A DNA stretch of 64,000 nucleotides, from the NCBI RefSeq assembly GCF_028023675.1, contig NZ_JAQIOZ010000010.1:62001-126000 (forward strand). Direction: 5' to 3'. The position numbers and the translations under genes are program-made. The DNA is from Primorskyibacter aestuariivivens (GTDB lineage Bacteria > Pseudomonadota > Alphaproteobacteria > Rhodobacterales > Rhodobacteraceae). The notes beneath the pieces were generated by a model. The model worked only from the letters and a program-made list of their open reading frames with translations. It was not told the DNA's origin and ran no database searches. This document shows, piece by piece, positions 1-64,000 of the stretch; within the stretch, counting starts at the first letter, position 1; each line of letters begins with the position of its first letter.

Positions 1-230
1 GTATGCACTTCCGGGAAGCTGCCGTCCTTGTGCCGGTTGCGCAGGTTAGATGTGCTTACGCGCAGGAGGCCGGCGACTTCGGTGGAACTGAAGCGGCGTA
101 GGGACTTTCGTTCTTCGGGTTCGAAAGCGATCTTCATCTGGCGATCCAAAGACTCAGCCAGATTGTCGGCAAATGCTCCGATATCGGAAGAGCCTATGCC
201 TTGCGTGTATCCAATGTTACGATCATCCAT
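1..230 (-). CDS. parA: RepA/ParA-type plasmid partition ATPase, N-terminus only (runs off the left edge)
   Basis: The reverse strand reads open from an ATG at 228-230 to the window edge, giving about 76 residues. It begins MDDRNIGYTQGIGSS and then has a MerR-like helix-turn-helix stretch at about residues 45-70 (FSSTEVAGLLRVSTSNLR). That layout is the DNA-binding N-terminus found before the Walker ATPase domain in RepA/ParA partition proteins of alphaproteobacterial plasmids. The ATPase domain lies outside the window, so the call rests on the N-terminal pattern alone. Upstream, between this gene and the recombinase, lie an inverted repeat, a DnaA box and a palindrome that could be its operator or part of an origin. 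Its presence is the main reason to call the window plasmid-borne. Confidence 0.7.
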   Translation of the reverse strand, partial: MDDRNIGYTQGIGSSDIGAFADNLAESLDRQMKIAFEPEERKSLRRFSSTEVAGLLRVSTSNLRNRHKDGSFPEVH

Positions 231-270
231 GTCCTGCCGCCCACTCTCGGCCTCTGTTGAGGCTCTTAGT

Positions 271-317
271 CATTCTGACGGTGTACAGCGTGTCTGACGC
301 GTTTTGCCGTCAGAATG
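271..317. repeat. 11-bp inverted repeat upstream of parA
   Basis: CATTCTGACGG at 271-281 is repeated in inverted form as CCGTCAGAATG at 307-317, with a 25-nt spacer. It sits 40-90 nt upstream of the parA start codon. It could be an autorepression site for the partition protein or a hairpin in the leader. Confidence 0.55.
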
Positions 318-371
318 GGAATGCCACGATCCAGTGAGTCCGGCAAGAAGAATCTAAATGTAGTGTGAAAG

Positions 372-396
372 TTATCCACAACACCTATAGGTGTTG
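372..396. promoter_or_regulatory. Perfect DnaA box next to an 18-bp palindrome
   Basis: TTATCCACA at 372-380 matches the DnaA-box consensus exactly. Overlapping it by two bases is the perfect palindrome CAACACCTATAGGTGTTG at 379-396. The stretch 231-571 between parA and the recombinase has no convincing gene and is AT-richer than its surroundings, including a T/A-rich patch near 420-450. This fits a replication-origin or partition-control region. The replicase gene itself is not in the window, so the origin role is inference. Confidence 0.5.
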
Positions 397-571
397 CCGC
401 GTAAAAAACTCAGCAAGTCATTGATATAGATATATTAAATGCAGATCTAACCGAATCGAGCCGCTACTCTGTTGAGTTGGCACATTAGCAGCTAACCCCA
501 AGCAACTAATGGCACTTTCTGCCTCCTGCGGAGTTTTCTCCCGGTGAAATTTTTTGGATTCGGGTCAGAAG

Positions 572-1480
572 CTACATCTGATCTTGGCTCGATTCGTACG
601 GCATGAGGCCAAGTCGTTCCGCCCGCTCCAACAGCATTTTCACCGAAGACGGCTGCCATCTTGTTCGGCCACGAGGCGTGCGTTCGCGCATAGATTCCAG
701 CCGTTCACAGATCGCTTGAAGCGTGATGTCGGGATCTGCGCCCTTGATGCCAGCAATAATGGCGGGCAGGCGATCGTCCGTTTCGCGGCGCCCGGCGCGG
801 GCCAGCACCTCGGTAGGCAGGAAGCCGTCGCGGACATAGGCCTTCACAGCGCGCAGCAGGCGGCTTTGGGTCCAGCGACGCGCCTCGGGCAAGGGGCCGT
901 TGATGATGCGCAGCACGTCCTCCCAAGCCAAGTCGGGTCGCAATCGGCGCACGTGGGGCACCCAATCTTGTGCCGTTTCGTTCAAACGCTCCATGTAGCC
1001 GTCCTGTCGCGCCAGCCGCACTTTGCGAAGAGCAGCAGGGTCTTTGGCACGCAGCCCAGGGTTCCCGCCCACGCGGCCCTTTGTGCGCGCGCTGGCGAGG
1101 CCGGCCTTGGTGCGTTCCCGGATCAGGGCGCGCTCGAACTCGGCCGCAGCGCCCAAGACCTGCAGCGTGAACTTGCCTTGCGGGGATCCGGTGTCGATCG
1201 GGTCCTGAATGGAACGAAAGAACGCCCCCTTGGCCTCCAGCCGCTCGATCACCTCCAGCAGATGCGACAGGGATCGCGCGAGGCGGTCAATCCGCACGAC
1301 CACCAGCGTGTCGCCCTTGCCGATGCGCTCCAACACCCGCGCAAGCACCGGCCGCGCACGATTGCCGCCGGAGGCCTGTTCTTCATGGATCTCGGCGCAG
1401 CCTGCGGATTTCAGGGCCTCAGACTGGGGCAGGGGGGTTTGATCCTCGGTTGAAACGCGCGCGTAGCCTAGCAATGGCAT
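572..1480 (-). CDS. Serine recombinase (resolvase/invertase family) with a long C-terminal region
   Basis: The 302-residue protein opens with the catalytic block YARVSTEDQ (nucleophile Ser near residue 10). It continues with the family motifs IDRLARS and EFERALIRERTKAGL and a GRVGGNPG linker at about residues 135-142. Site-specific serine recombinases of the Tn3 resolvase/invertase group cut and rejoin DNA for dimer resolution or inversion. Classical resolvases are about 185 residues. Here about 160 further residues follow, with a second, unrecognised region that includes a helix-turn-helix-like segment near the end. An ATG is used at 1478-1480; a TTG one codon upstream is possible. The gene is followed by the parA control region, so plasmid multimer resolution is a reasonable role. 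Confidence 0.85.
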   Translation of the reverse strand: MPLLGYARVSTEDQTPLPQSEALKSAGCAEIHEEQASGGNRARPVLARVLERIGKGDTLVVVRIDRLARSLSHLLEVIERLEAKGAFFRSIQDPIDTGSPQGKFTLQVLGAAAEFERALIRERTKAGLASARTKGRVGGNPGLRAKDPAALRKVRLARQDGYMERLNETAQDWVPHVRRLRPDLAWEDVLRIINGPLPEARRWTQSRLLRAVKAYVRDGFLPTEVLARAGRRETDDRLPAIIAGIKGADPDITLQAICERLESMRERTPRGRTRWQPSSVKMLLERAERLGLMPYESSQDQM

Positions 1481-1706
1481 CAAAACAGTCTTCTTGCAGT
1501 TTCATATAGCGCCAATAAACGACCGTTTGTAAACGAATGCAAGCAAGTGCTCTCTCGTCGTGTTCGTCCAAAATCCCTTGGTTTCCTTGCGCAGAGCGCG
1601 ATCTGAGAGGTTCCACCGGCAATCGCGCGCGCATACTATATAAAGAGCATGGGCAACGGCCAGAAAATCGCTTGGGTAATATGCATAATATAGGTATTTT
1701 GCACAT

Positions 1707-2774
1707 ATGAAGCCGCAAGAGTCTACTTTGCCTGATGATTTTGACGACCCCCGCATCACCACCGAGGGGGATGAGGAGTCTCACGAGGACGACCTCTGGT
1801 TCCTGCCGGGGCCGCTCGAAGAAGAACCGGATGATTTGCCCCCGGGGCCACGGGCGGAACCGCCTGATAACGCGCTCATCAACGACTGGGCAAAGGCGGA
1901 AGCGGCTCACGCTGCGCGGCTGGCAAAGGTGGCTGGACGCCTGGGTGCGCTGGATGACCGGTTGCTGCGTGGCCCGGATGGCTGGCGACACAGACTGGCA
2001 CTGATCGAGGCGGCAGACCTCAGCTGGCTTGCAGGGGATCGGGTGAGTTCTGACCGCCTCGCTCTTTGGATATCAATGCGATTGTCTGGCGCACAGGATG
2101 ACCCGAATGCCTTGGCAAGAGTTGGCTGGGCTGTTCGCCGCCTGACGGGTGGTCCGGGTCCGATGGTCGACCTGGCGGCATTTCTGGACCGCCGCGATCC
2201 CGAGAACATCGAGGATGCCACCGAGCGGCTAGAGGATCGCGCAGGCGGATGGCTGGAGGTGATGAAATCAGCTGTTCATCTACACCCGATCACGCGGGCT
2301 TGCATGGGGTTTCACCTCTGGAGCTTGGCGGGTCTCGGGCAACAAGGCGACCAGATCGAAGCAGCCGTTACCGCGGCAAGGATCACGGCCAGCGACGGAA
2401 GGGGAGCGAACTTTGCACCACTAGCTATGGGTGGGGCAGGGGGGTTGCGCGCGTCGGGCTTACCACCGGAGCGTCTTGCTCGCTGGCTGGATGGGATGGA
2501 GACTGCCTGCCTGACCGCGATGCGGCACTTGGACTATATCGAGACATGGTCAGCGAGGACAGAAGCAGAGATGATCTCGCTCTCAGGCAAAACTCCACCG
2601 GCTTTGCGCGCCGTGCTGACCGAATGGCCGCTCCTCTCCGCACCGATGGCCGAGGCCCTTACCGGCACCAGCCGAGCGGCGGTCCAGCGGAACCTGACCT
2701 GGATGGAAGTAAGGGGATTGGTCCGTGAGGTAACAGGGCAGGGAAGGTTTCGAATGTGGCGGACAGCAAATTAG
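1707..2774 (+). CDS. DUF1612/helix-turn-helix plasmid protein (RHE_PE00001-like)
   Basis: The protein has 355 residues. The first 60 are acidic and look disordered. After that comes a helical region with the pattern LGALDDRLLRGPDGWRHRL and WAVRRLTGG, typical of DUF1612 proteins. The C-terminus (about residues 300-350) looks like a winged helix-turn-helix, with ALTGTSRAAVQRNLTWME followed by a GRFRMWR end. Relatives are common on rhizobial and roseobacter plasmids, often near partition or recombination genes. Their function is not established. The gene is divergent from the serine recombinase across a 226-nt AT-rich spacer that must hold both promoters. The family assignment comes from recall of the pattern, not from a search. 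Confidence 0.7.
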   Translation: MKPQESTLPDDFDDPRITTEGDEESHEDDLWFLPGPLEEEPDDLPPGPRAEPPDNALINDWAKAEAAHAARLAKVAGRLGALDDRLLRGPDGWRHRLALIEAADLSWLAGDRVSSDRLALWISMRLSGAQDDPNALARVGWAVRRLTGGPGPMVDLAAFLDRRDPENIEDATERLEDRAGGWLEVMKSAVHLHPITRACMGFHLWSLAGLGQQGDQIEAAVTAARITASDGRGANFAPLAMGGAGGLRASGLPPERLARWLDGMETACLTAMRHLDYIETWSARTEAEMISLSGKTPPALRAVLTEWPLLSAPMAEALTGTSRAAVQRNLTWMEVRGLVREVTGQGRFRMWRTAN

Positions 2775-2799
2775 AATTTGCCTAAATGCGAACAGGAAC

Positions 2800-3180
2800 A
2801 TGCCCAAGCGTGATTTCAGCCATTCAGTTTCCAGTAAAATACGCGACCTTCAGGAGAGGCGTGAGCACCTCGAAGCCGCGGCGCCGGATCGAGCGATGGA
2901 TCTTGCGGTATCTTTCTGCCTGCACCTGTCCGAGTTGATCAGCTTGGCCGACTACAGCCTGATTCGTGGAGGTGGTGTCAAATGGCTGGTTGCCGGTTTG
3001 AGCAGGGTTTCTTCGCTGCCCGCGATATTGGTCACGGTGTTCCTAGCGCGGAAGCCAAGGACTGTCCGGTTTGATTGCCGCGGATTTCCTCAAGCACACC
3101 TTTTAGGCCACCTCCGTCAGCGCATCGATGACGGGGCATTCGGGCACATCGTCTCCGCTACATTGCGCCACGGTGGATGA
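2800..3180 (+). CDS. Hypothetical protein, possibly a gene remnant
   Basis: A 126-residue frame starts 25 nt after the DUF1612 gene. The first 45 residues look like real protein, with a charged helix (KIRDLQERREHLEAAAPDRA). The last 25 codons run antisense into the 3' end of merR. No family was recognised. It may be the leftover 5' part of a gene broken when the mercury operon was inserted, or chance. If it is not real, 2775-3102 is a 328-nt stretch with no other gene visible. Confidence 0.3.
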   Translation: MPKRDFSHSVSSKIRDLQERREHLEAAAPDRAMDLAVSFCLHLSELISLADYSLIRGGGVKWLVAGLSRVSSLPAILVTVFLARKPRTVRFDCRGFPQAHLLGHLRQRIDDGAFGHIVSATLRHGG

Positions 3181-3525
3181 CAGGACGTGCTCGATGCGCT
3201 TGAGATCCGCGATCTTGGCGCGGACCGAGGCGAGATGCGCATTTGCAAGACCCTGCACCTCGCCGCAGGTCTGAGCCCCGCCATCGACCAATGCGAGCAG
3301 ATCGCGAACCTCGTCGAGCGTGAACCCCAATTCGCGCGCGCGCATGATGAAGCGCAGACGCGCGACATGCCTGTCATCGTAGACGCGGTAGTTTTTGCTT
3401 GAGCGTGGCGGCTCAGGCATGACGCCTATGTTCTCGTAATAGCGAATGGTCTCGAGGTTGCAGCCGGTCAGCTTGGCGAGATCTCCGCGCCTGAGTACCT
3501 TCACCGATCTGTGATGATTTTTCAC
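3103..3525 (-). CDS. merR: MerR, Hg(II)-responsive transcriptional regulator
   Basis: This 140-residue MerR-family protein has an N-terminal winged HTH (LAKLTGCNLETIRYYENIG) followed by a dimerisation helix. It carries the three mercury-binding cysteines expected of Hg-type MerR: C87, C122 and C130, the last two in QCSGDDVPECPVI. It lies divergent to merT, with the mer promoter/operator in the 63-nt gap. The known mechanism is that MerR holds the 19-bp-spacer promoter shut and untwists it when Hg(II) binds. Length and cysteine spacing match the family, so the call is firm. Confidence 0.95.
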   Translation of the reverse strand: MKNHHRSVKVLRRGDLAKLTGCNLETIRYYENIGVMPEPPRSSKNYRVYDDRHVARLRFIMRARELGFTLDEVRDLLALVDGGAQTCGEVQGLANAHLASVRAKIADLKRIEHVLSSTVAQCSGDDVPECPVIDALTEVA

Positions 3526-3536
3526 GTTTGACCCCC

Positions 3537-3567
3537 TTGAGCCTGTACCAGCTACAGACTCTAGATT
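3537..3567 (+). promoter_or_regulatory. mer promoter and MerR operator
   Basis: The -35 TTGAGC (3537-3542) and -10 TAGATT (3562-3567) are separated by exactly 19 bp, the long spacer used by MerR-type activators. Between them lies the dyad GAGCCTGTA-CCAGC-TACAGACTC, with 8 of 9 positions matched. It drives merT. Confidence 0.85.
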
Positions 3568-3588
3568 GAGATCATCACTGAGGCAAGG

Positions 3589-4008
3589 ATGATTCGAACC
3601 ATGACTGAAACCACATCCGACGGCCCCCAGACGGCAATGGGCGAAACACCGGTAGCTGACAAAAAGGCATGGGCGACAACCGGGCTCGGCGTACTCGGCG
3701 CGTTGGCCATGACCTCATGTTGCATCCTGCCGCTGGTGCTTGTGAGCTTCGGCGTCACCGGCGTGTTCATCGCCCAGTTGGGTGCGTTCTATCAATATAA
3801 GTGGATCACCTTCGCACTGAGTGCCGCTTTCATCGGATACGGCTTTTACCAGGCGTATAGCCCGATCCCGGCCGAAGCCTGCGCTGATGGCACCTGCGCG
3901 CGACCGATGAACCGAACACTGATGCGGTCCATTCTCTGGGCTGCCACCGCGATCGTCGCCGTGGCGATGATCTTCCCCTATCTCACCCCATACCTCCTGT
4001 CCTACTGA
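3589..4008 (+). CDS. merT: MerT, inner-membrane mercuric ion transporter
   Basis: A 139-residue protein with three hydrophobic segments (about 32-55, 70-90 and 110-135). The vicinal pair C44-C45 (SCCILP) sits in the first membrane helix and a second pair (C98, C103) lies in the loop before helix 3, as in MerT. MerT takes Hg(II) from MerP and passes it to the cytosol for MerA. It is the first gene after the mer promoter; merP follows 12 nt later. The ATG at 3589 is used; one at 3601 is also in frame. Confidence 0.93.
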   Translation: MIRTMTETTSDGPQTAMGETPVADKKAWATTGLGVLGALAMTSCCILPLVLVSFGVTGVFIAQLGAFYQYKWITFALSAAFIGYGFYQAYSPIPAEACADGTCARPMNRTLMRSILWAATAIVAVAMIFPYLTPYLLSY

Positions 4009-4020
4009 AAGGCCAAACCC

Positions 4021-4326
4021 ATGAAAACAATCCAACTCGCCATCGCGACTCTGGGAATTCTGGCCGCAATGCCTGCCAGTGCCGAAGAACAGCGCATCAA
4101 AGTCGGTGTCGGCGAACTCACCTGCCCGACCTGTTCGTTCACCGTCGCGGCGGCGATGCGCGGCGTGCCCTCGGTCGAAATCATCGATTTCCAGGACGGC
4201 GAGGAGTTTGGCACGGGCACTTACGTCGTGGCCTTCGACGATCAGGCTGCCAGCCCCGCCATGATCATCGAAGCGGTTCTGGCCAACGGCTATCCGGCCG
4301 AGGTGCTCCAGGCAGGGGAGTCCTGA
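4021..4326 (+). CDS. merP: MerP, periplasmic mercury-binding protein
   Basis: A 101-residue protein with a Sec signal peptide ending near ASA-21, then a single ferredoxin-like heavy-metal-associated fold. The metal motif is LTCPTCS (C35, C38) in place of the more common GMTCxxC. MerP binds Hg(II) in the periplasm and hands it to MerT. It sits between merT and a small membrane gene in the same operon. Confidence 0.93.
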   Translation: MKTIQLAIATLGILAAMPASAEEQRIKVGVGELTCPTCSFTVAAAMRGVPSVEIIDFQDGEEFGTGTYVVAFDDQAASPAMIIEAVLANGYPAEVLQAGES

Positions 4327-4348
4327 GCACGGAAGGACGGGTAGGGCC

Positions 4349-4645
4349 ATGAATGACAAGCACATGGGCGGGCTTCTGGCCTTCATCATTGCCGCGCCGA
4401 TCATGGTGATCTGCTGCGGCGGCGGTGGCGTCATCCTGGCCACCATTCTCGGCGGGATTGGCGGGTGGTTGATGGGGCTCGGCGGTATTGCCGCGGTCGT
4501 CGCGGCAATTGGCGCGATGCTGGTTGTTCGCGAGATCAGGCGCAGAGGATCAGCAGGTGTCGGTGGCGCGCCGGATGAGACTTGCACCAAAACCCGGGCC
4601 GCCGGTGAGAGTATCCACCACCCGGCCGACTTCGCGGCCGAGTAG
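4349..4645 (+). CDS. Small membrane protein with a vicinal cysteine pair, inside the mer operon
   Basis: This 98-residue protein has two glycine-rich hydrophobic helices (about 8-38 and 42-62). The first contains ICCGGGG, so two adjacent cysteines lie in the membrane as in MerT, MerF and MerC. The C-terminal 35 residues are hydrophilic and contain one more cysteine. It was not recognised as MerC, MerE, MerG or MerH. Position between merP and merF and the membrane cysteine pair suggest an accessory mercury transporter, which is inference. The gap to merP is 22 nt and a Shine-Dalgarno-like GGACGGGTAGGG precedes the ATG. Confidence 0.65.
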   Translation: MNDKHMGGLLAFIIAAPIMVICCGGGGVILATILGGIGGWLMGLGGIAAVVAAIGAMLVVREIRRRGSAGVGGAPDETCTKTRAAGESIHHPADFAAE

Positions 4646-4742
4646 AGCAACGCACCGACATGAGGTCTTTTGGCTGTTCGGGTTGATCCCGGATCCGGTG
4701 AACCACGCAACCCATGCACCCGATATGAGGAAAGAAAATACG

Positions 4743-4982
4743 ATGCCTTCAGACGACACATCTTCGAATGGCCTTATGAAAGTGGGCATCATCGGCACAA
4801 TCATTGTGGCGCTCTGCTGCTTTACGCCCATTTTGTTGATCCTCTTCGGAGCAATCGGCCTGGCCGCCGTCGTTGGATATCTGGACCTCGTGCTGTTTCC
4901 GGCACTGGGCATCTTTATCCTGCTGACCATCTATGCGCTCTGGCGGAAGAGCGCGCGCGGTTCAGCATCTCAAGGGAATTGA
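4743..4982 (+). CDS. merF: MerF, small mercuric ion transporter
   Basis: A 79-residue protein with two membrane helices and the signature LCCFTP (C25-C26) in helix 1, followed by the GYLDLVLFPALGIF helix typical of MerF. Canonical MerF carries a second vicinal cysteine pair near the C-terminus. Here the tail reads SARGSASQGN and lacks it. A weak AGGAAAG ribosome site precedes the ATG. It lies between the 98-residue membrane gene and merA. Confidence 0.88.
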   Translation: MPSDDTSSNGLMKVGIIGTIIVALCCFTPILLILFGAIGLAAVVGYLDLVLFPALGIFILLTIYALWRKSARGSASQGN

Positions 4983-5091
4983 CACATAATGAATTCAGTT
5001 AATCCGAGCTTCACTTCCGACATCGGGTCGATGGTGGGAAGAGAAAATTTGGCCGAGCCATGAGGACGGCGCGGGTTGCCAGGAAAAGGAA

Positions 5092-6549
5092 ATGAACATG
5101 AACCAGACCGTCAAAGCTCATGACTGCTGTCCGACCAACGAAGCCAACAGCGACAGCTATGACCTGATCGTGGTTGGCGCCGGCTCGGCCGGATTCTCCG
5201 CCTCCATCACCGCGGCTGAGGCCGGAAAGCGGGTGGCGCTCGTCGGCCACGGCACCATCGGCGGCACCTGCGTGAACGTTGGCTGCGTGCCGTCCAAGGC
5301 GATGATCCGCGCCGCCGAAGCGGTGCACAGTGGCGCGTCCGCTGCCCGGTTCCCGGGCATTGAGCCCTGCGCACACGCGGTGGATTGGCCCGCCGTGGTG
5401 AAAGGCACCGTCGAGCTGGTTGAGGAGATGCGGCACAAGAAATATATCGACCTGCTGCCGGCCTATGAGAACGTCACCTATATCGAGGAGGGTCCGGCGC
5501 GATTGGTCGAGGGTGGCGTCGCGGTCGGAGCACGAGTCATATCCGCCCCGTGCGTCCTGATCGCCACCGGCTCGCGCCCGCATATGCCAGCGATCGAGGG
5601 CATCGACACCGTGGATACGCTCGATTCCACCGGTCTGCTGACCCTGCCCGACCGACCCGACAGCATCATAGTGCTGGGCGGCGGCTATATCGGATGCGAG
5701 CTGGCACAGATGGCCTCAAGGCTGGGGGTGAAGGTCACGCTGGTGACCCGCTCGCGCCTTCTGCCCGGTGCCGAGCCGGAGGTGGCCGAGGCGCTGACGC
5801 AGGCGCTGAAGGCCGAAGACATCGCGGTCGAGACCGGTCTAAGATACGTCGCGGTCGCGCAAAACGCGGGCGGCGCCACTCTGACAATCGACCGGGGCGG
5901 TATGACCCAGGCTCTGACCGCTGACCGACTGGTTGTAACCACCGGCAGGATTGCCATTTCCGAGAACCTCGGGTTGGAAGACCTCGGGATAGAGACCGAC
6001 GCGCACGGCTCGATCAAGGTCGGTCCTGACATGGCCACCACGCGGGCCGGCATCTGGGCTGCGGGCGATGTCACCGATCGTGATCAGTTTGTCTACATGG
6101 CCGCCTACGGTGCCAAGGTGGCAATCAACAATGCCCTTGGACTGAAACCGATGCGCTATGACAACGCGGCGATGCCCTGGGTCGTGTTCACCGACCCGCA
6201 AGTGGCCGGCGTCGGCCTCTCGGAGGCAGAGGCGAAGGCCGCCGGGCATGAGGTCAAGACGAGCGTGATTACACTCGACAACGTGCCCCGCGCTGCCGCC
6301 GCGCGCGATTCCCGCGGCGTGATCAAACTGGTGGCAGACGCCGAGACCGACCGCCTGCTGGGCGGCCAGATCGCGGCACCGGAGGGCTCCGACACGATTC
6401 AAACGCTAGCCATGGCGCTCAAGTTCGGCATGACCGCACGCGCGCTTGGAGAGACGATTTTCCCATATCTAACCACGGTCGAAGGGCTGAAACTCGCCGC
6501 GCAGACCTTCGACAAGGATGTGGCCAAACTCAGCTGCTGCGCGGGGTGA
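5092..6549 (+). CDS. merA: MerA, mercuric reductase
   Basis: A 485-residue flavoprotein of the pyridine-nucleotide disulfide oxidoreductase family. It shows the FAD dinucleotide-binding motif (VVGAGSAGFSA, near 28-38), the redox-active pair in GGTCVNVGCVPSK (C60, C65), and the C-terminal vicinal pair C482-C483 that presents Hg(II) to the active site. It reduces Hg(II) to Hg(0) with NADPH in the cytosol. The N-terminal heavy-metal-associated domain of longer MerA forms is absent; a short HDCCPT leader with a cysteine pair is there instead. The start has an AGGAAA ribosome site. It closes the recognisable mer operon. Confidence 0.96.
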   Translation: MNMNQTVKAHDCCPTNEANSDSYDLIVVGAGSAGFSASITAAEAGKRVALVGHGTIGGTCVNVGCVPSKAMIRAAEAVHSGASAARFPGIEPCAHAVDWPAVVKGTVELVEEMRHKKYIDLLPAYENVTYIEEGPARLVEGGVAVGARVISAPCVLIATGSRPHMPAIEGIDTVDTLDSTGLLTLPDRPDSIIVLGGGYIGCELAQMASRLGVKVTLVTRSRLLPGAEPEVAEALTQALKAEDIAVETGLRYVAVAQNAGGATLTIDRGGMTQALTADRLVVTTGRIAISENLGLEDLGIETDAHGSIKVGPDMATTRAGIWAAGDVTDRDQFVYMAAYGAKVAINNALGLKPMRYDNAAMPWVVFTDPQVAGVGLSEAEAKAAGHEVKTSVITLDNVPRAAAARDSRGVIKLVADAETDRLLGGQIAAPEGSDTIQTLAMALKFGMTARALGETIFPYLTTVEGLKLAAQTFDKDVAKLSCCAG

Positions 6550-6553
6550 CACC

Positions 6554-6820
6554 ATGGCATCGCCCGAAAGAACGGACCTTTTGTCGACACTTCCTGGTCT
6601 GTTAATCGCCTGGGGCTTGCCCATTGCTGCGATGCTCCTGGCGATCGGTGTGCCACATCCGGTCAAGACCTGGGTCTGGGTCGGCACGCTGATCTGCATG
6701 TGGACGGCCTGTTTGTTGAATGCCCGCCGGTGCAAACGGCGGCATTGCGTCTGGAACGGACCGTTCTTCCCGGTGAACACGCTGCGCTCACTATCCAAGG
6801 GTCAGCACCATTTCCCCTGA
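6554..6820 (+). pseudogene. Truncated small Cys-rich membrane protein at an operon junction
   Basis: An 88-codon frame begins 4 nt after merA and encodes two hydrophobic helices. They are followed by NARRCKRRHCVWNGPFF, a pattern known from small mer-linked or redox-linked membrane proteins in which another hydrophobic helix normally follows GPFF. Here the frame instead runs 30 nt into the antisense 3' end of the Rieske gene and stops. That suggests the 3' part was lost in a rearrangement that joined the mer operon to the next block. Whether the shortened product is made is unknown. Confidence 0.55.
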
Positions 6821-7351
6821 AAGCGATAGCGGTGGAATGTGCAGGTTCTCTGGTGCCGGGCCTTTGCGGATCCTTCCCGCGGTGTCGTAATGCGACCCAT
6901 GGCACGGGCAGAACCAACCGCCGAAGTCCCCAGCGCCATCTCCCAGAGGGACACATCCCAGATGCGTGCAGACGCCGATCATGACCAGGAAGGCTTCGTG
7001 CCCGGGGACCGATCTGTTATTATCAGTCGCCGTTGTATCAGCCGGAAGATTGGGGTTTCGAGCGTCGGTGTCCGGAAGTGCAGACACAGTTTCCGAGCGT
7101 GCCTCAGAAATTTCCGCATCTGTTCGAAGCCGGATGAATACCGGTTTCCCACGCCAATTGACGGTCAGTTGTGTCCCGGGAGGAAGGTCGGAGATATCGA
7201 CGGAGATCGTTGCGAGCGCACGGACATCAGCGGAGGGGTTCATTTGGTCCACGAGCGGCCAGACGGCGGCGCCAGCAGCCACGATTCCCGCTCCTGCTGT
7301 GGCGTAGTAAAGAAAATCCCGGCGTGCTGTGTCCTCGTACGTGGTACTCAT
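6791..7351 (-). CDS. petA: Rieske iron-sulfur protein of cytochrome bc1 type, stand-alone
   Basis: The 186-residue protein has the usual bc1 Rieske layout: a twin-arginine-like start (ARRDFLYY), one anchor helix (about 15-33), a flexible hinge, and the [2Fe-2S] motifs CTHLGC (128-133) and CPCHGSHYD (148-156). This subunit carries electrons from quinol to cytochrome c1. Neither cytochrome b nor c1 is nearby, which is unusual since petA is normally first in petABC. It could be a spare subunit for the chromosomal complex or serve the cytochrome-rich copper locus downstream. Its 3' end overlaps the truncated membrane gene by 30 nt on the opposite strand. Confidence 0.9.
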
Positions 7352-7458
7352 GTTACGTATTCTACGAGGCAACTGCGCAGGAGGGTCAACGGCGCACGTG
7401 TAATGTTTTGTAAACGAGACCCGCTTTCGTGGACGCGCAGGCGAGCGATCTCGTCCGA

Positions 7459-7983
7459 CTAGCGATGAGGTGCCGCACCCCTGGCCAACATCAGATGATG
7501 TTCCTGGTGATGTGCACCAATCGCCATCAGACCAAAGAAGCCAAGCCCCTGTATCTGCGCGGCATTGCCATCCACAATGAGCGCCACCCCATCGTTTAGG
7601 TCCTCTGTCACAACATCCCAGCCAGTCTCGGCCTCGAGAAAGGGCGCATGGGCGGGCACCATGGCGCGGATGGCCTCTAGAATACGTGGGGTCCCCCAGA
7701 TCTCGAACCGCGCGCCTTCGGGGCGCAGCATGCGGGTGACAACAGCATCCATGGTCAGAAGATCCATATTGACCAGATGGCGGCGCAATCCGTCGATATC
7801 GACCCGCTCCCAATCCGTCTCGGGATCGGCCTGCAGGATCCCAACGATTTCCGCCAGGGCGGCAAAGGCCGATTGCCCGGTTTCCTGCGGTCCGCCCATA
7901 TCGTGACCGGTCGCGGAATGCGCGTGCTGGGCGGCCACGGGTGCCGCCATCAGTATGGCAAGGAGGAGGGGAATGAGACGCAT
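7459..7983 (-). CDS. His-rich periplasmic protein of unknown function
   Basis: A 174-residue protein with a clear Sec signal peptide (cleavage near VAAQ-19) followed by a histidine/methionine-rich mature start ([12 protein letters not shown]). It ends with a [14 protein letters not shown] histidine cluster. No enzyme family was recognised. The histidines suggest metal binding, but this is inference. It is transcribed away from the Crp/Fnr gene across a 75-nt shared spacer, so it may be that regulator's target. Confidence 0.75.
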
Positions 7984-8042
7984 GGACGGATCCTTCAGTG
8001 GGGTGCTGTCATATTTAGGCTAGCAGGGGCGGGCGCATCGCA

Positions 8043-8083
8043 ATATGATTTCAATCATATGTTGCCAGACCCTTATGATCATA
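8043..8083. promoter_or_regulatory. Two palindromes over the start of the Crp/Fnr gene
   Basis: ATATGATT-TC-AATCATAT (8043-8060) is an 8-bp perfect inverted repeat that ends on the ATG used for the next gene. TATGATCATA (8074-8083) is a second palindrome with the same ATGAT core. They look like tandem operator half-sites, perhaps for autoregulation, or they indicate a start further downstream. Confidence 0.45.
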
Positions 8084-8625
8084 TCCCGAGCTCAGCCCTG
8101 CGCCCACTTTCCGGCGCGGTTGGCGATATCGTGTTTCACCAAGGCGACCCCACCCACGGTCTCTATGTTGTACAAACCGGACGCGTACATCTCGAACGGG
8201 TCGGTCCGGGTGGCGAGCGGTTCATCATCCACCGTACCCAAGCCGGGACAAGCTTTGCCGAAGCCTCCGTGTTTTCAGATGTCTATCATTGCGATGCGGT
8301 CTTCGTGGAGGCCGGGGCGTTGGTCCGGATCGACAAGGCCGCTGTCTTGGCCGCCTTTGCGGAGCCGGAGTTTGCGCGCACCTATTGCCGCCAGGCAGCT
8401 CAACAGATACAGGCGCAGCGACAGATGCTGGAGATCGTCGGCATTCGGCGCGCAGAGGACCGGGTGATGGCGGGGTTGGTCGCGGGCCTGCTCGAAGGCT
8501 CCGTGGTTGAGTTCGCCGCCCGGTTACAGCTGAGCCATGAAGCGACCTACAGAGGCTTGCGAAAGCTCGTGCAGGACGGGCGGGTCGCAAACCCGTCCCG
8601 TGGGATCTATCACCTGCGCCATTGA
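8059..8625 (+). CDS. Crp/Fnr-family transcriptional regulator
   Basis: A 188-residue protein with a cyclic-nucleotide-binding-like beta-barrel (about 15-110, with GDIVFHQGDPTHGLYVVQTG and GTSFAEASVF) and a long dimer helix. A C-terminal winged helix (about 150-188, LSHEATYRGLRKLVQDG) follows. There is no N-terminal cysteine cluster for an Fnr iron-sulfur centre. The effector is unknown. It is divergent from the His-rich periplasmic gene and convergent with the DUF411 operon. The start overlaps a palindrome, so the exact start is uncertain. Confidence 0.85.
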   Translation: MLPDPYDHIPSSALRPLSGAVGDIVFHQGDPTHGLYVVQTGRVHLERVGPGGERFIIHRTQAGTSFAEASVFSDVYHCDAVFVEAGALVRIDKAAVLAAFAEPEFARTYCRQAAQQIQAQRQMLEIVGIRRAEDRVMAGLVAGLLEGSVVEFAARLQLSHEATYRGLRKLVQDGRVANPSRGIYHLRH

Positions 8626-8630
8626 GCCGA

Positions 8631-9080
8631 TCAGCTGTGGCTGGCAAAGACGGAGGTCGCGCCGTCGGACGCCACAAGCAAGGTATCAAAAGCGTCACCG
8701 GCCCCGGGACCGCCCATGCCGGGCGAACTCATCGGCATGCCGGGGACAGTCAAACCGCGCGCCACCAGTTGTTCTGCCAGAAGCCGCTTGATGTCCGAGG
8801 CGGGCACATGGCCCTCAATGAAGTAATCGCCTACCACCGCGGTGTGACATCCAGCGAGTTCCGGTACGATTTGCAGACGGTCTTTGAACGCATAAAGCGC
8901 ATCCTGATCGACATCCTGCGCTTCGACGGCGAACCCTGCCTGGCGAACATGTTCAACCCAGGCTGTGCAGCACCCACATGTCGGGGTCTTCAAAACCCTG
9001 ATGATGGGGGCCGCATCGGCGAATACGGGGCGCGCCAGTACCACGGCGGCACCAGACATCAGAAAAGCTCGTCTGTTCAT
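8631..9080 (-). CDS. DUF411 metal-binding periplasmic protein
   Basis: A 149-residue protein with a signal sequence (RRAFLMSGAAVVLARPVFA) followed by the DUF411 hallmarks: TPTCGCCTAWVEH near 33-45, GCHTAVVGDYFIEGHVP near 78-94 and PGMPMSSPGM near 114-123. DUF411 proteins usually sit with copper resistance genes and are thought to bind copper through the CGCC motif. It is the last gene of a four-gene minus-strand operon, 3 nt after the sterol desaturase-like gene. A second DUF411 copy is present near 56 kb. Confidence 0.9.
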   Translation of the reverse strand: MNRRAFLMSGAAVVLARPVFADAAPIIRVLKTPTCGCCTAWVEHVRQAGFAVEAQDVDQDALYAFKDRLQIVPELAGCHTAVVGDYFIEGHVPASDIKRLLAEQLVARGLTVPGMPMSSPGMGGPGAGDAFDTLLVASDGATSVFASHS

Positions 9081-9083
9081 GCG

Positions 9084-9995
9084 TCAATCCTTATCTTTGT
9101 TGGTCAGAACAATAGCCTCGTTAGATTTGCCGTCGAGAGTGTTCTCTTCATGCGTCATCGTTCGCTTGGGTATGTCGAGCGCGTGCCCGCTTGCTGGCCC
9201 CCGAATTGGCTGAACCAGCATTCTGTCGATCCAAAGATCTCGCTTTGTGCGAAATTGCTCGATGCCAATCTCCATTCCGGTATGACCCTTGGCTGGCTGG
9301 GCAACATAGGTGCCGAGCAATCGATCCCACCAGGGCAGATTGAAGCCGTAGTTTGAATTCGTCTCCTTAGGATCCACCGAGTGGTGCACGCGGTGCATGT
9401 CTGGCGTGACAAGAACCCATCTGAGCCAGCGGTCGATAGAGACCGGCAAATTGATGTTGGCGTGATTGAAGAGGGCAGTGGCGTTGAGGATCACTTCGAA
9501 GAGCAGAACCGCAAAGGCTGGTGGGCCGAGTGCCGCGACGACCGCGAGCTTGATCGCCATCGAGATCACAATCTCGACCGGGTGAAAACGAAGCCCGGTT
9601 GTCGCATCGAAATCAAGGTCGGCATGGTGCATGCGGTGCAGCCGCCAGAGGGCAGGGACAGCGTGAAACATCACATGCTGCAGATAGATGGCGAGATCAA
9701 GCAGCAGCATCGAGACGAGTGCGGCGGCCCAGACGGGGATGTCGAGATTGTTGAACAACCCCCAGCCACGATCTTCGCCCATCACTGCCAATCCGACGGC
9801 AAGGATGGGGAAGGTCAGACGCAGGATTACCGTGTCGACGATGACCAGCGCCAGGTTATTGGTCCAACGGATCACACGCGGAAAGTCCCGGCGCCGGCGC
9901 GGAGCCGCAATTTCCCAGAGTGCCATGGCGGCCAATACGCCCAGAAAGGCCGTCAGGCGAATTTCGGGTTCCGCAACAAGGATGGTTTCGATCAC
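9084..9995 (-). CDS. Sterol desaturase/fatty acid hydroxylase family membrane protein
   Basis: A 303-residue membrane protein carrying the histidine boxes of the di-iron fatty acid hydroxylase superfamily: HVMFH, HRMHH and HRVHHS, plus FNHAN. Members hydroxylate or desaturate lipids, sterols or carotenoids. The GTG start at 9993-9995 overlaps the CDF stop codon and has a GGGAGG ribosome site, so translation is probably coupled. A lipid-modifying enzyme in a metal-inducible operon may adjust the membrane under metal stress. That role is inference; the substrate cannot be read from the sequence. Confidence 0.88.
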   Translation of the reverse strand: MIETILVAEPEIRLTAFLGVLAAMALWEIAAPRRRRDFPRVIRWTNNLALVIVDTVILRLTFPILAVGLAVMGEDRGWGLFNNLDIPVWAAALVSMLLLDLAIYLQHVMFHAVPALWRLHRMHHADLDFDATTGLRFHPVEIVISMAIKLAVVAALGPPAFAVLLFEVILNATALFNHANINLPVSIDRWLRWVLVTPDMHRVHHSVDPKETNSNYGFNLPWWDRLLGTYVAQPAKGHTGMEIGIEQFRTKRDLWIDRMLVQPIRGPASGHALDIPKRTMTHEENTLDGKSNEAIVLTNKDKD

Positions 9996-10990
9996 TTTCC
10001 AGCCTCCCGTGATTTCAACCCGACACCATGGCTCGCGTGCGGGTTTGACGATGACGTCGTTGCCTCTCCTTCGTTGGCTTCGGACGCATTGGAAATGTCG
10101 AGATCTTGGGCATGCGCCTCGTCGAGACAATCGGTCTCCAATTGCAAGGTGACCATGTGAAAGCCGTGCTCGTGGGTGAGCCGGTTATAGGCGCTTTCGA
10201 GAATGCTGGCGGCGTCAGCGGAATCGGCATGGCGCAGGTGGGCCGAAAACGCGTGTTTGCCACTTGTCAGGGTCCAGGCATGCACGTGATGGACATCGAG
10301 GACATGCGCCTGTTCGCGAAGATCTGCGATGACTGCTGGAAGGTCTGTGTCTTCCGGCGTCCCTTCCATGAGGATGTGAACCGCTTCGCGGATCACGCCG
10401 ATTGAGGCCCAGAGGAGCACGACGCCGAACGCAGCGCCGAGGATCGGGTCGATTGCGAGAAAGCCGGTGAACTTGATGACCAGGGCGGTCACGATGATCA
10501 GAAGGCTACCGACGAAGGTCTGGATGATATGCCAGAGCGCGCCACGGGCATTCAGATCGTCTTTGCTTGATTGCCACATAAGGCCGAGCGAGATGACCTC
10601 AGTGACCAATCCACCGAAGGCCACCCAAAGCATGGGCCCCGTCGGCAGATGGATCGGATTGCCGAGCCGCATGACGCCCATCCAGATCACGAGAAGCGCC
10701 ATGCCCAACAGAAAGCCGCCATTGACGAGCGCACCGATGATCTCGGCACGATACCAGCCGAAACTGCGCTCCGGATCGGCAGGCCTGCGGGCGATACGCT
10801 GAGCGACAATCGCCACCAGAACCCCACCGACCGCCGAAAGTGTGTGAAAAGCATCGGACAGGACAGCGATCGAACCCGTCCATAGGCCAACGGCCAGCTC
10901 GATGACGAAATAGATACCCGTCAGCCATGCGGAGATGACCAGCGCCTTGCCTGACGTGGGCATGTGTCCAGTGTGAGAATGGGATGCCAT
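9992..10990 (-). CDS. Cation diffusion facilitator family protein with altered metal sites
   Basis: A 332-residue protein with a His-rich start (MASHSHTGH), six membrane helices and a C-terminal cytosolic domain (VHHVHAWTLTSGKHAFSAH). Zinc-transporting CDF proteins carry HxxxD in helices 2 and 5. Here helix 2 reads SDAFHTLSAV (HxxxA) and helix 5 reads ALWHIIQTF (HxxxT), so both aspartates of the transport site are missing. It may carry another ion or act by binding. The gene overlaps the sterol desaturase gene by 4 nt and follows TVP38 after 1 nt. Confidence 0.88.
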   Translation of the reverse strand: MASHSHTGHMPTSGKALVISAWLTGIYFVIELAVGLWTGSIAVLSDAFHTLSAVGGVLVAIVAQRIARRPADPERSFGWYRAEIIGALVNGGFLLGMALLVIWMGVMRLGNPIHLPTGPMLWVAFGGLVTEVISLGLMWQSSKDDLNARGALWHIIQTFVGSLLIIVTALVIKFTGFLAIDPILGAAFGVVLLWASIGVIREAVHILMEGTPEDTDLPAVIADLREQAHVLDVHHVHAWTLTSGKHAFSAHLRHADSADAASILESAYNRLTHEHGFHMVTLQLETDCLDEAHAQDLDISNASEANEGEATTSSSNPHASHGVGLKSREAGK

Positions 10991-10991
10991 G

Positions 10992-11654
10992 TCAGCTCTC
11001 TTTCCTTGTAGGGCGGCGTTCGCGCCAAATCGCGACAAGCAGGGACAATGCGGTAAACCCGCCGAGCGCGACTGCCGTCCAGGTGGCAGTGCGGGCATCC
11101 CCGTTCATGGCCTCGCTGCCGAGGTGCGCGAGAAGAAAACTCGCCGGGATGATTCCGGCCAGGGTCGCAAGCGCGAAGCGCCACAGATGCAATTTACTCA
11201 GCCCGGCCGCATAGCTGATCATGTCGAAGGACAGAAACGGCAACAGCCGGCTTCCGAAAACCAGAAAAGTCAGGGTGTTCTGCGACCCGAGAAAGTACGG
11301 GCCTGTCTTTTGGCCGAAGTGGCGTTCGACGAAGGGTTGGCCGAGCCAACGGGCGAGGAGAAAGGCGCCGAGTGCCCCGAGTTCCGCACCGAGGACGACA
11401 AGTAACGTCCCGAACGTGTGGCCATAAGCGGCGCCAGCAGCGAGCGCGATCGGGGCGGAGGGCAACGGACTAGCAACGATTGCCGCCGTCATGAGCGCGA
11501 CCACAAGTATGGGCCCCGTAAGTCCCGCGGCATCGATCCAGCGGTCAAGGTCCTCACGTTCGGGAAGATTGATGTCAAAGCCCAGAACATCCGGCAATGC
11601 TAGAACGGAGATCGCGAGCACCAGAAGGAGCAGTAAGGCAAGCCGAAACATCAT
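10992..11654 (-). CDS. TVP38/TMEM64 (DedA-like) membrane protein
   Basis: A protein of about 220 residues with five or six hydrophobic segments. The family core is recognisable as ASPLPSAPIALAAGAAYG in the re-entrant region and FGSRLLPFLSFDMISYAAG further on. These SNARE-associated-family proteins act in lipid or small-molecule transport in the inner membrane. Roles in mercury or selenite handling have been suggested for some. An ATG at 11652-11654 is used; a GTG four codons upstream (11666) is also possible. It is the first gene after a CueR-type promoter. Confidence 0.85.
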   Translation of the reverse strand: MMFRLALLLLLVLAISVLALPDVLGFDINLPEREDLDRWIDAAGLTGPILVVALMTAAIVASPLPSAPIALAAGAAYGHTFGTLLVVLGAELGALGAFLLARWLGQPFVERHFGQKTGPYFLGSQNTLTFLVFGSRLLPFLSFDMISYAAGLSKLHLWRFALATLAGIIPASFLLAHLGSEAMNGDARTATWTAVALGGFTALSLLVAIWRERRPTRKES

Positions 11655-11720
11655 GGCCAACCCCACGGCTGCCTGGCGTCCTGTTCAGAGTTTTGTTGTC
11701 TCGCGCCTATCATGAGGCGT

Positions 11721-11751
11721 GACATAGGGCTTCCAGTCGCTGGAAGGTCAA
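11721..11751 (-). promoter_or_regulatory. CueR-type MerR-family promoter of the TVP38-CDF-desaturase-DUF411 operon
   Basis: Read on the minus strand, -35 TTGACC (11746-11751) and -10 TATGTC (11721-11726) flank a 19-bp spacer. The spacer holds the perfect dyad CTTCCA-GTCGC-TGGAAG. The same CTTCCA/TGGAAG core occurs in the copZ and copA promoters at 20.8-20.9 kb, so the CueR protein at 23.5 kb is the likely activator. Confidence 0.8.
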
Positions 11752-11829
11752 GGGCCAACATCGCTTTGATACATTTTGCGACAAAGGAAGTTCGGGTCAT
11801 TTGGGAAAGAACAATCTATTCTGCGCGTT

Positions 11830-13131
11830 ATGACATGCCGAACAAAAACCAGAGATCATAGACGATCGCAGGGCCTGCGAAGCGCGAAGACTTGGATCGG
11901 GCCCCTTGCATTGGTGATCGCGGCGAGTGGCTTCGTGCTGCCGCAACCCGTTACGGCTCAGACGGGAGCTGCACTTATCGATCAGGTAGAAGACATTGTG
12001 CTGCCGTCGCTGCCAGGAGCGCATGAGCCCTCTCTTACGCGCCACGATGGCGTAATCTACATGAGCTGGATCGAGCACGAAGGGGGTCAAACCAAAGTCA
12101 TGATGGGCCTCCGGTCCGCGCAAGGCTGGTCAGAACCGCGCCTTGTGCATCAAGGATTCGATCTGTTCGTGAACTGGGCTGATTTTCCCGGCATCGCGCT
12201 CTTCGACGATGGCACGATCGCGGTTCACTGGCTTCGTGAAATCGGTCCGTCGAGTTTCGACTATCAAGTCGAGATCGCGCTTTCGCGCGACGGTGGCGCG
12301 TCCTGGAGCGAACCGCTGATTCCGCATGAAGACAGGTCTTTTGCGCAGCACGGGTTCGTGTCGATGCTGCCTGCGGGTGCGGAAACTCTGGCCGTCATCT
12401 GGCTTGATGGGCGCGCCTATGGTGCTGATCGCAACGAAGCATCCACGACGCCTGATGCCATGCAATTGCGGGCAACGACGCTGGCAAGCGACGGCTCTCT
12501 CGGCCACGACGTTGCCGTCGATGTGCAGACTTGCTCCTGCTGCCAGACAAGCCTCGCAGCGACCGGGAATGGCACGATACTCGCCGCTTACCGAGACCGA
12601 ACGGATGGAGAGATCCGGGATATCTCCGTCGTGCGGCTGAACGTTGATGGATGGCAAAGGCCCGTGACGGTTCACCATGATGGGTGGGAGTTGGCGGGAT
12701 GCCCGGTCAATGGTCCGGCAATTGCTGCCGATGGCGATGACGCGGTCGTCGCTTGGTTCACCGGTGCGAACGACCTTGCGGCTGTCAAGGTGGCTTTCTC
12801 TGGCGACGCGGGTCGCAGCTTTGGCGCGCCGGTCCGGGTCGATCTCGGCAATCCAGTCGGCCGGGTCGATGTCGAGCTGCTCGAGGACGGGACCGCGTTG
12901 GTGTCTTGGGTCGAATGGACCGACGGGAATGAAGCGCTCATGCTGTGCCGTGCGGAAAAGGAAACCGGATGTGTGGCACAGGAGGTGCTGGCGACAAATT
13001 CGGCAGGTGCGTCCGTGAACTTTCCAACCATGGCTCGGCTGGACCGTGACATCTTCATCGCCTGGACCCAGCCTGAAGAGACGGGCGACCGCATCGCCAT
13101 GCGCCGGGTCAGACTGACGGAGATCGACTGA
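11830..13131 (+). CDS. Secreted sialidase-fold (BNR/Asp-box) protein with a CSCC motif
   Basis: A 433-residue exported protein (signal ending near VTAQ-44) with beta-propeller-like repeats. These include an Asp-box SRDGGASW (152-159) and a later FSGDAGRSFG. A cysteine motif CSCCQTS (235-241) and AGCPVNGP (about 284-291) are conserved in metal-linked relatives rather than in true sialidases. The arginine/tyrosine catalytic set of sialidases was not identified, so a glycosidase role is unlikely. It directly precedes the two-component system (2-nt gap), so it may be the sensed or regulated periplasmic component. The ATG at 11830 gives the best signal peptide. Confidence 0.8.
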   Translation: MTCRTKTRDHRRSQGLRSAKTWIGPLALVIAASGFVLPQPVTAQTGAALIDQVEDIVLPSLPGAHEPSLTRHDGVIYMSWIEHEGGQTKVMMGLRSAQGWSEPRLVHQGFDLFVNWADFPGIALFDDGTIAVHWLREIGPSSFDYQVEIALSRDGGASWSEPLIPHEDRSFAQHGFVSMLPAGAETLAVIWLDGRAYGADRNEASTTPDAMQLRATTLASDGSLGHDVAVDVQTCSCCQTSLAATGNGTILAAYRDRTDGEIRDISVVRLNVDGWQRPVTVHHDGWELAGCPVNGPAIAADGDDAVVAWFTGANDLAAVKVAFSGDAGRSFGAPVRVDLGNPVGRVDVELLEDGTALVSWVEWTDGNEALMLCRAEKETGCVAQEVLATNSAGASVNFPTMARLDRDIFIAWTQPEETGDRIAMRRVRLTEID

Positions 13132-13133
13132 TC

Positions 13134-13862
13134 ATGTCCGCCCCGCCACATATCCTCGTGGTCGATGATCATGCCGAAATTCGGCAATCGGTCACACGCT
13201 ATCTCCAGAAAAACGGGATGCAGGCCACCGGTGCGGGCAACACGTCCGAAATGGATGACCTTCTGGGCAGGGAAACCATCGATCTGATCGTGCTGGATAT
13301 CATGATGCCGGGAGAAGACGGTCTGGCTGCCTGTGCGAGGTTGCGCCGCGAGCATCGGATGACCCCTATACTCATGCTCACCGCGCTCGGCGAAGATGAC
13401 GATCGCATCAATGGGCTCGATACGGGGGCAGATGACTATCTCGCAAAACCTTTCAACCCGCGCGAGCTTCTGGCCAGGATCAATGCCATCCTGCGCCGTT
13501 CGGGCGAAGCATCTTCGCCACACGGCGGCGCGCTTGCAGGAAAACGCGCGAGATTTGCCGGTATCACGTTTGACCATGACGCCGGCCAGGTGACCAAACA
13601 GGACGGCACGGCAAACACGCTGACAACTGCAGAAGCGAAGCTGCTGTCGGTCTTTCTGGAACGTCCACGCGCCGTCATCAGCCGGGATGAGTTGCTCGAG
13701 TTGAGCGCCGGGCGCATCGCTGGACCTTTCGATCGAACGATAGACAATCAGGTCTCCAGACTGCGCAGGAAGATCGAACCGGATGTCTTGCGGCCGCGGA
13801 TCATCACGACAGTGCGCAATGGCGGCTATTGTCTGAACTGCGACGTGGATCTGGAGAGCTGA
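13134..13862 (+). CDS. OmpR-family response regulator
   Basis: A 242-residue protein with an N-terminal receiver domain (acidic pocket D11-D12, phospho-acceptor D55 in LIVLDIMMPG, lysine in YLAKPFNP near 105). A C-terminal winged helix (about 145-238, ending TTVRNGGYCL) binds DNA. It overlaps the histidine kinase gene in the stop-start arrangement TGATG. Placement among multicopper oxidase and cytochrome genes suggests a CusR/CopR-like metal-responsive role, which is inference. Confidence 0.93.
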   Translation: MSAPPHILVVDDHAEIRQSVTRYLQKNGMQATGAGNTSEMDDLLGRETIDLIVLDIMMPGEDGLAACARLRREHRMTPILMLTALGEDDDRINGLDTGADDYLAKPFNPRELLARINAILRRSGEASSPHGGALAGKRARFAGITFDHDAGQVTKQDGTANTLTTAEAKLLSVFLERPRAVISRDELLELSAGRIAGPFDRTIDNQVSRLRRKIEPDVLRPRIITTVRNGGYCLNCDVDLES

Positions 13863-15301
13863 TGCGCATGGGGTTTCGCACGCAGATCGCCATCCTCGTT
13901 GTGTCGGTTCTGTTCGTGGCGCAAGTCGTCGGGTTTTGGCTATTCGTGGATGAACGGTCTCTGGCAGTACAGGCGGCCATCGGGAGCGAGGCGGCGGGGC
14001 GTGCGGCCAATGTTGCCCGCCTCATCGAAGCCGCCCCACCCGATTTACGCGATGAAATCGTCGCGGCGGCGACCTCGCCCCTGGTGCGCTTCGAGCTTGG
14101 TGATGAGCCGTCGGTCACGCATACACATCATGACGAGAATGGTGCCGTAGATGCCCGAATTCGCGCGCTTTTGAACGATGGTTACAGTCGGGACATCCGC
14201 GTTGAAGTCCATGAGATTGAACAGGGGCTTCTCCCGTTGCCGAACCTGTCGCCAGAAATGGCCGAGATGCACGCTGAAATGATGCGAGGACGTTTGGCGG
14301 CGATCGAAATGGAGGTATCGATCGCGATCGCGGGAGGCCGCTGGTTGAACGTCGCAACAAGGTTCGAGCGTCCGCCGATTCAGTGGTCCTGGGCGTCCAC
14401 GTTTTCATTTGTGCTGACGTCGGTGGTACTGCTCCTAGCTGTATTCTGGTTTGTTCTGACGCGCTTGACGCGCCCTCTGAACGAACTCGCGGCATCTGCG
14501 GACGAATTCGGTCGAGGGGGAGGGCAGGGGCCGATTGCGCCTGTCGGTCCGACAGAGGTTCGGGATCTGACGATTGCCTTCAACGACATGCAGGCGCGCC
14601 TTGCACGGTTCGTCACGGACCGCACCCAAATGCTTGCGGCACTTGCGCATGACCTGCGGACACCCCTGACAGCGCTGCGGGTCCGGGCCGAAATGGTGGA
14701 CGATCCCGAGACCAAAGACGGCATCGCGACATCGCTCGAGGAAATGCAGGAGATGGTCGAAGCCACGCTCGCCTATGCCCGCGGCGTCGGGCAAGGCGAA
14801 GAGTTACGGCGTGTCGACGTGGCGGAATACCTCTCTGAACTCCACAAGAACACACAAGGCGACCTTGATCTGCAAGTGGGCCCCGAGGCAGTGGTGCAGA
14901 TCAAACCCATGGCCATGCGGCGCGCGCTGCGCAATCTGATCGACAATGCACAACGCTACGGTCGCGACCCCGTTCTTTCGTGGGATATGTCCGGGGCGAG
15001 CGTTGAAATACGGGTCGACGATTGCGGGCCCGGGATCCCTGAAAGCCGCATCAGAGAGGCGTTCCAGCCCTATCAGCGGATCGAACAATCCCGATCACTG
15101 GATACAGGCGGCCACGGGTTGGGGCTCTCTATCGCGCGCAGTATCGTTCTGGAGCATGGCGGTGTCATAGACTTGTCGAACCGCGATGAGGGTGGGTTGC
15201 GCGCGCGCGTGGTGCTGCCTCTGACCGGCACGTCCGACGTCGGCGAGCGCTTGGATCGGGGATCTCACGACCTATTGGAGGTGCCAGGACACGGAACCTG
15301 A
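13862..15301 (+). CDS. Membrane sensor histidine kinase
   Basis: A 479-residue protein with two membrane helices (about 10-30 and 180-205) enclosing a periplasmic sensor of about 150 residues. The sensor contains THTHHDEN and a run of Met/Glu (EMAEMHAEMMRG), both suitable for metal contact. A HAMP segment, the phospho-acceptor motif LAHDLRTPL and the ATPase boxes NLIDNAQRYG, DDCGPGIP and GGHGLGLSIA follow. It partners the preceding response regulator. The His/Met-rich sensor and neighbours point to copper sensing, which is inference. Confidence 0.92.
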   Translation: MRMGFRTQIAILVVSVLFVAQVVGFWLFVDERSLAVQAAIGSEAAGRAANVARLIEAAPPDLRDEIVAAATSPLVRFELGDEPSVTHTHHDENGAVDARIRALLNDGYSRDIRVEVHEIEQGLLPLPNLSPEMAEMHAEMMRGRLAAIEMEVSIAIAGGRWLNVATRFERPPIQWSWASTFSFVLTSVVLLLAVFWFVLTRLTRPLNELAASADEFGRGGGQGPIAPVGPTEVRDLTIAFNDMQARLARFVTDRTQMLAALAHDLRTPLTALRVRAEMVDDPETKDGIATSLEEMQEMVEATLAYARGVGQGEELRRVDVAEYLSELHKNTQGDLDLQVGPEAVVQIKPMAMRRALRNLIDNAQRYGRDPVLSWDMSGASVEIRVDDCGPGIPESRIREAFQPYQRIEQSRSLDTGGHGLGLSIARSIVLEHGGVIDLSNRDEGGLRARVVLPLTGTSDVGERLDRGSHDLLEVPGHGT

Positions 15302-15420
15302 CCGGCTTTCCAGCTGCTGCGTTGATACATATCATTACAAAAAACCAAAGCGCCAAACGTTCCTGAATTCTTCCATGTCCGCTAAAATACAAGGCAATCG
15401 ACATGGAATGAGACAGAACC

Positions 15421-15993
15421 ATGCAATCAAGGAACCGATACCTGATGTCCAGACGCGCCTTCGCGGGCGGTTTGGGTACAACGCTCCTATTTGCGCCGTC
15501 CGTTGTCACCGCTGAGACCGCTGAGCCAGTTCGACGGAATGTCTCGTCCTTTCGTACCCACGCTTGGGAAGACCATTTCGACACACTCGGGGTTGGGCTC
15601 ATCATCTCTGACACGACATCGATGGTCCTCCAACATTGGACCGCTGAGGGAGAGATGCGTCTATATCCGACGTCTGTTCCGATCTCGGATGAATTGACAC
15701 GGCGCGGCTACACAGAAGTTGTAGAGAAGCGAGAGAACCCGAGTTGGGCGCCGACGCCATCCATGCGCGAACGCAACCCTGAATGGCCACTGCGCATTCC
15801 GGGCGGTGATCCAGCCAATCCGCTTGGCACGCGGGCCCTTTATCTTTCCTGGGAGTATTACCGGATCCACGGCACGCAAGACACGCGCAAGATCGGTCGT
15901 CGCTCATCGAATGGCTGCATCGGTCTTTACAATGAACACATTGAAGAGGTGTTCGATCGCGTCCCGGTCGGCACACAGGTCAAGCTGATCTGA
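15421..15993 (+). CDS. L,D-transpeptidase (YkuD family), first of three
   Basis: A 190-residue protein with a Tat-like signal (SRRAFAGGLG) and the YkuD catalytic block: HGTQDTRKIGRRSSNGCIGL near 157-176, with the nucleophile in SNGC. These enzymes make 3-3 crosslinks in peptidoglycan or attach proteins to it. The gene follows the kinase by 119 nt and its stop codon overlaps the start of the next cytochrome gene. It closely resembles the protein at 33.3 kb, sharing the PxPSMRERNPEW/TKSMIERNPEY type segment and the NPLGxRALYL segment. Confidence 0.92.
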   Translation: MQSRNRYLMSRRAFAGGLGTTLLFAPSVVTAETAEPVRRNVSSFRTHAWEDHFDTLGVGLIISDTTSMVLQHWTAEGEMRLYPTSVPISDELTRRGYTEVVEKRENPSWAPTPSMRERNPEWPLRIPGGDPANPLGTRALYLSWEYYRIHGTQDTRKIGRRSSNGCIGLYNEHIEEVFDRVPVGTQVKLI

Positions 15994-16427
15994 TGGGACG
16001 ATACACTCTCATCGCGGTTGCTCTGGCAGCATTACTGGGCTTTGGTTTTTGGTGGTCGGGAGAAGGCGATGAGCCGGATGTTGCGTCAAGCTCGGACAGA
16101 ACTGGCCCAGCAATGGTCGATGTCGCGGTTCCGGAGATGCTTTCAGCGAATGCAGAAATCGGCAAAGCCGCTTTCGATGCAAAATGCGCTGCCTGTCATG
16201 GCGCGAATGCGGCCGGACAGGATGGCGTCGCACCTCCCCTTGTTCACAAGATTTATGAACCGAGCCACCACGGCGACGCGGCTTTTCTTCTTGCAGCCAA
16301 GAATGGCGTCCGCGCGCACCATTGGCGCTTTGGCAACATGCCGCCAGTCGAAGGCGTGACCGATGGCGATGTGAAAATGATCGTGGCCTATGTGCGCGAA
16401 TTGCAGCGCGCGAACGGGATCAATTGA
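15993..16427 (+). CDS. Membrane-anchored c-type cytochrome
   Basis: A 144-residue protein with one N-terminal anchor helix (about 5-22) and one haem site, CAACH (67-71). A methionine in FGNMPP near 114 is the likely axial ligand, as in class I cytochromes c. It starts inside the stop codon of the L,D-transpeptidase gene and is followed after 20 nt by the cytochrome c'-like gene. It probably carries electrons in the periplasm for the multicopper oxidase cluster. Confidence 0.9.
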   Translation: MGRYTLIAVALAALLGFGFWWSGEGDEPDVASSSDRTGPAMVDVAVPEMLSANAEIGKAAFDAKCAACHGANAAGQDGVAPPLVHKIYEPSHHGDAAFLLAAKNGVRAHHWRFGNMPPVEGVTDGDVKMIVAYVRELQRANGIN

Positions 16428-16447
16428 GGAACAATGAGGAGCGCAAA

Positions 16448-17065
16448 ATGCAATTGAAGACTTGGGCAATGGCCGCTGCTATCTCGGCCGTCGGACTGGC
16501 GGCACTCGCGCATTCCGGCGCGACCGGGGTGATGAAAGAGCGGATGGATGCAATGGGCGAAATGGGCGACGCTATGAAGCGCCTGACGCCCATGATGCGT
16601 GGCCAGACCGCCTATGACCCGGACGTCGTGCGCAATGCGGCTGACACGATGATCGGTCACGCGGGCACCCAGATGACCGAGCTGTTCCCGGAAGGGTCAA
16701 ATGGAGCCCCGTCGGAGGCGCTCGACGCGATCTGGGAGGATTGGGAAGAGTTTGCTGCTCTGGCGGAAGCCCTACGATCCAGTGCTGAGGGCATGAAGCT
16801 GGCCGCGGGCAATGGCCTCGGTGGCCCCGGGGACATGCCCGGCAGTGGCATGATGGGGACAGACCAGGGAATGATGGGAACCGGTCAGACCATGATGGGC
16901 GGCGGCCAGGGGATGATGGGAACGGGTCAAGGCATGATGGGTGGCACGCCAGGACAGATGATGACCACCGAAATGCTGGCAGAAATGCCCGTCAATGCAG
17001 GGTTCATGGCCGTGACGCAGACGTGTTCGGCCTGTCATCAGAAGTTCCGGGCTGAGGAAAACTGA
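16448..17065 (+). CDS. Cytochrome c'-like protein with an inserted Met-rich repeat
   Basis: A 205-residue protein with a signal peptide (to about AHS-23), a helical cytochrome c'/c-556-like body and a C-terminal haem motif CSACH (193-197), as in class II cytochromes. Between helix 3 and the haem motif is an insert at about residues 130-172 made of tandem GMMG-type units. It adds 14 methionines and resembles the Met-rich copper-binding segments of CusF or CueO. Ordinary cytochromes c' are about 150 residues long and lack it. The gene lies between two other cytochromes, 3 nt before the di-haem gene. Confidence 0.88.
   Translation: MQLKTWAMAAAISAVGLAALAHSGATGVMKERMDAMGEMGDAMKRLTPMMRGQTAYDPDVVRNAADTMIGHAGTQMTELFPEGSNGAPSEALDAIWEDWEEFAALAEALRSSAEGMKLAAGNGLGGPGDMPGSGMMGTDQGMMGTGQTMMGGGQGMMGTGQGMMGGTPGQMMTTEMLAEMPVNAGFMAVTQTCSACHQKFRAEEN
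16835..16963 (+). repeat. Tandem Met-rich coding repeat (GMMGTGQ-type units)
   Basis: About five imperfect 7-codon units (GMMGTDQ, GMMGTGQ, TMMGGGQ, GMMGTGQ, GMMGGTP) are encoded in succession, flanked by further methionines. The repeat is in frame within the cytochrome c'-like gene. Confidence 0.85.
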
Positions 17066-17068
17066 CGC

Positions 17069-17974
17069 GTGCGGTTGCTGTTCCGGGGACTCCTAATGGC
17101 TGCGACTGTTGGCGTGACGGGAGGTATAGCCCTCGTTGCATGGCCAATCGGGATCGAGCCGCCTGAGTCACTCGAGGTCCTCGAAGGCGACGTGGTTCGC
17201 GGGGCATATCTGGCGCGCGCGTCCGGATGCATTGCGTGTCACAGCAATTTCGAGGCCGGAGGCGCACCGCTGGCCGGGGGCGCACCGCTCGTGACGGACT
17301 TCGGAACCTTCTACCCGCCAAACCTGACAACCGATCCCGATCACGGAATGGGAGCTTGGACGATCTCCGACTTTGCGCGCGCCGTCCGGCAGGGCGTGTC
17401 GCCGGAGGGTGAGCCGTACTACCCCACATTCACCTATCCGTTCTACGCGCAGTTCTCAGATCAGGACATCGCCGATCTCTGGGCAGCTTTTCAGACCGTT
17501 CCAGCGGTTCCAGAACCATCACCAGCGCACGCGGCCAGTTTTCCATTTGATCAACGCTGGGGGCTGAAGCTTTGGCGGGCGGCCTATTTGTCGGAGCCGG
17601 ACACCGATCCGGTTGAAGAACGCAGCAATGCCTGGAACCGCGGCAAATGGCTGGCGCGAGGGGCGGCCCATTGCGGCGCCTGTCACACGGACCGAAACAT
17701 TGCCGGGGCCCGGATCGCGGACCGGATATTTGCCGGAAACGACAGTCTGCCGGACGGCAAAAGTGCGCCCTCGATCCTGCCCGCCGATCTTCAGGCCGCA
17801 GGTTGGGACGCTGACAGCTTGGCCTATGCTCTCCGCACCGGGATCACGCCAGAAGGTGATGTGTTCGGCGGCAGCATGGCGGAAGTCGTGAATTACGGAA
17901 CGGCGTTTTTGAGTGATGCTGACCTTGCCGCCATGGCCACTTACATCCTGGACAACGACCTGTCCGAAAATTGA
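17069..17974 (+). CDS. Di-haem cytochrome c
   Basis: A 301-residue protein with an N-terminal anchor/signal helix and two class I cytochrome domains. The haem sites are SGCIACH (about 51-57) and HCGACHTDRN (about 204-213). The layout resembles the cytochrome subunits of membrane dehydrogenases and thiosulfate dehydrogenase-like proteins. The start is a GTG three bases after the previous stop. It directly precedes the multicopper oxidase, so electron exchange between the two is plausible, though not shown by the sequence. Confidence 0.88.
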   Translation: MRLLFRGLLMAATVGVTGGIALVAWPIGIEPPESLEVLEGDVVRGAYLARASGCIACHSNFEAGGAPLAGGAPLVTDFGTFYPPNLTTDPDHGMGAWTISDFARAVRQGVSPEGEPYYPTFTYPFYAQFSDQDIADLWAAFQTVPAVPEPSPAHAASFPFDQRWGLKLWRAAYLSEPDTDPVEERSNAWNRGKWLARGAAHCGACHTDRNIAGARIADRIFAGNDSLPDGKSAPSILPADLQAAGWDADSLAYALRTGITPEGDVFGGSMAEVVNYGTAFLSDADLAAMATYILDNDLSEN

Positions 17975-17983
17975 GAGTTATTG

Positions 17984-19372
17984 ATGACCCTGAACCTCAG
18001 CCGCAGAAAGTTTATCGCCGCAGGTGCCGCGCTCGCAACGCTTGGCGCAGGGCGTGGCTGGGCAGCCACCCCAATCGACCTGCACACGCGTGTCGCCGAT
18101 GTCCAGCTTCTGCCAGAGAAATATGGGCAGACCCGTATCTGGGGTTTTGACGGAACGGCGCCGGGGCCGGAAATCCGGGTGGCGCAGGGCGCGCGCGTTC
18201 AAAGGCGTCTGATCAATGACCTGCCCGACGCGACCTCCACCCACTGGCACGGGATCCGCATCGACAACGCGATGGATGGTGTTGCAGGTCTCACCCAGGA
18301 CGCCATCGCGCCCGGTGCATCGTTTCAGTACGACTTCGTGGCACCTGATGCGGGCACCTACTGGTACCACGCGCATAACCAGTCGTTCGAACAGGTAGCA
18401 CGCGGCCTTCATGGCGCGCTGATCGTCGAAGAGCCGGAGCCGATCGATATCGACCGTGAGGAGGTTCTGATCCTTGACGATTGGCTTGTCGACCCCGAGA
18501 CCGCCCAGATCGCGGATACCTTCGGGGCGATGCACGATCTGAGCCACGCCGGGCGGCTAGGCAACTACATAACCACGAACGCCACCTATAACCTCGCACT
18601 GCCGGTCAAGCGGCACGAACGTCTGCGCCTGCGCATGATCAACGCTGCAAATGCGCGCGTTTTTCAACTGGCGCTCGATGGTCTCGAAGGCTGGATCGTT
18701 GCGCTCGATGGCATGCCCCTCGCCCAGCCAAGGCCGATCGATGGGAATATCGTCCTGGCGCCCGCGCAGCGGGTCGATCTGATCGTTGACGTGACTGCGG
18801 AAGCTGGTGGCGCCGGACATATCGTGCAGATCGACCGCAACGAGAGTTTTTCGCAAGTGGCTTTCGAAGTGACCGGAGACGCTACCCGCGCGCGACGGGA
18901 CGCTCCCCGCGCGCTGCCCCCGAACGCCCATGCGATACCGGATCTGGCCGAGGCCACAAAACTTGAATTGCTCATGCAGGGCGGTGCTATGGGCGGCATG
19001 ATGGGAGCGATGATGGGCGGGCAGATGTCGTCCATGCGCGACATGATGCAGTCCGGCAACTTTTGGGCGTTCAACGGAGCGGTCGGCGGCATGGACGGCG
19101 CACCGCTCGCGGCCTTGTCGCGCGGTGAGACGGTGCGCCTGAAGATCACCAATGATACGGCGTTCCCCCATGCCATGCATCTGCACGGAATGCATTTTCA
19201 TGAAATGGCACCCGACGGGATCCTTGGGCCGCTTCGGGATACGACACTGCTGGATCGTGGCGAGGTCCGCGACATTGCGTTCGTGGCCGACAACCCCGGC
19301 AAATGGCTGCTGCATTGTCATATGCTGTCGCACTCAGCTTCGGGCATGATGACCTGGATCGACGTGGCATGA
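17984..19372 (+). CDS. Multicopper oxidase, CueO/CopA-like (first of three)
   Basis: A 462-residue protein with a Tat signal (SRRKFIAAG) and three cupredoxin domains. All four copper-binding motifs are present: HWHG (about 87), YWYHAHN, HAMHLHGMHFH and HCHMLSHSASGM. A Met-rich loop (MGGMMGAMMGGQM) before the last domain resembles the cuprous-oxidase substrate loop. Such enzymes oxidise Cu(I) to Cu(II) in the periplasm using oxygen. An ATG at 17984 is used; a TTG just upstream is also open. It is embedded among four cytochromes c, which is unusual. Confidence 0.93.
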   Translation: MTLNLSRRKFIAAGAALATLGAGRGWAATPIDLHTRVADVQLLPEKYGQTRIWGFDGTAPGPEIRVAQGARVQRRLINDLPDATSTHWHGIRIDNAMDGVAGLTQDAIAPGASFQYDFVAPDAGTYWYHAHNQSFEQVARGLHGALIVEEPEPIDIDREEVLILDDWLVDPETAQIADTFGAMHDLSHAGRLGNYITTNATYNLALPVKRHERLRLRMINAANARVFQLALDGLEGWIVALDGMPLAQPRPIDGNIVLAPAQRVDLIVDVTAEAGGAGHIVQIDRNESFSQVAFEVTGDATRARRDAPRALPPNAHAIPDLAEATKLELLMQGGAMGGMMGAMMGGQMSSMRDMMQSGNFWAFNGAVGGMDGAPLAALSRGETVRLKITNDTAFPHAMHLHGMHFHEMAPDGILGPLRDTTLLDRGEVRDIAFVADNPGKWLLHCHMLSHSASGMMTWIDVA

Positions 19373-19854
19373 ACCGGGGCACTGCCTTTGTCGGGGCTGT
19401 TTCTATCGCCATGGTTGGAGCGGGGATCCTTTTCTGGATGGCCAATGCGGCAGGCTCCGATAGCGGGGTCATGCCAAAAGACGTGGATATCACCGCGGGC
19501 CAAACCCTTTACGTCGAGAATTGTGCGTCCTGCCATGGTGCCAGTCTGGAAGGACAGGAGAACTGGCAAAGCCCGGGCGAGGACGGTCGCTTACCGGCAC
19601 CGCCGCATGACGAGACAGGACACACCTGGCATCACGGGGATCAGGTTCTTTTTGAGTACACCAAGCTTGGTGGCCGCGCACTGATGGCGGCTCAGGGCAT
19701 GGAGTTCGATAGCAGTATGCCAGGCTTCGGGGATCAGCTTTCCGATCAGGAGATCTGGAACATTCTTGGATACATCAAATCGACCTGGCCCGACCGAATA
19801 CAGGAAATGCAAGCGGTGCGGACCGAAGGCGAGACACGGAAGAGGGAAAATTGA
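19369..19854 (+). CDS. Membrane-anchored c-type cytochrome
   Basis: A 161-residue protein with an anchor helix (about 6-28) and one haem motif, CASCHG (52-57). HETGHTWHHGDQ and a likely axial methionine in SSMPGF follow. The pattern matches the small class I cytochromes found with copper oxidases. It overlaps the multicopper oxidase stop codon (ATGA) and is followed after 1 nt by a DsbA-like gene, so these are clearly one transcript. Confidence 0.9.
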   Translation: MNRGTAFVGAVSIAMVGAGILFWMANAAGSDSGVMPKDVDITAGQTLYVENCASCHGASLEGQENWQSPGEDGRLPAPPHDETGHTWHHGDQVLFEYTKLGGRALMAAQGMEFDSSMPGFGDQLSDQEIWNILGYIKSTWPDRIQEMQAVRTEGETRKREN

Positions 19855-19855
19855 G

Positions 19856-20584
19856 ATGAAAATACTTTTGAGGCTGGTTTTGGCGTCGATCCTCGTTGTC
19901 CCACTTGCCGTTCAGGCCGACGGTCTAAGCGAAGATCGCGTCAAGGAACTCGTGCTTGAGGCTATTCGCGAGAACCCCGAGATCGTATTGGAGGCGGTTC
20001 AGATCATAGAGCAGCGCGAGCAGCAGCGTCAGGCCGCAGCCGCTGCAACCGTTCTATCCGAGAACCGCGATCTACTGGAAAACGACCCGAATGCGCCGGT
20101 GCTCGGCAATCCAGAAGGCGATGTGACAGTTGTCGAGTTCTTCGACTACAACTGTCCTTATTGCCGCCGCGTGAAGCCGCATATCGAAGCATTGCTGGAA
20201 GCAGACCCGAATGTCCGGCTGGTCTATCGGGAGTGGCCAATTCTGGGCGACGGGTCCGTCTTTGCCGCACGCGCGGCGCTCGCCGCACGCGAGCAGGGCA
20301 AGTACGAAGAGTTCCACTGGGCGCTTATGGGGATGGCCGGACGGGCCGAAGCGGCCTCTGTGATTCAGATGGCCGGGCAGGTTGGACTGGATGTCGCGCA
20401 ATTGCGGCGCGACATGGAGTCTCCGGAAATCGATGCGCATATCGCAGCGTCGATGGAGCTGAGCCGTGCGCTCGGTTTCAATGGAACACCATCCTTCGTG
20501 ATCGGCGATGCGCTCGTTCCCGGCGTAATCGAGGCGGACCAGATGATTCGTCTCACGGAAGAAGCGCGTGCAGCAAGCCAGTGA
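19856..20584 (+). CDS. DsbA/ScsC-like periplasmic thiol-disulfide oxidoreductase
   Basis: A 242-residue protein with a signal peptide (to about VQA-20) and a charged helical N-terminal segment like that of ScsC/Com1 trimeric isomerases. A thioredoxin fold follows, with FFDYNCPYCRRVKPH (active site CPYC near 99-102) and the cis-proline FNGTPSFVIG. It probably isomerises or oxidises disulfides in copper-handling proteins. It ends the plus-strand cytochrome/oxidase operon and converges on copZ. Confidence 0.9.
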   Translation: MKILLRLVLASILVVPLAVQADGLSEDRVKELVLEAIRENPEIVLEAVQIIEQREQQRQAAAAATVLSENRDLLENDPNAPVLGNPEGDVTVVEFFDYNCPYCRRVKPHIEALLEADPNVRLVYREWPILGDGSVFAARAALAAREQGKYEEFHWALMGMAGRAEAASVIQMAGQVGLDVAQLRRDMESPEIDAHIAASMELSRALGFNGTPSFVIGDALVPGVIEADQMIRLTEEARAASQ

Positions 20585-20586
20585 TC

Positions 20587-20781
20587 TTACACCGGTGCCG
20601 CCTCGTACCCGGCAGACTTGATTGCTTGGATCACGGCCCCGTCGGTTTGGGAAGTTGTGACTTCAACCGTCCGGGCATCGAGGTCGGTTGAAACCTGAGC
20701 TGCAGGATCGAGACCTGCGATTTCTTTTGTGATTGCAGCGGTGCAATGGCCGCAGCTCATGTCTGGTACGTGGAATTTCAT
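20587..20781 (-). CDS. copZ: CopZ-like copper chaperone (single HMA domain)
   Basis: A 64-residue protein that is one heavy-metal-associated domain, with the metal site MSCGHC near the start (C10, C13) and the usual SAGYEA end. Such chaperones pass Cu(I) to CopA ATPases. It is divergent from copA and has its own CueR-type promoter. The ATG at 20779-20781 is preferred over an upstream one because it gives the standard domain length. Confidence 0.93.
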   Translation of the reverse strand: MKFHVPDMSCGHCTAAITKEIAGLDPAAQVSTDLDARTVEVTTSQTDGAVIQAIKSAGYEAAPV

Positions 20782-20807
20782 GTGAGGTCCTTTCCTGACT
20801 TGGGCTC

Positions 20808-20838
20808 GAGATAGGGATTCCAGCAAGTGGAAGGTCAA
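20808..20838 (-). promoter_or_regulatory. CueR-type promoter of copZ
   Basis: On the minus strand, -35 TTGACC (20833-20838) and -10 TATCTC (20808-20813) are 19 bp apart. The spacer contains TTCCACTTGCTGGAA, the CTTCCA/TGGAA dyad seen in the other two CueR-type promoters. Confidence 0.85.
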
Positions 20839-20886
20839 GTGGAGGTCGGTGAGTAGGGCAAAACAAAAATATTTTCATCTGCCCTA

Positions 20887-20917
20887 TTGAGCTTCCAGTC
20901 ACTGGAATCCCTATATC
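20887..20917 (+). promoter_or_regulatory. CueR-type promoter of copA
   Basis: -35 TTGAGC (20887-20892) and -10 TATATC (20912-20917) are separated by a 19-bp spacer, TTCCAGTCACTGGAATCCC. The dyad matches the copZ promoter 49 nt away on the other strand, so the two genes are probably induced together by CueR. Confidence 0.87.
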
Positions 20918-20946
20918 CGTTGTGAACTCAGATAAGGCGAACCGAC

Positions 20947-23457
20947 ATGATCCAAAACTCGCAAGTCACTCTTAGCATCGAAGGCATGACCTGCGCGTCT
21001 TGCGTTGGTCGTGTGGAAAAATCCCTTTCGGCGCTGGAAGGCATCTCCGATGTCTCCGTCAACCTCGCGTCTGAATCCGCACGACTGTCCGTCAACGACC
21101 CGGCCCGTCTGCAAGACGCCGCTAGGGCGCTGGATACACTGGGCTACCCTGCGCGGACCGCGAGGGTCACTCTCAACATTGCATCCATGTCCTGCGCCTC
21201 CTGCGTCGGGCGGGTCGATAAGGCGCTGGCTGACGTGCCAGGTGTCTTGTCCGTGACCGTGAATCTCGCCGCCGAGACAGCCGTCGTCGAATTCCTTGAA
21301 GGTGCAGTCGCGACGGCTGATCTGATGGCTGCGACTGCGGCCATTGGTTACCCCGCCGAGGTCGCGGAAGCGAACGCCAGCCAGTCGCGCGTAGAACGCA
21401 AGGCGGAAGAAGCGGATAAACTCCGCCGCAACGTCTTCTTTGCGGCGGCTCTGACACTCCCGGTCTTCGTTTTGGAGATGGGCGCACACCTTGTCCCGGC
21501 CTTTCATATGGCCATAGCGAACAGCATCGGGACCCAGACATCCTGGGTCATCCAGTTCGTTCTGACGACGATCGTTCTCTTCGGCCCCGGCAGGCACTTC
21601 TTTTTGAAGGGTATTCCGGCGCTGCTTCGCGGTGCCCCGGACATGAACAGTCTTGTCGCTGTAGGCACAGGTGCCGCTTGGACCTACTCGGTGGTCGCAA
21701 CCTTCCTTCCCGGCCTGCTGCCTGTGGGCGTGCGCGCAGTATATTTCGAGGCCGCTGCCGTTATTGTCGTGCTCATCCTGATCGGACGCTGGCTCGAAGC
21801 CCGAGCGAAGGGACGGACTGGCGCGGCTATCCAGTCGCTCCTGGGACTTCAGGTCCGTACCGCCCGCGTCCTGCGTGATGGTGAGACCGTCGAGGTTGAC
21901 GTCGATGCGCTCGGCGTTGGCGACACGATCCTCGTGCGCCCTGGCGAGCGGATTCCCGTCGATGGTGAGGTCGTTGATGGGACCAGCAACGTTGACGAGA
22001 GCATGATAACAGGCGAGCCTGTGCCCATAACGAAAGCCGCAGGCGCAACCGTCACCGGCGGCACGGTAAACGGCACCGGCAGCCTGACTTTCCGAGCGTC
22101 ACGCGTAGGCTCTGACACGACGCTCGCGCAGATCATTCGCATGGTCGAAGAGGCGCAGGGCGCCAAACTGCCAATCCAGGGACTGGTGGACCGGGTAACG
22201 CTTTGGTTCGTGCCCGCCGTCATGGCCTTGGCAGCCCTGACAGTTGTTGTTTGGCTATTGGTCGGCCCTGACCCGGCATTGACCTTTGCGCTGGTGGCGG
22301 GAGTGTCAGTGCTGATCATCGCCTGCCCCTGTGCCATGGGGCTTGCCACGCCGACCTCGATCATGGTGGGGACAGGTCGCGCAGCCGAGATGGGTGTTCT
22401 GTTTCGCAAAGGTGACGCGCTTCAGGAACTCTCAACCGTCAATGTCATCGCGCTTGATAAGACCGGAACGGTGACAGAGGGCAAACCAACGCTGACCGAT
22501 GTCGTCGTCGCAGAAGGCTTCGACCGCGAATCCGTCCTGGGTCTGATCGCTGCCGTGGAGGAGCAGTCAGAGCATCCGATTGCCGAGGCCATCGTCCGAG
22601 GCGCGCGCAGCGAAGGCATCACAGTTCCCTCTGCGTCCGGCTTCCGGTCAGTTACCGGATACGGGGTCGCGGCCATGGTCGATGGCAAAGAGGTCATGGT
22701 TGGTGCGGATCGCTACATGATCCGCGAGAACGTCGACATCGCGTCCCTTGTCGACACCGAAAAAAATCTGGCCAGCCGTGGTCGCACCGCGCTCTACGCG
22801 GCCGTTGATGGCAAGTTGGCTGCCGTCATCGCGGTTGCCGATCCGGTAAAACCCGCGAGCCGTGACGCAATTGCCGCTCTCCACGGCCGAGGCTTCCAGG
22901 TCGCCATGATTACCGGCGACAAGCAGGAGACGGCCGAGGCCATCGCCCGCGAGACAGGGATCGACCAGGTCATCGCGGGCGTGCTGCCGGACGGAAAGGT
23001 CGCGGCGCTTGATGACCTGAGGGCAGGGGGCCGCAAGATTGCCTTCGTGGGCGACGGGATCAACGACGCGCCTGCGCTGGCGCATGCCGATGTGGGCATC
23101 GCGATCGGCACGGGCACGGACGTGGCGATCGAGTCCGCCGATGTGGTGCTGATGTCAGGCGATCTGCGCGGCGTGGTGAACGCGGTCGAGGTGTCGAAGC
23201 GGACGATGTCGAATATCCGCCAGAACCTCGTTTGGGCGTTCGGCTACAACGTGGCCTTGATCCCGGTTGCTGCGGGTGTGCTTTACCCCGCCTTCGGGTT
23301 GCTGCTGTCTCCAGTTTTCGCCGCGGGCGCGATGGCGCTGTCCTCGGTTTCGGTCCTGACCAATGCGCTGCGCCTGCGCCGTATTGCCCCCGCGATGTAT
23401 GAGCCGCCAAAGACTGAGACGCCACTCACGCAGGCCCATACCCAACCGGCAGAATAG
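20947..23457 (+). CDS. copA: CopA, Cu(I)-exporting P1B-type ATPase
   Basis: An 836-residue P1B-1 ATPase. It has two N-terminal HMA domains (GMTCASC near 13-19 and MSCASC near 79-84) and eight membrane helices. The ion motif CPC sits in [13 protein letters not shown], the phosphorylation site is DKTGT, and GDGINDAP is in the hinge. It pumps Cu(I) from cytosol to periplasm, where the multicopper oxidases act. It lies under a CueR-type promoter with cueR 13 nt downstream in the same direction. Confidence 0.97.
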
Positions 23458-23470
23458 GAGATTGAGCCCC

Positions 23471-23869
23471 ATGAATATTGGAGAAGTCGCGGAACGCTCT
23501 GGTATCCCGCCCAAGACCATTCGCTATTACGAGGATATCGGTCTGGTTCGCCCGCAACGAAGTGGCAACGGCTACCGGGCCTTTCGCGAGATGGATGTGC
23601 ACAAGCTCGCATTTCTCGGTCGTGCCCGCGCCCTCGGGTTTTCCATCGAGGACTGCCGGACCCTGCTCAGCCTCTATGAGGACGAAAGCCGCGAAAGCGT
23701 GCAGGTCAAGGCCATTGCAGAGGACCATCTGACCGCGATTGACGAAAAGATCACGCAGCTTCAGTCAATGCGAGAGACGCTCTCCCATCTGATCAAATCC
23801 TGCCACGGCGACCATCGTCCGGATTGTCCGATCCTGAGCGACCTGGCCGGCGATCCGGCACGATCCTAG
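23471..23869 (+). CDS. cueR: CueR-like copper-responsive MerR-family regulator
   Basis: A 132-residue MerR-family protein with an N-terminal HTH (VAERSGIPPKTIRYYEDIG). The metal-binding loop CHGDHRPDCPIL (C117, C125) near the C-terminus is the two-cysteine site that defines Cu(I)/Ag(I) sensors. It is expected to activate the three CTTCCA/TGGAAG promoters in this window (TVP38 operon, copZ, copA). Confidence 0.93.
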   Translation: MNIGEVAERSGIPPKTIRYYEDIGLVRPQRSGNGYRAFREMDVHKLAFLGRARALGFSIEDCRTLLSLYEDESRESVQVKAIAEDHLTAIDEKITQLQSMRETLSHLIKSCHGDHRPDCPILSDLAGDPARS

Positions 23870-23924
23870 GCGACGACACGTAATTCTGCAGCGGGCAACG
23901 GTGCCCTTTTCGAAAGCAAGTCAA

Positions 23925-25451
23925 ATGAAGTGTCTTTCGAGGCGCTCCTTCCTCTCCAATTCCGCCGCTACGTTCGCCGTTTATGCTGTCCCGGCCGTAG
24001 TGGGCGCAGAGGCACTTACGCAGTCGGACGCAACAACCCTGAAAATAACGACCCGAACGCTCGATATCAGTGGCCGGGCGGCAACTGTTAAAGGGATCGT
24101 GGATGCGTCAGGAAGATCTGGCCTGGTTCTTGATCCCGCGGCACGTTTCCGGGTCGACCTGTCCAACAACCTGAACGAAGAAACCATCGTGCACTGGCAT
24201 GGACAGATTCCTCCAAACGTCATGGACGGGGTTTCGAACACGAACCCCATGATCGCGCCAGGCACAAGCCGCTCGTTCGACTTCATGCCGCGTTCAGGCA
24301 CTTATTGGATGCATAGCCACGTTCCAGCCCAGGAAATCGATCTCCTCGCGGCACCGCTGATCGTGCGCAGCCCATGGGACATAGCGAACGACAGGCAGGA
24401 AGTCGTGATGTTCCTGCACGACTTTTCTTTCCGGTCCGGCGAGGAAATCCTGGCGGACTTTACCTCAGGTGCTGCGATGGATCACGGCAGGGTCCAGGAT
24501 GGCAGCCAGATCGGCGCGAAACCGCGACAGATCATTGGCAGCCACAGCTCTGATCCCATGCAGATGCCCGGCATGGCCGGAATGGACCACGGTGCGATGG
24601 CGATGCCCGGCATGGATCACGGGGGCATGACGATGGATTTGAACGACTTCGAATTCGACGCCCATATTGCGAACGACAGGACTCTCGACGACCCCGAGAT
24701 CGTGCCAGTCGACAAGGGGGGAAGTGTTCTCCTGCGCATCATCAACGCCTCTTCGATGACGGCATTCTGGATCGATCTTGGAGGATCGAACGGCGAACTG
24801 GTGGCAGTTGATGGAGATCTCGTAGAGCCAAGTTATGGAACGCGGTTCGGGGTCGCCATGGGTCAGCGACTGGATATCGAAGTGCGGATTCCCACAGACG
24901 GCACAACCGTGCCTGTTCTGGCCCTGCGCGAGGGGGCACGAGAACGGACCGGGCTCATCCTCGCGCCCGCTGGTGCGCAAGTGCCCAAAATCGCGACGAT
25001 GAGCGACAACACTCACCCGGCGTTTTCCGGAGATGTTTCGTTGGAAACGGCGCTCCGGGCGAAGCATCCGCTGGCATTCAAGCGGCCCGACAGGACCCAC
25101 ATGGTCATGCTCGGCGGCGCGATGTCGCCCTACTCATGGACGATCAACGGTCAGCTGTGGGGAAGGCACACTCCAATCGCCGTTCTTCAGGGCGAGCGGA
25201 TCGAGATGATGTTTCACAACATGTCGATGATGGCGCACCCAATGCATCCCCATGGGCACGTCTTTCAAGTCGTCAATGTTAACGGGATGCAAATTGCAGG
25301 AGCCGTCCGCGATACCGTCCACGTCCCTGCCATGGGCATGGTGACGGTGGCTTTCGACGCTGGCGAAGTCGCGCCCTGGATGCTGCATTGCCATCACATG
25401 GCGCATATGGCGACCGGAATGATGACGGAGCTGGATGTTCGAAGTGTCTGA
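23925..25451 (+). CDS. Multicopper oxidase with Met/His-rich insert (second of three)
   Basis: A 508-residue protein with a Tat signal (SRRSFLSNS) and multicopper oxidase motifs HWHGQ, YWMHSHV, HPMHPHGHVF and LHCHHMAHMATGM. A Met/His insert between domains (about residues 215-240, with MPGMAGMDHG and MPGMDHGG) is typical of PcoA/CopA-type copper resistance oxidases. It probably oxidises or binds Cu(I) in the periplasm. It lies 55 nt after cueR. The ATG at 23925 is used; a GTG at 23901 is open upstream. Confidence 0.93.
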   Translation: MKCLSRRSFLSNSAATFAVYAVPAVVGAEALTQSDATTLKITTRTLDISGRAATVKGIVDASGRSGLVLDPAARFRVDLSNNLNEETIVHWHGQIPPNVMDGVSNTNPMIAPGTSRSFDFMPRSGTYWMHSHVPAQEIDLLAAPLIVRSPWDIANDRQEVVMFLHDFSFRSGEEILADFTSGAAMDHGRVQDGSQIGAKPRQIIGSHSSDPMQMPGMAGMDHGAMAMPGMDHGGMTMDLNDFEFDAHIANDRTLDDPEIVPVDKGGSVLLRIINASSMTAFWIDLGGSNGELVAVDGDLVEPSYGTRFGVAMGQRLDIEVRIPTDGTTVPVLALREGARERTGLILAPAGAQVPKIATMSDNTHPAFSGDVSLETALRAKHPLAFKRPDRTHMVMLGGAMSPYSWTINGQLWGRHTPIAVLQGERIEMMFHNMSMMAHPMHPHGHVFQVVNVNGMQIAGAVRDTVHVPAMGMVTVAFDAGEVAPWMLHCHHMAHMATGMMTELDVRSV

Positions 25452-25531
25452 TGTGGTGCGGTAATTCGGATTTTCGGGAACCTTCCACGCTGGAGGGTCG
25501 TTTTGTTGGCAGAACATACCGGAGGTTCACC

Positions 25532-26482
25532 ATGTCCAATACGACACAACAGAACGCAGACGTGTCGCGAGAGGGGTCTCGAACCGATCGTGACACGGAT
25601 ACCCACCGCCCAGGTTCGGCCTATGGCCGCTTCTTTGCCATGGTTGGGACGTCGACCGCGCTGATGTTCGGTCTGATGTATCTGAACACATACGCTTTCG
25701 AGCACATCTACTGGAGCGAAACCCGATTTTACATGATGTTCGTCATGGGGGCGACAATGGCGATGGTCATGCTGCTCTTCATGTGGGGCATGTACCGCAA
25801 CGTGGCGGCCAACGCGGCAATCCTGTTGGGTTCTGCGGTTCTTTTTGCCGGAGCCCTTTGGCTGGTGCGCAGCCAGGAAACAGTTCAAGACGAAAGCTGG
25901 ATGAGTGCCATGATCCCGCACCACTCAATTGCGATCATGACCAGCGAGCGGGCTGAGGTCACTGACCCGCGTGTCGCCGCGCTTGCGAAAGAAATCGTTC
26001 ATGCTCAGAACCGGGAAATCGCGGAGATGCGGTTCCTCTTGGCCGATATCGCAGCAAACGGCGAGGCGGGTCCTGACTGGCCACTTGGCAAGACCGAAGG
26101 TCCGACGCCGATTGAAAGTCTGTCTCAGGCGATTTCAACGCCGGTTATCGCGGGAATTCGTCCTGCTCCGCTGTCGGAAGAGGAAATCACCCGCGTTCTT
26201 GGAGCAGACCCGGCCTGCACTTTCGTTCGTGCTGTGAACGCCGATCCGGTTCTAGCGACCGATGGGAGCGGCAACGGCGTGGCAAAAGTATCGGGCGCAC
26301 TCGTGACGTTCCAAGCAGACGGTGGTGTTTCGAATGGGGGCGTCATGAGTGGCGATGGCGGCCGGTTGACGGTTAGTCCAGGCGAAGGAAACGACGGGGA
26401 AGATGCGACGCTTCTCTTCGAACTGACCAGCGAACCAGCGCTTGCCGTGGGCTTCATGGGTTACTGGAACTGCGCCGCCTAA
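25532..26482 (+). CDS. DUF305 membrane protein
   Basis: A 316-residue protein with three or four N-terminal membrane helices (about 30-120) and a periplasmic DUF305 domain with MIPHHSIAIM and HAQNREIAEM. The histidines there suggest metal contact. A further domain of about 150 residues ends in a cysteine (GYWNCAA). DUF305 proteins are common in copper and mercury loci; their activity is unknown. A GGAGG ribosome site precedes the ATG. It follows the multicopper oxidase by 80 nt. Confidence 0.88.
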   Translation: MSNTTQQNADVSREGSRTDRDTDTHRPGSAYGRFFAMVGTSTALMFGLMYLNTYAFEHIYWSETRFYMMFVMGATMAMVMLLFMWGMYRNVAANAAILLGSAVLFAGALWLVRSQETVQDESWMSAMIPHHSIAIMTSERAEVTDPRVAALAKEIVHAQNREIAEMRFLLADIAANGEAGPDWPLGKTEGPTPIESLSQAISTPVIAGIRPAPLSEEEITRVLGADPACTFVRAVNADPVLATDGSGNGVAKVSGALVTFQADGGVSNGGVMSGDGGRLTVSPGEGNDGEDATLLFELTSEPALAVGFMGYWNCAA

Positions 26483-26498
26483 CGGGGAAGAGATTATC

Positions 26499-27266
26499 GT
26501 GCCGAAGGATACAGCATCTCACGAGAAAAAGGCCGTTCTCTACCGAATGGTCATGGCAGATCATCTCTGCCCCTATGGGCTTAAATCGAAAGACCTACTC
26601 GAGCGCAAGGGATACGAGGTTGAGGATCACCACCTTACGTCGCGCGAGGAAACCGACGCGTTCAAGAAGAAGCACGCCGTCGAAACGACGCCTCAAACCT
26701 TCATCGATGGTGAGAGGATCGGCGGCTATGACGCGCTACGGCAGCACTTTGGACAGGAGGTGCGTGGAGCGGACGAGACCACATATCAACCGGTTATCGC
26801 GATCTTCGCGGTCGCGCTTCTAATGGCCCTCGGGCTCAGTTGGGCGTTCTTTGGGTCGATCCTCACAATCCGGGCCTTCGAGTGGTTCATTGCGATCTCG
26901 ATGTGCTTTCTCGCGGTACAGAAATTGAAGGACGTCGAAGCGTTCTCAACGATGTTCCTGAACTATGATTTGCTCGCGCAACAATGGGTGCGCTATGGCT
27001 ATGTTTATCCGTTCGGGGAGGCGCTGGCCGGCGTTCTCATGGTTGCTGGCGCTCTGGTCTGGGTAAGTGCACCAATCGCGCTTTTCATCGGGACCATCGG
27101 CGCTGTTTCGGTCTTCAAGGCGGTCTATATCGACAAGCGAGAGTTAAAGTGCGCCTGCGTGGGGGGTGGCTCCAATGTGCCGCTTGGCTTCGTGTCGCTC
27201 ACCGAAAACCTGATGATGATCTTTATGGGGCTATGGATGCTTACGCGCGCACTTGGATGGATTTGA
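26499..27266 (+). CDS. Glutaredoxin domain fused to a MauE-like membrane domain
   Basis: A 255-residue protein. Residues 1-80 are a glutaredoxin fold with CPYG as active site (LCPYGLKSKDLLERKGY) and the TTPQTFIDGERIGGYDAL substrate-binding block. A MauE/DoxX-like domain with four membrane helices follows, with CACVGGGSNVPLGF near the end. Such fusions probably move thiol electrons across the membrane. The GTG start at 26499 lies 16 nt after the DUF305 stop. Confidence 0.88.
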   Translation: MPKDTASHEKKAVLYRMVMADHLCPYGLKSKDLLERKGYEVEDHHLTSREETDAFKKKHAVETTPQTFIDGERIGGYDALRQHFGQEVRGADETTYQPVIAIFAVALLMALGLSWAFFGSILTIRAFEWFIAISMCFLAVQKLKDVEAFSTMFLNYDLLAQQWVRYGYVYPFGEALAGVLMVAGALVWVSAPIALFIGTIGAVSVFKAVYIDKRELKCACVGGGSNVPLGFVSLTENLMMIFMGLWMLTRALGWI

Positions 27267-27282
27267 CCTGAAGAGGCTGAGT

Positions 27283-27924
27283 ATGAGGAATCTCGCGTTT
27301 GCGGCCGTGGTCGCGTTCCAGCCCGCTATTGCCCTCGCATCTGAGACCGTGACATTCGACGGGAGCTGGAAGGAGCAGGGGTTCCTGCGTCTCTTTTCCA
27401 ACGATTACATTCAGCGTGGACGGCAGCTGGATGTGATCTCTGATGGCACGGTTTCGCTGTTGTGGCGCCCCGTCGGGAAGTCTCATCGTTCGGCGGAAAC
27501 CGCCAGCTGGGCGTGGCGTGTGCGGGAAGGTGTCTCCGCGACGGATCTCACGATCAAAGGCGGGGATGATCGAAACTTGTCGGTCTATTTTGTCTTCGTG
27601 GATCCAGACCGCGCCAATGCGCTCGCTGGCCAGAACGCGCGCCGCATCTTGCGAGAAGACTCCGCGCGGGCCCTGATCTACGTGTGGGGTGGTGCGCATG
27701 AGTTGGGGTCTATCTTACCCAGCCCGTACTCGCCACGGTTGCGCACAATGGTCCTGCGAACTAGCGATGCGGGCGAACATTGGGAAAGTGTCGATCTGGC
27801 GAGAGATTTCCGAACCGCATTCGGCGAGAACCCAGGCACGCTGGTCGGACTGGCTATTTCTGCCGATAGCGACGACACGGACGGAAGAATTGTCGCCTGG
27901 GTTGCGGACCTCGTACTGGAATAG
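27283..27924 (+). CDS. DUF3047 periplasmic protein
   Basis: A 213-residue secreted protein (signal to about ALAS-20). It has the DUF3047 pattern: LSVYFVFVDP followed by ALIYVWGG, and a late RDFRTAFGENPGTLVGLAI with an acidic SDDTDG. The function of the family is unknown. It ends the plus-strand copper cluster and converges on the dsbD-like gene with a 5-nt gap. Confidence 0.85.
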   Translation: MRNLAFAAVVAFQPAIALASETVTFDGSWKEQGFLRLFSNDYIQRGRQLDVISDGTVSLLWRPVGKSHRSAETASWAWRVREGVSATDLTIKGGDDRNLSVYFVFVDPDRANALAGQNARRILREDSARALIYVWGGAHELGSILPSPYSPRLRTMVLRTSDAGEHWESVDLARDFRTAFGENPGTLVGLAISADSDDTDGRIVAWVADLVLE

Positions 27925-27929
27925 CTTCC

Positions 27930-30047
27930 TCAATCGCGTACGACGTTTCTTGTCGAGGCACGATTGAGCGCTTCAAGCACGAGTGTCTGGCTCAGGACTT
28001 CCGGCAGAGCGATGCCGGACGGGGCTTCTGGCCCGAACACGATGTTGAACGGAATGCCGTACCGGCCATGGCGTTCCAGGAATCGCGCGATCTCGTCGTC
28101 AGGTCTCGTCCAGTCTGCCTGCATCGCGATAACCGCCTCGTCGCTTAGTCGGTCAGCGACAGAATCGCGATCCAGAACCAACGTCTTGTTGGCCTTGCAA
28201 GTGAGGCACCAATCAGCCGTGACATCCACAAAAACCGTGTGGCCCTCCGATACGTGCCGAGCGATGTCCTGCGGAACGAATGCCTGCCAATAGGTGGTCC
28301 CGGTCGAAGCCTCGGATCGCTGTTGCGAGGAGAACAGCCCGACGCCCACGAGCGGTATTGCGAGGCTGGCGGCCATCAAGATGCGCCGCAGAGACACGGA
28401 TGACCATTCCGTCATGGCCAGAAGAATGAGCACGCCGACGGATACGGCCACCAGCACCGTCGCGCGCCACCCGGCCACACCGACGAGAACGAAAAGAAGC
28501 CAAGCGGCAGTCGCGAGCAAGAGAACGCCGAGCAACATCCTGACAAACAGCATCCAGCGTCCGGGACGTGGTATACGTTCGATCAGTGCAGGTCGCGCGG
28601 CGATCAGAACATAAGGCGAAGCCAGGCCGATGCCGAGTGCCGTGAAGACGACGAGAACGTCGACCGCGTTACCGGCCAGAGCGAATGTAATCGCCGTCCC
28701 GAGAAACGGAGCCGAGCATGGCGTGGCAAGAATTGCCGCAAGCAGGCCGGTCCCGAAATCGGCAGCATATCCGGCGCGATCACTCCCCGCACCGAGGCGG
28801 TCCTGGATGCCCACTGGCAAGGCGATCTCGAACAGACCGAACAGGTTTGCGGCGAAAGCGGCGACCACGATGAACATCAAAGCGACAAAAATGGGGTTCT
28901 GAAACTGGATACCCCAGCCGACCGAAACGCCGATCCATTTGAGAACGAGAATAAGCACTGCGAGCATCCAGACGAATGTCAGAACACCAAGAGCTGAAAA
29001 CAGAAAGCCATTGCGGATCACACGTCGGGGCTGGTCTGACACTTTCAGAACCGAGGCGAGCTTGATCGACAAGACGGGAAGTACGCAGGGCATGACATTG
29101 AGGATCAGCCCTCCGAGGAAAGCGACCGCTGCAATCAAAACCAGCTGAAACGGGCCGCTTCCAGATGCGGAACGGGCATATGGCGGGGCAGGGATGTCCG
29201 CACTCAACACCACGGGAGCCGTGACCGCCCGATCCGCGTCCGTGACGGTCATGAGAGGCGCTACGTAATCGTCCGACCACGCGTTCAGCGGAATCCGAGC
29301 CCAAAGCTCGGACCGGTCAGGGCTGAGCCGGATATCCGGTTTGCCGAAAGTCACAAGCGGTCCGAACTCTGGAAAGATATCGACCGTCTGGAACGGTTGG
29401 GTGCTCTGAGCGGTCACGAATAGCGAGGAAGTCTTTGCATCGAGGGCGACTGTATCGATCTCGATATCGCTTTCTTCTGGCGCGGCCGGCACCTGAAAAA
29501 CGAAAGTGGCGATTGCGTTGGCTGAGGCCCGATCAATACCTGTGCCATTGGCCAGATCCAAAGCGAGATCGAAGGTGTGCGGCACGCAGACGTTGGAACA
29601 CGTCAAAAGCGCCACGCGAGCGCGCAATTCTAAAGGCTCGCCTCGATCTTCCAACATCACCCGGATTGGCAGGACGACCTCGCCAGAATACCCGAAATTC
29701 TCGATGCCGAAGGCTTCAAAGCGTTCCGGTGCGGGCCAGAGGATTTCGGCTGAAGCGAGATTGGATGAGCCCGTCCAGTCGATTTCGGGAGCCAGCCCAA
29801 CTTCACCAGGCGTTCGCCAATACCCTTTCCAGCCTTCACCATATTCAAGGACCAACCCAAGCGAAATAGAGACAGCGTCCGGGGCGACGCCGTTTTCAGC
29901 CGAGACAAGTCGAGCGTTGACCGCCGAGTTCGAATAAATGTTCGACTCCGCGGCACGAACGCCTTCGGTCAGTGTGAGAGCGACCAAAGACGCGACAAGC
30001 GCTAGGAGGCACAAAGAAAACCGGGAAGCCCTGACGCGTGTCCCCAT
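27930..30047 (-). CDS. DsbD/ScsB-like protein-disulfide reductase
   Basis: A 705-residue protein with a signal peptide and a periplasmic N-terminal domain with LTCSNVCVPHTF. Eight membrane helices carry the two conserved cysteines (NVMPCVLPVL and ATPCSAPFLG). A C-terminal thioredoxin domain ends the protein, with active site WCLTCKANK. It moves electrons from cytosolic thioredoxin to periplasmic partners. The large N-terminal domain fits ScsB-type (suppressor of copper sensitivity) reductases. It directly abuts the rhodanese gene and is third in a DsbA-rhodanese-DsbD operon. Confidence 0.92.
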   Translation of the reverse strand: MGTRVRASRFSLCLLALVASLVALTLTEGVRAAESNIYSNSAVNARLVSAENGVAPDAVSISLGLVLEYGEGWKGYWRTPGEVGLAPEIDWTGSSNLASAEILWPAPERFEAFGIENFGYSGEVVLPIRVMLEDRGEPLELRARVALLTCSNVCVPHTFDLALDLANGTGIDRASANAIATFVFQVPAAPEESDIEIDTVALDAKTSSLFVTAQSTQPFQTVDIFPEFGPLVTFGKPDIRLSPDRSELWARIPLNAWSDDYVAPLMTVTDADRAVTAPVVLSADIPAPPYARSASGSGPFQLVLIAAVAFLGGLILNVMPCVLPVLSIKLASVLKVSDQPRRVIRNGFLFSALGVLTFVWMLAVLILVLKWIGVSVGWGIQFQNPIFVALMFIVVAAFAANLFGLFEIALPVGIQDRLGAGSDRAGYAADFGTGLLAAILATPCSAPFLGTAITFALAGNAVDVLVVFTALGIGLASPYVLIAARPALIERIPRPGRWMLFVRMLLGVLLLATAAWLLFVLVGVAGWRATVLVAVSVGVLILLAMTEWSSVSLRRILMAASLAIPLVGVGLFSSQQRSEASTGTTYWQAFVPQDIARHVSEGHTVFVDVTADWCLTCKANKTLVLDRDSVADRLSDEAVIAMQADWTRPDDEIARFLERHGRYGIPFNIVFGPEAPSGIALPEVLSQTLVLEALNRASTRNVVRD

Positions 30048-30521
30048 TCAACGTAGCGCTTCAGGGAGCGTAGCGAGAGCCGTCTCAAGATCAGTTATCG
30101 GCAAGCCGCGCGCGATCCATCCAGGGCCGCGGCGAGACCCAAGCATGCCTTCCGAGACGTCGATGAAGCCCGGATATCCGGCGCGCTTGAGGGCTGCGAG
30201 CAGCCGCGCGCTACGACCCCCAGTGGCACAAATCAAAGCGACGGATCTTTCAGCAGAAAGATCGCGGGCCGCAAATAGCCGTTGCTCGAAACCTCGCTCG
30301 TGCATGCTGATAGGCCATGCACCCTTCGCCAGACCGGTCTCGGTCCATTCCGCACGTGTACGCACATCGATCAGGGAAATGGCATCGTCTTCAAGAGCGT
30401 CAGCAGCCTCCTGAGCCGACCAGATGTCGCGGGTCACTGCCCGCGCAAGACCGGGCATCACACTGATGCCCGCAACGAGCGCCAGAAAATGTCTTCTCTG
30501 AAAGCGGTCTCCGATCCTCAT
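30048..30521 (-). CDS. Periplasmic rhodanese-like sulfurtransferase
   Basis: A 157-residue protein with a Tat-like signal (RRHFLALVAG) and one rhodanese domain, with LIDVRTRAEW and the catalytic loop CATGGRSARL near 105-114. It could relay persulfide sulfur or thiol electrons from the neighbouring DsbD-like protein. Its stop codon abuts the dsbD-like start, so the pair is probably co-translated. Confidence 0.9.
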   Translation of the reverse strand: MRIGDRFQRRHFLALVAGISVMPGLARAVTRDIWSAQEAADALEDDAISLIDVRTRAEWTETGLAKGAWPISMHERGFEQRLFAARDLSAERSVALICATGGRSARLLAALKRAGYPGFIDVSEGMLGSRRGPGWIARGLPITDLETALATLPEALR

Positions 30522-30561
30522 TGTACAACCTTAGCAAAAGATCTTTTCGGGGTGGATGGTA

Positions 30562-31344
30562 TCACGCGGACATACAGGCTGAATCCCAACCATCCTCGCG
30601 TTCCAGATCGATAATTTCGCGGAGCATCCTATCGCTGATTTGCCCTTGAACGACAGTACGGCCAATGACGAGTGCAGGTGTGCCAACAAAGGAAAACACA
30701 CGCGCAAGAGCGGAGCTGTTTTCCAGTTCTCGGACAACCTCGGCGCTCTCCATGTCCGAAACCAATTGATCCTCATCGACGCCAAGATCGCCGGCGAGGC
30801 GGGACAGATATTCAGGCGACGCCTGGAACGGTGTCTTCATCAGTCTCTCGTGGAACGAGACATAGGCGCCCTGACGTTTCGCTGCCAAGGCAGCTTTGGC
30901 AGCGAGGTTTGAGCTGTCACCTAGCAGAGGCAGTTCATGCCAAGCGACCGCGACTTCATTCGGCATCGAATTCGTCATCTCCGCCAGCCGCTTGGTTTGA
31001 ACGCGGCAGTATGGACAGTAGTAATCTGAGAATGAGGCCATCGGCACTCTGGCCGCGCTTGTCTCGAGGTCACCATAGAGCGCGCCGCAGATATTGTCTG
31101 AAACACGTTCGAAAGCGGCTTCCTTGCGCGCGACAATCTCGGCACCCTCTGGTGTGTCCAGCCCCACAAAAAGATCAAACCCGCCCGACGTGTCGCCCGC
31201 GACATACTTTCGGAAGCCGGTTGGGTTTTCGAGCGGCTCGAGTTCCAACTTTTCGGGCAGAAGGGAGGGAACGGTGCGCAAAGCTGCATATCCCGCGACA
31301 ATCGCGCCAAGCGTAAGTAGGGTCGATCGCTTCTTGGAATCCAT
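30562..31344 (-). CDS. DsbA-family thiol-disulfide oxidoreductase
   Basis: A 260-residue protein with one N-terminal helix (about 8-25), an extra segment of about 60 residues, then a DsbA-like domain. The domain has SDYYCPYCRVQTKR (CPYC near 121-124) and the cis-proline FVGTPALVIG. It heads the minus-strand operon with the rhodanese and DsbD-like genes. The ATG at 31342-31344 places the membrane helix at the start. Confidence 0.9.
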   Translation of the reverse strand: MDSKKRSTLLTLGAIVAGYAALRTVPSLLPEKLELEPLENPTGFRKYVAGDTSGGFDLFVGLDTPEGAEIVARKEAAFERVSDNICGALYGDLETSAARVPMASFSDYYCPYCRVQTKRLAEMTNSMPNEVAVAWHELPLLGDSSNLAAKAALAAKRQGAYVSFHERLMKTPFQASPEYLSRLAGDLGVDEDQLVSDMESAEVVRELENSSALARVFSFVGTPALVIGRTVVQGQISDRMLREIIDLEREDGWDSACMSA

Positions 31345-31501
31345 GCCACGCCCTTGTTGGTCCGTGCCACTGGGTATCGTCACGTCGCGGCGCAGGTCAA
31401 CTTTACAAACTGATACATTTCTCGCCGTGAGATCAGGGCGTTGAGCACGTATAACTTACATCATCGCTATTGGGCGACAAGCAGTGCACGTGGAGGAGAA
31501 A

Positions 31502-31801
31502 ATGTACCGATTAGGAGTACCGGCAGTGTTGTTCGCTACACCGGCCTTGGCCGACGCGGATGGCTATGGCCACATGTCGGGCTATGGATATGGAATGGGC
31601 ATGATGTTCGGTCCGATCCTCTGGATCATCGTCTTGGGTCTGGTGGTCGCAGGTATCATTTGGTTCGTTCGCAGCTCTGGCGTTGGAGACCAAAGACCGG
31701 GAAAATCTGATGCCATAAGCGAACTCGACCTGCGTTTCGCCAAGGGTGAGATCGACGCAGACGACTATGCCGCCAGGAAAAAGCTGCTGACCGACAAATA
31801 G
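31502..31801 (+). CDS. Small membrane protein with SHOCT domain
   Basis: A 99-residue protein with one or two hydrophobic segments (about 5-18 and 36-58) separated by a Gly/Tyr/Met/His stretch (DGYGHMSGYGYGMGMM). A SHOCT motif follows at the C-terminus (DLRFAKGEIDADDYAARKKLL). SHOCT proteins of this kind are common next to copper and cytochrome genes; the function is unknown. An AGGAGAAA ribosome site precedes the ATG. Confidence 0.85.
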   Translation: MYRLGVPAVLFATPALADADGYGHMSGYGYGMGMMFGPILWIIVLGLVVAGIIWFVRSSGVGDQRPGKSDAISELDLRFAKGEIDADDYAARKKLLTDK

Positions 31802-31874
31802 CCACGCAGGGCGAAAAACGGGGAGGGAAGACCTCGTCACTCTCTCAAACAGGCTGAGCCCCACATCCAACTGA

Positions 31875-32399
31875 ATGGAAGTAGCACAAGTGACCGGCAA
31901 ACACCTTGGCATGCTCGCTGCCGGAGGATCCGCTGTCCTCCTGCTGGCCGCATTTGTTTTTCAGGCGCTTGGCTATGCACCTTGCGCGATGTGCATCTGG
32001 CAAAGATATCCGCATGGCGCGGCAATTGCTGCCGGCGCGCTCTTGGCCGTCGGATTGTCACCCGTAGGTCTCATGGTCATCGGCGCTGCAGCCGCGGCTA
32101 CCACATCCGCCATTGGCGTTTTTCACACGGGTGTCGAACGAGACTGGTGGCAGGGTCCAACATCTTGCACGGGGTCGGGGCTGGATCTGTCGAACCTTTC
32201 CGGATCGGACCTCCTTCCGTCAGCATCATCTGGTCCATCAACTCTGGTGATGTGTGACCAGGTCGCATGGGAATTTCTCACTCTGTCAATGGCCAGTTGG
32301 AACGCCTTGTGGAGCGCTGCTCTCGTCGGGCTATGGCTCCTCGCATTCGCTCGAGAATGGCAACATCGCCAGGCTCAGAGTACGTATTCGGCCACCTAG
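31875..32399 (+). CDS. DsbB-family disulfide-generating protein
   Basis: A 174-residue protein with four membrane helices, the CxxC pair CAMC (37-40) in the first periplasmic loop, and a second cysteine pair (TSCTGSG and LVMCDQ). WQRYPH matches the quinone-contact region of DsbB. It reoxidises DsbA proteins at the expense of quinone. The DsbA at 30.6 kb is the closest candidate partner. Its end overlaps the next gene on the other strand by 4 nt. Confidence 0.88.
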   Translation: MEVAQVTGKHLGMLAAGGSAVLLLAAFVFQALGYAPCAMCIWQRYPHGAAIAAGALLAVGLSPVGLMVIGAAAAATTSAIGVFHTGVERDWWQGPTSCTGSGLDLSNLSGSDLLPSASSGPSTLVMCDQVAWEFLTLSMASWNALWSAALVGLWLLAFAREWQHRQAQSTYSAT

Positions 32400-33037
32400 C
32401 CTTGCAAGTATGCGATAGTTTCGGCGACGACCGTCAGTAACGCTACCGAAAGCCCAAAGCTCAGGATTGCAATAATGGTCACGGCAAAATTCCGTGGGCC
32501 AAGTCTGACGTATGGCCGTAGGGTCTGGGACTGTTTGATTGTTGTGATGTACAGCGGCAGCGCGCTCACCATCGTTGCGTAGAGATAAACACCCGAGATG
32601 TTTTCAAAGAATGCAGAGCGCGCAAGCGTCGGCGCGACAACGCTCAAAGCTGTTTTGCGACTACCACCAAACGACCCGAACCAATCCGCTGACAAGACAT
32701 AGATCAAGGCGTGCAGCGCGAGAAACAGAAAAACCCGAACCCCGATATCCACCAATACAAACATACTTGGGTCTCGGTGACGCGCCGTTCGCTGTTGCGC
32801 AACGGCAAACAGGAAGAAACTCAGATAGTTGATGGCAAAGACGACCGGTAGACCGTTGGTCGCAACCTGTCTGAGAAACCGCCCGAGCGCGGGACCCCCT
32901 CCGAGCAATGCTGAACCAAATCCCGGGGCGAGCAAGACATAGAGACAGAGAACTGGAACCAGCGCCGCGAGGCTGAACAACAGGACGTTTCTCACGAAAT
33001 GAACACCTGGCATATCCGTGGAGAAGTATCGTTCCAT
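32396..33037 (-). CDS. Unrecognised multi-pass membrane protein
   Basis: A 213-residue protein with about six hydrophobic helices and few charged residues. No family was recognised. It has no cysteine pair or metal-ligand cluster that would suggest transport chemistry; the only visible cysteine is in the first helix. It is alone on the minus strand between a DsbB-like gene and an L,D-transpeptidase gene. Confidence 0.75.
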   Translation of the reverse strand: MERYFSTDMPGVHFVRNVLLFSLAALVPVLCLYVLLAPGFGSALLGGGPALGRFLRQVATNGLPVVFAINYLSFFLFAVAQQRTARHRDPSMFVLVDIGVRVFLFLALHALIYVLSADWFGSFGGSRKTALSVVAPTLARSAFFENISGVYLYATMVSALPLYITTIKQSQTLRPYVRLGPRNFAVTIIAILSFGLSVALLTVVAETIAYLQG

Positions 33038-33302
33038 GTGGCTAGGCTGACATAGCGATCACAGCAAGTCGACCTGCATGCAGCTGGCTTTGAGAAATGA
33101 CAGCTGTCACTTGTGACCGGCATGGTTCGTCTCGTTCACTGGAAATGCCTGCACGGCGCGCTTTGAGATCCTGCCGACGTTACACAAGCGCGTGTGAAAC
33201 AGACTTTCTTCTTGAATTACCAGTACATGTAGAATGTACCATCGGTTGAACCGAGCGCGCCGCGGGCTCGCCAACTGACGAAGAAAACCGGAATTGAACC
33301 AA

Positions 33303-33965
33303 ATGCTTACGAGACGACATTTCATCGCGACCGGCACGGCGCTTTTCTCAACGCCGATTGCACCTCCCGTGCTCGCAAGTACTTGGCCGACAGCGTCGCA
33401 AAAAGCGGCCTGGGATGCGCAGGTGACGCCTGCGAATTTCGATCTTGAGACCTCGAACCCCTGGGGTCTGCAACCGCGTTTCCTGCCGCGCCGGGTTGAA
33501 GCGCGGGCTGGTCTGACGCCGGGAGACATCCATGTCGATGCAGTGGCACGGTATCTCTATCATATCGAAGAGGGCGGGACAGCGATGCGATATGGCGTGG
33601 CGATTGCCCGTGGCAATCTTTACGAGCCGGGGACCTACACGATCCGACGCAAGGTCGAGTGGCCGCATTGGACGCCAACCAAGTCCATGATCGAACGCAA
33701 TCCGGAATACGCCCAGTTCGAAGACGGGCAGGAGCCGGGTCCAACGAACCCCCTAGGCTCGCGTGCACTGTATCTGTTTGTCGGCCAGCGCGACACGTAC
33801 TTGCGGATCCACGGATCACCGCAATCGAGGTCGATTGGCGGGCGGGCCAGCTCTGGATGTGTTCGAATGGTCATGGCGCACATCAACGAACTCTATCCCA
33901 AGGTCGCAGTTGGCTCGACGGCCCACCTCTACTCTGCCGAAGATAGTGTCACCGCCCGCAGCTAG
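33303..33965 (+). CDS. L,D-transpeptidase (YkuD family), second of three
   Basis: A 220-residue protein with a Tat-like signal (TRRHFIATG) and a full YkuD domain ending in RIHGSPQSRSIGGRASSGC (nucleophile Cys near 195) followed by VRM. It shares the NPLGSRALYL segment with the 15.4-kb paralogue but is longer at the N-terminus. The ATG at 33303 is used. It is convergent, with 4 nt overlap, on a small lipoprotein gene. Confidence 0.92.
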   Translation: MLTRRHFIATGTALFSTPIAPPVLASTWPTASQKAAWDAQVTPANFDLETSNPWGLQPRFLPRRVEARAGLTPGDIHVDAVARYLYHIEEGGTAMRYGVAIARGNLYEPGTYTIRRKVEWPHWTPTKSMIERNPEYAQFEDGQEPGPTNPLGSRALYLFVGQRDTYLRIHGSPQSRSIGGRASSGCVRMVMAHINELYPKVAVGSTAHLYSAEDSVTARS

Positions 33966-34231
33966 GTTGCCGGCTTGACGCAGATCGGATTGCCGCCAGC
34001 CGTCCTGAGCGGCAATGGCGTTGTTTCAACCGGACCCGCATGCATGTACCAGTAGCAGTTGTCCTCGGGCCGAAAGTACGCGGTCGCGAGGTCCTGGTTT
34101 GGTGCTGCCAGTTCTACGATATTTTCCGGTAACTGCGGGCGTGACGACGCGCCTTTTGAATTCGAGAAAGACTCCGAGCAAGCCCCCAAAGCCAAACCGG
34201 TTGCGAGGAAAATCGTGCTTCTTATGTACAT
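33962..34231 (-). CDS. Small putative lipoprotein
   Basis: An 89-residue protein with a lipobox (LALGACS, Cys near 18) after a short hydrophobic leader. The mature part contains DNCYWYMHAGP and NPICVK. No family was recognised. It is convergent with the L,D-transpeptidase. The 263 nt upstream, to 34494, hold no visible gene. Confidence 0.65.
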   Translation of the reverse strand: MYIRSTIFLATGLALGACSESFSNSKGASSRPQLPENIVELAAPNQDLATAYFRPEDNCYWYMHAGPVETTPLPLRTAGGNPICVKPAT

Positions 34232-34494
34232 AAATCGAAGATCCGTCTGGCTGGTCTGACATCGGTTGCATTGTGTCACAGGTTTCCGAACCATAAGAAA
34301 TAGTCTTCCCTGCGTCAAATCGCTATCGCTCAGAAAAGATAGGCCCAGCGAGTAAGGCTTCTGTCGAGAACCAAAGTATAGCAGTGCGTACGAAACCTTT
34401 CCAAGTGGGGCAGATCACGTTAATCTGAAGTGTATCAGAATGTAACGCACCCAAGTCATTGACAGACTAGGATTTTACCTTCATCGTTTTGACA

Positions 34495-34899
34495 ATGAAC
34501 GGTTTCTTTGGGATATCTCAAGTGCTTGCTGCAGCTTTAAACCTACTGGCAGTGGTCTCTTTGGTTCTGGCATCATCCGGTGCGGGCCACGCTGAAAGCC
34601 ATTCCCTTGGGCACGCACAGACAGAGACGATTGTTGGACATGGCGCAAGCGCCGCTGACGAAGTACCAGACCACTCTTCTATCGCTTCATTTGCCGCGTG
34701 TAATACTGATAAAACGACCTCGGCTGGACAGCAAACGTCAGATAATTGTTGCAGCGGATTCTGCATGTCTGTTGCGTTGCATCAATCGCACAATGCCGCG
34801 TCACATTTTGCGTCCGTCGAAAGCTACGTGCATCATGTCGAACGCGAGACGTCGGTAAATGCACTTGCTTTAGAACGCCCCCCTCGACACCTGATCTGA
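34495..34899 (+). CDS. Exported Cys/His-rich small protein, CopL/DUF2946-like
   Basis: A 134-residue protein with a hydrophobic leader (about 8-28) and a mature part rich in histidine, plus a cysteine cluster AACNTDKT...DNCCSGFCMSVALHQ near 70-100. The pattern recalls the small CopL/DUF2946 proteins that precede copper resistance genes, but identity is uncertain. It is the first gene of the lipoprotein-TolC-oxidase cluster, 75 nt upstream of the next start. Confidence 0.7.
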   Translation: MNGFFGISQVLAAALNLLAVVSLVLASSGAGHAESHSLGHAQTETIVGHGASAADEVPDHSSIASFAACNTDKTTSAGQQTSDNCCSGFCMSVALHQSHNAASHFASVESYVHHVERETSVNALALERPPRHLI

Positions 34900-34974
34900 T
34901 CCTTAAGCTTTGAGTTTTGTCATGCGGTTCTAGTGCCGTCGTGTCACACGTCTCTTACAAATCAGGTACCATCC

Positions 34975-35196
34975 ATGAAATTCTATATCTTTCCGGGGGC
35001 CGCTGCCCTCGCGCTCGGCGCGTGCAGTGTTGACCCCACACCCTTGCCTAGTGTGGCCGATCAACAGGCAGTTTCAAACGCGTCCGTGTCATCACCAATT
35101 CAATATCAGAACCCCTTGGCCGGCTACACCTATCGTGCGCCGACCGGCCCACGTGATTGGCGATCTGTCAACGAAGAACAAACGGAGGGTAACTGA
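34975..35196 (+). CDS. Small lipoprotein preceding the TolC-like gene
   Basis: A 73-residue protein with a lipobox (LALGACS, Cys near 19) and a proline/tyrosine-rich mature part (NPLAGYTYRAPTGPRDW). It ends on the same base where the TolC-like ATG begins (TGATG). Small lipoproteins in this place are common in copper gene clusters with a TolC-like protein. Function unknown. Confidence 0.75.
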   Translation: MKFYIFPGAAALALGACSVDPTPLPSVADQQAVSNASVSSPIQYQNPLAGYTYRAPTGPRDWRSVNEEQTEGN

Positions 35197-36659
35197 TGCG
35201 TGTTTCAAGACTATCTCTAATTATCGGGTTTCCACTGTTCTTGGGCGCCTGCGCGACGGCTGTTCCGGGTATCTACACCGAGCCAAAGGCCGGGTTCGCA
35301 AATGTGTCGAGCCAAACGACGGCAGCGATTGGCAAACGTACCGCCTTTGCAGAAACGCAAGCTGAGAACGAAGCCTTGAAAAAGCAAGTTCGAGCGTTGG
35401 TCTACCGCAAAACACTGTCCGCAGACACCGCGGTTCAGGTTGCTCTGCTGAACAATAAAGGTCTGCAAGCCGCGTATGCCAACGTCGGGCTTTCGGCTGC
35501 TGAGGCATGGCAACAGTCCACGCCCCAGAATCCAATTGTTTCAATTGGGCTCGTTGGAATTGGAGCACCCGAACTGGGGCTCTATCGGAGTATAGAAGGT
35601 CTGATCCGAACAAATATTCTGGATGCGACGACTCGAAAGCAACGAATGGCAATCGCTGAAACTGCATTCCAGCAGGCCCAGCTGACAGCAGTGAACGATA
35701 CGCTTTCCTTGGCCGCTGAAACGCGAGCTGCCTGGATTGAAGCCGTGTCCGCTTTCGAGACAGTCGGTTATCTCAGGCAGGCAAAGGCGACGTCCGATGC
35801 TGGGTCTGAGTTGGCCCTGCGCTTGGGGGAGACTGGGGCGCTTAACAAGGCAGGCCAGGCGCGGGAACAGGCGTTCAACGCTGAACTTGCCGGGCAATTG
35901 GCCCAGGCTCGGCTCAATGCCGCGCGTTCTAAAGAGAACCTTGCAAGACTTATGGGGTTGTGGGGATCAGACGTTGAGTTTTTTGTTCCTGATGCTTTGC
36001 CACAACTTCCCAGATCGATTGGCCGTGTCACAAGTATCGAAGCCAAGGCATTGGCCAACCGAGTAGATTTACGCGTCGCCCAGTTGGGTTTGGAAGCACA
36101 AGCACGCGCTTTCGGCCTCACGGACAAGACTAGGATCGTAAGCGATCTTGAACTTGTTGTCGGAGCTGAGTCGGAGCGGGAACGTGAGGACGGTCGAACC
36201 GAAACCGAAACGTTGCCACAGCTTGAGTTGGAATTCGCAATCCCAATTTACGATACGGGCAAAGCGCGTATGCGAAAAGCGGAGCTGATGTATTTGCAAT
36301 CGGCGAATGTATTGGCGGAAAAGGCCGTCAATGTGCGCTCTGAAGCACGCAGCGCAGAGACTTCCTACCACGCATCCTACCAAATCGCGCGCCATTACCG
36401 CGATGTTCTTGTTCCACTTCGAACAACCGTCGAAGAGGAGGGTTTGCTGTCCTACAACGGCATGATCACCAACACTTTCGAGTTGCTTACTGACGTGCGC
36501 GAAAAACTAGGCGCGTCACTGGAAGCAGCAAATGCAAAGCGTGAATTCTATTTGGCCCAAGCTGACCTGACCGCTGCCATCTACGGCGGTGGTGAAGGCA
36601 GTGCTGGCGCTGGTGGAGAAGGCGCATCACTTGCTGCCGGTGGCGGCGCAGGACACTGA
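35196..36659 (+). CDS. TolC-family outer membrane factor (lipoprotein type)
   Basis: A 487-residue protein with a lipobox (FLGACAT, Cys near 19) and the long alternating helices and duplicated halves of outer membrane efflux proteins (for example LPQLELEFAIPIYDTGKAR near 340-360). It ends in a glycine/alanine-rich tail. Such proteins form trans-envelope exit channels. No RND or membrane-fusion gene lies nearby, which is unusual. A copper role follows from its operon partners: a multicopper oxidase 11 nt downstream and a cupredoxin-CusF fusion. Confidence 0.9.
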   Translation: MRVSRLSLIIGFPLFLGACATAVPGIYTEPKAGFANVSSQTTAAIGKRTAFAETQAENEALKKQVRALVYRKTLSADTAVQVALLNNKGLQAAYANVGLSAAEAWQQSTPQNPIVSIGLVGIGAPELGLYRSIEGLIRTNILDATTRKQRMAIAETAFQQAQLTAVNDTLSLAAETRAAWIEAVSAFETVGYLRQAKATSDAGSELALRLGETGALNKAGQAREQAFNAELAGQLAQARLNAARSKENLARLMGLWGSDVEFFVPDALPQLPRSIGRVTSIEAKALANRVDLRVAQLGLEAQARAFGLTDKTRIVSDLELVVGAESEREREDGRTETETLPQLELEFAIPIYDTGKARMRKAELMYLQSANVLAEKAVNVRSEARSAETSYHASYQIARHYRDVLVPLRTTVEEEGLLSYNGMITNTFELLTDVREKLGASLEAANAKREFYLAQADLTAAIYGGGEGSAGAGGEGASLAAGGGAGH

Positions 36660-36670
36660 AAGGAACTGAC

Positions 36671-38029
36671 ATGTTAAACAGACGTCAATTACTCGGAGCC
36701 GGTGCCGCTGGTGCCACACTGGTTTCTTCGCAAGCATGGGGTCAGACCCTGAACATGGGCTTGCCTGAGGCTGCTCAAATGGACAGCGCCGCTACAGCGG
36801 TCACGCCCAGGCCGTCGTCAGGTGTGGATTACAATCCTGTCGTCACACTGAATGGCTGGACCTTGCCGCACCGTATGAACAACGGGGTGAAGGAATTTCA
36901 TCTTGTAGCCGAGCCGGTCGAGCGAGAGATGGCCGACGGAATGATCGCGCACCTGTGGGGTTACAATGGCCAATCGACCGGCCCGACTATTGAGGCCGTA
37001 GAGGGCGACCGTATCCGAATCTATGTCACCAACAAGCTGCCGGAGGAGACGTCGGTCCATTGGCATGGGTTGATACTGCCCTCAGGTATGGATGGCGTGG
37101 TCGGTTTGAGCCATCCGGGGATCAAACCCGGCAAGACTTTTGTCTATGAGTTCGATCTCATCAAATCTGGTACCTTCATGTACCACCCTCATGCGGATGA
37201 GATGACCCAAATGGCTATGGGCATGATGGGCATGTTCGTGGTCCATCCCAAGGACCCGACCTTCATGCCCGTCGATCGGGACTTCCTGATCATGCTGAAT
37301 GCCTTCGACATTGATCCCGGGACATATGTGCCGCGCATCATGACAATGACCGACTTCAACCTTTGGACTTGGAACAGCCGGATTTTCCCGGACATAGACC
37401 CGTTGGTCGTGAACAGAGGCGACAAGGTCCGTGTTCGTGTTGGCAACCTGACAATGACAAACCACCCGATCCACATGCACGGATATGATTTCAAGGTCAC
37501 TTGCACGGATGGTGGATGGGTTCCTGAATCTGCCCAATGGCCAGAAGTTAGCATCGACATTCCCGTTGGCGCCATGCGGGCATATGAATTCGTAGCCGAC
37601 AATTTGGGTGATTGGGCGATTCATTGCCACAAATCGCACCACACAATGAACGCTATGGGACACGATGTGCCAACTTTCATCGGTGTGAACAAAAAGCAAC
37701 TGACCCAGAAGATCCGCGAATTCCAACCGGAATACATGCCGATGGGGACTGCCGGTATGGGCGATATGGGCAAGATGACCATGGAATTGCCGGACAACAC
37801 CATTCCTATGATGAACGGCTGGGGTCCGCATGGACCACTCGAGATGGGTGGCATGTTCTCAGTCGTGAAGGTGCGTGAAGGTATCGATACAGACGATTAC
37901 TCTGATCCCGGCTGGTATGAAAACCCTCCGGGTGAGCAAGCATATGAATGGACAGGCGAGTTGCCTGAGTTCGCTTCCAACAACAGCCCACAAACCATCC
38001 TCACACCCAAACCAACCTCGAAGGGCTGA
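36671..38029 (+). CDS. Multicopper oxidase (third of three)
   Basis: A 452-residue protein with a Tat-like signal (NRRQLLGAG) and the copper motifs HWHGL, FMYHPHADE, HPIHMHGYDF and HCHKSHHTMNAMGH. The T1 region differs from the HCHxxxHxxxGM form of the other two oxidases. The C-terminal 70 residues are Met/Gly-rich at first (MGTAGMGDMGKMTME) and then hydrophilic. It probably oxidises or binds Cu(I) in the periplasm. It sits between the TolC-like gene and the cupredoxin fusion. Confidence 0.92.
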   Translation: MLNRRQLLGAGAAGATLVSSQAWGQTLNMGLPEAAQMDSAATAVTPRPSSGVDYNPVVTLNGWTLPHRMNNGVKEFHLVAEPVEREMADGMIAHLWGYNGQSTGPTIEAVEGDRIRIYVTNKLPEETSVHWHGLILPSGMDGVVGLSHPGIKPGKTFVYEFDLIKSGTFMYHPHADEMTQMAMGMMGMFVVHPKDPTFMPVDRDFLIMLNAFDIDPGTYVPRIMTMTDFNLWTWNSRIFPDIDPLVVNRGDKVRVRVGNLTMTNHPIHMHGYDFKVTCTDGGWVPESAQWPEVSIDIPVGAMRAYEFVADNLGDWAIHCHKSHHTMNAMGHDVPTFIGVNKKQLTQKIREFQPEYMPMGTAGMGDMGKMTMELPDNTIPMMNGWGPHGPLEMGGMFSVVKVREGIDTDDYSDPGWYENPPGEQAYEWTGELPEFASNNSPQTILTPKPTSKG

Positions 38030-38077
38030 CCTGCCTTTCGACAATCTTCAAACACTCAGAAAACACAGGAAAAACCG

Positions 38078-38854
38078 ATGAAGAATCTTCTTTTGACAAC
38101 TGCTATCGCGTTCGCTTTGGGGATGCCGGCATATGCCGCAGGCACCCATTCTGGAGGACATGATGAAGTAAAGACCAAAGAGGCCCACGGTCACGGCGTC
38201 GGCGGCCACGGAAATGATGGCCACGGCGATGCGCACGCAATGATGGCGGCGGGCATGCCGGGTATGGCAGATGAAGTAACACGCATGATAGATGTGATCA
38301 TGCGCGAAACAGATGACGGCGAGATGATCTTTGAGCCCAACACGTTTGAATTTGAACAGGGTGAAACCATCCGATTCAACGTCATGAATAAAGGCGAGCT
38401 CGAACATGAGTTTGTGATCGATAATGTCGAGGGCAATGCCAAGCACAAGATGGCGATGGCAGAGATGGATATGGAACATGACGATCCCAATTCGGTGCGT
38501 CTTGACGAAGGGAAATCCGGTGAAGTTATCTGGAAGTTCGCCAATGCCGGTACATTTGAATTCGCCTGTCTGATCCCCGGCCACTACGAAGCCGGCATGC
38601 ATGGGCCAATCAAAGTGTCACAGAAAATGGCCCAGGCGGACGTGGAGTACACCCAAGGCAAGATCAAGAAGGTTGATGCAAAGGGTGGGAAGGTCACCAT
38701 CGTCCACGGCCCGTTGCTCAATCTCGATATGCCTGCCATGACAATGGTTTTCCGGGCCGATGAGGCCATGATTGCCAGAATGTCCGAGGGCCAGGACATC
38801 GAATTCGTCGCCGAGCCGGTAAAAGGCAAACTGACCGTCACAGAAATGAAATGA
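38078..38854 (+). CDS. Cupredoxin-CusF fusion, His/Met-rich copper-binding protein
   Basis: A 258-residue exported protein with four parts: signal peptide (to about AYA-20), a His/Gly/Met-rich segment (about 22-60, with HGHGVGGHGNDGHGDAH), a cupredoxin domain, and a CusF-like domain. The cupredoxin domain spans about 75-185 with blue-copper ligands in HEFVID and CLIPGHYEAGMHG. The CusF-like domain has NLDMPAMTMVF near 218-228. Both domains bind copper in the periplasm. Fusing them in one chain would let copper pass directly between sites. It follows the multicopper oxidase by 48 nt. Confidence 0.9.
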   Translation: MKNLLLTTAIAFALGMPAYAAGTHSGGHDEVKTKEAHGHGVGGHGNDGHGDAHAMMAAGMPGMADEVTRMIDVIMRETDDGEMIFEPNTFEFEQGETIRFNVMNKGELEHEFVIDNVEGNAKHKMAMAEMDMEHDDPNSVRLDEGKSGEVIWKFANAGTFEFACLIPGHYEAGMHGPIKVSQKMAQADVEYTQGKIKKVDAKGGKVTIVHGPLLNLDMPAMTMVFRADEAMIARMSEGQDIEFVAEPVKGKLTVTEMK

Positions 38855-38858
38855 GAAT

Positions 38859-38883
38859 GCCGGGGGCTATTTCGGCCCCCGGC
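38859..38883 (+). terminator. GC-rich hairpin after the cupredoxin-CusF gene
   Basis: GCCGGGGGC (38859-38867) pairs perfectly with GCCCCCGGC (38875-38883) across a 7-nt loop, starting 4 nt after the stop codon. There is no T-tract, so it may pause or stabilise rather than terminate fully. Confidence 0.65.
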
Positions 38884-38983
38884 AAACAACCGTGTAAGGA
38901 CCAGGTTCCAAGTTCAAACAGAAGTACCGGCTTACACACATGAAACGGGAGCGAAGCTCTCACAACATAAGGAAGAACTAAAC

Positions 38984-39295
38984 ATGAAAATTTTTCTCAT
39001 AGCAACAGCAACCTTTAGCATCACAATCGGCGCGGCTTTTGCCTCCCAAGATTCTACATCAGTCGAGCAGATGCTTCGTTTGAGCAATGACTCCGCAGCC
39101 GAGCGCTTGTTGCCAGAAACAAGCACAGGCGATGCCATGGCTGCTAGGAAAAAATTTGCAATCTCAGAGGATTCGGCGGCGGAACGCGACGTTTTGTTGC
39201 CTGAAGAGATAAATGCTCACAGCGAAGATATGGCGAAGGAAAAGTTTGCAACGTCGAAAGACTCGGCGGCGGAGCAAGTCGTCCACTTCCACTAG
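38984..39295 (+). CDS. Small secreted protein with three DSAAE repeats
   Basis: A 103-residue protein with a signal peptide (to about AFAS-21). The mature part has three similar units centred on SNDSAAER (34-41), SEDSAAER (61-68) and SKDSAAEQ (91-98), the last two preceded by KFA and the first two followed by LLPE. No family was recognised. It ends in HFH. It is the last gene of the copper cluster before the IS element. A strong hairpin follows its stop. Confidence 0.75.
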   Translation: MKIFLIATATFSITIGAAFASQDSTSVEQMLRLSNDSAAERLLPETSTGDAMAARKKFAISEDSAAERDVLLPEEINAHSEDMAKEKFATSKDSAAEQVVHFH

Positions 39296-39311
39296 AATGT
39301 AGTTCTATGTC

Positions 39312-39353
39312 AATGGCAACTGAGCAGCGTTCTATAACTACTCAGTTGCCATT
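39312..39353 (+). terminator. Probable intrinsic terminator of the repeat-protein gene
   Basis: AATGGCAACTGAG (39312-39324) pairs perfectly over 13 bp with CTCAGTTGCCATT (39341-39353) across a 16-nt loop. The hairpin is followed by TTAAA. It lies 17 nt after the stop codon. Confidence 0.7.
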
Positions 39354-39424
39354 TAAACCAATTATGCCGTGGGATAGACGTGATCTCTATTGGCGTGCCC
39401 CCATCGGGTGGTCCGATTTGATTG

Positions 39425-40240
39425 TTAGTGCATCGTTGGCCTCTGGTCCAATGGAACGATGCTTTCCGGCGCAGGCGGGCGGTATCCCAGAGCGCTGTGC
39501 GGCCTGACGGTGTTGTAATGGATACGCCATTGTTCGATCAGGATTTGCGCCTCCCTTAGGCTGTAGAAGATTTCGCCGTTCAACAGCTCGTCTCGGAACC
39601 GGGCATTGAAGCTTTCGCAGTATCCGTTTTCCCATGGTGATCCTGGCTCGATGTACGCTGTTTTCGCCCCGACGGCGGCAATCCAGTCCCGCACCTTCTG
39701 AGCGATAAATTCCGGCCCATTGTCGGATCTTATGTATTCCGGGGGGCCGCGGAGGATGAACAGGTCTGTCAGTGCGTCCAGCACATCGGTTGAGTTGAGC
39801 TTGCGATCGACGCGGATCATGAGCGCCTCCCTGGTGTATTCGTCGATGATATTCAGCGTCCGATAGACGCGCCCGTCAGCAGTGCGGTCCTGAACGAAGT
39901 CATAAGACCAGACATGGTTTGGACGCTCTGGCCTGAGCCGGACGCATGACCCATCGTTCAGCCAGAGCCGCCCTTTCTTCTTCTGTTTCTGGGGGACTTT
40001 CAGCCCTTCGCGTCGCCAGATGCGTTCGACCCGCTTGTGGTTCACACACCAGCCCGCGTTGTTCAACAGACCCGTCACCATCCGATAGCCATAGCGGCCG
40101 TACTGGTCGGCCAACTCGATGATATCGTCGGTCAGCCGTTCTTCATCGGCGTGGCCCTGCGGCACCTTGCGCTGCGTGGATCGATGCTGTCCAAGCGTGC
40201 GGCAGGCGCGGCGCTCGGATACGCCAAGCTCCTGCCGCAC
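39425..40240 (-). CDS. IS3-family transposase OrfB (DDE integrase domain)
   Basis: A 271-residue frame with the HTH_21 region (RYGYRMVTGLLNNAGW) and the rve integrase core. Catalytic residues are visible as D in SYDFVQD, D in YIRSDNGPEF and E in SPWENGYCESFN (DD35E). The frame stays open upstream to about 40270, where it overlaps orfA. The natural product is therefore probably an OrfAB fusion made by -1 frameshifting near GGAAACTTCTG. Confidence 0.93.
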   Translation of the reverse strand: MRQELGVSERRACRTLGQHRSTQRKVPQGHADEERLTDDIIELADQYGRYGYRMVTGLLNNAGWCVNHKRVERIWRREGLKVPQKQKKKGRLWLNDGSCVRLRPERPNHVWSYDFVQDRTADGRVYRTLNIIDEYTREALMIRVDRKLNSTDVLDALTDLFILRGPPEYIRSDNGPEFIAQKVRDWIAAVGAKTAYIEPGSPWENGYCESFNARFRDELLNGEIFYSLREAQILIEQWRIHYNTVRPHSALGYRPPAPESIVPLDQRPTMH

Positions 40241-40272
40241 GTGGTCGATGCATTTGCGGCGACGCGAAGGGC

Positions 40273-40551
40273 TCAGAAGTTTCCCCGTGCCGCCTCGGTC
40301 AGAATGAGCTTGTCCAACGTCAGGTCCGACACCGCCCGCCGCAACCTTTGGTTCTCTTTCTCAAGCTCTTTCAGCCGAGCGAGTTGCGACCGCTGCATCC
40401 CGCCATAGAGCTTCCGCCATCGATAAAATGTCTGCTGCGTCACGCCGATCTGGCGCACCGCCTCGGCGATCGTCGCGCCTTGTCCCTGCAGAACTTCAAC
40501 TTGCCGAAGCTTCGATACAATATCTTCGGGCTTCTCTCGTTTTCCAGCCAT
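40273..40551 (-). CDS. IS3-family transposase OrfA
   Basis: A 92-residue protein with an N-terminal helix-turn-helix (EAVRQIGVTQQTFYRWRKLYG) and a C-terminal leucine-zipper-like coil (LARLKELEKENQRLRRAVSDL), as in IS3 OrfA proteins that bind the element's ends. It ends at EAARGNF, overlapping the open frame of orfB. Confidence 0.92.
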   Translation of the reverse strand: MAGKREKPEDIVSKLRQVEVLQGQGATIAEAVRQIGVTQQTFYRWRKLYGGMQRSQLARLKELEKENQRLRRAVSDLTLDKLILTEAARGNF

Positions 40552-40687
40552 CGCTGATCCTCCAAGTTACGGGACAAAACTATCCCAGTTGGTGGACCAC
40601 TTTCAGGGGGCTATTCCAGGTTTTTCCCCGAAGCAGGCGCGACCCTTCGATCTCCGATTTTTGTTTCTCTCAGCCAAAACTTTTTCC

Positions 40688-40718
40688 TTGAACCTCCAGT
40701 TGCTAGAGGGCGTATGCA
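40688..40718 (+). promoter_or_regulatory. CadR/PbrR-type promoter of the first TRAP pair
   Basis: -35 TTGAAC (40688-40693) and -10 TATGCA (40713-40718) are 19 bp apart. The dyad CCTC-CAGTTGCTA-GAGG in the spacer matches the promoters at 42.8 and 49.3 kb closely. It lies just right of the IS end, 158 nt before the DctQ start. The rest of 40619-40875 holds no other gene I can support. Confidence 0.78.
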
Positions 40719-40875
40719 AGACACTTCAACGTGACTTTGAGAAAACATGATGCGGCTTGATGTCACTTACTAAAGGTGTGGTCACGCAAGGATGCTGTCC
40801 CATCGGACGAAGAATTCTGGTGCAAAGCGCAACGCAGTTCGCAGACGCAACGAGGGCCCGTGGGAGAAACAAGAA

Positions 40876-41385
40876 ATGATTGTAAGAATTGAGAGATTTC
40901 TACGCCTCGTTGGCATAGCCGCAGCCTGCATACTTATCCCCGCTCAGATACTTGTCTCATTGAGCTATCTGACCGGTCGCCGGATTATCCACTTTGGCAC
41001 GACACCACTGCAGGAACTTGAGTGGCACATCTTCCTGGCACTCATCTTTCTTTCGTTCGGCCCAGTTTACCTGGCCAATCGCCATGTTCGCATCGATGTA
41101 TTCAGGGAACGGTTTTCCGAGCGAACACGCGCTTATGTTGAACTCATCGGTATCTTCTTTGCCCTCATCCCATTCGCGCTGGCATTGACATATTTCGGTG
41201 CAAGCTTTGCCTGGAAGGCTTACCTAGTCGACGAAGGGTCCCGCGCAGCGCTTGGTCTGCCCAATCGTTGGATTATCAAATCGATGATACCAATAGGCGG
41301 GCTTTTAATGCTGCTGGCTGGGCTCGTCAAAGCAAAACAAAGCCTGTCAACTCTTCGCGGGACAGCGGTAGGGACGGGCGCATGA
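40876..41385 (+). CDS. TRAP transporter small membrane subunit (DctQ-like), pair 1
   Basis: A 169-residue protein with four membrane helices and the DctQ-family pattern: LQELEWHIFLALIFLSFG, then RHVRIDVFRERFSERTRAY. It partners the large DctM-like subunit, whose ATG overlaps its stop codon. No DctP-type binding protein gene is nearby. The ATG at 40876 is chosen because the upstream extension is charged and unlike the family. Confidence 0.9.
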   Translation: MIVRIERFLRLVGIAAACILIPAQILVSLSYLTGRRIIHFGTTPLQELEWHIFLALIFLSFGPVYLANRHVRIDVFRERFSERTRAYVELIGIFFALIPFALALTYFGASFAWKAYLVDEGSRAALGLPNRWIIKSMIPIGGLLMLLAGLVKAKQSLSTLRGTAVGTGA

Positions 41386-42719
41386 TCGAACTATTGCCTC
41401 TTTTCATGATCCTCTCGCTTGTTGTGTTTCTTTTTTCAGGCTACCCGGTAGCCTTGGTCCTGACCGGCGTGACAACGGTTTTTACGGCGCTCGCCATTGG
41501 GCTGGACCTCATGTCGGTCGCCAAGCTGCAGCTGTTTACCTTAAGGTCTTTTGCGTTACTGGCAGACAGCTTGATTTTTCCGGCTGTGGTACCCCTGATT
41601 TTGATGGGCGTGATACTTGCACGCAGCGGACAAATCGAGAGTTTTATGGGAACACTCTCGCATCTCTTGCGCCGAGTGCCAGGTAGTCTTCCAATAACAG
41701 TCCTAGTCGTCGGTATCTTGATTGCTCCCTCCGCCGGTCTGATTGGCGCTGCGGTCGGCACCCTCACGATTGCAACGCTCCCAACACTCTTGGCGCAGCG
41801 ATACAGCGCCTCCGTCGCGACAAGTGCCGTTGCAGCAGCCGGGACGCTTGGGGTGATCCTGCCGCCTGCGGTTATGCTGTTTTTCCTGGCTGATCTGGCG
41901 GAATTGCCAATCCTGGAGACCTTCACTGGAGTCCTGCTACCGGCAGGATTGTTGTTCGCACTCTATGTAGTGTATTTTGTCATCCGGGGTCGGTCCGCCC
42001 CCGCGGAAGTACAGATACCCCAACCGACGCGGCTGACACTTAAGTCCATGATCAGCATCTTGGGGCCTATTTTTGTTGTTGGCGCCGTACTAGCATCCAT
42101 CGCAACCGGGTGGGCAACGCCAACGCAATCGGGGGCCATCGGCGCGTTTGCCGCATTTTGCATGATGATATTGACGCGCCCGCTGACGTGGAATTTGTAC
42201 AAGAAAATTTGCGTCGAGACAGCGACAATCGTCGCCATGGTTTTCCTGATCATCCTTGCGGCCAATGCCTTCACACTGGTCTTCCGGATTTTGGACGGTG
42301 ATGAAATGGTCGAGGGTTTTCTATTTGCTCTCAATCTTGGAACTTGGGGGACACTGCTCTTCGTACTTGCCGTCGTATTTATCCTCGGTTTTTTCATCGA
42401 CTGGCTGGAGATTGTTGTGATATCACTCCCGCTTTTCATGCCAGTTCTCGTCGACTTGGACTTTTCTCAACACGTAGGTTCCCCGTTGATGATCAACGTC
42501 TGGTTGGCGACGTTGTTTGCATTGGTGCTTCAAACATCCTTCGTCACGCCCCCGTTCGGGTTTGCATTGTTTTTTCTGCGGGGATCCGCACCACCGGGTG
42601 TGTCAATGGCAGACATCTATAGAGGTGCAGTTCCAATTGTCGGATTGCAGCTCGTTGTATTGGCGTTGGTTCTCCTTTTCCCCTGGCTTGCTACCGCAAT
42701 CGCTTCTGGTCTGCGATAA
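41382..42719 (+). CDS. TRAP transporter large membrane subunit (DctM-like), pair 1
   Basis: A 445-residue protein with about twelve membrane helices and DctM signatures: APSAGLIGAAVGTL, GTLGVILPPAVMLFF and QTSFVTPPFGFALFFLRG. DctM is the ion-coupled transport subunit that normally takes substrates from a periplasmic binding protein. Here no binding protein is present, and the pair stands under a CadR/PbrR-type promoter, next to a ZntA-type ATPase. The substrate is unknown. Confidence 0.92.
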   Translation: MIELLPLFMILSLVVFLFSGYPVALVLTGVTTVFTALAIGLDLMSVAKLQLFTLRSFALLADSLIFPAVVPLILMGVILARSGQIESFMGTLSHLLRRVPGSLPITVLVVGILIAPSAGLIGAAVGTLTIATLPTLLAQRYSASVATSAVAAAGTLGVILPPAVMLFFLADLAELPILETFTGVLLPAGLLFALYVVYFVIRGRSAPAEVQIPQPTRLTLKSMISILGPIFVVGAVLASIATGWATPTQSGAIGAFAAFCMMILTRPLTWNLYKKICVETATIVAMVFLIILAANAFTLVFRILDGDEMVEGFLFALNLGTWGTLLFVLAVVFILGFFIDWLEIVVISLPLFMPVLVDLDFSQHVGSPLMINVWLATLFALVLQTSFVTPPFGFALFFLRGSAPPGVSMADIYRGAVPIVGLQLVVLALVLLFPWLATAIASGLR

Positions 42720-42838
42720 GCAGCAATTTAGAAGACCAAAGCGACTGAAGGTCAGGCCACATAGTGCAGGGGAAAGGAGGTGAGACTTACCCAAGGATAC
42801 AATAACACAATGAGTAGCGACAAACGTCGCGTTTTCCC

Positions 42839-42869
42839 TTGAACCTCTAGTTGCTGTAGGTCGTATGAA
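42839..42869 (+). promoter_or_regulatory. CadR/PbrR-type promoter of the ZntA-type ATPase
   Basis: -35 TTGAAC (42839-42844) and -10 TATGAA (42864-42869) flank the 19-bp spacer CTCTAGTTGCTGTAGGTCG. It sits 31 nt before the ATPase ATG. Confidence 0.82.
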
Positions 42870-42900
42870 CCCCCCACAGTTTCGAATCCGAGGATAATCC

Positions 42901-45243
42901 ATGCCACATGACGGTGCACAAAACAGTCAGGTCCATTCGCCTGCATCCGAGGACACCTGCGACAGCTGCGGCGGCGGAAAGGCCATTGAGCCAACGAAGG
43001 TACAAGCCTCGGATGGTCGCAGCTTCCATGTCAGCGGTCTGGATTGCGCCGAAGAGGTGTCCATCCTGAACCGGGTCGTCGGACCCGCGGTCGGTGGCAC
43101 GGAGTACCTCGCATTTGACGTCATCAATGCGCGAATGACAGTTCTGGATGGCGGAGAGAACCCGTCCTCAGACAAGATCATTGATGTTGTTGCAACTACC
43201 GGGATGACGGCCAAACCATGGGATGCCGAAGACGCCAGCGCAGATCAGGCCGCACATCTGAAGAAACAAAAACTGTTCACTATGCTCAGTGGCGGCTTCT
43301 GGGCTGCGGGTTTTCTGTACCACATCGTCGAAACAGGATTTGAAGGCGCAATCGGTTTGTTCTCCGGTCATGGCGAAGCGCCGATGCCCATGGCTGAAGC
43401 AGGACTGTTCGCGATAGCTATCCTTTTTGGCGTCTGGCTGGTCGCACCCAAAGCATGGTCGTCGGCGCGCCGGCTCTCTCCTGACATGAATCTGATAATG
43501 GTGGTGGCTGTGGCTGGTGCCATCGGGCTTGGCGAGTTTTTCGAGGCCGCAACGGTAGCCTTCTTCTTTTCGCTCTCGCTGTATCTTGAAAGCTGGAGTG
43601 TCGGGCGGGCGCGCAATGCTGTCTCCGCGCTGCTCGACCTTGCACCTCCAACAGTCCGGGTGCTCGATGATGATGGTTCGGAAGCCGACGTTCCCGCTGC
43701 GGCGGTGGCTGTTGGCGCACGGTTCGTCGTACGTGGCGGGGATCGTATTCCTCTCGATGGAGAAGTTGTCGACGGGGCAGGGGCCGTCGATCAGGCGCCC
43801 ATCACGGGCGAGAGCGCACTGGTGCCGAAAGAAGCAGGCGATGATGTCTACGCAGGCACGATCAATGGCGAGGGCACTCTGACCGTGCGGGCTACCAAGC
43901 TTGCCACTGACACGGTGTTGTCCAAGATTATCCGCATGGTAGGCGATGCCCATTCGCGCCGTGCCGAGGTCGAACAATGGGTAACAAAGTTTGCCCGCAT
44001 CTACACACCGGTTGTGATGGTGCTCGCCATGCTTATTGCCTTTGTCCCCCCGCTTGTCGCGGGCGGTGACTGGGGCTTCTGGTTCTACAACGCGCTGGTT
44101 CTGCTGGTCATCGCCTGCCCGTGCGCCCTGGTGATCTCCACGCCGGTCTCTATCGTCGCCTCCCTTGCCGCCTCGGCGCGCAACGGCGTGCTGATCAAGG
44201 GCGGGGCCTATGTCGAAGCGCCCGGTCGCACCACTGCACTGGCCATGGACAAGACCGGCACGATCACGATGGGGGAACCTGAGGTTGCGGCCATATACCC
44301 GCTCGGCGGAACAACCGAGCGCGATCTGATGGCACGGGCCGTTGCCCTCGAGGCGCGCTCGTCGCATCCGCTCGCACGAGCCATCCTGGGCCGGGCGGAA
44401 CAGGATGGGATGCAAGTCGTCGCCGCCGAAGATACCCGTACAGTGCCTGGACGCGGTCTTGAGGGCGAGCTTGATGGCCAATTGATCTGGTTGGGTTCGG
44501 ACCGGTTTGCCGAGGAAAAGGGCCTTGGCGGGGACATCCCGACAGACCTGCGCGATCGGATCGAAGGGGCGGGGAGCACGCTGGTTGCCATAGGCGATGC
44601 CAATGGAGTGAGCGGTGTGCTGGAACTGCGCGACCGGATCCGGCCCGATGCCAAGGGGATCGTTGCTCGTCTGCATGCGCAGGGGGTCAAGAAGATCGTG
44701 ATGCTTACCGGCGACAACGCGGCAACAGCAAGGGCGGTTGCCGCTGAAGTGGGGATCGACGAGGTGCGCGCCGAACTCCTGCCCGAGGACAAGGTCACCG
44801 CCATTGAGGAACTGGTGACACAGTACGGAACTGTCGCGATGATCGGGGATGGTGTGAATGATGCGCCGGCGATGGCACGCGCGCATTACGGCATCGCTAT
44901 GGGAGCCGTGGGATCGGACGCCGCAATTGAAACGGCCGATATCGCGCTGATGACAGACGACATTGGCAAAGTGCCATGGCTGATCGGGCATTCCCGCCGA
45001 ACCATGGCAATTATCAAGCAGAACATCGGGCTGTCTCTTGCGACCAAGGCCGCATTCGTGGTGGCAACAGCCTTCGGCATGGCCTCGATGTGGGGCGCGA
45101 TCGCGGCCGATGTTGGCGTTTCCCTTCTCGTTGTCGCCAACGCCTTGCGGTTGCTGCGCGCGCGCGACAACGACGATGAACCGCGTGGTGGCGATGAGGT
45201 TGGCGAAGAAATGGCAAAGGCGGCACTGGCGCACGGTCACTAG
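42901..45243 (+). CDS. zntA: ZntA/CadA-type Zn/Cd/Pb-exporting P1B ATPase
   Basis: A 780-residue P1B-2 ATPase. The N-terminus has a CDSCGGG cluster (20-26) and an HMA-like domain with GLDCAEE (about 46-52), the acidic version typical of divalent soft-metal pumps. VIACPCALVISTP (ion site), DKTGTIT (phosphorylation) and GDGVNDAPAMA follow. It ends with a His-containing tail (ALAHGH). It exports Zn(II), Cd(II) or Pb(II). It is monocistronic under a CadR/PbrR-type promoter. Confidence 0.95.
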   Translation: MPHDGAQNSQVHSPASEDTCDSCGGGKAIEPTKVQASDGRSFHVSGLDCAEEVSILNRVVGPAVGGTEYLAFDVINARMTVLDGGENPSSDKIIDVVATTGMTAKPWDAEDASADQAAHLKKQKLFTMLSGGFWAAGFLYHIVETGFEGAIGLFSGHGEAPMPMAEAGLFAIAILFGVWLVAPKAWSSARRLSPDMNLIMVVAVAGAIGLGEFFEAATVAFFFSLSLYLESWSVGRARNAVSALLDLAPPTVRVLDDDGSEADVPAAAVAVGARFVVRGGDRIPLDGEVVDGAGAVDQAPITGESALVPKEAGDDVYAGTINGEGTLTVRATKLATDTVLSKIIRMVGDAHSRRAEVEQWVTKFARIYTPVVMVLAMLIAFVPPLVAGGDWGFWFYNALVLLVIACPCALVISTPVSIVASLAASARNGVLIKGGAYVEAPGRTTALAMDKTGTITMGEPEVAAIYPLGGTTERDLMARAVALEARSSHPLARAILGRAEQDGMQVVAAEDTRTVPGRGLEGELDGQLIWLGSDRFAEEKGLGGDIPTDLRDRIEGAGSTLVAIGDANGVSGVLELRDRIRPDAKGIVARLHAQGVKKIVMLTGDNAATARAVAAEVGIDEVRAELLPEDKVTAIEELVTQYGTVAMIGDGVNDAPAMARAHYGIAMGAVGSDAAIETADIALMTDDIGKVPWLIGHSRRTMAIIKQNIGLSLATKAAFVVATAFGMASMWGAIAADVGVSLLVVANALRLLRARDNDDEPRGGDEVGEEMAKAALAHGH

Positions 45244-45422
45244 CAATGTGACTGGCAAGAACCAGTGGGAGCAGGCGGTTTGCAACTGTTAGATTGGATT
45301 GAACGTTGGGTGCAGACTATTGCCCCTCGGTCAATGGTGCCCTGACCGACCAAAGCGGCAAATGGTCCCGCCGTAGCTAGAGTTCGGTCTGTCTGGAACT
45401 ACCGACCTTATCGTACCCTGAA

Positions 45423-45467
45423 CCGGCAAGGGCAAAAAAACCGCCAAATCCTCAAGGGTTTTGCCGG
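45423..45467. terminator. Possible terminator hairpin between zntA and the cmtR-like gene
   Basis: CCGGCAA (45423-45429) pairs with TTGCCGG (45461-45467), with A- and T-rich runs on either side (GGCAAAAAAA and GGGTTTTGCC). The 31-nt loop makes it weak. The remaining 45244-45535 shows no gene. Confidence 0.35.
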
Positions 45468-45535
45468 GGTTTTGTCCAGACTAAGCAATTGACCTGGCAT
45501 GGGGTGGGTTAGGGCAGAGCAGCAAAAAAGGTCGC

Positions 45536-45886
45536 TTATGTCCCGCGATAATTGTCACAAGCATCAACACCTTCTGCGACCACATCGAGAAGGACGTCCA
45601 CATCATTCAAAAGAGCTGTAATGCGCGGGCTGCTGATACGGTAGCGGATGAAACGTCCGTCGCGGTCGCTGGCGACAAGCCCACAATCCAGAAGACACCT
45701 GAGATGGTTGGAGACGTTTGGCTGCAATAACTTCGTGCAAGTCACAATCTCATGAACGGCCAACGGCGCTTCGCGCAAGGCGTCGAGAATCGCGAGGCGG
45801 CTTGGGTCCGCAAAACCGCGAAACAGCTTCGCTCTTCTCTCAATAGCGGTTGTCCCACTATTGCAGCAGGCGACAATTTGATCCAT
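45536..45886 (-). CDS. CmtR-like ArsR/SmtB-family metal-responsive repressor
   Basis: A 116-residue winged-helix protein (ATG at 45884-45886; a GTG at 45898 is also possible). The recognition helix QPNVSNHLRCLLDCGLV holds two cysteines spaced as in CmtR, and a third lies near the C-terminus (VDACDNY). Those three positions are the Cd(II)/Pb(II) ligands of CmtR. An extra CC pair is at residues 7-8. It is divergent from the HMA-CDF gene and probably represses it. Confidence 0.88.
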   Translation of the reverse strand: MDQIVACCNSGTTAIERRAKLFRGFADPSRLAILDALREAPLAVHEIVTCTKLLQPNVSNHLRCLLDCGLVASDRDGRFIRYRISSPRITALLNDVDVLLDVVAEGVDACDNYRGT

Positions 45887-45904
45887 ATCACTACTCACTG
45901 ATAT
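45885..45904. promoter_or_regulatory. Likely CmtR/ArsR-family operator
   Basis: ATATCA (45885-45890) and TGATAT (45899-45904) form an inverted repeat with an 8-nt spacer, overlapping the start of the repressor gene and upstream of the HMA-CDF gene. A site of this size and place is usual for ArsR-family autoregulation. Confidence 0.5.
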
Positions 45905-45942
45905 ATTATTTCTTTTCCCACTTTAGCAGGAGAACTGCGATC

Positions 45943-46791
45943 ATGGCCAACGCAGAAAGCGCGATAGCAGATATCCCATCCTTCCGTTACCGCGTTTCCG
46001 GTATGGATTGCGCCAAGGATGCCGCCCAGATCGAGCGGGCGGCGCAATCTGCAGGTATCGCGCCTGACGCCGTGAAAGTGTCTACTGCAACGCACATAAT
46101 GACTTTGACAGCTCCCGAAGCGCGCTTGCCGGAAATTGAAAAAGCCGTCGAGACAACAGGGTATGGGTTTGACCGCATCGAGAGCGACGAAGATATTCAG
46201 CAAGGTGCGGCCCATCAGGACCCTGGCTATCGCCGCGCGCTCTGGATCGTTGTGATCCTGAATGTTGGTTATGGCGTTCTTGAAATGATCGGCGGGTTCA
46301 TTGCCGGGTCACAGGCCGTGAAGGCCGACGCGTTGGATTTCATTGGCGACGGCGCAATCACCTTCCTCGGCCTGTTGGCCATCGGCTGGAGCCTCGCTTG
46401 GCGAGCGCGGTCGGCCCTGATCCAGGGCATCTTCCTCGGCCTGCTTGGTCTTGGAGTCTTTGGCACGACCATCATAAGGGCATTCGAGCCGACAACCCCA
46501 GACGCCACTTTGATGGGGATTCTGGGCCTGATTGCTCTTGTGATAAATGTCATCTCCGTGCTGCCGTTGCTGCGGTACCGCAAGGGCGACGCGAACATGC
46601 GCGCTGTCTGGCTGTTCTCGCGCAACGACGCCATCGGCAACGCCGCAGTCGTTATCGCCGCCGGGCTGGTGGTTTGGCTAGGCAGCGCATGGCCCGATCT
46701 CATCGTAGCCTTCGGGATCGCCGGACTGTTCCTGCACTCGTCATGGGCGATCATCCGCGACGCGCGGGCCGATCTGAAGGCGGTGGCATGA
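45943..46791 (+). CDS. CDF cation transporter with an N-terminal HMA domain
   Basis: A 282-residue protein. Residues 12-75 form a heavy-metal-associated domain with GMDCAKDAAQIERAA, similar to the acidic HMA of ZntA-type pumps. Six membrane helices follow. Helix 2 carries ADALDFIGDG (DxxxD) and helix 5 has SRNDAIGN, where only the aspartate of HxxxD is kept. The C-terminal cytosolic domain of CDF proteins is missing, perhaps replaced by the HMA domain. An AGGAGA site precedes the ATG. It opens an operon with lspA and TRAP pair 2. Confidence 0.9.
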   Translation: MANAESAIADIPSFRYRVSGMDCAKDAAQIERAAQSAGIAPDAVKVSTATHIMTLTAPEARLPEIEKAVETTGYGFDRIESDEDIQQGAAHQDPGYRRALWIVVILNVGYGVLEMIGGFIAGSQAVKADALDFIGDGAITFLGLLAIGWSLAWRARSALIQGIFLGLLGLGVFGTTIIRAFEPTTPDATLMGILGLIALVINVISVLPLLRYRKGDANMRAVWLFSRNDAIGNAAVVIAAGLVVWLGSAWPDLIVAFGIAGLFLHSSWAIIRDARADLKAVA

Positions 46792-47297
46792 ACAGCCGCG
46801 TTCTCGGTGGGCTTTGCGCCATCGCCGCGTTTGGTGTTGATCAGGGCACCAAGGCTCTTGCCCTGAACTCCCCGGCGCTTGAGAACGGGGTCGAGGTTCT
46901 GCCCTTTCTCAACCTCGTGCGGGTTTTGAACGATGGGGTCAGCTTCGGTATGCTCGGCGGGGTCGTACCCTGGTGGGGTCTGGTCGCACTTGCTGCCGTG
47001 GTCGTGGCATGGCTGCTGATCTGGCTGTGGAAGGCTCCGGACAGGCTGACAGGTGCGGCGCTCGGTCTGATCATCGGAGGCGCGCTTGGCAATATCCTTG
47101 ACCGTCTGCGCTATCAGGCCGTCCCTGACTTTCTCGACTTCCATTACGGGTCATACCACTGGCCGTCCTTCAACTTGGCTGACGTGGCGATCTTTTGTGG
47201 GGCAGCATTGCTGTTCTGGGACAGCTTTCGCACCTCGAAAGTCAGGCCGGAAAATCGGGAACAAGACAATCGCAAGGGAGATGTCACGGGGGGATAA
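46788..47297 (+). CDS. lspA: Signal peptidase II (LspA/PbrC-like)
   Basis: A 169-residue protein with four membrane helices and the two catalytic aspartates in GNILDRLRY and FNLADVAIF. The FGVDQGTKAL segment of LspA is also present. LspA trims the signal of prolipoproteins. Copies in metal operons correspond to PbrC of lead resistance. It overlaps the CDF gene (ATGA) and precedes TRAP pair 2 by 37 nt. The C-terminal 20 residues are charged and extend beyond the usual end. Confidence 0.92.
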   Translation: MNSRVLGGLCAIAAFGVDQGTKALALNSPALENGVEVLPFLNLVRVLNDGVSFGMLGGVVPWWGLVALAAVVVAWLLIWLWKAPDRLTGAALGLIIGGALGNILDRLRYQAVPDFLDFHYGSYHWPSFNLADVAIFCGAALLFWDSFRTSKVRPENREQDNRKGDVTGG

Positions 47298-47334
47298 CAG
47301 CTAACAGGCAAAGAACTTTGGGAGGGAATTCGGC

Positions 47335-47856
47335 TTGAGATTTTTGGATTGGATTGACCGTGGCATTCGCGGCATCGGCGTCGTGACTGCGTGGCTGACA
47401 GTTGTTTCGATTGCTGCTTATGGCGCGCTTCAGATGCTGGATCGCAAGCTACAACTTGGCGTGTCGAGCTATTTGCCGGACCTGTCCACGTCACTGCTGT
47501 TCATCCTAATTTTCTTGACCTTTGGGTATACCTATCTACGCGACGGTCACGTGCGCGTTGATGTTCTTCGCAGACATTGGTCCGCGCGCCGCATTGCGTG
47601 GATCGAACTGATTGGCGGCCTTTTTGTCCTTCTGCCGCTCGCCGCCATCCTGACCTACTACGGATGGGACGGTTTGATGCGCACCACGAAATTCGCGGAA
47701 ACCCAGTTGTGGGCACAACGCATTGCCGGGGTCATCGGCCCCATCCTGCTGGCTCTTGCCGGGATGATCGTAGCCCTGCGCAACGTCGCCTTTCTGACAG
47801 GGAGACGTGCGCAAGGTGCACCGGAACAAGCAAGCGGCCTGCACAATGGTGAATGA
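47335..47856 (+). CDS. TRAP transporter small membrane subunit (DctQ-like), pair 2
   Basis: A 173-residue protein with four membrane helices and DctQ features: LPDLSTSLLFILIFLTFGYTY, then GHVRVDVLRRHWSARR. The start is a TTG with a strong GGGAGGG ribosome site 7 nt before it. It overlaps the DctM-like gene by 11 nt. It shares its overall form with the pair-1 subunit at 40.9 kb. Confidence 0.88.
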   Translation: MRFLDWIDRGIRGIGVVTAWLTVVSIAAYGALQMLDRKLQLGVSSYLPDLSTSLLFILIFLTFGYTYLRDGHVRVDVLRRHWSARRIAWIELIGGLFVLLPLAAILTYYGWDGLMRTTKFAETQLWAQRIAGVIGPILLALAGMIVALRNVAFLTGRRAQGAPEQASGLHNGE

Positions 47857-49219
47857 GGTCCTCACGATCGCCATGCTTGTCGTGATGGCCATCGGGGTCT
47901 TCAGCGGCTTTCCGGTGGCTCTGGTGCTCGCGGGGACAGGCTTCTTGGGGTTTGTCGCTGCGGTCTGGGTCGGTATCACTGATTTTCAGCATTTGGGGCT
48001 GATCTACCTGCGAGCCCGTGGTGTATTGACCAATGAATCAGTCCAATTCACCAGCGTTCCAATGCTAATATTTCTCGGACTGATCCTGAATGCCAGCGGG
48101 GTTGCAGAAACCATGTTTCGCCTGCTGGGGCGTCTTCTGACAGGCGTTCCCGGTCGCTACGCCATTGCGACTTTGCTGATCGGTCTCGTCCTCGCTCCAG
48201 CCGCCGGGGTGATCGGTGCTTCCGTCATAACTGTGGCATTGGTGGCTTATGCTCCGATGATGGCGTCGGGCTACGCACCGCGAACAGCGGGAGGTGCTGT
48301 TGCGGCCTCTGGTGCACTGGGTGTAGTGTTCCCGCCTGCCGTGATGCTGTTCTTCATCTCGAACGTGTTCTATCTGCGCATCGGATTGATGTATGTGGCC
48401 CTCATCGTGCCTGTGCTTCTGATGGTCATGGCCTTCGCGATCTATTTTGCCGTCACCTTGAGAAAAACGGTCGAAATCCCGCTGGACACACCCAAGACCA
48501 ATCTTGTGTCAGACCTCTTGTTCGTCCTCGCGTCTGTCGCGGTCATCGCATCCATTCCGCTCAGCATCATTCTGGGCTTTGCGACACTCACAGAGGCGGC
48601 TGGAGTAGGGGTTTTTGGCGCGCTATTGGTCGCGCTGGCGCGAAAGCGCTTGTCTTTCTCATCGTTGAACTCTGTCACGGTGCAGACAAGCACGATGACG
48701 TCGATGGTCTTCTTCATCGTATTGGGCGCATCGGTATTCTCGCTCAGTTTCCACCTGGTCGGTGGACCGGACGTCATCTTCGAGTGGATATCCGCATTCG
48801 ATCTCACCCGGTGGGAACTGTTGGCGATCCTCCTTGGCGTGATCATCATACTTGGGTTTGTTTTTGACTGGATCGAGGTGCTGCTGGTCTTTGTACCCGT
48901 ACTGATGCCGATTATTTCAGAGCTCGACTTCGCAGATCACGTCGGCTCTGCCTACTTTGCGCAGATCTGGATCGCTGGCCTGATTGCGTTGGCCTTGCAA
49001 ACGTCCTTCCTGACGCCTCCTTTCGGCTATGCCCTGTTTTTTGCTAAGATGGCGGCACCGAAGGGTATCAACCTATCCGATATCTATCGCGGAGCGGTAC
49101 CTCTTGTTGCCATTGAGATTGTATTGATCGTGGCGCTGATCTCGTTTCCTCAGCTTATCACTTGGCTGCCTGAGATGGCCCTTGGGACCGCAGATATGCC
49201 GCAGCTGATACAGCGGTGA
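47846..49219 (+). CDS. TRAP transporter large membrane subunit (DctM-like), pair 2
   Basis: A 457-residue protein with about twelve helices. DctM signatures seen are APAAGVIGASVITVAL, GALGVVFPPAVMLFF and LQTSFLTPPFGYALFF. As with pair 1, no binding protein gene is found. It ends an operon that begins with the HMA-CDF transporter under a CmtR-like repressor, which again links a TRAP pair to Cd/Zn/Pb genes. Confidence 0.92.
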   Translation: MVNEVLTIAMLVVMAIGVFSGFPVALVLAGTGFLGFVAAVWVGITDFQHLGLIYLRARGVLTNESVQFTSVPMLIFLGLILNASGVAETMFRLLGRLLTGVPGRYAIATLLIGLVLAPAAGVIGASVITVALVAYAPMMASGYAPRTAGGAVAASGALGVVFPPAVMLFFISNVFYLRIGLMYVALIVPVLLMVMAFAIYFAVTLRKTVEIPLDTPKTNLVSDLLFVLASVAVIASIPLSIILGFATLTEAAGVGVFGALLVALARKRLSFSSLNSVTVQTSTMTSMVFFIVLGASVFSLSFHLVGGPDVIFEWISAFDLTRWELLAILLGVIIILGFVFDWIEVLLVFVPVLMPIISELDFADHVGSAYFAQIWIAGLIALALQTSFLTPPFGYALFFAKMAAPKGINLSDIYRGAVPLVAIEIVLIVALISFPQLITWLPEMALGTADMPQLIQR

Positions 49220-49276
49220 CAGATGTTGCATACTTTGGGTATCGGCTGTGATTGATCCTATTGGGAGCGAAATTGC

Positions 49277-49307
49277 TTGAACCTCTAGTTGCTAGAGGTT
49301 GTAGCAT
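49277..49307 (+). promoter_or_regulatory. CadR/PbrR-type promoter of the divergent CDF gene
   Basis: -35 TTGAAC (49277-49282) and -10 TAGCAT (49302-49307) are 19 bp apart. The dyad CCTCTAG-TTG-CTAGAGG is perfect, the cleanest copy in the window. About 195 nt of leader without a clear gene follow to the ATG at 49504. Confidence 0.82.
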
Positions 49308-49503
49308 GTGTGTTGAGCTGTGGAGGAGCTAGACTTGCGATAGCAATCTCGCCTGTTTCAAAGATCTTCTGATCGTGTCCTAGAGAGAGTGACAAGAGAA
49401 GTAGAGCGTCTCCTGCGTTGCAAGAAGAGCATCGACGCAAGGAGATCAGCGGCAGTATTTTTGGTCGAGCAGAGTGCTCGGCCGGACAAGGTTTGGCCGG
49501 TAC

Positions 49504-50418
49504 ATGAAGAGCGATAAGCAAATCGAAGTGTTCGCGGGCGTCGCCAGTTGTCAGAGGCAAGCGCGATGGAACAAGTGGTTGTACTTGCCGATTGCCTTGG
49601 CGTTGTCTGTCGGCAGCCTTTTTTCTGGAAGCCTTGCCCTTATTGCCATCGCATTGCTCTACGCTTCGGACGTGGTCGAGTTGTTGATGAGTTCAGCGGC
49701 GACTAGGCTGACACGACGTCAGAAAGAGGACCGCGTTGTTCTAGGATATGGGCGATTGGAAATTGCGACAGAGTTGGCGAATTGTGTTGCTGTGGTACTG
49801 CTATCCGCTTCGGTCATTTACCACGGCGTTATGCGCCTAAATTCCCCTCATCTGGCGCAAGGCTGGATCATAGTGGTGCTCGTCTCTGTCTTGATAGGGA
49901 TTGAGTTACTGGTGTTCTCGAAACCGGCACCAACATCGTGGCGCCGACGTAAAATCGGCACGTCACCGCCGCTATGGTCAGACCGTTTAGCGTTCTTGCT
50001 ACCAGTTCTCGCTGGCGGCGTAGCTATTTTGTTGCTTGGTTCCGGGCGAACTGACACGATTATTGCAGTTTTATTGTCCGGCGCGCTTCTTTGGTTCGCC
50101 CTCCGCGGTATTGGGGAGGCGCTTAGATCGTCGCTGCTTGGAGCGCCATCAAACCTGGATGCGGCAGATGTTGTGCAACAAATAATTTCCGTAGAAGGGG
50201 TGCAAGATATTCATCATCTACACTTCTGGCGGCTCCCGGAACAGAGACTGGCCATCGACGCTCATGTCGTTGTCACAGTACCGAATTGGCCTAAAGCCGA
50301 AGCCATCAGGGATCACATCGAAGCAATTCTAATCCATAAGTTCGGAGTAGAACACAGCACCCTCGAGATGGAAACGCCGGACAGGGAGCTGGATTCTTGC
50401 CATGTTTACGGCACTTGA
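49504..50418 (+). CDS. CDF-family protein with reduced metal sites
   Basis: A 304-residue protein with six predicted helices and a recognisable CDF C-terminal domain (VQDIHHLHFWRLPEQRLAIDAHV). The helix-2 and helix-5 motifs read LLYASDVVELL and PLWSDRLAFLL. The aspartates remain but both histidines of HxxxD are gone, and the histidine-rich loop is replaced by a basic segment (WRRRKIG). It may move another ion or act as a partner subunit. A GTG ten codons upstream is an alternative start. Confidence 0.85.
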   Translation: MKSDKQIEVFAGVASCQRQARWNKWLYLPIALALSVGSLFSGSLALIAIALLYASDVVELLMSSAATRLTRRQKEDRVVLGYGRLEIATELANCVAVVLLSASVIYHGVMRLNSPHLAQGWIIVVLVSVLIGIELLVFSKPAPTSWRRRKIGTSPPLWSDRLAFLLPVLAGGVAILLLGSGRTDTIIAVLLSGALLWFALRGIGEALRSSLLGAPSNLDAADVVQQIISVEGVQDIHHLHFWRLPEQRLAIDAHVVVTVPNWPKAEAIRDHIEAILIHKFGVEHSTLEMETPDRELDSCHVYGT

Positions 50419-50477
50419 GCTTGTTGACATTCATGCACGCCCGCAGCAGTTGGAAAGTCTTTCGCTCGCTGGCAATG

Positions 50478-50498
50478 GTTGATCCAAAATCAACTTTT
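50478..50498 (+). terminator. Probable intrinsic terminator after the divergent CDF gene
   Basis: GTTGAT (50478-50483) pairs with ATCAAC (50489-50494) over a 5-nt loop and is followed by TTTT. It lies 60 nt after the CDF stop codon. Confidence 0.5.
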
Positions 50499-50548
50499 AG
50501 ATACTATTGTCTTAATCAATTAGTCCGAAAAAGGGGCCGCGAGCAGTA

Positions 50549-51058
50549 ATGATTGACAGACTTCCGAGACGCTTCTTTCTCTTGGGTGGCGTGGCGGCCT
50601 TTCTCTCGGGATGCGCCAGCAAGTTTTGCACTTACAATGGGCCAGAGGTGACGCGCGTGCGCCTCTACAAGTCGCAAAGACTGCTGGTGCTTGATGGCAC
50701 GGAGGGCGTTTTGCGCACCTATCCGGTTGGCTTGGGGTTCGCGCCGGAAGGACACAAGCAATTCGAGGGCGATGGACGCACGCCTGAAGGTGCGTACACC
50801 ATCGACCGCCGCAATCCGGACAGCCTGTTTCATCTGTCTGTCGGAATTTCCTATCCGAACGAGGAGGACATCGCCTTTGCTGAAGCGCAGGGCAAATCTC
50901 CTGGCGGTGATATCTTCATCCATGGCGGTCCCCGAAAGGGCATCGACCCGATGAACAAGCGGGACTGGACGGCTGGATGCATCTCGGTCACCGATCGGCA
51001 GGTCGAAGATGTCTATGCAATGGTGCGCGATGGGACACCTATCGAGATTTATGCCTAG
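50549..51058 (+). CDS. L,D-transpeptidase, lipoprotein type (third of three)
   Basis: A 169-residue protein with a lipobox (LSGCAS, Cys near 22) and a YkuD/YafK-like domain: GRTPEGAYTIDRRNPDS, FIHGGPRKG and WTAGCISVTDRQ with the nucleophile Cys near 146. It belongs to a different subgroup from the other two L,D-transpeptidases, closer to YafK/DpaA-type enzymes. It stands alone and converges on the ABC transporter operon. Confidence 0.92.
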   Translation: MIDRLPRRFFLLGGVAAFLSGCASKFCTYNGPEVTRVRLYKSQRLLVLDGTEGVLRTYPVGLGFAPEGHKQFEGDGRTPEGAYTIDRRNPDSLFHLSVGISYPNEEDIAFAEAQGKSPGGDIFIHGGPRKGIDPMNKRDWTAGCISVTDRQVEDVYAMVRDGTPIEIYA

Positions 51059-51090
51059 CAGCTTCTGAGACTCACTGAAGCTCAACCGGA

Positions 51091-51849
51091 TCAGGCAAAT
51101 CGGCGGCGCAGCGCAACATTGATCCCTTCAATGGCGATCACCATGATGACCACTGCAATCGTCACGCTCGCCGCCTTATCGTATTGGAACGAGCGCACAT
51201 AGGTCTGAATGTAGAACCCGATCCCGCCAGCCCCGACGATGCCAAGGATCAGCGACTCTCGCAGGTTCAACTCGAACCGAAAGATCGTGTCGCGGGCCAC
51301 GACCGGGGCCATTTGCGGCCAGATCGCATAGCGCAAACGCAACAATGGCCCGGCTCCGGCACTCTCCAAAGCGGCAATCGGAGCACGGGACACGCCATCA
51401 ATCGCTTCGGCGTAGAATTTGGCCAGCATGCCTGTCGCGTGGAACGCCACCGCGATGATGCCGGGCAAGGGCCCCAGCCCAACCGCGCCCACCATCAACA
51501 TCGCCACCAGGATCAGCGGGATCGCGCGGATAAATGCCAGAACGGTGCGGACAGGTCGGTGCACCGCTGCGGACACCATCGTCTCCGAGGCGAGAATGCC
51601 AAGCGGAACGGAAAAGAACACGGCACCGAGAGTGCCGAGGATCGCGATCCGCAGCGTCTCGGCGCTCCCCTTCCAGATCTCGTCCATAATGGTCGGATCC
51701 GGCGGGAACATGCGTCCAAAGAAATCCGCAATGCGAGGGCCTGCAGACAGTAGTCGGGACAGTTCGACATCGGTGGTGATCAGCGACCACAGCAACACTC
51801 CGGCAACGAACAGCCCAGCCCAGAACCCGCCCAGATCGCGCGACCGCAT
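51091..51849 (-). CDS. PhnE-like ABC transporter permease
   Basis: A 252-residue protein with six helices and the PhnE coupling region ESAGAGPLLRLRYAIWPQM followed by NLRESLILGIVGAGGIG. It forms the membrane channel of a PhnDCE-type importer. Its ATG shares one base with the ATPase stop. Regulation by the adjacent MntR points to a metal-related substrate rather than phosphonate, which is inference. Confidence 0.9.
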   Translation of the reverse strand: MRSRDLGGFWAGLFVAGVLLWSLITTDVELSRLLSAGPRIADFFGRMFPPDPTIMDEIWKGSAETLRIAILGTLGAVFFSVPLGILASETMVSAAVHRPVRTVLAFIRAIPLILVAMLMVGAVGLGPLPGIIAVAFHATGMLAKFYAEAIDGVSRAPIAALESAGAGPLLRLRYAIWPQMAPVVARDTIFRFELNLRESLILGIVGAGGIGFYIQTYVRSFQYDKAASVTIAVVIMVIAIEGINVALRRRFA

Positions 51850-52634
51850 CAGCTTACGACCTTGAGCCGTGCGCCGGATGCCGGGTCTGTATCATCATAG
51901 AGCGCCGCCGTCGCGTCATCCGTCAAATCGCGCGTCGCGACATCAAAGACGATCCGACCGTTGCGCATTCCGATGATACGGTCGGCAAAACGCCGTGCCA
52001 GTTCCGGTTGATGCGACGAGAACACAGTCGTCGCCCCGCGTGCCTGGGCGGCGCTGGTGAGAAGCGTCAGGATGTCCGCTGCTCTGGACGGATCAAGGTT
52101 GCTGACCGGCTCGTCCGCGAAGATCAGCTTAGGCTCTTGTGCGAGACAACGGGCAATTGCCACCCGCTGCCGCTGGCCGCCGCTGAGCGAGTCCACGCGC
52201 CGGTCTGCGAGGTCCGCGATGCCGCAGTCGGAGAGTGTCGATCGGGCTATGTCCATGTCAGACTTCGACACATTGCCGAGCAGTGCGCGCCAACCGGGCA
52301 TCCGGCCCAGCCTACCGTTCAACACGTTGCGCATCACTGTCGATCGTTCGACAAGCGCAAACTCCTGAAAGATGAACCCGGTATCAGCGCGCTTTGCCAA
52401 GGGCAGGGCGCGGGTGGGTTCGAATGGCGTGCCAAGGACTGAGACCCGCCCCTGCCAATCGCGCAGCCGTCCGTCCAGCAACGTCAAAAGTGTGGTCTTT
52501 CCGGCTCCGGAAGGACCAAGAAGGGCAACGCACTCTCCGGCCGCAATGTTCAGGGATACCTGATCGATGGCGCGCTGCTCAGCACTGTGATGGCCAAAGC
52601 TCAGATCGTCGATGTGAATGGCGTTTTGCATCAT
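51849..52634 (-). CDS. PhnC-like ABC transporter ATP-binding protein
   Basis: A 261-residue ATPase with Walker [10 protein letters not shown], signature [13 protein letters not shown], Walker B LIFADEP and the H-loop SSHQPE. The order and size match PhnC. It overlaps the binding-protein gene by 4 nt and the permease gene by 1 nt, so the three are co-translated. Confidence 0.92.
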
Positions 52635-53506
52635 AGCAATCCGAAGCGCTGCGCCATGGTCCGCACACCGTCGAACACCGAAGGGTCGGCTTCGACATAG
52701 CCATCCGGGCCGTAGAGATAGCGGAGTTTGTCACGGTGCTCGGGCGTATTGAGCTTCATCATGGCAGCAATGAAGTTCTCGCGAAGCTCGGCGTCCAGTT
52801 CGGGACGTGCGATGACGACGTGGCTTGGAATGGCATCGCTTTCCGCGATCCACGTAACCTGCGATTGCTGCTCGGGGGTGAGAAGAAGGTCGGCGTATTG
52901 GCTTGCCCCAGCGGCATCAACCAGGCCTTCCGCCATCGCCTGCATCGCCTGTTGGTAGCCACCGGCAAAGAAAATGCGGCCAAAGAAATCCTCTGCCGCA
53001 TCCGGGCTGGATACCAGGCCTGCGCGCTCGAACTCGGCCAAGGGGTACATGTATCCCGATTCCGAAATCGGGTCGGCAAAGGCGATGTCGCGACCTTCCA
53101 GATCGGCCAGCGTCTTGAAGCCGCTGTCACGGCGCACAAAGACGCGGCCCGTATAACTGGGCGCATCGCGGTAGACCTCTGACAAGAGCGGCACTGCACC
53201 GATTTCTCTTTCAGCCAGAACGAAGGGCAGGGCACCCATGAACGAGATATCGGCATCGCCATTGCGCAACGCCTCGACGGCCGCCGCATGGTCAATGGTC
53301 ACGAACCCCTCGACCGGCATTCCGATTTCAGACGACAGCCAGGCGGTGATCGCCTCGATATCGCCCAGAAGCTTGTCGGGGTTCTCCTGCGGTATAAAGG
53401 CCAGGCGCAACGGGCCAGACTGCGCCAGAGCAGGCATCGGCTGCGAGACAAGACCGGCCGCTGCGAGAATAAGAAGGTGACGGCGGTTCAAGCGAGGCAT
53501 CATCAA
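52631..53506 (-). CDS. PhnD-like periplasmic substrate-binding protein
   Basis: A 291-residue protein with a signal peptide (RRHLLILAAAGLV, to about ALAQ-29) and the PhnD fold marks LRLAFIPQENPDKL, NGDADISFMGALPF and FADPISESGYMYP. PhnD-family proteins bind oxyanions such as phosphonates and phosphite, and some uncharacterised members are metal-linked. It overlaps the di-haem gene by 4 nt. Confidence 0.9.
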   Translation of the reverse strand: MMMPRLNRRHLLILAAAGLVSQPMPALAQSGPLRLAFIPQENPDKLLGDIEAITAWLSSEIGMPVEGFVTIDHAAAVEALRNGDADISFMGALPFVLAEREIGAVPLLSEVYRDAPSYTGRVFVRRDSGFKTLADLEGRDIAFADPISESGYMYPLAEFERAGLVSSPDAAEDFFGRIFFAGGYQQAMQAMAEGLVDAAGASQYADLLLTPEQQSQVTWIAESDAIPSHVVIARPELDAELRENFIAAMMKLNTPEHRDKLRYLYGPDGYVEADPSVFDGVRTMAQRFGLL

Positions 53507-55395
53507 AACGCCTTTCCTTCAATGGCGGCGGCATCCGACTTGAACAGACTCCAACTCGCTTCCGCGGCCGCCCAGTCCTCTGCCCGAACGGCTGCGCCGA
53601 CCTCTGCCAAGCGCTCGGCCAGTGCGTAGACCTCGGGCCGCAACGAAAGATTGGCCATCGTGCCTGTATCGGCCGCAAGATCGGCCGCAACCGTGTCGGT
53701 CAGGACCAGGATGTGCTGCGCATCGCGTTTCGGTAGAAGCGTGCCGAGCGTCGAGGCAAAAGTGGTGAGCTCCGCGAAGGCCAGACGGAAAGGCGTATTT
53801 GCGGCATTGAAAGCCTCGTATGGCTCATCAGCTGCGCCGACCGTGTCCAGATAGGCGGTCAGGTCCGACCGCTCGGCACCGGTCAGGCCAAGGTTCTTTG
53901 TCTCGTCGAACCAATCCACAACGCTTGCCAGCGTCGGCAGGGAGCCGTCGTGGAAATACGGCGCTGTGTAGAGCGTACCGAGCAAGGTGGGCGTGTCGAG
54001 GGCGCCCGCATGTGACCCTTCGTAAGCCACCGCCACCGACCCGATGTCATGGGATTTGCGATCAAGAAAGTTGCCGGACGGCGTATGGCAGCTGGCACAG
54101 GATTGGTTGCCCATCCCTGCAAAGGGGCGGTTGAATACCTCTTCGCCACGCCGCGCAGCATCCGGCGCGGCCTCCGTCAATTGGCCGTCGCCGGTGACCA
54201 GGGAATTGGGCAGGAAATCGAACTCGGTCATGTAGGCCACCAGTGCGTCCAGCATGAAGGGTGTAGGTTCTTCGCCCGCGAATTCGTTGACGATCACATT
54301 GCGGGAGAAATCCCGAAGCGACGCGAAACGTCCGTCTCGCCCGTAAGGTCCGGTAAACCGCAGCCCGCGCAGGCTTGGGATATCGATCGGGTCGTCGCGG
54401 CGATCGTTGAACATCGGGTTGAAGAAAGCGCCATCAACGTCGACCGCGCCGGGCTGGTGACTGGCGCCGGGAATGAAAAACCGCTGATTGATGTCCGAGC
54501 GATTGTGGCAGGTCGAACAGGCAATACCCAGATCGCGGGCCGGGCCGCCGAAGATCTCGGCACTGTCGAACAACATGTCGCCGTAGGCGATGAGCGGAAG
54601 GTCCGTTTCGTCGATCCCTTGTTCTTCGAAATTGAGCACGAGAAGTGGCAGGGGGTCCTGATCGAAGATGTCTGAGCCGGGGGGCAGAGCGGCGGGCAAT
54701 TCAACCGGCTGTCCGGTTCGGGCAATCGCCTCGGGCACGGCAGTCAGCGTCTGGCGCGGGGCAGGATCCGCGACGAGGTAATTTTCGGCCAGATAGGCTG
54801 AAATTTCCGCGCGTGCAGCAGTCATTTCCTCAACGTCCCTATCCATGGTTCCGGCGCCGAGCACGCCTGCTGAGCCTGTGGCATTGTTGAGTTCCAACCA
54901 CGCCCGACCCAGTGTCCGGGCCGCACTAGGGTCCGCGGCTTTGATATGATCGGCAAACGCGCGGTAAAGCTCCTTGGCAGTAGCCACTGCCTGTTGCGAT
55001 ACCGCCGGGTTGTCGGCAGCAATGGCTGCATCCAGCTCTTCTTCGATTCTCAGCGCGATAAGGCGGGTGGCTGCCACATGAACGGCATGCCGATCCTGCC
55101 TGCCAATCGCGTCGGACAGATCACCGACATCAATGGCGCTTTCTCGGTCCAGCCAGTCAAGGGCTCCGAGACGATACTCCGATCCGCGATAGGGCTCGGT
55201 CCAGGCTTGTTCCACTTTGTCCCACGGGACCGGCGCGAGATTGCCCAGAAACAGCGTCAACCGATAGGCTGCCGCTTCGGGCAGCCAAGGGGCTTCCTTG
55301 GCGGGTGTAGCCGAAGAGGGACCAGCCAACACCGAAGCGGTGACAATCGCGTAGAGGATCACGCGCAGGACGTGATGGATCACAGGCGGCTCCAT
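53503..55395 (-). CDS. Large di-haem cytochrome c peroxidase-like (MauG/CCP family) protein
   Basis: A 630-residue exported protein (signal to about SSAT-30). Residues 30-240 are a helical region of unknown type. A CCP/MauG-like domain follows, with haem sites CSTCH (293-297) and CASCH (433-437) plus PGASHQPGAVDVDG and TAPYFHDGSL. The C-terminal 130 residues are again helical. Ordinary CCPs have about 330-350 residues, so both flanks are extra. It is the first gene of the PhnDCE operon. The MntR-type palindrome lies only 6 nt before its ATG, over the usual ribosome-site position. Confidence 0.88.
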   Translation of the reverse strand: MEPPVIHHVLRVILYAIVTASVLAGPSSATPAKEAPWLPEAAAYRLTLFLGNLAPVPWDKVEQAWTEPYRGSEYRLGALDWLDRESAIDVGDLSDAIGRQDRHAVHVAATRLIALRIEEELDAAIAADNPAVSQQAVATAKELYRAFADHIKAADPSAARTLGRAWLELNNATGSAGVLGAGTMDRDVEEMTAARAEISAYLAENYLVADPAPRQTLTAVPEAIARTGQPVELPAALPPGSDIFDQDPLPLLVLNFEEQGIDETDLPLIAYGDMLFDSAEIFGGPARDLGIACSTCHNRSDINQRFFIPGASHQPGAVDVDGAFFNPMFNDRRDDPIDIPSLRGLRFTGPYGRDGRFASLRDFSRNVIVNEFAGEEPTPFMLDALVAYMTEFDFLPNSLVTGDGQLTEAAPDAARRGEEVFNRPFAGMGNQSCASCHTPSGNFLDRKSHDIGSVAVAYEGSHAGALDTPTLLGTLYTAPYFHDGSLPTLASVVDWFDETKNLGLTGAERSDLTAYLDTVGAADEPYEAFNAANTPFRLAFAELTTFASTLGTLLPKRDAQHILVLTDTVAADLAADTGTMANLSLRPEVYALAERLAEVGAAVRAEDWAAAEASWSLFKSDAAAIEGKAF

Positions 55396-55400
55396 TCAAA

Positions 55401-55420
55401 AAGTTAGACGCGTCTAACTT
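55401..55420. promoter_or_regulatory. Perfect 20-bp palindrome, likely MntR operator
   Basis: AAGTTAGACGCGTCTAACTT is a perfect palindrome. It lies between the divergent di-haem/PhnDCE operon and the mntR-like gene, 56 nt from the latter's ATG and 6 nt from the former's. DtxR/MntR proteins bind palindromes of this size as dimers. Confidence 0.78.
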
Positions 55421-55475
55421 ATCTACCCAAAGCCAACTTGTTGTCAATCCATCAACCATCGGGCAAAGTCGTCAT

Positions 55476-55937
55476 ATGTCGCCCGGCGCATCACAGACGC
55501 GTGAAGATTTTACGCCTGATTCCCGCGATCCCGAAGCCCAGGCCGACGGGTTCGCCAACGTGCGCAATGCCCATGAAAGCGAGATGGCGGAAGACTATGT
55601 GGAACTGATCGCGGAATTGATCGAAGCCCATGGAGAGGCGCGACCGGTCGACATCGCGGAACGGCTGGGGGTCAAAGCCCCGACGGTAACCAAGAATATC
55701 TCGCGCTTGAAAGTGGCGGGGTTGGTGCATCGAGAAAAGTATCGCTCGATATTCCTGACCGACAGAGGCCAAGCCCTCGCTGAGGCCTGCCGAAGGCGCC
55801 ACAGGATCGTGGTCGCGTTTCTGCAAAGCCTCGGAATTGACGAAGTAACGGCCGAGCGTGATGCCGAAGGAATCGAACACCATGTCAGCGACGAAACGCT
55901 CGCCGCATTCGAGAAACATATTAATGGGTCGGGTTGA
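55476..55937 (+). CDS. mntR: MntR-like DtxR-family manganese-responsive regulator
   Basis: A 153-residue protein with a disordered N-terminus of about 30 residues, a winged helix (LGVKAPTVTKNISRLKVAGL) and the MntR dimer/metal domain marked by ERDAEGIEHHVSDETL near 127-142. The Glu and His residues there are the Mn(II) ligands in MntR. No SH3 domain is present, as in MntR and unlike DtxR. It probably represses the divergent di-haem/ABC operon through the 20-bp palindrome. Confidence 0.9.
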   Translation: MSPGASQTREDFTPDSRDPEAQADGFANVRNAHESEMAEDYVELIAELIEAHGEARPVDIAERLGVKAPTVTKNISRLKVAGLVHREKYRSIFLTDRGQALAEACRRRHRIVVAFLQSLGIDEVTAERDAEGIEHHVSDETLAAFEKHINGSG

Positions 55938-55976
55938 TCGCCATTGCGATGAGGTAGGCTTGGCAGGATCTGCCCG

Positions 55977-56426
55977 TCAGTCGCCAGGATAGCTGGAGAA
56001 AACTTCCGTCGATCCATCGTTGTTGATGAGAAACACGTCATAGGCCTCACGCCAGCGGCTCTGGTCCATTCCGGGTGAGCCGAGTGGCATGTCTGGTACG
56101 GCAAGGCCTACAGCGTCCGGTCTTTCGCTGAGTAGTCTCCGAATATCTTCCGCTGGCACATGACCTTCAATCACGTAGCCCTCGACCAGGCCCGTGTGAC
56201 AGGACACCATGCGTTGCGGGACACCGTTGTCGAGCTTGAAGCGGACGAGCAGCCCAGCAAACATGTCCTCGCCCTTGGGTACGAAGCCGTTCTCCTCGAG
56301 GTGTTCCATCCATGCAAGGCAGCACCCGCAGCCATTTGTCTTTTTGACGTCGATCGGTGTGGCTTCCGCGACCGCCTGAGCGGCGAGGCTGAGCGAAAGC
56401 ATAGTTGCAAGCGTGAACAGCTTCAT
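55977..56426 (-). CDS. DUF411 metal-binding periplasmic protein (second copy)
   Basis: A 149-residue protein with a signal peptide (to about AVAE-21) and DUF411 marks TNGCGCCLAWMEHL, VSCHTGLVEGYVIEGHVP and VPDMPLGSPGMD. It resembles the 8.6-kb copy throughout. It ends a six-gene copper-delivery operon and overlaps the upstream SCO gene by 4 nt. Confidence 0.92.
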   Translation of the reverse strand: MKLFTLATMLSLSLAAQAVAEATPIDVKKTNGCGCCLAWMEHLEENGFVPKGEDMFAGLLVRFKLDNGVPQRMVSCHTGLVEGYVIEGHVPAEDIRRLLSERPDAVGLAVPDMPLGSPGMDQSRWREAYDVFLINNDGSTEVFSSYPGD

Positions 56427-57049
56427 GACGTTTGTTCTCCGGTTGTTGCAAGAACGCGGCGGATCTTTGGCACCGCGAATTCTCGCGGTTCATGGTAGTC
56501 GATGGTACCGGCAAACTGTCCCTCAGCATCGAACAGAAAAACGCTCGCTGTGTGGTCCATCGTGTAGTCGCCACCTTCAACGGCGACTTTCTCATAGCTT
56601 GCGCGGAAGCCTGCTGCGGCGCGTGCCGTTTCATCCAGCGTTCCGGTCCACCCCTGGATCGCTGGGTGAAAATAGCTGACATACTCTGCCATGCCGTCCA
56701 CGGTGTCGCGCTCCGGATCGACCGTGATGAACACGACATTCATCTCCGCGACGTCGTCTCCAAGGTCGTCGAGCCAACCAGAGATATCCGACAATGTGGT
56801 GGGGCACACATCGGGGCAGTATGTGAAGCCAAAAAACACCATGGATGGATTGCCCAGAAGCGACGCGGGTCCGACAGTTGCACCGCCTTGATCGGTCATC
56901 TGGAATTCCATCTGGGTGAGCGGCAAGGGTCGCTGAGCTACAGGTTCAGGCGCGCCGGGACCGTCCACGCGCCACCAGCCGATGAACAGCGTGAGTGCAG
57001 CCACTCCGGCAATTGCGGCACCATAAGTAAGGAGAGTTCTTCGGCTCAT
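56423..57049 (-). CDS. SCO1/SenC-family copper protein (second in operon)
   Basis: A 208-residue protein with one N-terminal helix (about 8-25) and a thioredoxin-like SCO domain, with FGFTYCPDVCPTTL (CxxxC near 77-81) and the conserved histidine in YTMDHTASVFLFD. SCO proteins bind Cu(I) and help build the CuA site of cytochrome oxidase or act as thiol reductants. Its ATG shares a base with the PCuAC stop. Confidence 0.92.
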   Translation of the reverse strand: MSRRTLLTYGAAIAGVAALTLFIGWWRVDGPGAPEPVAQRPLPLTQMEFQMTDQGGATVGPASLLGNPSMVFFGFTYCPDVCPTTLSDISGWLDDLGDDVAEMNVVFITVDPERDTVDGMAEYVSYFHPAIQGWTGTLDETARAAAGFRASYEKVAVEGGDYTMDHTASVFLFDAEGQFAGTIDYHEPREFAVPKIRRVLATTGEQTS

Positions 57050-57513
57050 CAGCGCTCCGGCCCACGCGCCGCAATACCAAGAATAGGAACATCAACGGTC
57101 AGCGTCCCGCCATCGGCAAAGTTCAATGTCAGCGGAAAGGTCTCGCCTTCCACCATCTTGATTTGCAACCGCATCAGCATGGCATGCATGCCACCTGGTT
57201 CCAGCGCAACGCTTTCGCCCGCTGGGATGGTGATTTCACCGACTGGGCCCATGGAACTCACACCATTTGCGTCGGTCGTCGTCTCATGGATGTCCGGCAT
57301 CATAGCGAGCGGCGTTTCCAGCCCCACCAATGTTACCGGATCGGGGCCTGTATTGCGCACAGTCATGTAGGCCGCGCCCGGACGGTTGGTGCCGATAGAG
57401 GCGCGGGCCCATGCGTCTTCAACGACAATATCCTCAGAGCCAGCAGAAGAGGTGGTCGGTAATCCGACAAACACACTGAATGCAAGTGCGATGGCTGCAA
57501 CGGTTGATTTCAC
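57049..57513 (-). CDS. PCuAC periplasmic copper chaperone
   Basis: A 154-residue protein (GTG start with an AGGAG site) with a signal peptide and the PCuAC copper site: IHETTTDANGVSSM followed 20 or so residues later by GGMHAMLM. It collects Cu(I) in the periplasm and cooperates with SCO proteins in oxidase assembly. It lies between a DsbA-like gene (28-nt gap) and an SCO gene. Confidence 0.92.
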   Translation of the reverse strand: MKSTVAAIALAFSVFVGLPTTSSAGSEDIVVEDAWARASIGTNRPGAAYMTVRNTGPDPVTLVGLETPLAMMPDIHETTTDANGVSSMGPVGEITIPAGESVALEPGGMHAMLMRLQIKMVEGETFPLTLNFADGGTLTVDVPILGIAARGPER

Positions 57514-57541
57514 AGGTTTGCTCCTAAAATCAGTCTTCTGA

Positions 57542-58201
57542 TCACGACCCGGCCGCCGCGACTTCCGCTGCAACAAGGGCGCGCAGCTCGTCAGCGCCAA
57601 AAGGATCGAGGGGTTTGCCGTTTACGAAGAAGGTGGGGGTACCACGCACGCCGACAGCGTCGACATCTGCGCGATCTTGATTGAGAACGCCAACCGTCTG
57701 TGGTGCCATCATTTGGGCTTTCGCGGCTTCCGCGTCCAGGCCAGCCTGCTGCGCAATCCCAAGGATCAAGCCAGGGGCGGGCGCACCATGGGACGCCCAA
57801 CGCGGCTGATACTCGAGGAGCGCTTCGAGGACCGGCTCGAAAACACCTTGCATACGTGCCGCCTCGAGGACACGTATGGCCTGCTCTGAGCCTTCCCCGT
57901 GGAAGGGCGTATATCTCAGCACAACACGCACTGCGCCGTCATGTTCCGCCAGTATGTCTTTCACAATCGGATGAAAGGCGCGGCACGCTTCGCAAGCCGG
58001 ATCAAAGAACTCGACGATGGTGACCGGAGCGTCTTCCGGACCGAGGATCGGAGAGTAGGACCGGATCAGTGCCTCTGCAATTTCGGGTTGGACAGGTTCG
58101 ACCTGAGCAACCGGCGCAGGGCGGGTTTGGTACCAAACGGCGGCGGCAAAGATCGCAAGGCCAACGATTAGGACCGATAGAACGATAGATTTGTTTTTCA
58201 T
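57542..58201 (-). CDS. DsbA-like thioredoxin-fold protein
   Basis: A 219-residue protein with an N-terminal anchor/signal helix and a DsbA-type fold with VEFFDPACEACRAFHP (CEAC near 70-73) and the cis-proline GVRGTPTFFVNG. The CEAC active site differs from the CPYC of the other two DsbA proteins. It overlaps the DsbB gene by 4 nt, so the two probably work as a pair. Confidence 0.92.
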   Translation of the reverse strand: MKNKSIVLSVLIVGLAIFAAAVWYQTRPAPVAQVEPVQPEIAEALIRSYSPILGPEDAPVTIVEFFDPACEACRAFHPIVKDILAEHDGAVRVVLRYTPFHGEGSEQAIRVLEAARMQGVFEPVLEALLEYQPRWASHGAPAPGLILGIAQQAGLDAEAAKAQMMAPQTVGVLNQDRADVDAVGVRGTPTFFVNGKPLDPFGADELRALVAAEVAAAGS

Positions 58202-58623
58202 GTGCGCTGCTCCTTCAGGGAGAAAATGGACAGGATCGCGATCAACCCAAAGGCGATAAACGACAAAAGCGGGATTGGGACGCCGAGGAAGACCTGATTG
58301 TCATCGGTGCAGGACGGGCCGGTCGCAGTGCAGGGTTGGATACGCTCCGGGAGGAGCCCGGTATAAAGGCCCAGATGCCAGAGTGCGATGGCGGCCCCAC
58401 CAATGGCGAGCGCAACACCGTAGCGACCGACCCGATGATCCTCCCACCAGAGACCAAGGGCCAGAATGACGGCCAGAGGGAACATGAAGGCGCGTTGAAA
58501 CCAGCACAGATTGCACGGAGCCTGCCCCAGAACCTCACCGATATAGAGCACGGCCAAGGAACTCCCCAAAGCGACGATCCACGCGGCGGTCAAAGCCGCC
58601 TCTTTTGACATCACCCGGCTCAT
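58198..58623 (-). CDS. DsbB/BdbC-family disulfide oxidase
   Basis: A 141-residue protein with four membrane helices, CNLC (37-40) in the first loop and a second cysteine pair (QPCTATGPSCTDD) in the other. This is the short BdbC type of DsbB. It oxidises the neighbouring DsbA. It overlaps the SCO stop codon (ATGA). Confidence 0.92.
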   Translation of the reverse strand: MSRVMSKEAALTAAWIVALGSSLAVLYIGEVLGQAPCNLCWFQRAFMFPLAVILALGLWWEDHRVGRYGVALAIGGAAIALWHLGLYTGLLPERIQPCTATGPSCTDDNQVFLGVPIPLLSFIAFGLIAILSIFSLKEQRT

Positions 58624-59216
58624 AGCGACATCCGCGCCTTCAGATCGGCAACGATCTCCTCTGCCGGCGTGCCGTATGTCCAGGCCCCGACATATCCGCC
58701 TTGCGGGTCAAAGAGAAAGAGCTGGGAGGAATGCCCCATCGTATAGCCGTCAGGGGAGGCGGCTTCCTCGATCTTCTCAAAGTAAACGCGGAAACTCTCA
58801 GACGTGCGTTTGATCTGATCGGGTGTACCGGTCAGCCCAATTATGTTTGCCTCAAACGCCGGGACAAATTCCGCTAGTTGCTCAGGCGTGTCACGTTCCG
58901 GATCTATCGAAATGAAGAGCGGCTGGACTTGGGTCGCATCTGAACCGAGTGCATCCATTACGGCGGCAACTTCGGCTAGGGTCGTTGGGCACACATCGGG
59001 GCAATTCGCAAATCCGAAGAAAACGAGCATCCAGCGCCCTGCGAAATCTTCGTCCGTCTGCACCATGCCCTGGTGATCAGTCAGTTCGAAATCTGCCCGG
59101 AACGCAGGCTCACCCGTTCGCTGTTCGCCTTTGGTAGAAACTTGTAGCCAGACGAACCCCACGATCGCGATCGCGACGAGGCCCCAAAGAACTTTCTGAA
59201 ATACTGATAATCTCAT
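58620..59216 (-). CDS. SCO1/SenC-family copper protein (first in operon)
   Basis: A 198-residue protein with one membrane helix (about 8-25) and the SCO domain, with FGFANCPDVCPTTL and YTMGHSSQLFLFD. It is first in the operon SCO-DsbB-DsbA-PCuAC-SCO-DUF411, 38 nt after a CadR/PbrR-type promoter. The ATG at 59214-59216 is used; the open frame upstream crosses the promoter. Confidence 0.92.
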   Translation of the reverse strand: MRLSVFQKVLWGLVAIAIVGFVWLQVSTKGEQRTGEPAFRADFELTDHQGMVQTDEDFAGRWMLVFFGFANCPDVCPTTLAEVAAVMDALGSDATQVQPLFISIDPERDTPEQLAEFVPAFEANIIGLTGTPDQIKRTSESFRVYFEKIEEAASPDGYTMGHSSQLFLFDPQGGYVGAWTYGTPAEEIVADLKARMSL

Positions 59217-59254
59217 TGGTAGAATTGCGCCTGACTCCGCCCATTTTTTGAGCC

Positions 59255-59285
59255 TTGTAAATGTTCTAGTAGCTAGAGGTTCAAG
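59255..59285 (-). promoter_or_regulatory. CadR/PbrR-type promoter of the copper-delivery operon
   Basis: On the minus strand, -35 TTGAAC (59280-59285) and -10 TACAAG (59255-59260) are 19 bp apart. The dyad CTCTAG-CTA-CTAGAA matches the set at 40.7, 42.8 and 49.3 kb. The MerR-family gene that probably recognises it starts 115 nt away on the other strand. Confidence 0.8.
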
Positions 59286-59350
59286 CTGTTTCTTTACACA
59301 GAGGCGGTGTGTCACGGACCCGTGATTACAAGACTGGCTTGCGCATACCA

Positions 59351-59374
59351 ATAGCTATAGCTATAGCTATAGCT
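59351..59374. repeat. Four perfect tandem ATAGCT hexamers before the MerR gene
   Basis: The hexamer ATAGCT is repeated four times without error, ending 26 nt before the MerR ATG. The CTATAG unit it creates resembles the operator half-site CTATAG in the 60.5-kb promoter. A possible -10 TATAGA lies at 59383-59388. Confidence 0.8.
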
Positions 59375-59400
59375 ACCAAAACTATAGATATGGAGGTTGC

Positions 59401-59829
59401 ATGCTGACAATCGGAAACCTGGGAAAGAAGACCGGAACGAAGGTTCAGACCATCCGGTACTATGAACAAATCGGGTTGATGCCTGAGCCCGGTCGGACAG
59501 AGGGGGGACAGAGGCGCTACGGCGATGCTGATGTCGACCGCCTGTCCTTTATCCGGCATGCGCGACAGTTAGGGTTTCCCCTCGAAGCGATCCGCGAACT
59601 TCTCGATCTCAGCGACAATCCGGATCGCTCATGCCATGAGGCCGATTCCATCGCGCGCCGGCAACTTAAGCAGGTCGAGTTGCGGATGGACCGCTTGAAG
59701 GCGCTGCGCACCGAGCTGAAGCGCATGATCCACGAATGCAGCGGGGGCAATACGGCCGATTGTAAGGTTCTCGAGGTTTTGCGCGATCACTCGGAGTGTC
59801 TGACTGATCACGATGAGATTGGCGCCTAA
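59401..59829 (+). CDS. cadR: CadR/PbrR-like MerR-family regulator (Cd/Pb/Zn)
   Basis: A 142-residue MerR-family protein with the HTH GKKTGTKVQTIRYYEQIG. The cysteines C78 (DRSCHEAD), C113 (HECSGG) and C121 (ADCKVLE) match the three-cysteine metal site of CadR/PbrR sensors, and a fourth (C133) lies near the end. It is expected to activate the five TTGAA(C/G)-type promoters in this window. A GGAGG ribosome site precedes the ATG. Confidence 0.9.
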   Translation: MLTIGNLGKKTGTKVQTIRYYEQIGLMPEPGRTEGGQRRYGDADVDRLSFIRHARQLGFPLEAIRELLDLSDNPDRSCHEADSIARRQLKQVELRMDRLKALRTELKRMIHECSGGNTADCKVLEVLRDHSECLTDHDEIGA

Positions 59830-59944
59830 ACTCTGCAACGCTGTGCATTCGCTCTTTGCCCGCAGTTGCTCTGTCTCAATGACGTAGATCAGTTTCGGTG
59901 TCAGTTTTGTCGAGAGGAATTACCAACCATAGGAGCGGCCCGCC

Positions 59945-60490
59945 ATGAAGCAGAGAACATTTCTTAGTCTCGCCGTAGTCGCGGCAATTGGTGTTGGGTC
60001 AATTGGCGCATTGGCCCAACAGAATAATGGCGGCTGGTGGGGGCACGGTCGGATGAGTTCCGGCCAAATGGGGTCTGATCACATGCAAGGTTGGGGTTGG
60101 GGCAACATGGGGCCCGGACAACAAATGCGCATGCAGCGGCATTGGACGTACATGAACGAAGGGGTTCCCACAGCCTATCGCGGTGCCCGCAGTACGGTGC
60201 GGGGCACGGCACAGATCATCGCGGACGGTAAGGCGCTCTATTCGAATTCCTGTGCAAGTTGCCATGGCGCAAAAGGCCTCGGAGATGGTGAGGCCGGACG
60301 CTCTTTGGTTCCGTCCCCGGCTCTTTTGCAAAGCTTCGTGCAAATGCCTATGGCGGGAGACGAGTACCTTCTCTGGGCGATCTTCGAAGGCGGTGAGCGT
60401 TTTGGAACTGATATGCCAGCTTTTGAAGAAGTATTAAGCGAAGACGACGTCTGGAAAATTATTGCATACATGCGCGCGGGTTTTCCGTAA
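59945..60490 (+). CDS. c-type cytochrome with Met/His/Trp-rich N-terminal segment
   Basis: A 181-residue exported protein (signal to about ALAQ-25). Residues 26-70 are rich in Gly, Met, His and Trp (WWGHGRMSSGQMG, HMQGWGWGNMGPG). A class I cytochrome domain follows, with CASCHG near 103-108 and an axial-type methionine in TDMPAF. The N-terminal part looks like a soft-metal-binding tail. It lies between the cadR-like gene and the transglutaminase operon, with no obvious terminator on either side. Confidence 0.88.
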   Translation: MKQRTFLSLAVVAAIGVGSIGALAQQNNGGWWGHGRMSSGQMGSDHMQGWGWGNMGPGQQMRMQRHWTYMNEGVPTAYRGARSTVRGTAQIIADGKALYSNSCASCHGAKGLGDGEAGRSLVPSPALLQSFVQMPMAGDEYLLWAIFEGGERFGTDMPAFEEVLSEDDVWKIIAYMRAGFP

Positions 60491-60535
60491 GGCACTGCCT
60501 GACATTGACGCTGGATTAGCTAGCAAATTTGGTAC

Positions 60536-60566
60536 TTGAAGCTACAGTAACTATAGCAATTACAAC
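60536..60566 (+). promoter_or_regulatory. CadR/PbrR-type promoter of the transglutaminase-CDF operon
   Basis: -35 TTGAAG (60536-60541) and -10 TACAAC (60561-60566) are 19 bp apart. The spacer dyad GCTACAG-TAA-CTATAGC is close to the PbrR/CadR consensus. It lies 30 nt before the transglutaminase-like ATG. Confidence 0.82.
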
Positions 60567-60595
60567 TCTCCTAAATCGAATCAAGGAGAGTGCCG

Positions 60596-61366
60596 ATGAC
60601 AATCGCTGAACCGTTACTTGCACCAACCCCAATCCTGAACTTCGACCATCCGTCGATTGCACGATTGGTCAAGGCTAGAGCTTGGAACACCCTGTCTACA
60701 CATGATCGGATCGGGCCTGTCTACGATTTCGTGCGCAATGAAATTGCCTTTGGGTACAACCGCTCAGACGACATCTCTGCCACCGATGTGCTCGCTGACG
60801 GTTTTGGTCAATGCAACACCAAGGGCACGCTTCTCATGGCGTTGTTGCGCGCGGTCGGCGTACGCTGCCGTCTTCACGGCTTCACTATTCACAAGGCGCT
60901 GCAACGCGGTGTCGTTCCGGAACTGGTCTATCCCCTCGCACCGGAAAAGATTATTCATTCCTGGGTCGAGGTGGAGACCGAGACAGGTTGGGTCAACCTC
61001 GAGGGGTTTATTCTCGACGCTGCGTTCCTGTCATCTATCCAATCCACATTTTCCGGGACCCCCAGCCTTTGCGGATACGGGGCAGGGACTGATTCCCTGC
61101 AGGCCCCGCCAGTGGAGTGGACCGGCGGCGACACCTATATCCAGGAAACAGGCATCGTTCAGGACTTTGGTACCTTTAACGCGCCCGACGATTTTTACGT
61201 CAACCATCGGCAGTCGTTTAGTTTGGTAAAGGACTTGCTGTATCGTCATATCATCCGCCATTGGATGAATGCCCGCGTGCGCCGTATTCGGTCCGGTAGC
61301 GTACCGCAAATTCCTGGCTTGGCGTTGCCCAACCATAAACACGAAGAATCCCGTCATGCCTCATGA
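60596..61366 (+). CDS. Transglutaminase-like cysteine-protease-fold protein
   Basis: A 256-residue cytosolic-looking protein with a transglutaminase core: Cys73 in GFGQCNTKGTLL, His121 in IIHSWVEVE and the acidic third position in GWVNLEGFILD. Such domains cleave or link amide bonds. No signal peptide is visible. The ATG at 60596 fits an AAGGAGAG ribosome site; a GTG two codons upstream is possible. It overlaps the CDF gene by 11 nt, so the two are translated together. The pairing is unexplained. Confidence 0.88.
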   Translation: MTIAEPLLAPTPILNFDHPSIARLVKARAWNTLSTHDRIGPVYDFVRNEIAFGYNRSDDISATDVLADGFGQCNTKGTLLMALLRAVGVRCRLHGFTIHKALQRGVVPELVYPLAPEKIIHSWVEVETETGWVNLEGFILDAAFLSSIQSTFSGTPSLCGYGAGTDSLQAPPVEWTGGDTYIQETGIVQDFGTFNAPDDFYVNHRQSFSLVKDLLYRHIIRHWMNARVRRIRSGSVPQIPGLALPNHKHEESRHAS

Positions 61367-62276
61367 TCACGGCCACGCGCATATCGATCCCGCTTCGGGG
61401 GACCGCCGTGTCTCCATCGCGATCTGGGCCAACGCGCTATTAACCGTTGCGCAGATCATCGGCGGGATCTTGTCCGGCAGCCTCGCTCTCATTGCGGATG
61501 CGCTGCACAATTTCTCGGACATGGCATCCTTGGTGATCGCCTTTGCTGCGCGAAAGATCGCCAGACGCCCCGCCGACGAACGCATGACCTTCGGCTATGG
61601 CCGGATCGAAGTCGTCGCTGCATTGATCAACTACACCACCCTCATCCTCGTCGGCGTCTATCTGATCTACGAAGGCGGGATGCGGCTCATCGAACCGACC
61701 GAGGTGGCCGGTTGGACTGTGGTGATCTTGGGCTCAGTGGCGCTGATCGTCGACACATTGACCGCCGTGCTAACCTACTCGATGCAAAAAAGCAGCGTGA
61801 ACATCCGCGCTCTCTTCCTGCACAACCTGTCGGACGCATTGGCCTCTGTTGCTGTGATTATCGGCGGCTCCCTCATCCTGCTCTATGACATGTGGTGGGT
61901 CGATCCTGCGATCACGATCGGTATCGCGCTTTACATCCTCTATCTCGCTCTGACTGAAATCGGCCGCCCGATCCGCATCCTGATGCTCGGTAGCCCGCCC
62001 GACGTCGACAATGACGCGGTTGTCGCTGCAATCAGGGACGTCGACGGAGTCCATGACGTTCACCACGTTCATCTTTGGCAGATGCAGGAGAATGAAGCGG
62101 CGCTGGATTGCCATGTCGTGACCGCTGATGGCGCATCCGGTGAAGGGATCAAAGCTGCCGTAAAGGCGCGCCTAGCCGAGGAGTTCGGCATCCGGCATTC
62201 CACGCTTGAATTGGAAGATCTTAAGAATGCGCACAATGGCGCGCGACTCTATGGGCATGAAGAGGCCGGACCATGA
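61356..62276 (+). CDS. CzcD-like CDF zinc/cadmium exporter
   Basis: A 306-residue protein with a His-rich start (MPHDHGHAH) and six helices. The complete metal site is present: ADALHNFSD in helix 2 and LFLHNLSDAL in helix 5, both HxxxD. A C-terminal cytosolic domain (VHHVHLWQMQENEAALDCHV) follows. It exchanges cytosolic Zn(II) or Cd(II) for protons. Unlike the other three CDF proteins of this window, nothing is missing from the site. Confidence 0.94.
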   Translation: MPHDHGHAHIDPASGDRRVSIAIWANALLTVAQIIGGILSGSLALIADALHNFSDMASLVIAFAARKIARRPADERMTFGYGRIEVVAALINYTTLILVGVYLIYEGGMRLIEPTEVAGWTVVILGSVALIVDTLTAVLTYSMQKSSVNIRALFLHNLSDALASVAVIIGGSLILLYDMWWVDPAITIGIALYILYLALTEIGRPIRILMLGSPPDVDNDAVVAAIRDVDGVHDVHHVHLWQMQENEAALDCHVVTADGASGEGIKAAVKARLAEEFGIRHSTLELEDLKNAHNGARLYGHEEAGP

Positions 62277-62825
62277 TGGAATCGACGCTTCTCTTTCTCG
62301 GTCTGGGGCTTGCAGCAGCGACACTGGCTTCGATCCTTTGGTCAATCGCCGTTCCAGAGCGTCGCATCTGGCCACCTAAGCGCTACACTGCTTTCACACC
62401 CGTTCTGGTCTGGGTGCCGACCTTCTCCTTATTCGGCATCCTCATTTTGCTTGGCGTCTTGGGGGTGGGGCGATCTGGCAGTTCCAGGATGGCTGCGTTT
62501 CGGGATTGGGATACCCCTCATCGTGATAGGCAATATTGTCGTCTGGTCCGAAGTTGCCCATTTCGGGGTGCCGCAAACCGGCGGCGCGAAAGGCACGCTG
62601 AGGACCGCTGGCATGTATCGCTACTCACGCAACCCTCAATACGTGGCCGATATTGCCATTGTCGGTGGTTGGATGATCCTTACATCTTCACCTTCGGTGC
62701 TCATTGTAGGACTAGCAGCAATCCTTGTTTTGATAGCCGCACCCTTCGCAGAGGAGCCGTGGCTGAAGAAACAGTACGGTTCTGAGTTTGAGGACTATGC
62801 GGCTAGGGTGAGGAGATTTCTTTGA
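62273..62825 (+). pseudogene. Isoprenylcysteine carboxyl methyltransferase-family gene, frameshifted
   Basis: Two overlapping frames together encode one ICMT/PEMT-like membrane methyltransferase. The first (from 62273) gives about 64 residues up to LLGVLG. The second gives GWGDLAVPGWLRFG onward to GMYRYSRNPQYVAD and EEPWLKKQYGSEFEDYAARVRRFL-type end motifs. The switch falls in GGGGG at 62461-62465: dropping one G restores a single frame. It is either a disabled gene or a sequencing error. It overlaps the CDF gene by 4 nt. Such methyltransferases are often found beside CDF genes. Confidence 0.85.
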
Positions 62826-62893
62826 CTCAATATCTAATCGTGCTGAAGCCAACGTTCACAACGGTGCAGCAATGCCAATGATAGGATAGCGGC

Positions 62894-62954
62894 TTATTAT
62901 TTAACATAATAAACCTTATGCGACTAATATACTTAGCGTTGCGTTAGTATATTA
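62894..62954. repeat. Two AT-rich inverted repeats
   Basis: TTATTAT (62894-62900) is inverted as ATAATAA (62906-62912). TAATATACT (62925-62933) is inverted as AGTATATTA (62946-62954). The stretch is much AT-richer than its surroundings and lies directly upstream of the TrbM-like gene. Confidence 0.7.
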
Positions 62955-62994
62955 TTGTATGTATGCTGGGAGTCCCCTGCCAAGGAACCCTAGC

Positions 62995-63750
62995 ATGAGT
63001 GTCTTACTTAGAATTCGACTTATACCCTTGGTCTTTGCCCTTGCATTGACGGGCATTTCGCTGCCCTCTAGCTCAAGGGCTCAAACGTATCCCATCGATT
63101 GCGCGATTCTGCTGTGCCTGTCTGGCGGTTGGCCAGCTTCCGTTCCATGTACGCGTGCGCGCGCCGAATTCATCCGGCGGATCACACCCTGGCCCGTGGA
63201 ACCGCCGCTGCAGATTTGGCGCTGTCCCATGGGCGCGTCCTACGAGATCGAACGTCAGCCGAACGAAACAGACCAAATCTACCACGCCTTGTTCCGAACA
63301 GAAGATATTCGCCCACACCAGTCATTCCCCACGACCCATCATGCACCTGAAGCAATGACAGAAACGGCCGTTTTGAGCATTGGTGAAACCTCAAACGAGC
63401 TCGTCCCCGTGGATCTTGCCCTGCGCCGCGTCCAGGATCGTGCAGATATCGACATCAGCGGACCGGAGTTCAATTTCGTGCGGTCCATCCGCGTCTTTGA
63501 TGTTCGTTATGCACGGCAGCACGAATCCGGGCGAGATGGCGACTGCAACCGCAGTGCGGTGGTCGTCCTTGGCACCTACGGGACCCAAGGTGACTTCTCC
63601 TGGCAGAGATCTTCCACCGCCGCCCTCCCCTCGGCCCATGTGGGGCTTGAACGCTGGGGAGATCATTGCCCAAGCATCTATCATCGGTCGGTATTCGTGG
63701 ATTGGCGAGACTTTGAGGGTAACTATGGGTTTGAGCAGGTGAACTACTAG
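62995..63750 (+). CDS. Secreted Cys-containing protein, TrbM-like N-terminus
   Basis: A 251-residue protein with a signal peptide (to about SSRAQ-30) and a mature start YPIDCAILLCLSGGWP, then VPCTRARAEFIRRI and IWRCPMG. The cysteine pattern and CAILLCLSGG resemble TrbM/KikA-type conjugation proteins, but the C-terminal 150 residues were not recognised. It contains two more cysteines (GDCNRS, DHCPSI). The in-frame ATG at 62959 is an alternative. If TrbM-like, the right edge approaches a conjugation region. Confidence 0.75.
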   Translation: MSVLLRIRLIPLVFALALTGISLPSSSRAQTYPIDCAILLCLSGGWPASVPCTRARAEFIRRITPWPVEPPLQIWRCPMGASYEIERQPNETDQIYHALFRTEDIRPHQSFPTTHHAPEAMTETAVLSIGETSNELVPVDLALRRVQDRADIDISGPEFNFVRSIRVFDVRYARQHESGRDGDCNRSAVVVLGTYGTQGDFSWQRSSTAALPSAHVGLERWGDHCPSIYHRSVFVDWRDFEGNYGFEQVNY

Positions 63751-64000
63751 TTCAGCGCGGAGTAATCTACTGCCCTTATGACGCCGGAGCGACGCGCAGG
63801 TCGTAAGAACCCCAATTGGCTCGATAAGTCAGAACCGTCGCGCGAGACAGAAAGAAAAAACCGGATCCGCCTCTGAGTGAACTGCTGGTTCGCCGTCAAT
63901 CGGCGCATAGCCCCCCGCGCCCCTGTCCATCCGAGACGGTCGCGCAATTCAGGCCTAAGGCGACAGACGTTGAGGCTAAACAAAAGATTCTACGACACAA
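63751..64000. other. Right-edge stretch without a supported gene
   Basis: Short open frames exist on both strands (one of 78 codons on the minus strand at 63747-63983), but none has a recognisable family or convincing start. The sequence may be the edge of a gene lying outside the window. Confidence 0.4.

Follow-up and report, generated by a model that had tools for sequence, protein, structure and literature searches.

A clade of TRAP membrane pairs without a binding protein, found mostly beside zinc, cadmium and lead resistance genes

The window analysed here is a 64,000-nucleotide stretch of the Primorskyibacter aestuariivivens genome (contig NZ_JAQIOZ010000010.1, positions 62,001 to 126,000). 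It carries a heavy-metal resistance island of this marine bacterium, within which lie two pairs of TRAP membrane subunits, DctQ1 with DctM1 (QM1) and DctQ2 with DctM2 (QM2). The genes and sites concerned are as follows.

40688..40718, + strand: MerR-type promoter/operator of QM1 (TTGAAC, a 19-bp spacer with palindrome, TATGCA)
40876..41385, + strand: DctQ1, small TRAP membrane subunit (PF04290, 68.3 bits; open frame from 40792)
41382..42719, + strand: DctM1, the large TRAP membrane subunit, from the clade lacking a binding protein (PF06808, 158.9 bits; tree)
42839..42869, + strand: MerR-type promoter/operator of zntA (site-pattern match)
42901..45243, + strand: ZntA-type Zn/Cd/Pb P-type ATPase (TIGR01525, 576.6 bits, over cut-off)
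45536..45898, - strand: ArsR/SmtB metalloregulator, CmtR-like (NF033788, 79.5 bits, cut-off 55)
45943..46791, + strand: CDF metal exporter whose HMA domain is marginal (PF01545, 68.7 bits; PF00403, 24.7 bits)
46788..47297, + strand: LspA, signal peptidase II, PbrC/CadC-like by context (TIGR00077, 111.2 bits, cut-off 73.95)
47335..47856, + strand: DctQ2, with a shortened second periplasmic loop (PF04290, 45.4 bits)
47849..49219, + strand: DctM2, from the clade lacking a binding protein; moves together with metal islands (PF06808, 158.1 bits)
49277..49307, + strand: MerR-type promoter/operator ahead of the second CDF gene; its palindrome is perfect
49504..50418, + strand: second CDF metal exporter (TIGR01297, 113.2 bits, cut-off 82.35; start set by an annotated relative in locus L001)
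59249..59284, - strand: fourth operator, a looser match, oriented towards an SCO1-type gene (site search)
59401..59829, + strand: MerR-family metal regulator, candidate activator of the sites (CueR 117.3, ZntR-type 117.2 and CadR-PbrR 107.9 bits, all below cut-off)

In profile searches all four TRAP subunits exceed the Pfam cut-offs, and the presence of both DctM and DctQ is established by Pfam together with alignment to solved TRAP chains. Pfam and NCBIfam place DctM1 and DctM2 in DctM families only, and in neither ArsB nor CitMHS. QM2 forms the last genes of a CDF-lspA-Q-M operon. A first-pass annotation had described two DctQ-DctM pairs lacking DctP, the first beside a ZntA ATPase and the second closing an operon of HMA-CDF and LspA next to a CmtR-type repressor. 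The pairs are real, and ZntA, CDF and LspA are all confirmed; the HMA domain is marginal, at 24.7 bits against a cut-off of 24.8. The repressor belongs to ArsR/SmtB, but CmtR as a firm name was rejected, and because its score against the CmtR model is 59.3 bits, under the curated cut-off of 150, CmtR-like is the furthest supportable description.

MerR-family regulons are characterised by a palindrome inside a 19- or 20-bp promoter spacer (PMC1526738, in the text available), an arrangement present at 40688, 42839 and 49277. The sequence TTGAACCTCTAGTTGCTAGAGG, allowing up to 3 mismatches, occurs at these three places in the window against 0.00 expected. A pattern of 14 fixed bases, without mismatch, recovers only the QM1, zntA and CDF sites from the entire 4.29-Mb genome, where its reversed control recovers none. 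The fourth site, at 59284 on the minus strand, departs from this pattern; the SCO1-type gene that it faces occupies 58620-59204. CadR/PbrR was dropped as a firm name, and the promoter before QM1, originally proposed to be of CadR/PbrR type, is described here as a MerR-type site. Across 63 related loci, 97 operator sites were found, including 29 before ZntA, 6 before CDF2 and 3 directly before Q, with shuffled controls giving 0.8 per pass; 32 ordinary loci (487,383 bases) contained none. The sites directly before Q belong to three distant genomes, and others recur before zntA-Q-M operons. Judging from this promoter and operon anatomy, a MerR-type activator would probably switch on QM1 together with zntA and the CDF gene, and the divergent ArsR-type repressor would control QM2 together with the CDF pump and LspA.

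TRAP transporters are described as accepting substrate only from their own binding protein (PMC9971032, in the portion available). At the level of locus, contig and clade, the QM pairs have no such dedicated periplasmic partner. The 169-kb contig that includes the window encodes no DctP (PF03480), and its one TAXI-type binding protein is situated approximately 95 kb from QM1, directly 5' of its own DctM. Neither DctP nor TAXI occurs in any of the 64 clade loci, the window included; DctP was present in all 23 long ordinary loci. Among the 61 rows compared in the DctM tree, DctP lies within the locus in none of the 18 clade rows versus 39 of the 43 comparison rows.

Both DctM proteins fall in this single 18-row clade, with support of 100/100. 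The first-pass annotation had called for a DctM phylogeny, and its expectation of a clade without neighbouring DctP held; rather than grouping with ordinary TRAP clades, the two proteins occupy a clade of their own, nested among DctP-bearing TRAPs. Long-branch attraction as the source of the clade was rejected by leaving groups out: when only one of DctM1, the DctM2 group or the G712 pair is kept with the core, it still joins it, with SH-aLRT of 100 in each case. The branching order within the clade is unsure. DctM1 itself sits on a long branch with no close relative (none of QM1 above 49%), and its pair keeps an ordinary Q loop, points which count against the explanation favoured below. Nearest by tree are relatives that carry DctP, share the DctM branch and are annotated as FcbT3/mannitol-type, with 36-44% identity to DctM1. 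These relatives differ from the clade in their ordinary pocket residues as well as in their DctP. DctP is present in G1304 (45% to the query), one of the matches from the widened search of two orders described below, and this relative lies outside the clade. The score gap of profile A2 is partly built in, because A2 was made from clade members.

The clade profile aligns over the whole M chain of the solved isethionate DctMQ (9pym) and SiaQM (7qha, 7qe5, 8thi, 8y4w), with a best E of 6.6e-34. The Q+M pairing is common to these structures and the clade, as are the twin prolines, the Na2 residues and the pocket acid, all kept in 18/18 clade rows. The clade is unlike them in having no binding-protein gene, a changed HP1 tip and TM5 pocket, and metal-type promoters. 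The HP1/TM5 half of the pocket is remodelled, with A104P and S151A/G in 18/18 clade rows versus 0/43 comparison rows, such that hydroxyl residues are lost and a proline gained at the HP1 tip and TM5 side. Owing to these changes, the substrate or the coupling is probably different from that of carboxylate-importing TRAPs. Polar residues are gained at 90, 115 and 352, and Q is replaced by E at 401 in 11/18 rows, observations that weigh against the favoured explanation.

Relatives of QM2 were found at 42 alphaproteobacterial loci, spread over 27 named genera, and 40 of these loci lie beside ZntA, CDF, LspA or ArsR genes. Marker metal genes also adjoin 5 of 8 distant clade members, as opposed to 0/27 ordinary relatives, bearing out the suspected enrichment. 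They are missing at the other three distant loci (G941, G870 and G778) and at L142, which speaks against the favoured explanation. Thus, the proposed metal-tied class without a binding protein exists and is mostly metal-linked, but the link is not universal. Since all 7 matching genomes in a phylum draw of 398 (E 1e-140) were Alphaproteobacteria, no member was observed outside that class. A widened search of the orders of G712 and G781 covered one and nine genomes, with matches in one and three, respectively. Viral contigs held no relative of A1 or DctM1, and plasmids no DctM1 relative above 40.4% among the matches listed. Searching at the DNA level, with the QM1 module as query, gave one 68-base piece in one record.

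The gene content of the island recalls the Cupriavidus pbr and cad operons, which combine an ATPase, the signal peptidase PbrC/CadC and MerR-type control. Shared features are an LspA next to a Zn/Cd/Pb ATPase, CDF, and a 19-bp spacer in the MerR-type promoters (PMC1526738, PMC11580412, PMC3668242, as far as their text was available); no TRAP pair appears in those portions, and the word TRAP is absent from all three papers. The QM pairs may be an unrecognised component of Zn/Cd/Pb resistance islands in marine bacteria.

On sequence grounds, QM1 and QM2 very probably represent a TRAP QM subfamily that has lost its binding protein and been recruited, for the most part, to Zn/Cd/Pb detoxification. 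The fuller explanation, in which this subfamily works stand-alone in detoxification and perhaps exports an anion, is reasonably likely as a whole. The QM pair would then act as a stand-alone ion-coupled elevator, with Na2 and the pocket acid retained. Tentatively, its cargo would most likely be a small anion moved out into the periplasm, the compartment in which ZntA and CDF deposit metal, or else a metal-anion complex might be carried out. Loss of the binding protein would remove what supposedly holds TRAPs to import, and it is conceivable that a strictly importing elevator has by this loss become, in Alphaproteobacteria, a metal-induced system that expels an anion or a metal-anion complex and operates alongside ZntA, CDF and LspA. 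ArsB is an exporter of a toxic anion and CitM a carrier of metal-citrate, and the ion transporter superfamily carriers ArsB, CitMHS and VcINDY are not known to have a Q subunit. They function without a binding protein, as the QM clade would, a likeness of superfamily and description. DctM has been placed in the same superfamily (PMC5812351, in the part available). A known transporter family may thus have a new job, given this DctP-less, metal-associated branch, and the branch, with its defined pocket changes and metal setting, offers a natural experiment for learning which constraints come from the binding protein, whether on import direction, coupling or specificity.

A metal-inducible QM could instead be a stand-alone importer, resembling DASS-type carriers in lacking a binding protein, that takes up some small compound required during metal stress, such as a carbon source, a thiol precursor or a metal ligand. 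The ancestry of the clade is in keeping with this, as TRAPs import (PMC9971032, in the portion available), as are the conserved Na2 site and pocket acid and the alanine dehydrogenase and glyoxalase genes adjoining G870 and G778. However, the pocket hydroxyls are gone, none of the common partners ZntA, CDF and LspA serves uptake, and no catabolic gene is common to the loci seen, leaving import a rather doubtful alternative.

An ordinary TRAP whose binding protein is provided in trans by the host appears unlikely. The host genome has 17 DctP places, one of them on a contig without DctM, and 5 of 13 complete plasmids bearing QM2 carry DctP elsewhere on the plasmid. SiaQM docking positions are mostly kept (an acid at 50 in 15/18 rows, E237 in 16/18), which, like those five plasmids, counts against the favoured explanation. 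Moreover, four of the 43 comparison rows have no nearby DctP yet show ordinary pockets. All these points would suit supply in trans. Against it, the pocket is altered in every clade row and in none of those four; the other 8 plasmids have no DctP whatsoever, the Q loop is shortened in 11/18 clade rows, and QM2 ranges across so many genera.

Less probable still is a cation carrier, whether exporting Zn/Cd itself or supplying CDF exchange through Na+/H+ antiport. ZntA and CDF are close by, a TrkH gene adjoins one clade member, and the HP1 loop at Na1 is altered at 104 and 106. Since Na1 uses backbone atoms, a change in sequence there need not show whether the site is lost. Na2 is unchanged. The residue comparison revealed no Cys, His or Asp gained in the clade to mark a metal site, and a direct metal carrier is accordingly disfavoured.

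That the pairs are chance passengers with no role in metal stress is very improbable: the islands are mobile and gene-rich and not every member has metal genes nearby, but ordinary relatives are not found near such genes, sites directly precede Q, arrangements vary by lineage (zntA-Q-M, CDF-lspA-Q-M, ArsR-Q-M-zntA-lspA and MerR-Q-M-lspA), and DctM2 is under purifying selection, with dN/dS of 0.03-0.14 in five of seven comparisons, the other two being saturated.

The proteins encoded by the two DctQ-DctM pairs, QM1 and QM2, match the Pfam DctQ and DctM families over the cut-off, and a second CDF gene lies downstream of QM2.

QM1, QM2 and the genes between them
40876-42719, QM1 (DctQ-DctM), Pfam match
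42901-45243, zntA
45536-45898, ArsR/SmtB gene, divergent
45943-46791, CDF gene, HMA domain marginal
46788-47297, lspA
47335-49219, QM2 (DctQ-DctM), Pfam match

The first-pass annotation held that neither pair has a DctP-type gene, and the home genome (4.29 Mb, 44 contigs) bears this out, as their contig holds 0 of its 17 DctP (PF03480) places. Among 25 DctM match places, several being fragments of one gene, two further DctM genes without PF03480, one on the same contig, have a TAXI binding protein directly upstream. Among the remaining places, 18 stretches were fetched. DctP adjoins DctM in 16 of these; the stretch on C5 shows a TAXI-like frame at its edge, and the DctM place on C35 lies at a contig end. 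Because the other DctM places are mostly paired with DctP or TAXI, QM1 and QM2 are exceptions at home.

The DctM phylogeny proposed as a check for a DctP-free clade returned one: among 66 rows, IQ-TREE grouped DctM1, the DctM2 group and distant rows in a single clade of 18 (support 100/100). As the program issued a long-branch warning, the tree was rebuilt leaving groups out, and DctM1, the DctM2 group and a pair from genome G712 each alone join the same short-branched core (SH-aLRT 100). A rebuilt DctP profile found 0/18 among clade rows versus 39/43 among comparison rows, and 0/64 clade loci (the window counted) versus 23/23 long ordinary loci; a TAXI profile, built from two sequences, likewise gave 0/64 clade loci. 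Pairs with an ordinary pocket and no DctP nearby also occur in two other families (L186, L187, L188, L189 and L196), with a DctP adjoining another DctM about 7 kb off in L188 and L189.

Relatives of QM2 are found on plasmids and in species genomes. DctM matches occur in 546 plasmid records, 13 of which exceed 60% identity to DctM2 (68.6-98.9%), the best listed beneath them being about 37%. All 13 neighbourhoods lie beside metal genes, as CDF-lspA-Q-M, zntA-Q-M or CDF-DUF411-Q-M, the last in CP069018, where lspA is missing; DctP is absent from eight of these plasmids and present in five, and two Roseovarius plasmids carry an ordinary Q-M-DctP set 4-6 kb beyond QM2. On two plasmids a DUF411 protein (L218:4779-5246 and L219:4862-5239) sits immediately between DctQ and lspA or CDF, raising the question of whether a small metal binder of the periplasm could take the place of the binding protein. 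Among species genomes, 42 QM2 loci were found, spanning 27 named genera: 39 are from Rhodobacterales, two are from alphaproteobacterial MAGs without order, and one is from a genome that bears the title Maritalea mobilis (Hyphomicrobiales). Within their fetched flanks, 29 spanning over 21.2 kb and the others shortened by contig ends, LspA occurs in 37, CDF-HMA in 33, ArsR in 30 and ZntA in 21, some CDF-HMA and LspA matches being other family members at 35-51% identity; DctP occurs in 0/42. In 390 genomes of the order, 15, the home genome included, hold a clade member with at least 65% identity, with three further matches of 38-40% identity at E 1e-80. DctM2 is under purifying selection, with dN/dS of 0.03-0.14 in five of seven comparisons, the other two being saturated.

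QM1 has no relative above 42% among 295 family genomes or above 40.4% among plasmids. In 385 genomes of the class, its seven best places reach 43-49% (E 1.3e-101 or better), and DctP is missing at all seven.

The seven best QM1-like places and their neighbours, all without DctP
G712 (two places), zntA, lspA, ArsR
G781, MerR, lspA, CDF
G692, MerR, zntA 6.5 kb away
G941, TrkH
G870 and G778 (clade loci L166 and L168), alanine dehydrogenase and glyoxalase, without metal genes

Of the next 12 places fetched, DctP lies within 1.5 kb in seven (one 44% identical) and not in five. G692 also holds another DctQ together with a 903-residue frame that contains DctM (L171:11403-15202), just upstream of a ZntA gene 77% identical to that of the window; this frame lies outside the clade, has an ordinary pocket and lacks DctP in its locus, and is possibly a second, independent TRAP-ZntA link.

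The claimed association with metal genes held for most relatives. At least one of LspA, CDF-HMA, ArsR and ZntA occurs in 40/42 QM2 loci, the others being L135 (a 6.6-kb contig with MerR only) and L142. With ZntA, LspA, CDF, ArsR or MerR within 5.5 kb as markers, 5/8 distant clade loci were positive versus 0/27 DctP-bearing loci (about 2e-4, by hand), the eight representing only five lineages, three with markers and two without; ordinary loci without DctP gave 0/5. The association fails in G941, G870, G778 and L142, which have no markers. The last (also L082; Rhodobacterales bacterium HKCCE3408) carries a 65% DctM2 relative with neither metal marker genes nor DctP, and by eye the frames upstream resemble a transporter of the SulP type and a universal stress protein.

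The sequence TTGAACCTCTAGTTGCTAGAGG, allowing up to three mismatches, occurs at three places in the window (0.00 expected), upstream of QM1, of zntA and of the CDF gene that follows QM2, and a pattern with 14 fixed bases finds just these three genome-wide (reversed control, 0). Each site has a 19-bp spacer with a palindrome inside, described in a passage of PMC1526738 as a mark of MerR-family metal promoters. A fourth site at 59284 (-), missed by the 14-base pattern, adjoins a MerR gene at 59401 whose product scores between CueR, ZntR and CadR-PbrR and under the cut-off of each. Of the CadR/PbrR-type promoter originally assigned to QM1, the MerR-type architecture stands; the candidate regulator falls under the CadR-PbrR cut-off. 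Across 63 related loci the operator model found 97 sites, many near-copies of one another: 29 before ZntA, six before CDF2, 59 before genes outside the marker set and three directly before Q, in G781 (four mismatches), G692 (two) and G1305 (three), a close kin of G781 with lspA present. Mononucleotide shuffles gave 0.8 sites per pass; 32 ordinary loci (487,383 bases) gave none, as did G941, G870, G778 and L169.

The pocket was compared between the 18 clade rows and 43 relatives in PpSiaM numbering, with sites assigned from passages of PMC9971032 and PMC11801797. The clade rows differ at the HP1 tip and TM5.

Pocket substitutions, clade versus relatives
104, A to P, 18/18 versus 0/43
106, T to A, 15/18 versus 0/43
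151, S to A/G, 18/18 versus 0/43
155, V/I to F, 18/18 versus 0
378, Y to F, 18/18 versus 2/43

At 106, 151, 183, 272, 334 and 378 most or all clade rows have lost a hydroxyl, whereas 90, 115 and 352 show a gain of polar residues, with Q to E at 401 in 11/18; no Cys, His or Asp gain over the relatives passed the gain threshold. The twin prolines are both kept, as are the acid at 329 and the residues of Na2 (325, 366 and 369). Four comparison rows without a nearby DctP retain ordinary residues at 104, 106 and 151; a missing neighbour alone therefore does not cause the pocket change. The second periplasmic loop of Q, for which PMC9971032 predicts contact with the binding protein, is shorter in 11/18 rows, Q1 not among them.

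The sequences themselves show the layout of the pairs, their clade, the lack of a binding protein, the neighbours, the operators and the residue changes; beyond this, Q-M expression would be induced by metal and the pair may act as a stand-alone elevator with altered substrate or coupling. Counting against a stand-alone reading, docking positions are mostly retained in the clade (acid at 50 in 15/18, E237 in 16/18). Outward movement of an anion is a tentative and rather unlikely proposal, made because the binding protein reportedly makes export unfavourable, partners place metal in the periplasm, and relatives include ArsB. The effect on export is described in a passage of PMC9971032. LspA next to a Zn/Cd/Pb ATPase with MerR-type control is already known, from passages of PMC1526738, PMC11580412 and PMC3668242. 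Among the papers matched for TRAP or DctM with metal resistance, or for TRAPs without a binding protein, in a literature that included few subscription papers, such pairs are described in no title, abstract opening or consulted passage, those of PMC4224046 and PMC6308992 included. QM1 and QM2 are TRAP members by their subunits, not by the binding-protein criterion.

The window also encodes CusF-like, PCuAC, SCO1, Dsb and L,D-transpeptidase proteins, which with the metal genes make the stretch a metal and envelope-stress island. By eye, two frames at 39425-40551 (-), directly upstream of the QM1 promoter, resemble an IS3-type transposase, and the plasmid relative NZ_CP085159 matches the window from zntA onward, stopping short of QM1; together these suggest that QM1 may be a separate acquisition. 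Further members of the island (51091-55937) are an ABC transporter of the phosphonate type (PhnD/C/E), a protein resembling di-haem peroxidases and a regulator of the MntR/DtxR type, with PhnC/D/E and the peroxidase found again in 12/42 QM2 loci. Some envelope enzymes are present in the island as additional copies (two L,D-transpeptidases and LspA; 33294-33965, 46788-47297 and 50549-51058), perhaps as back-ups for metal-sensitive enzymes, and an Lnt copy is present in relatives L001, L004 and L005.
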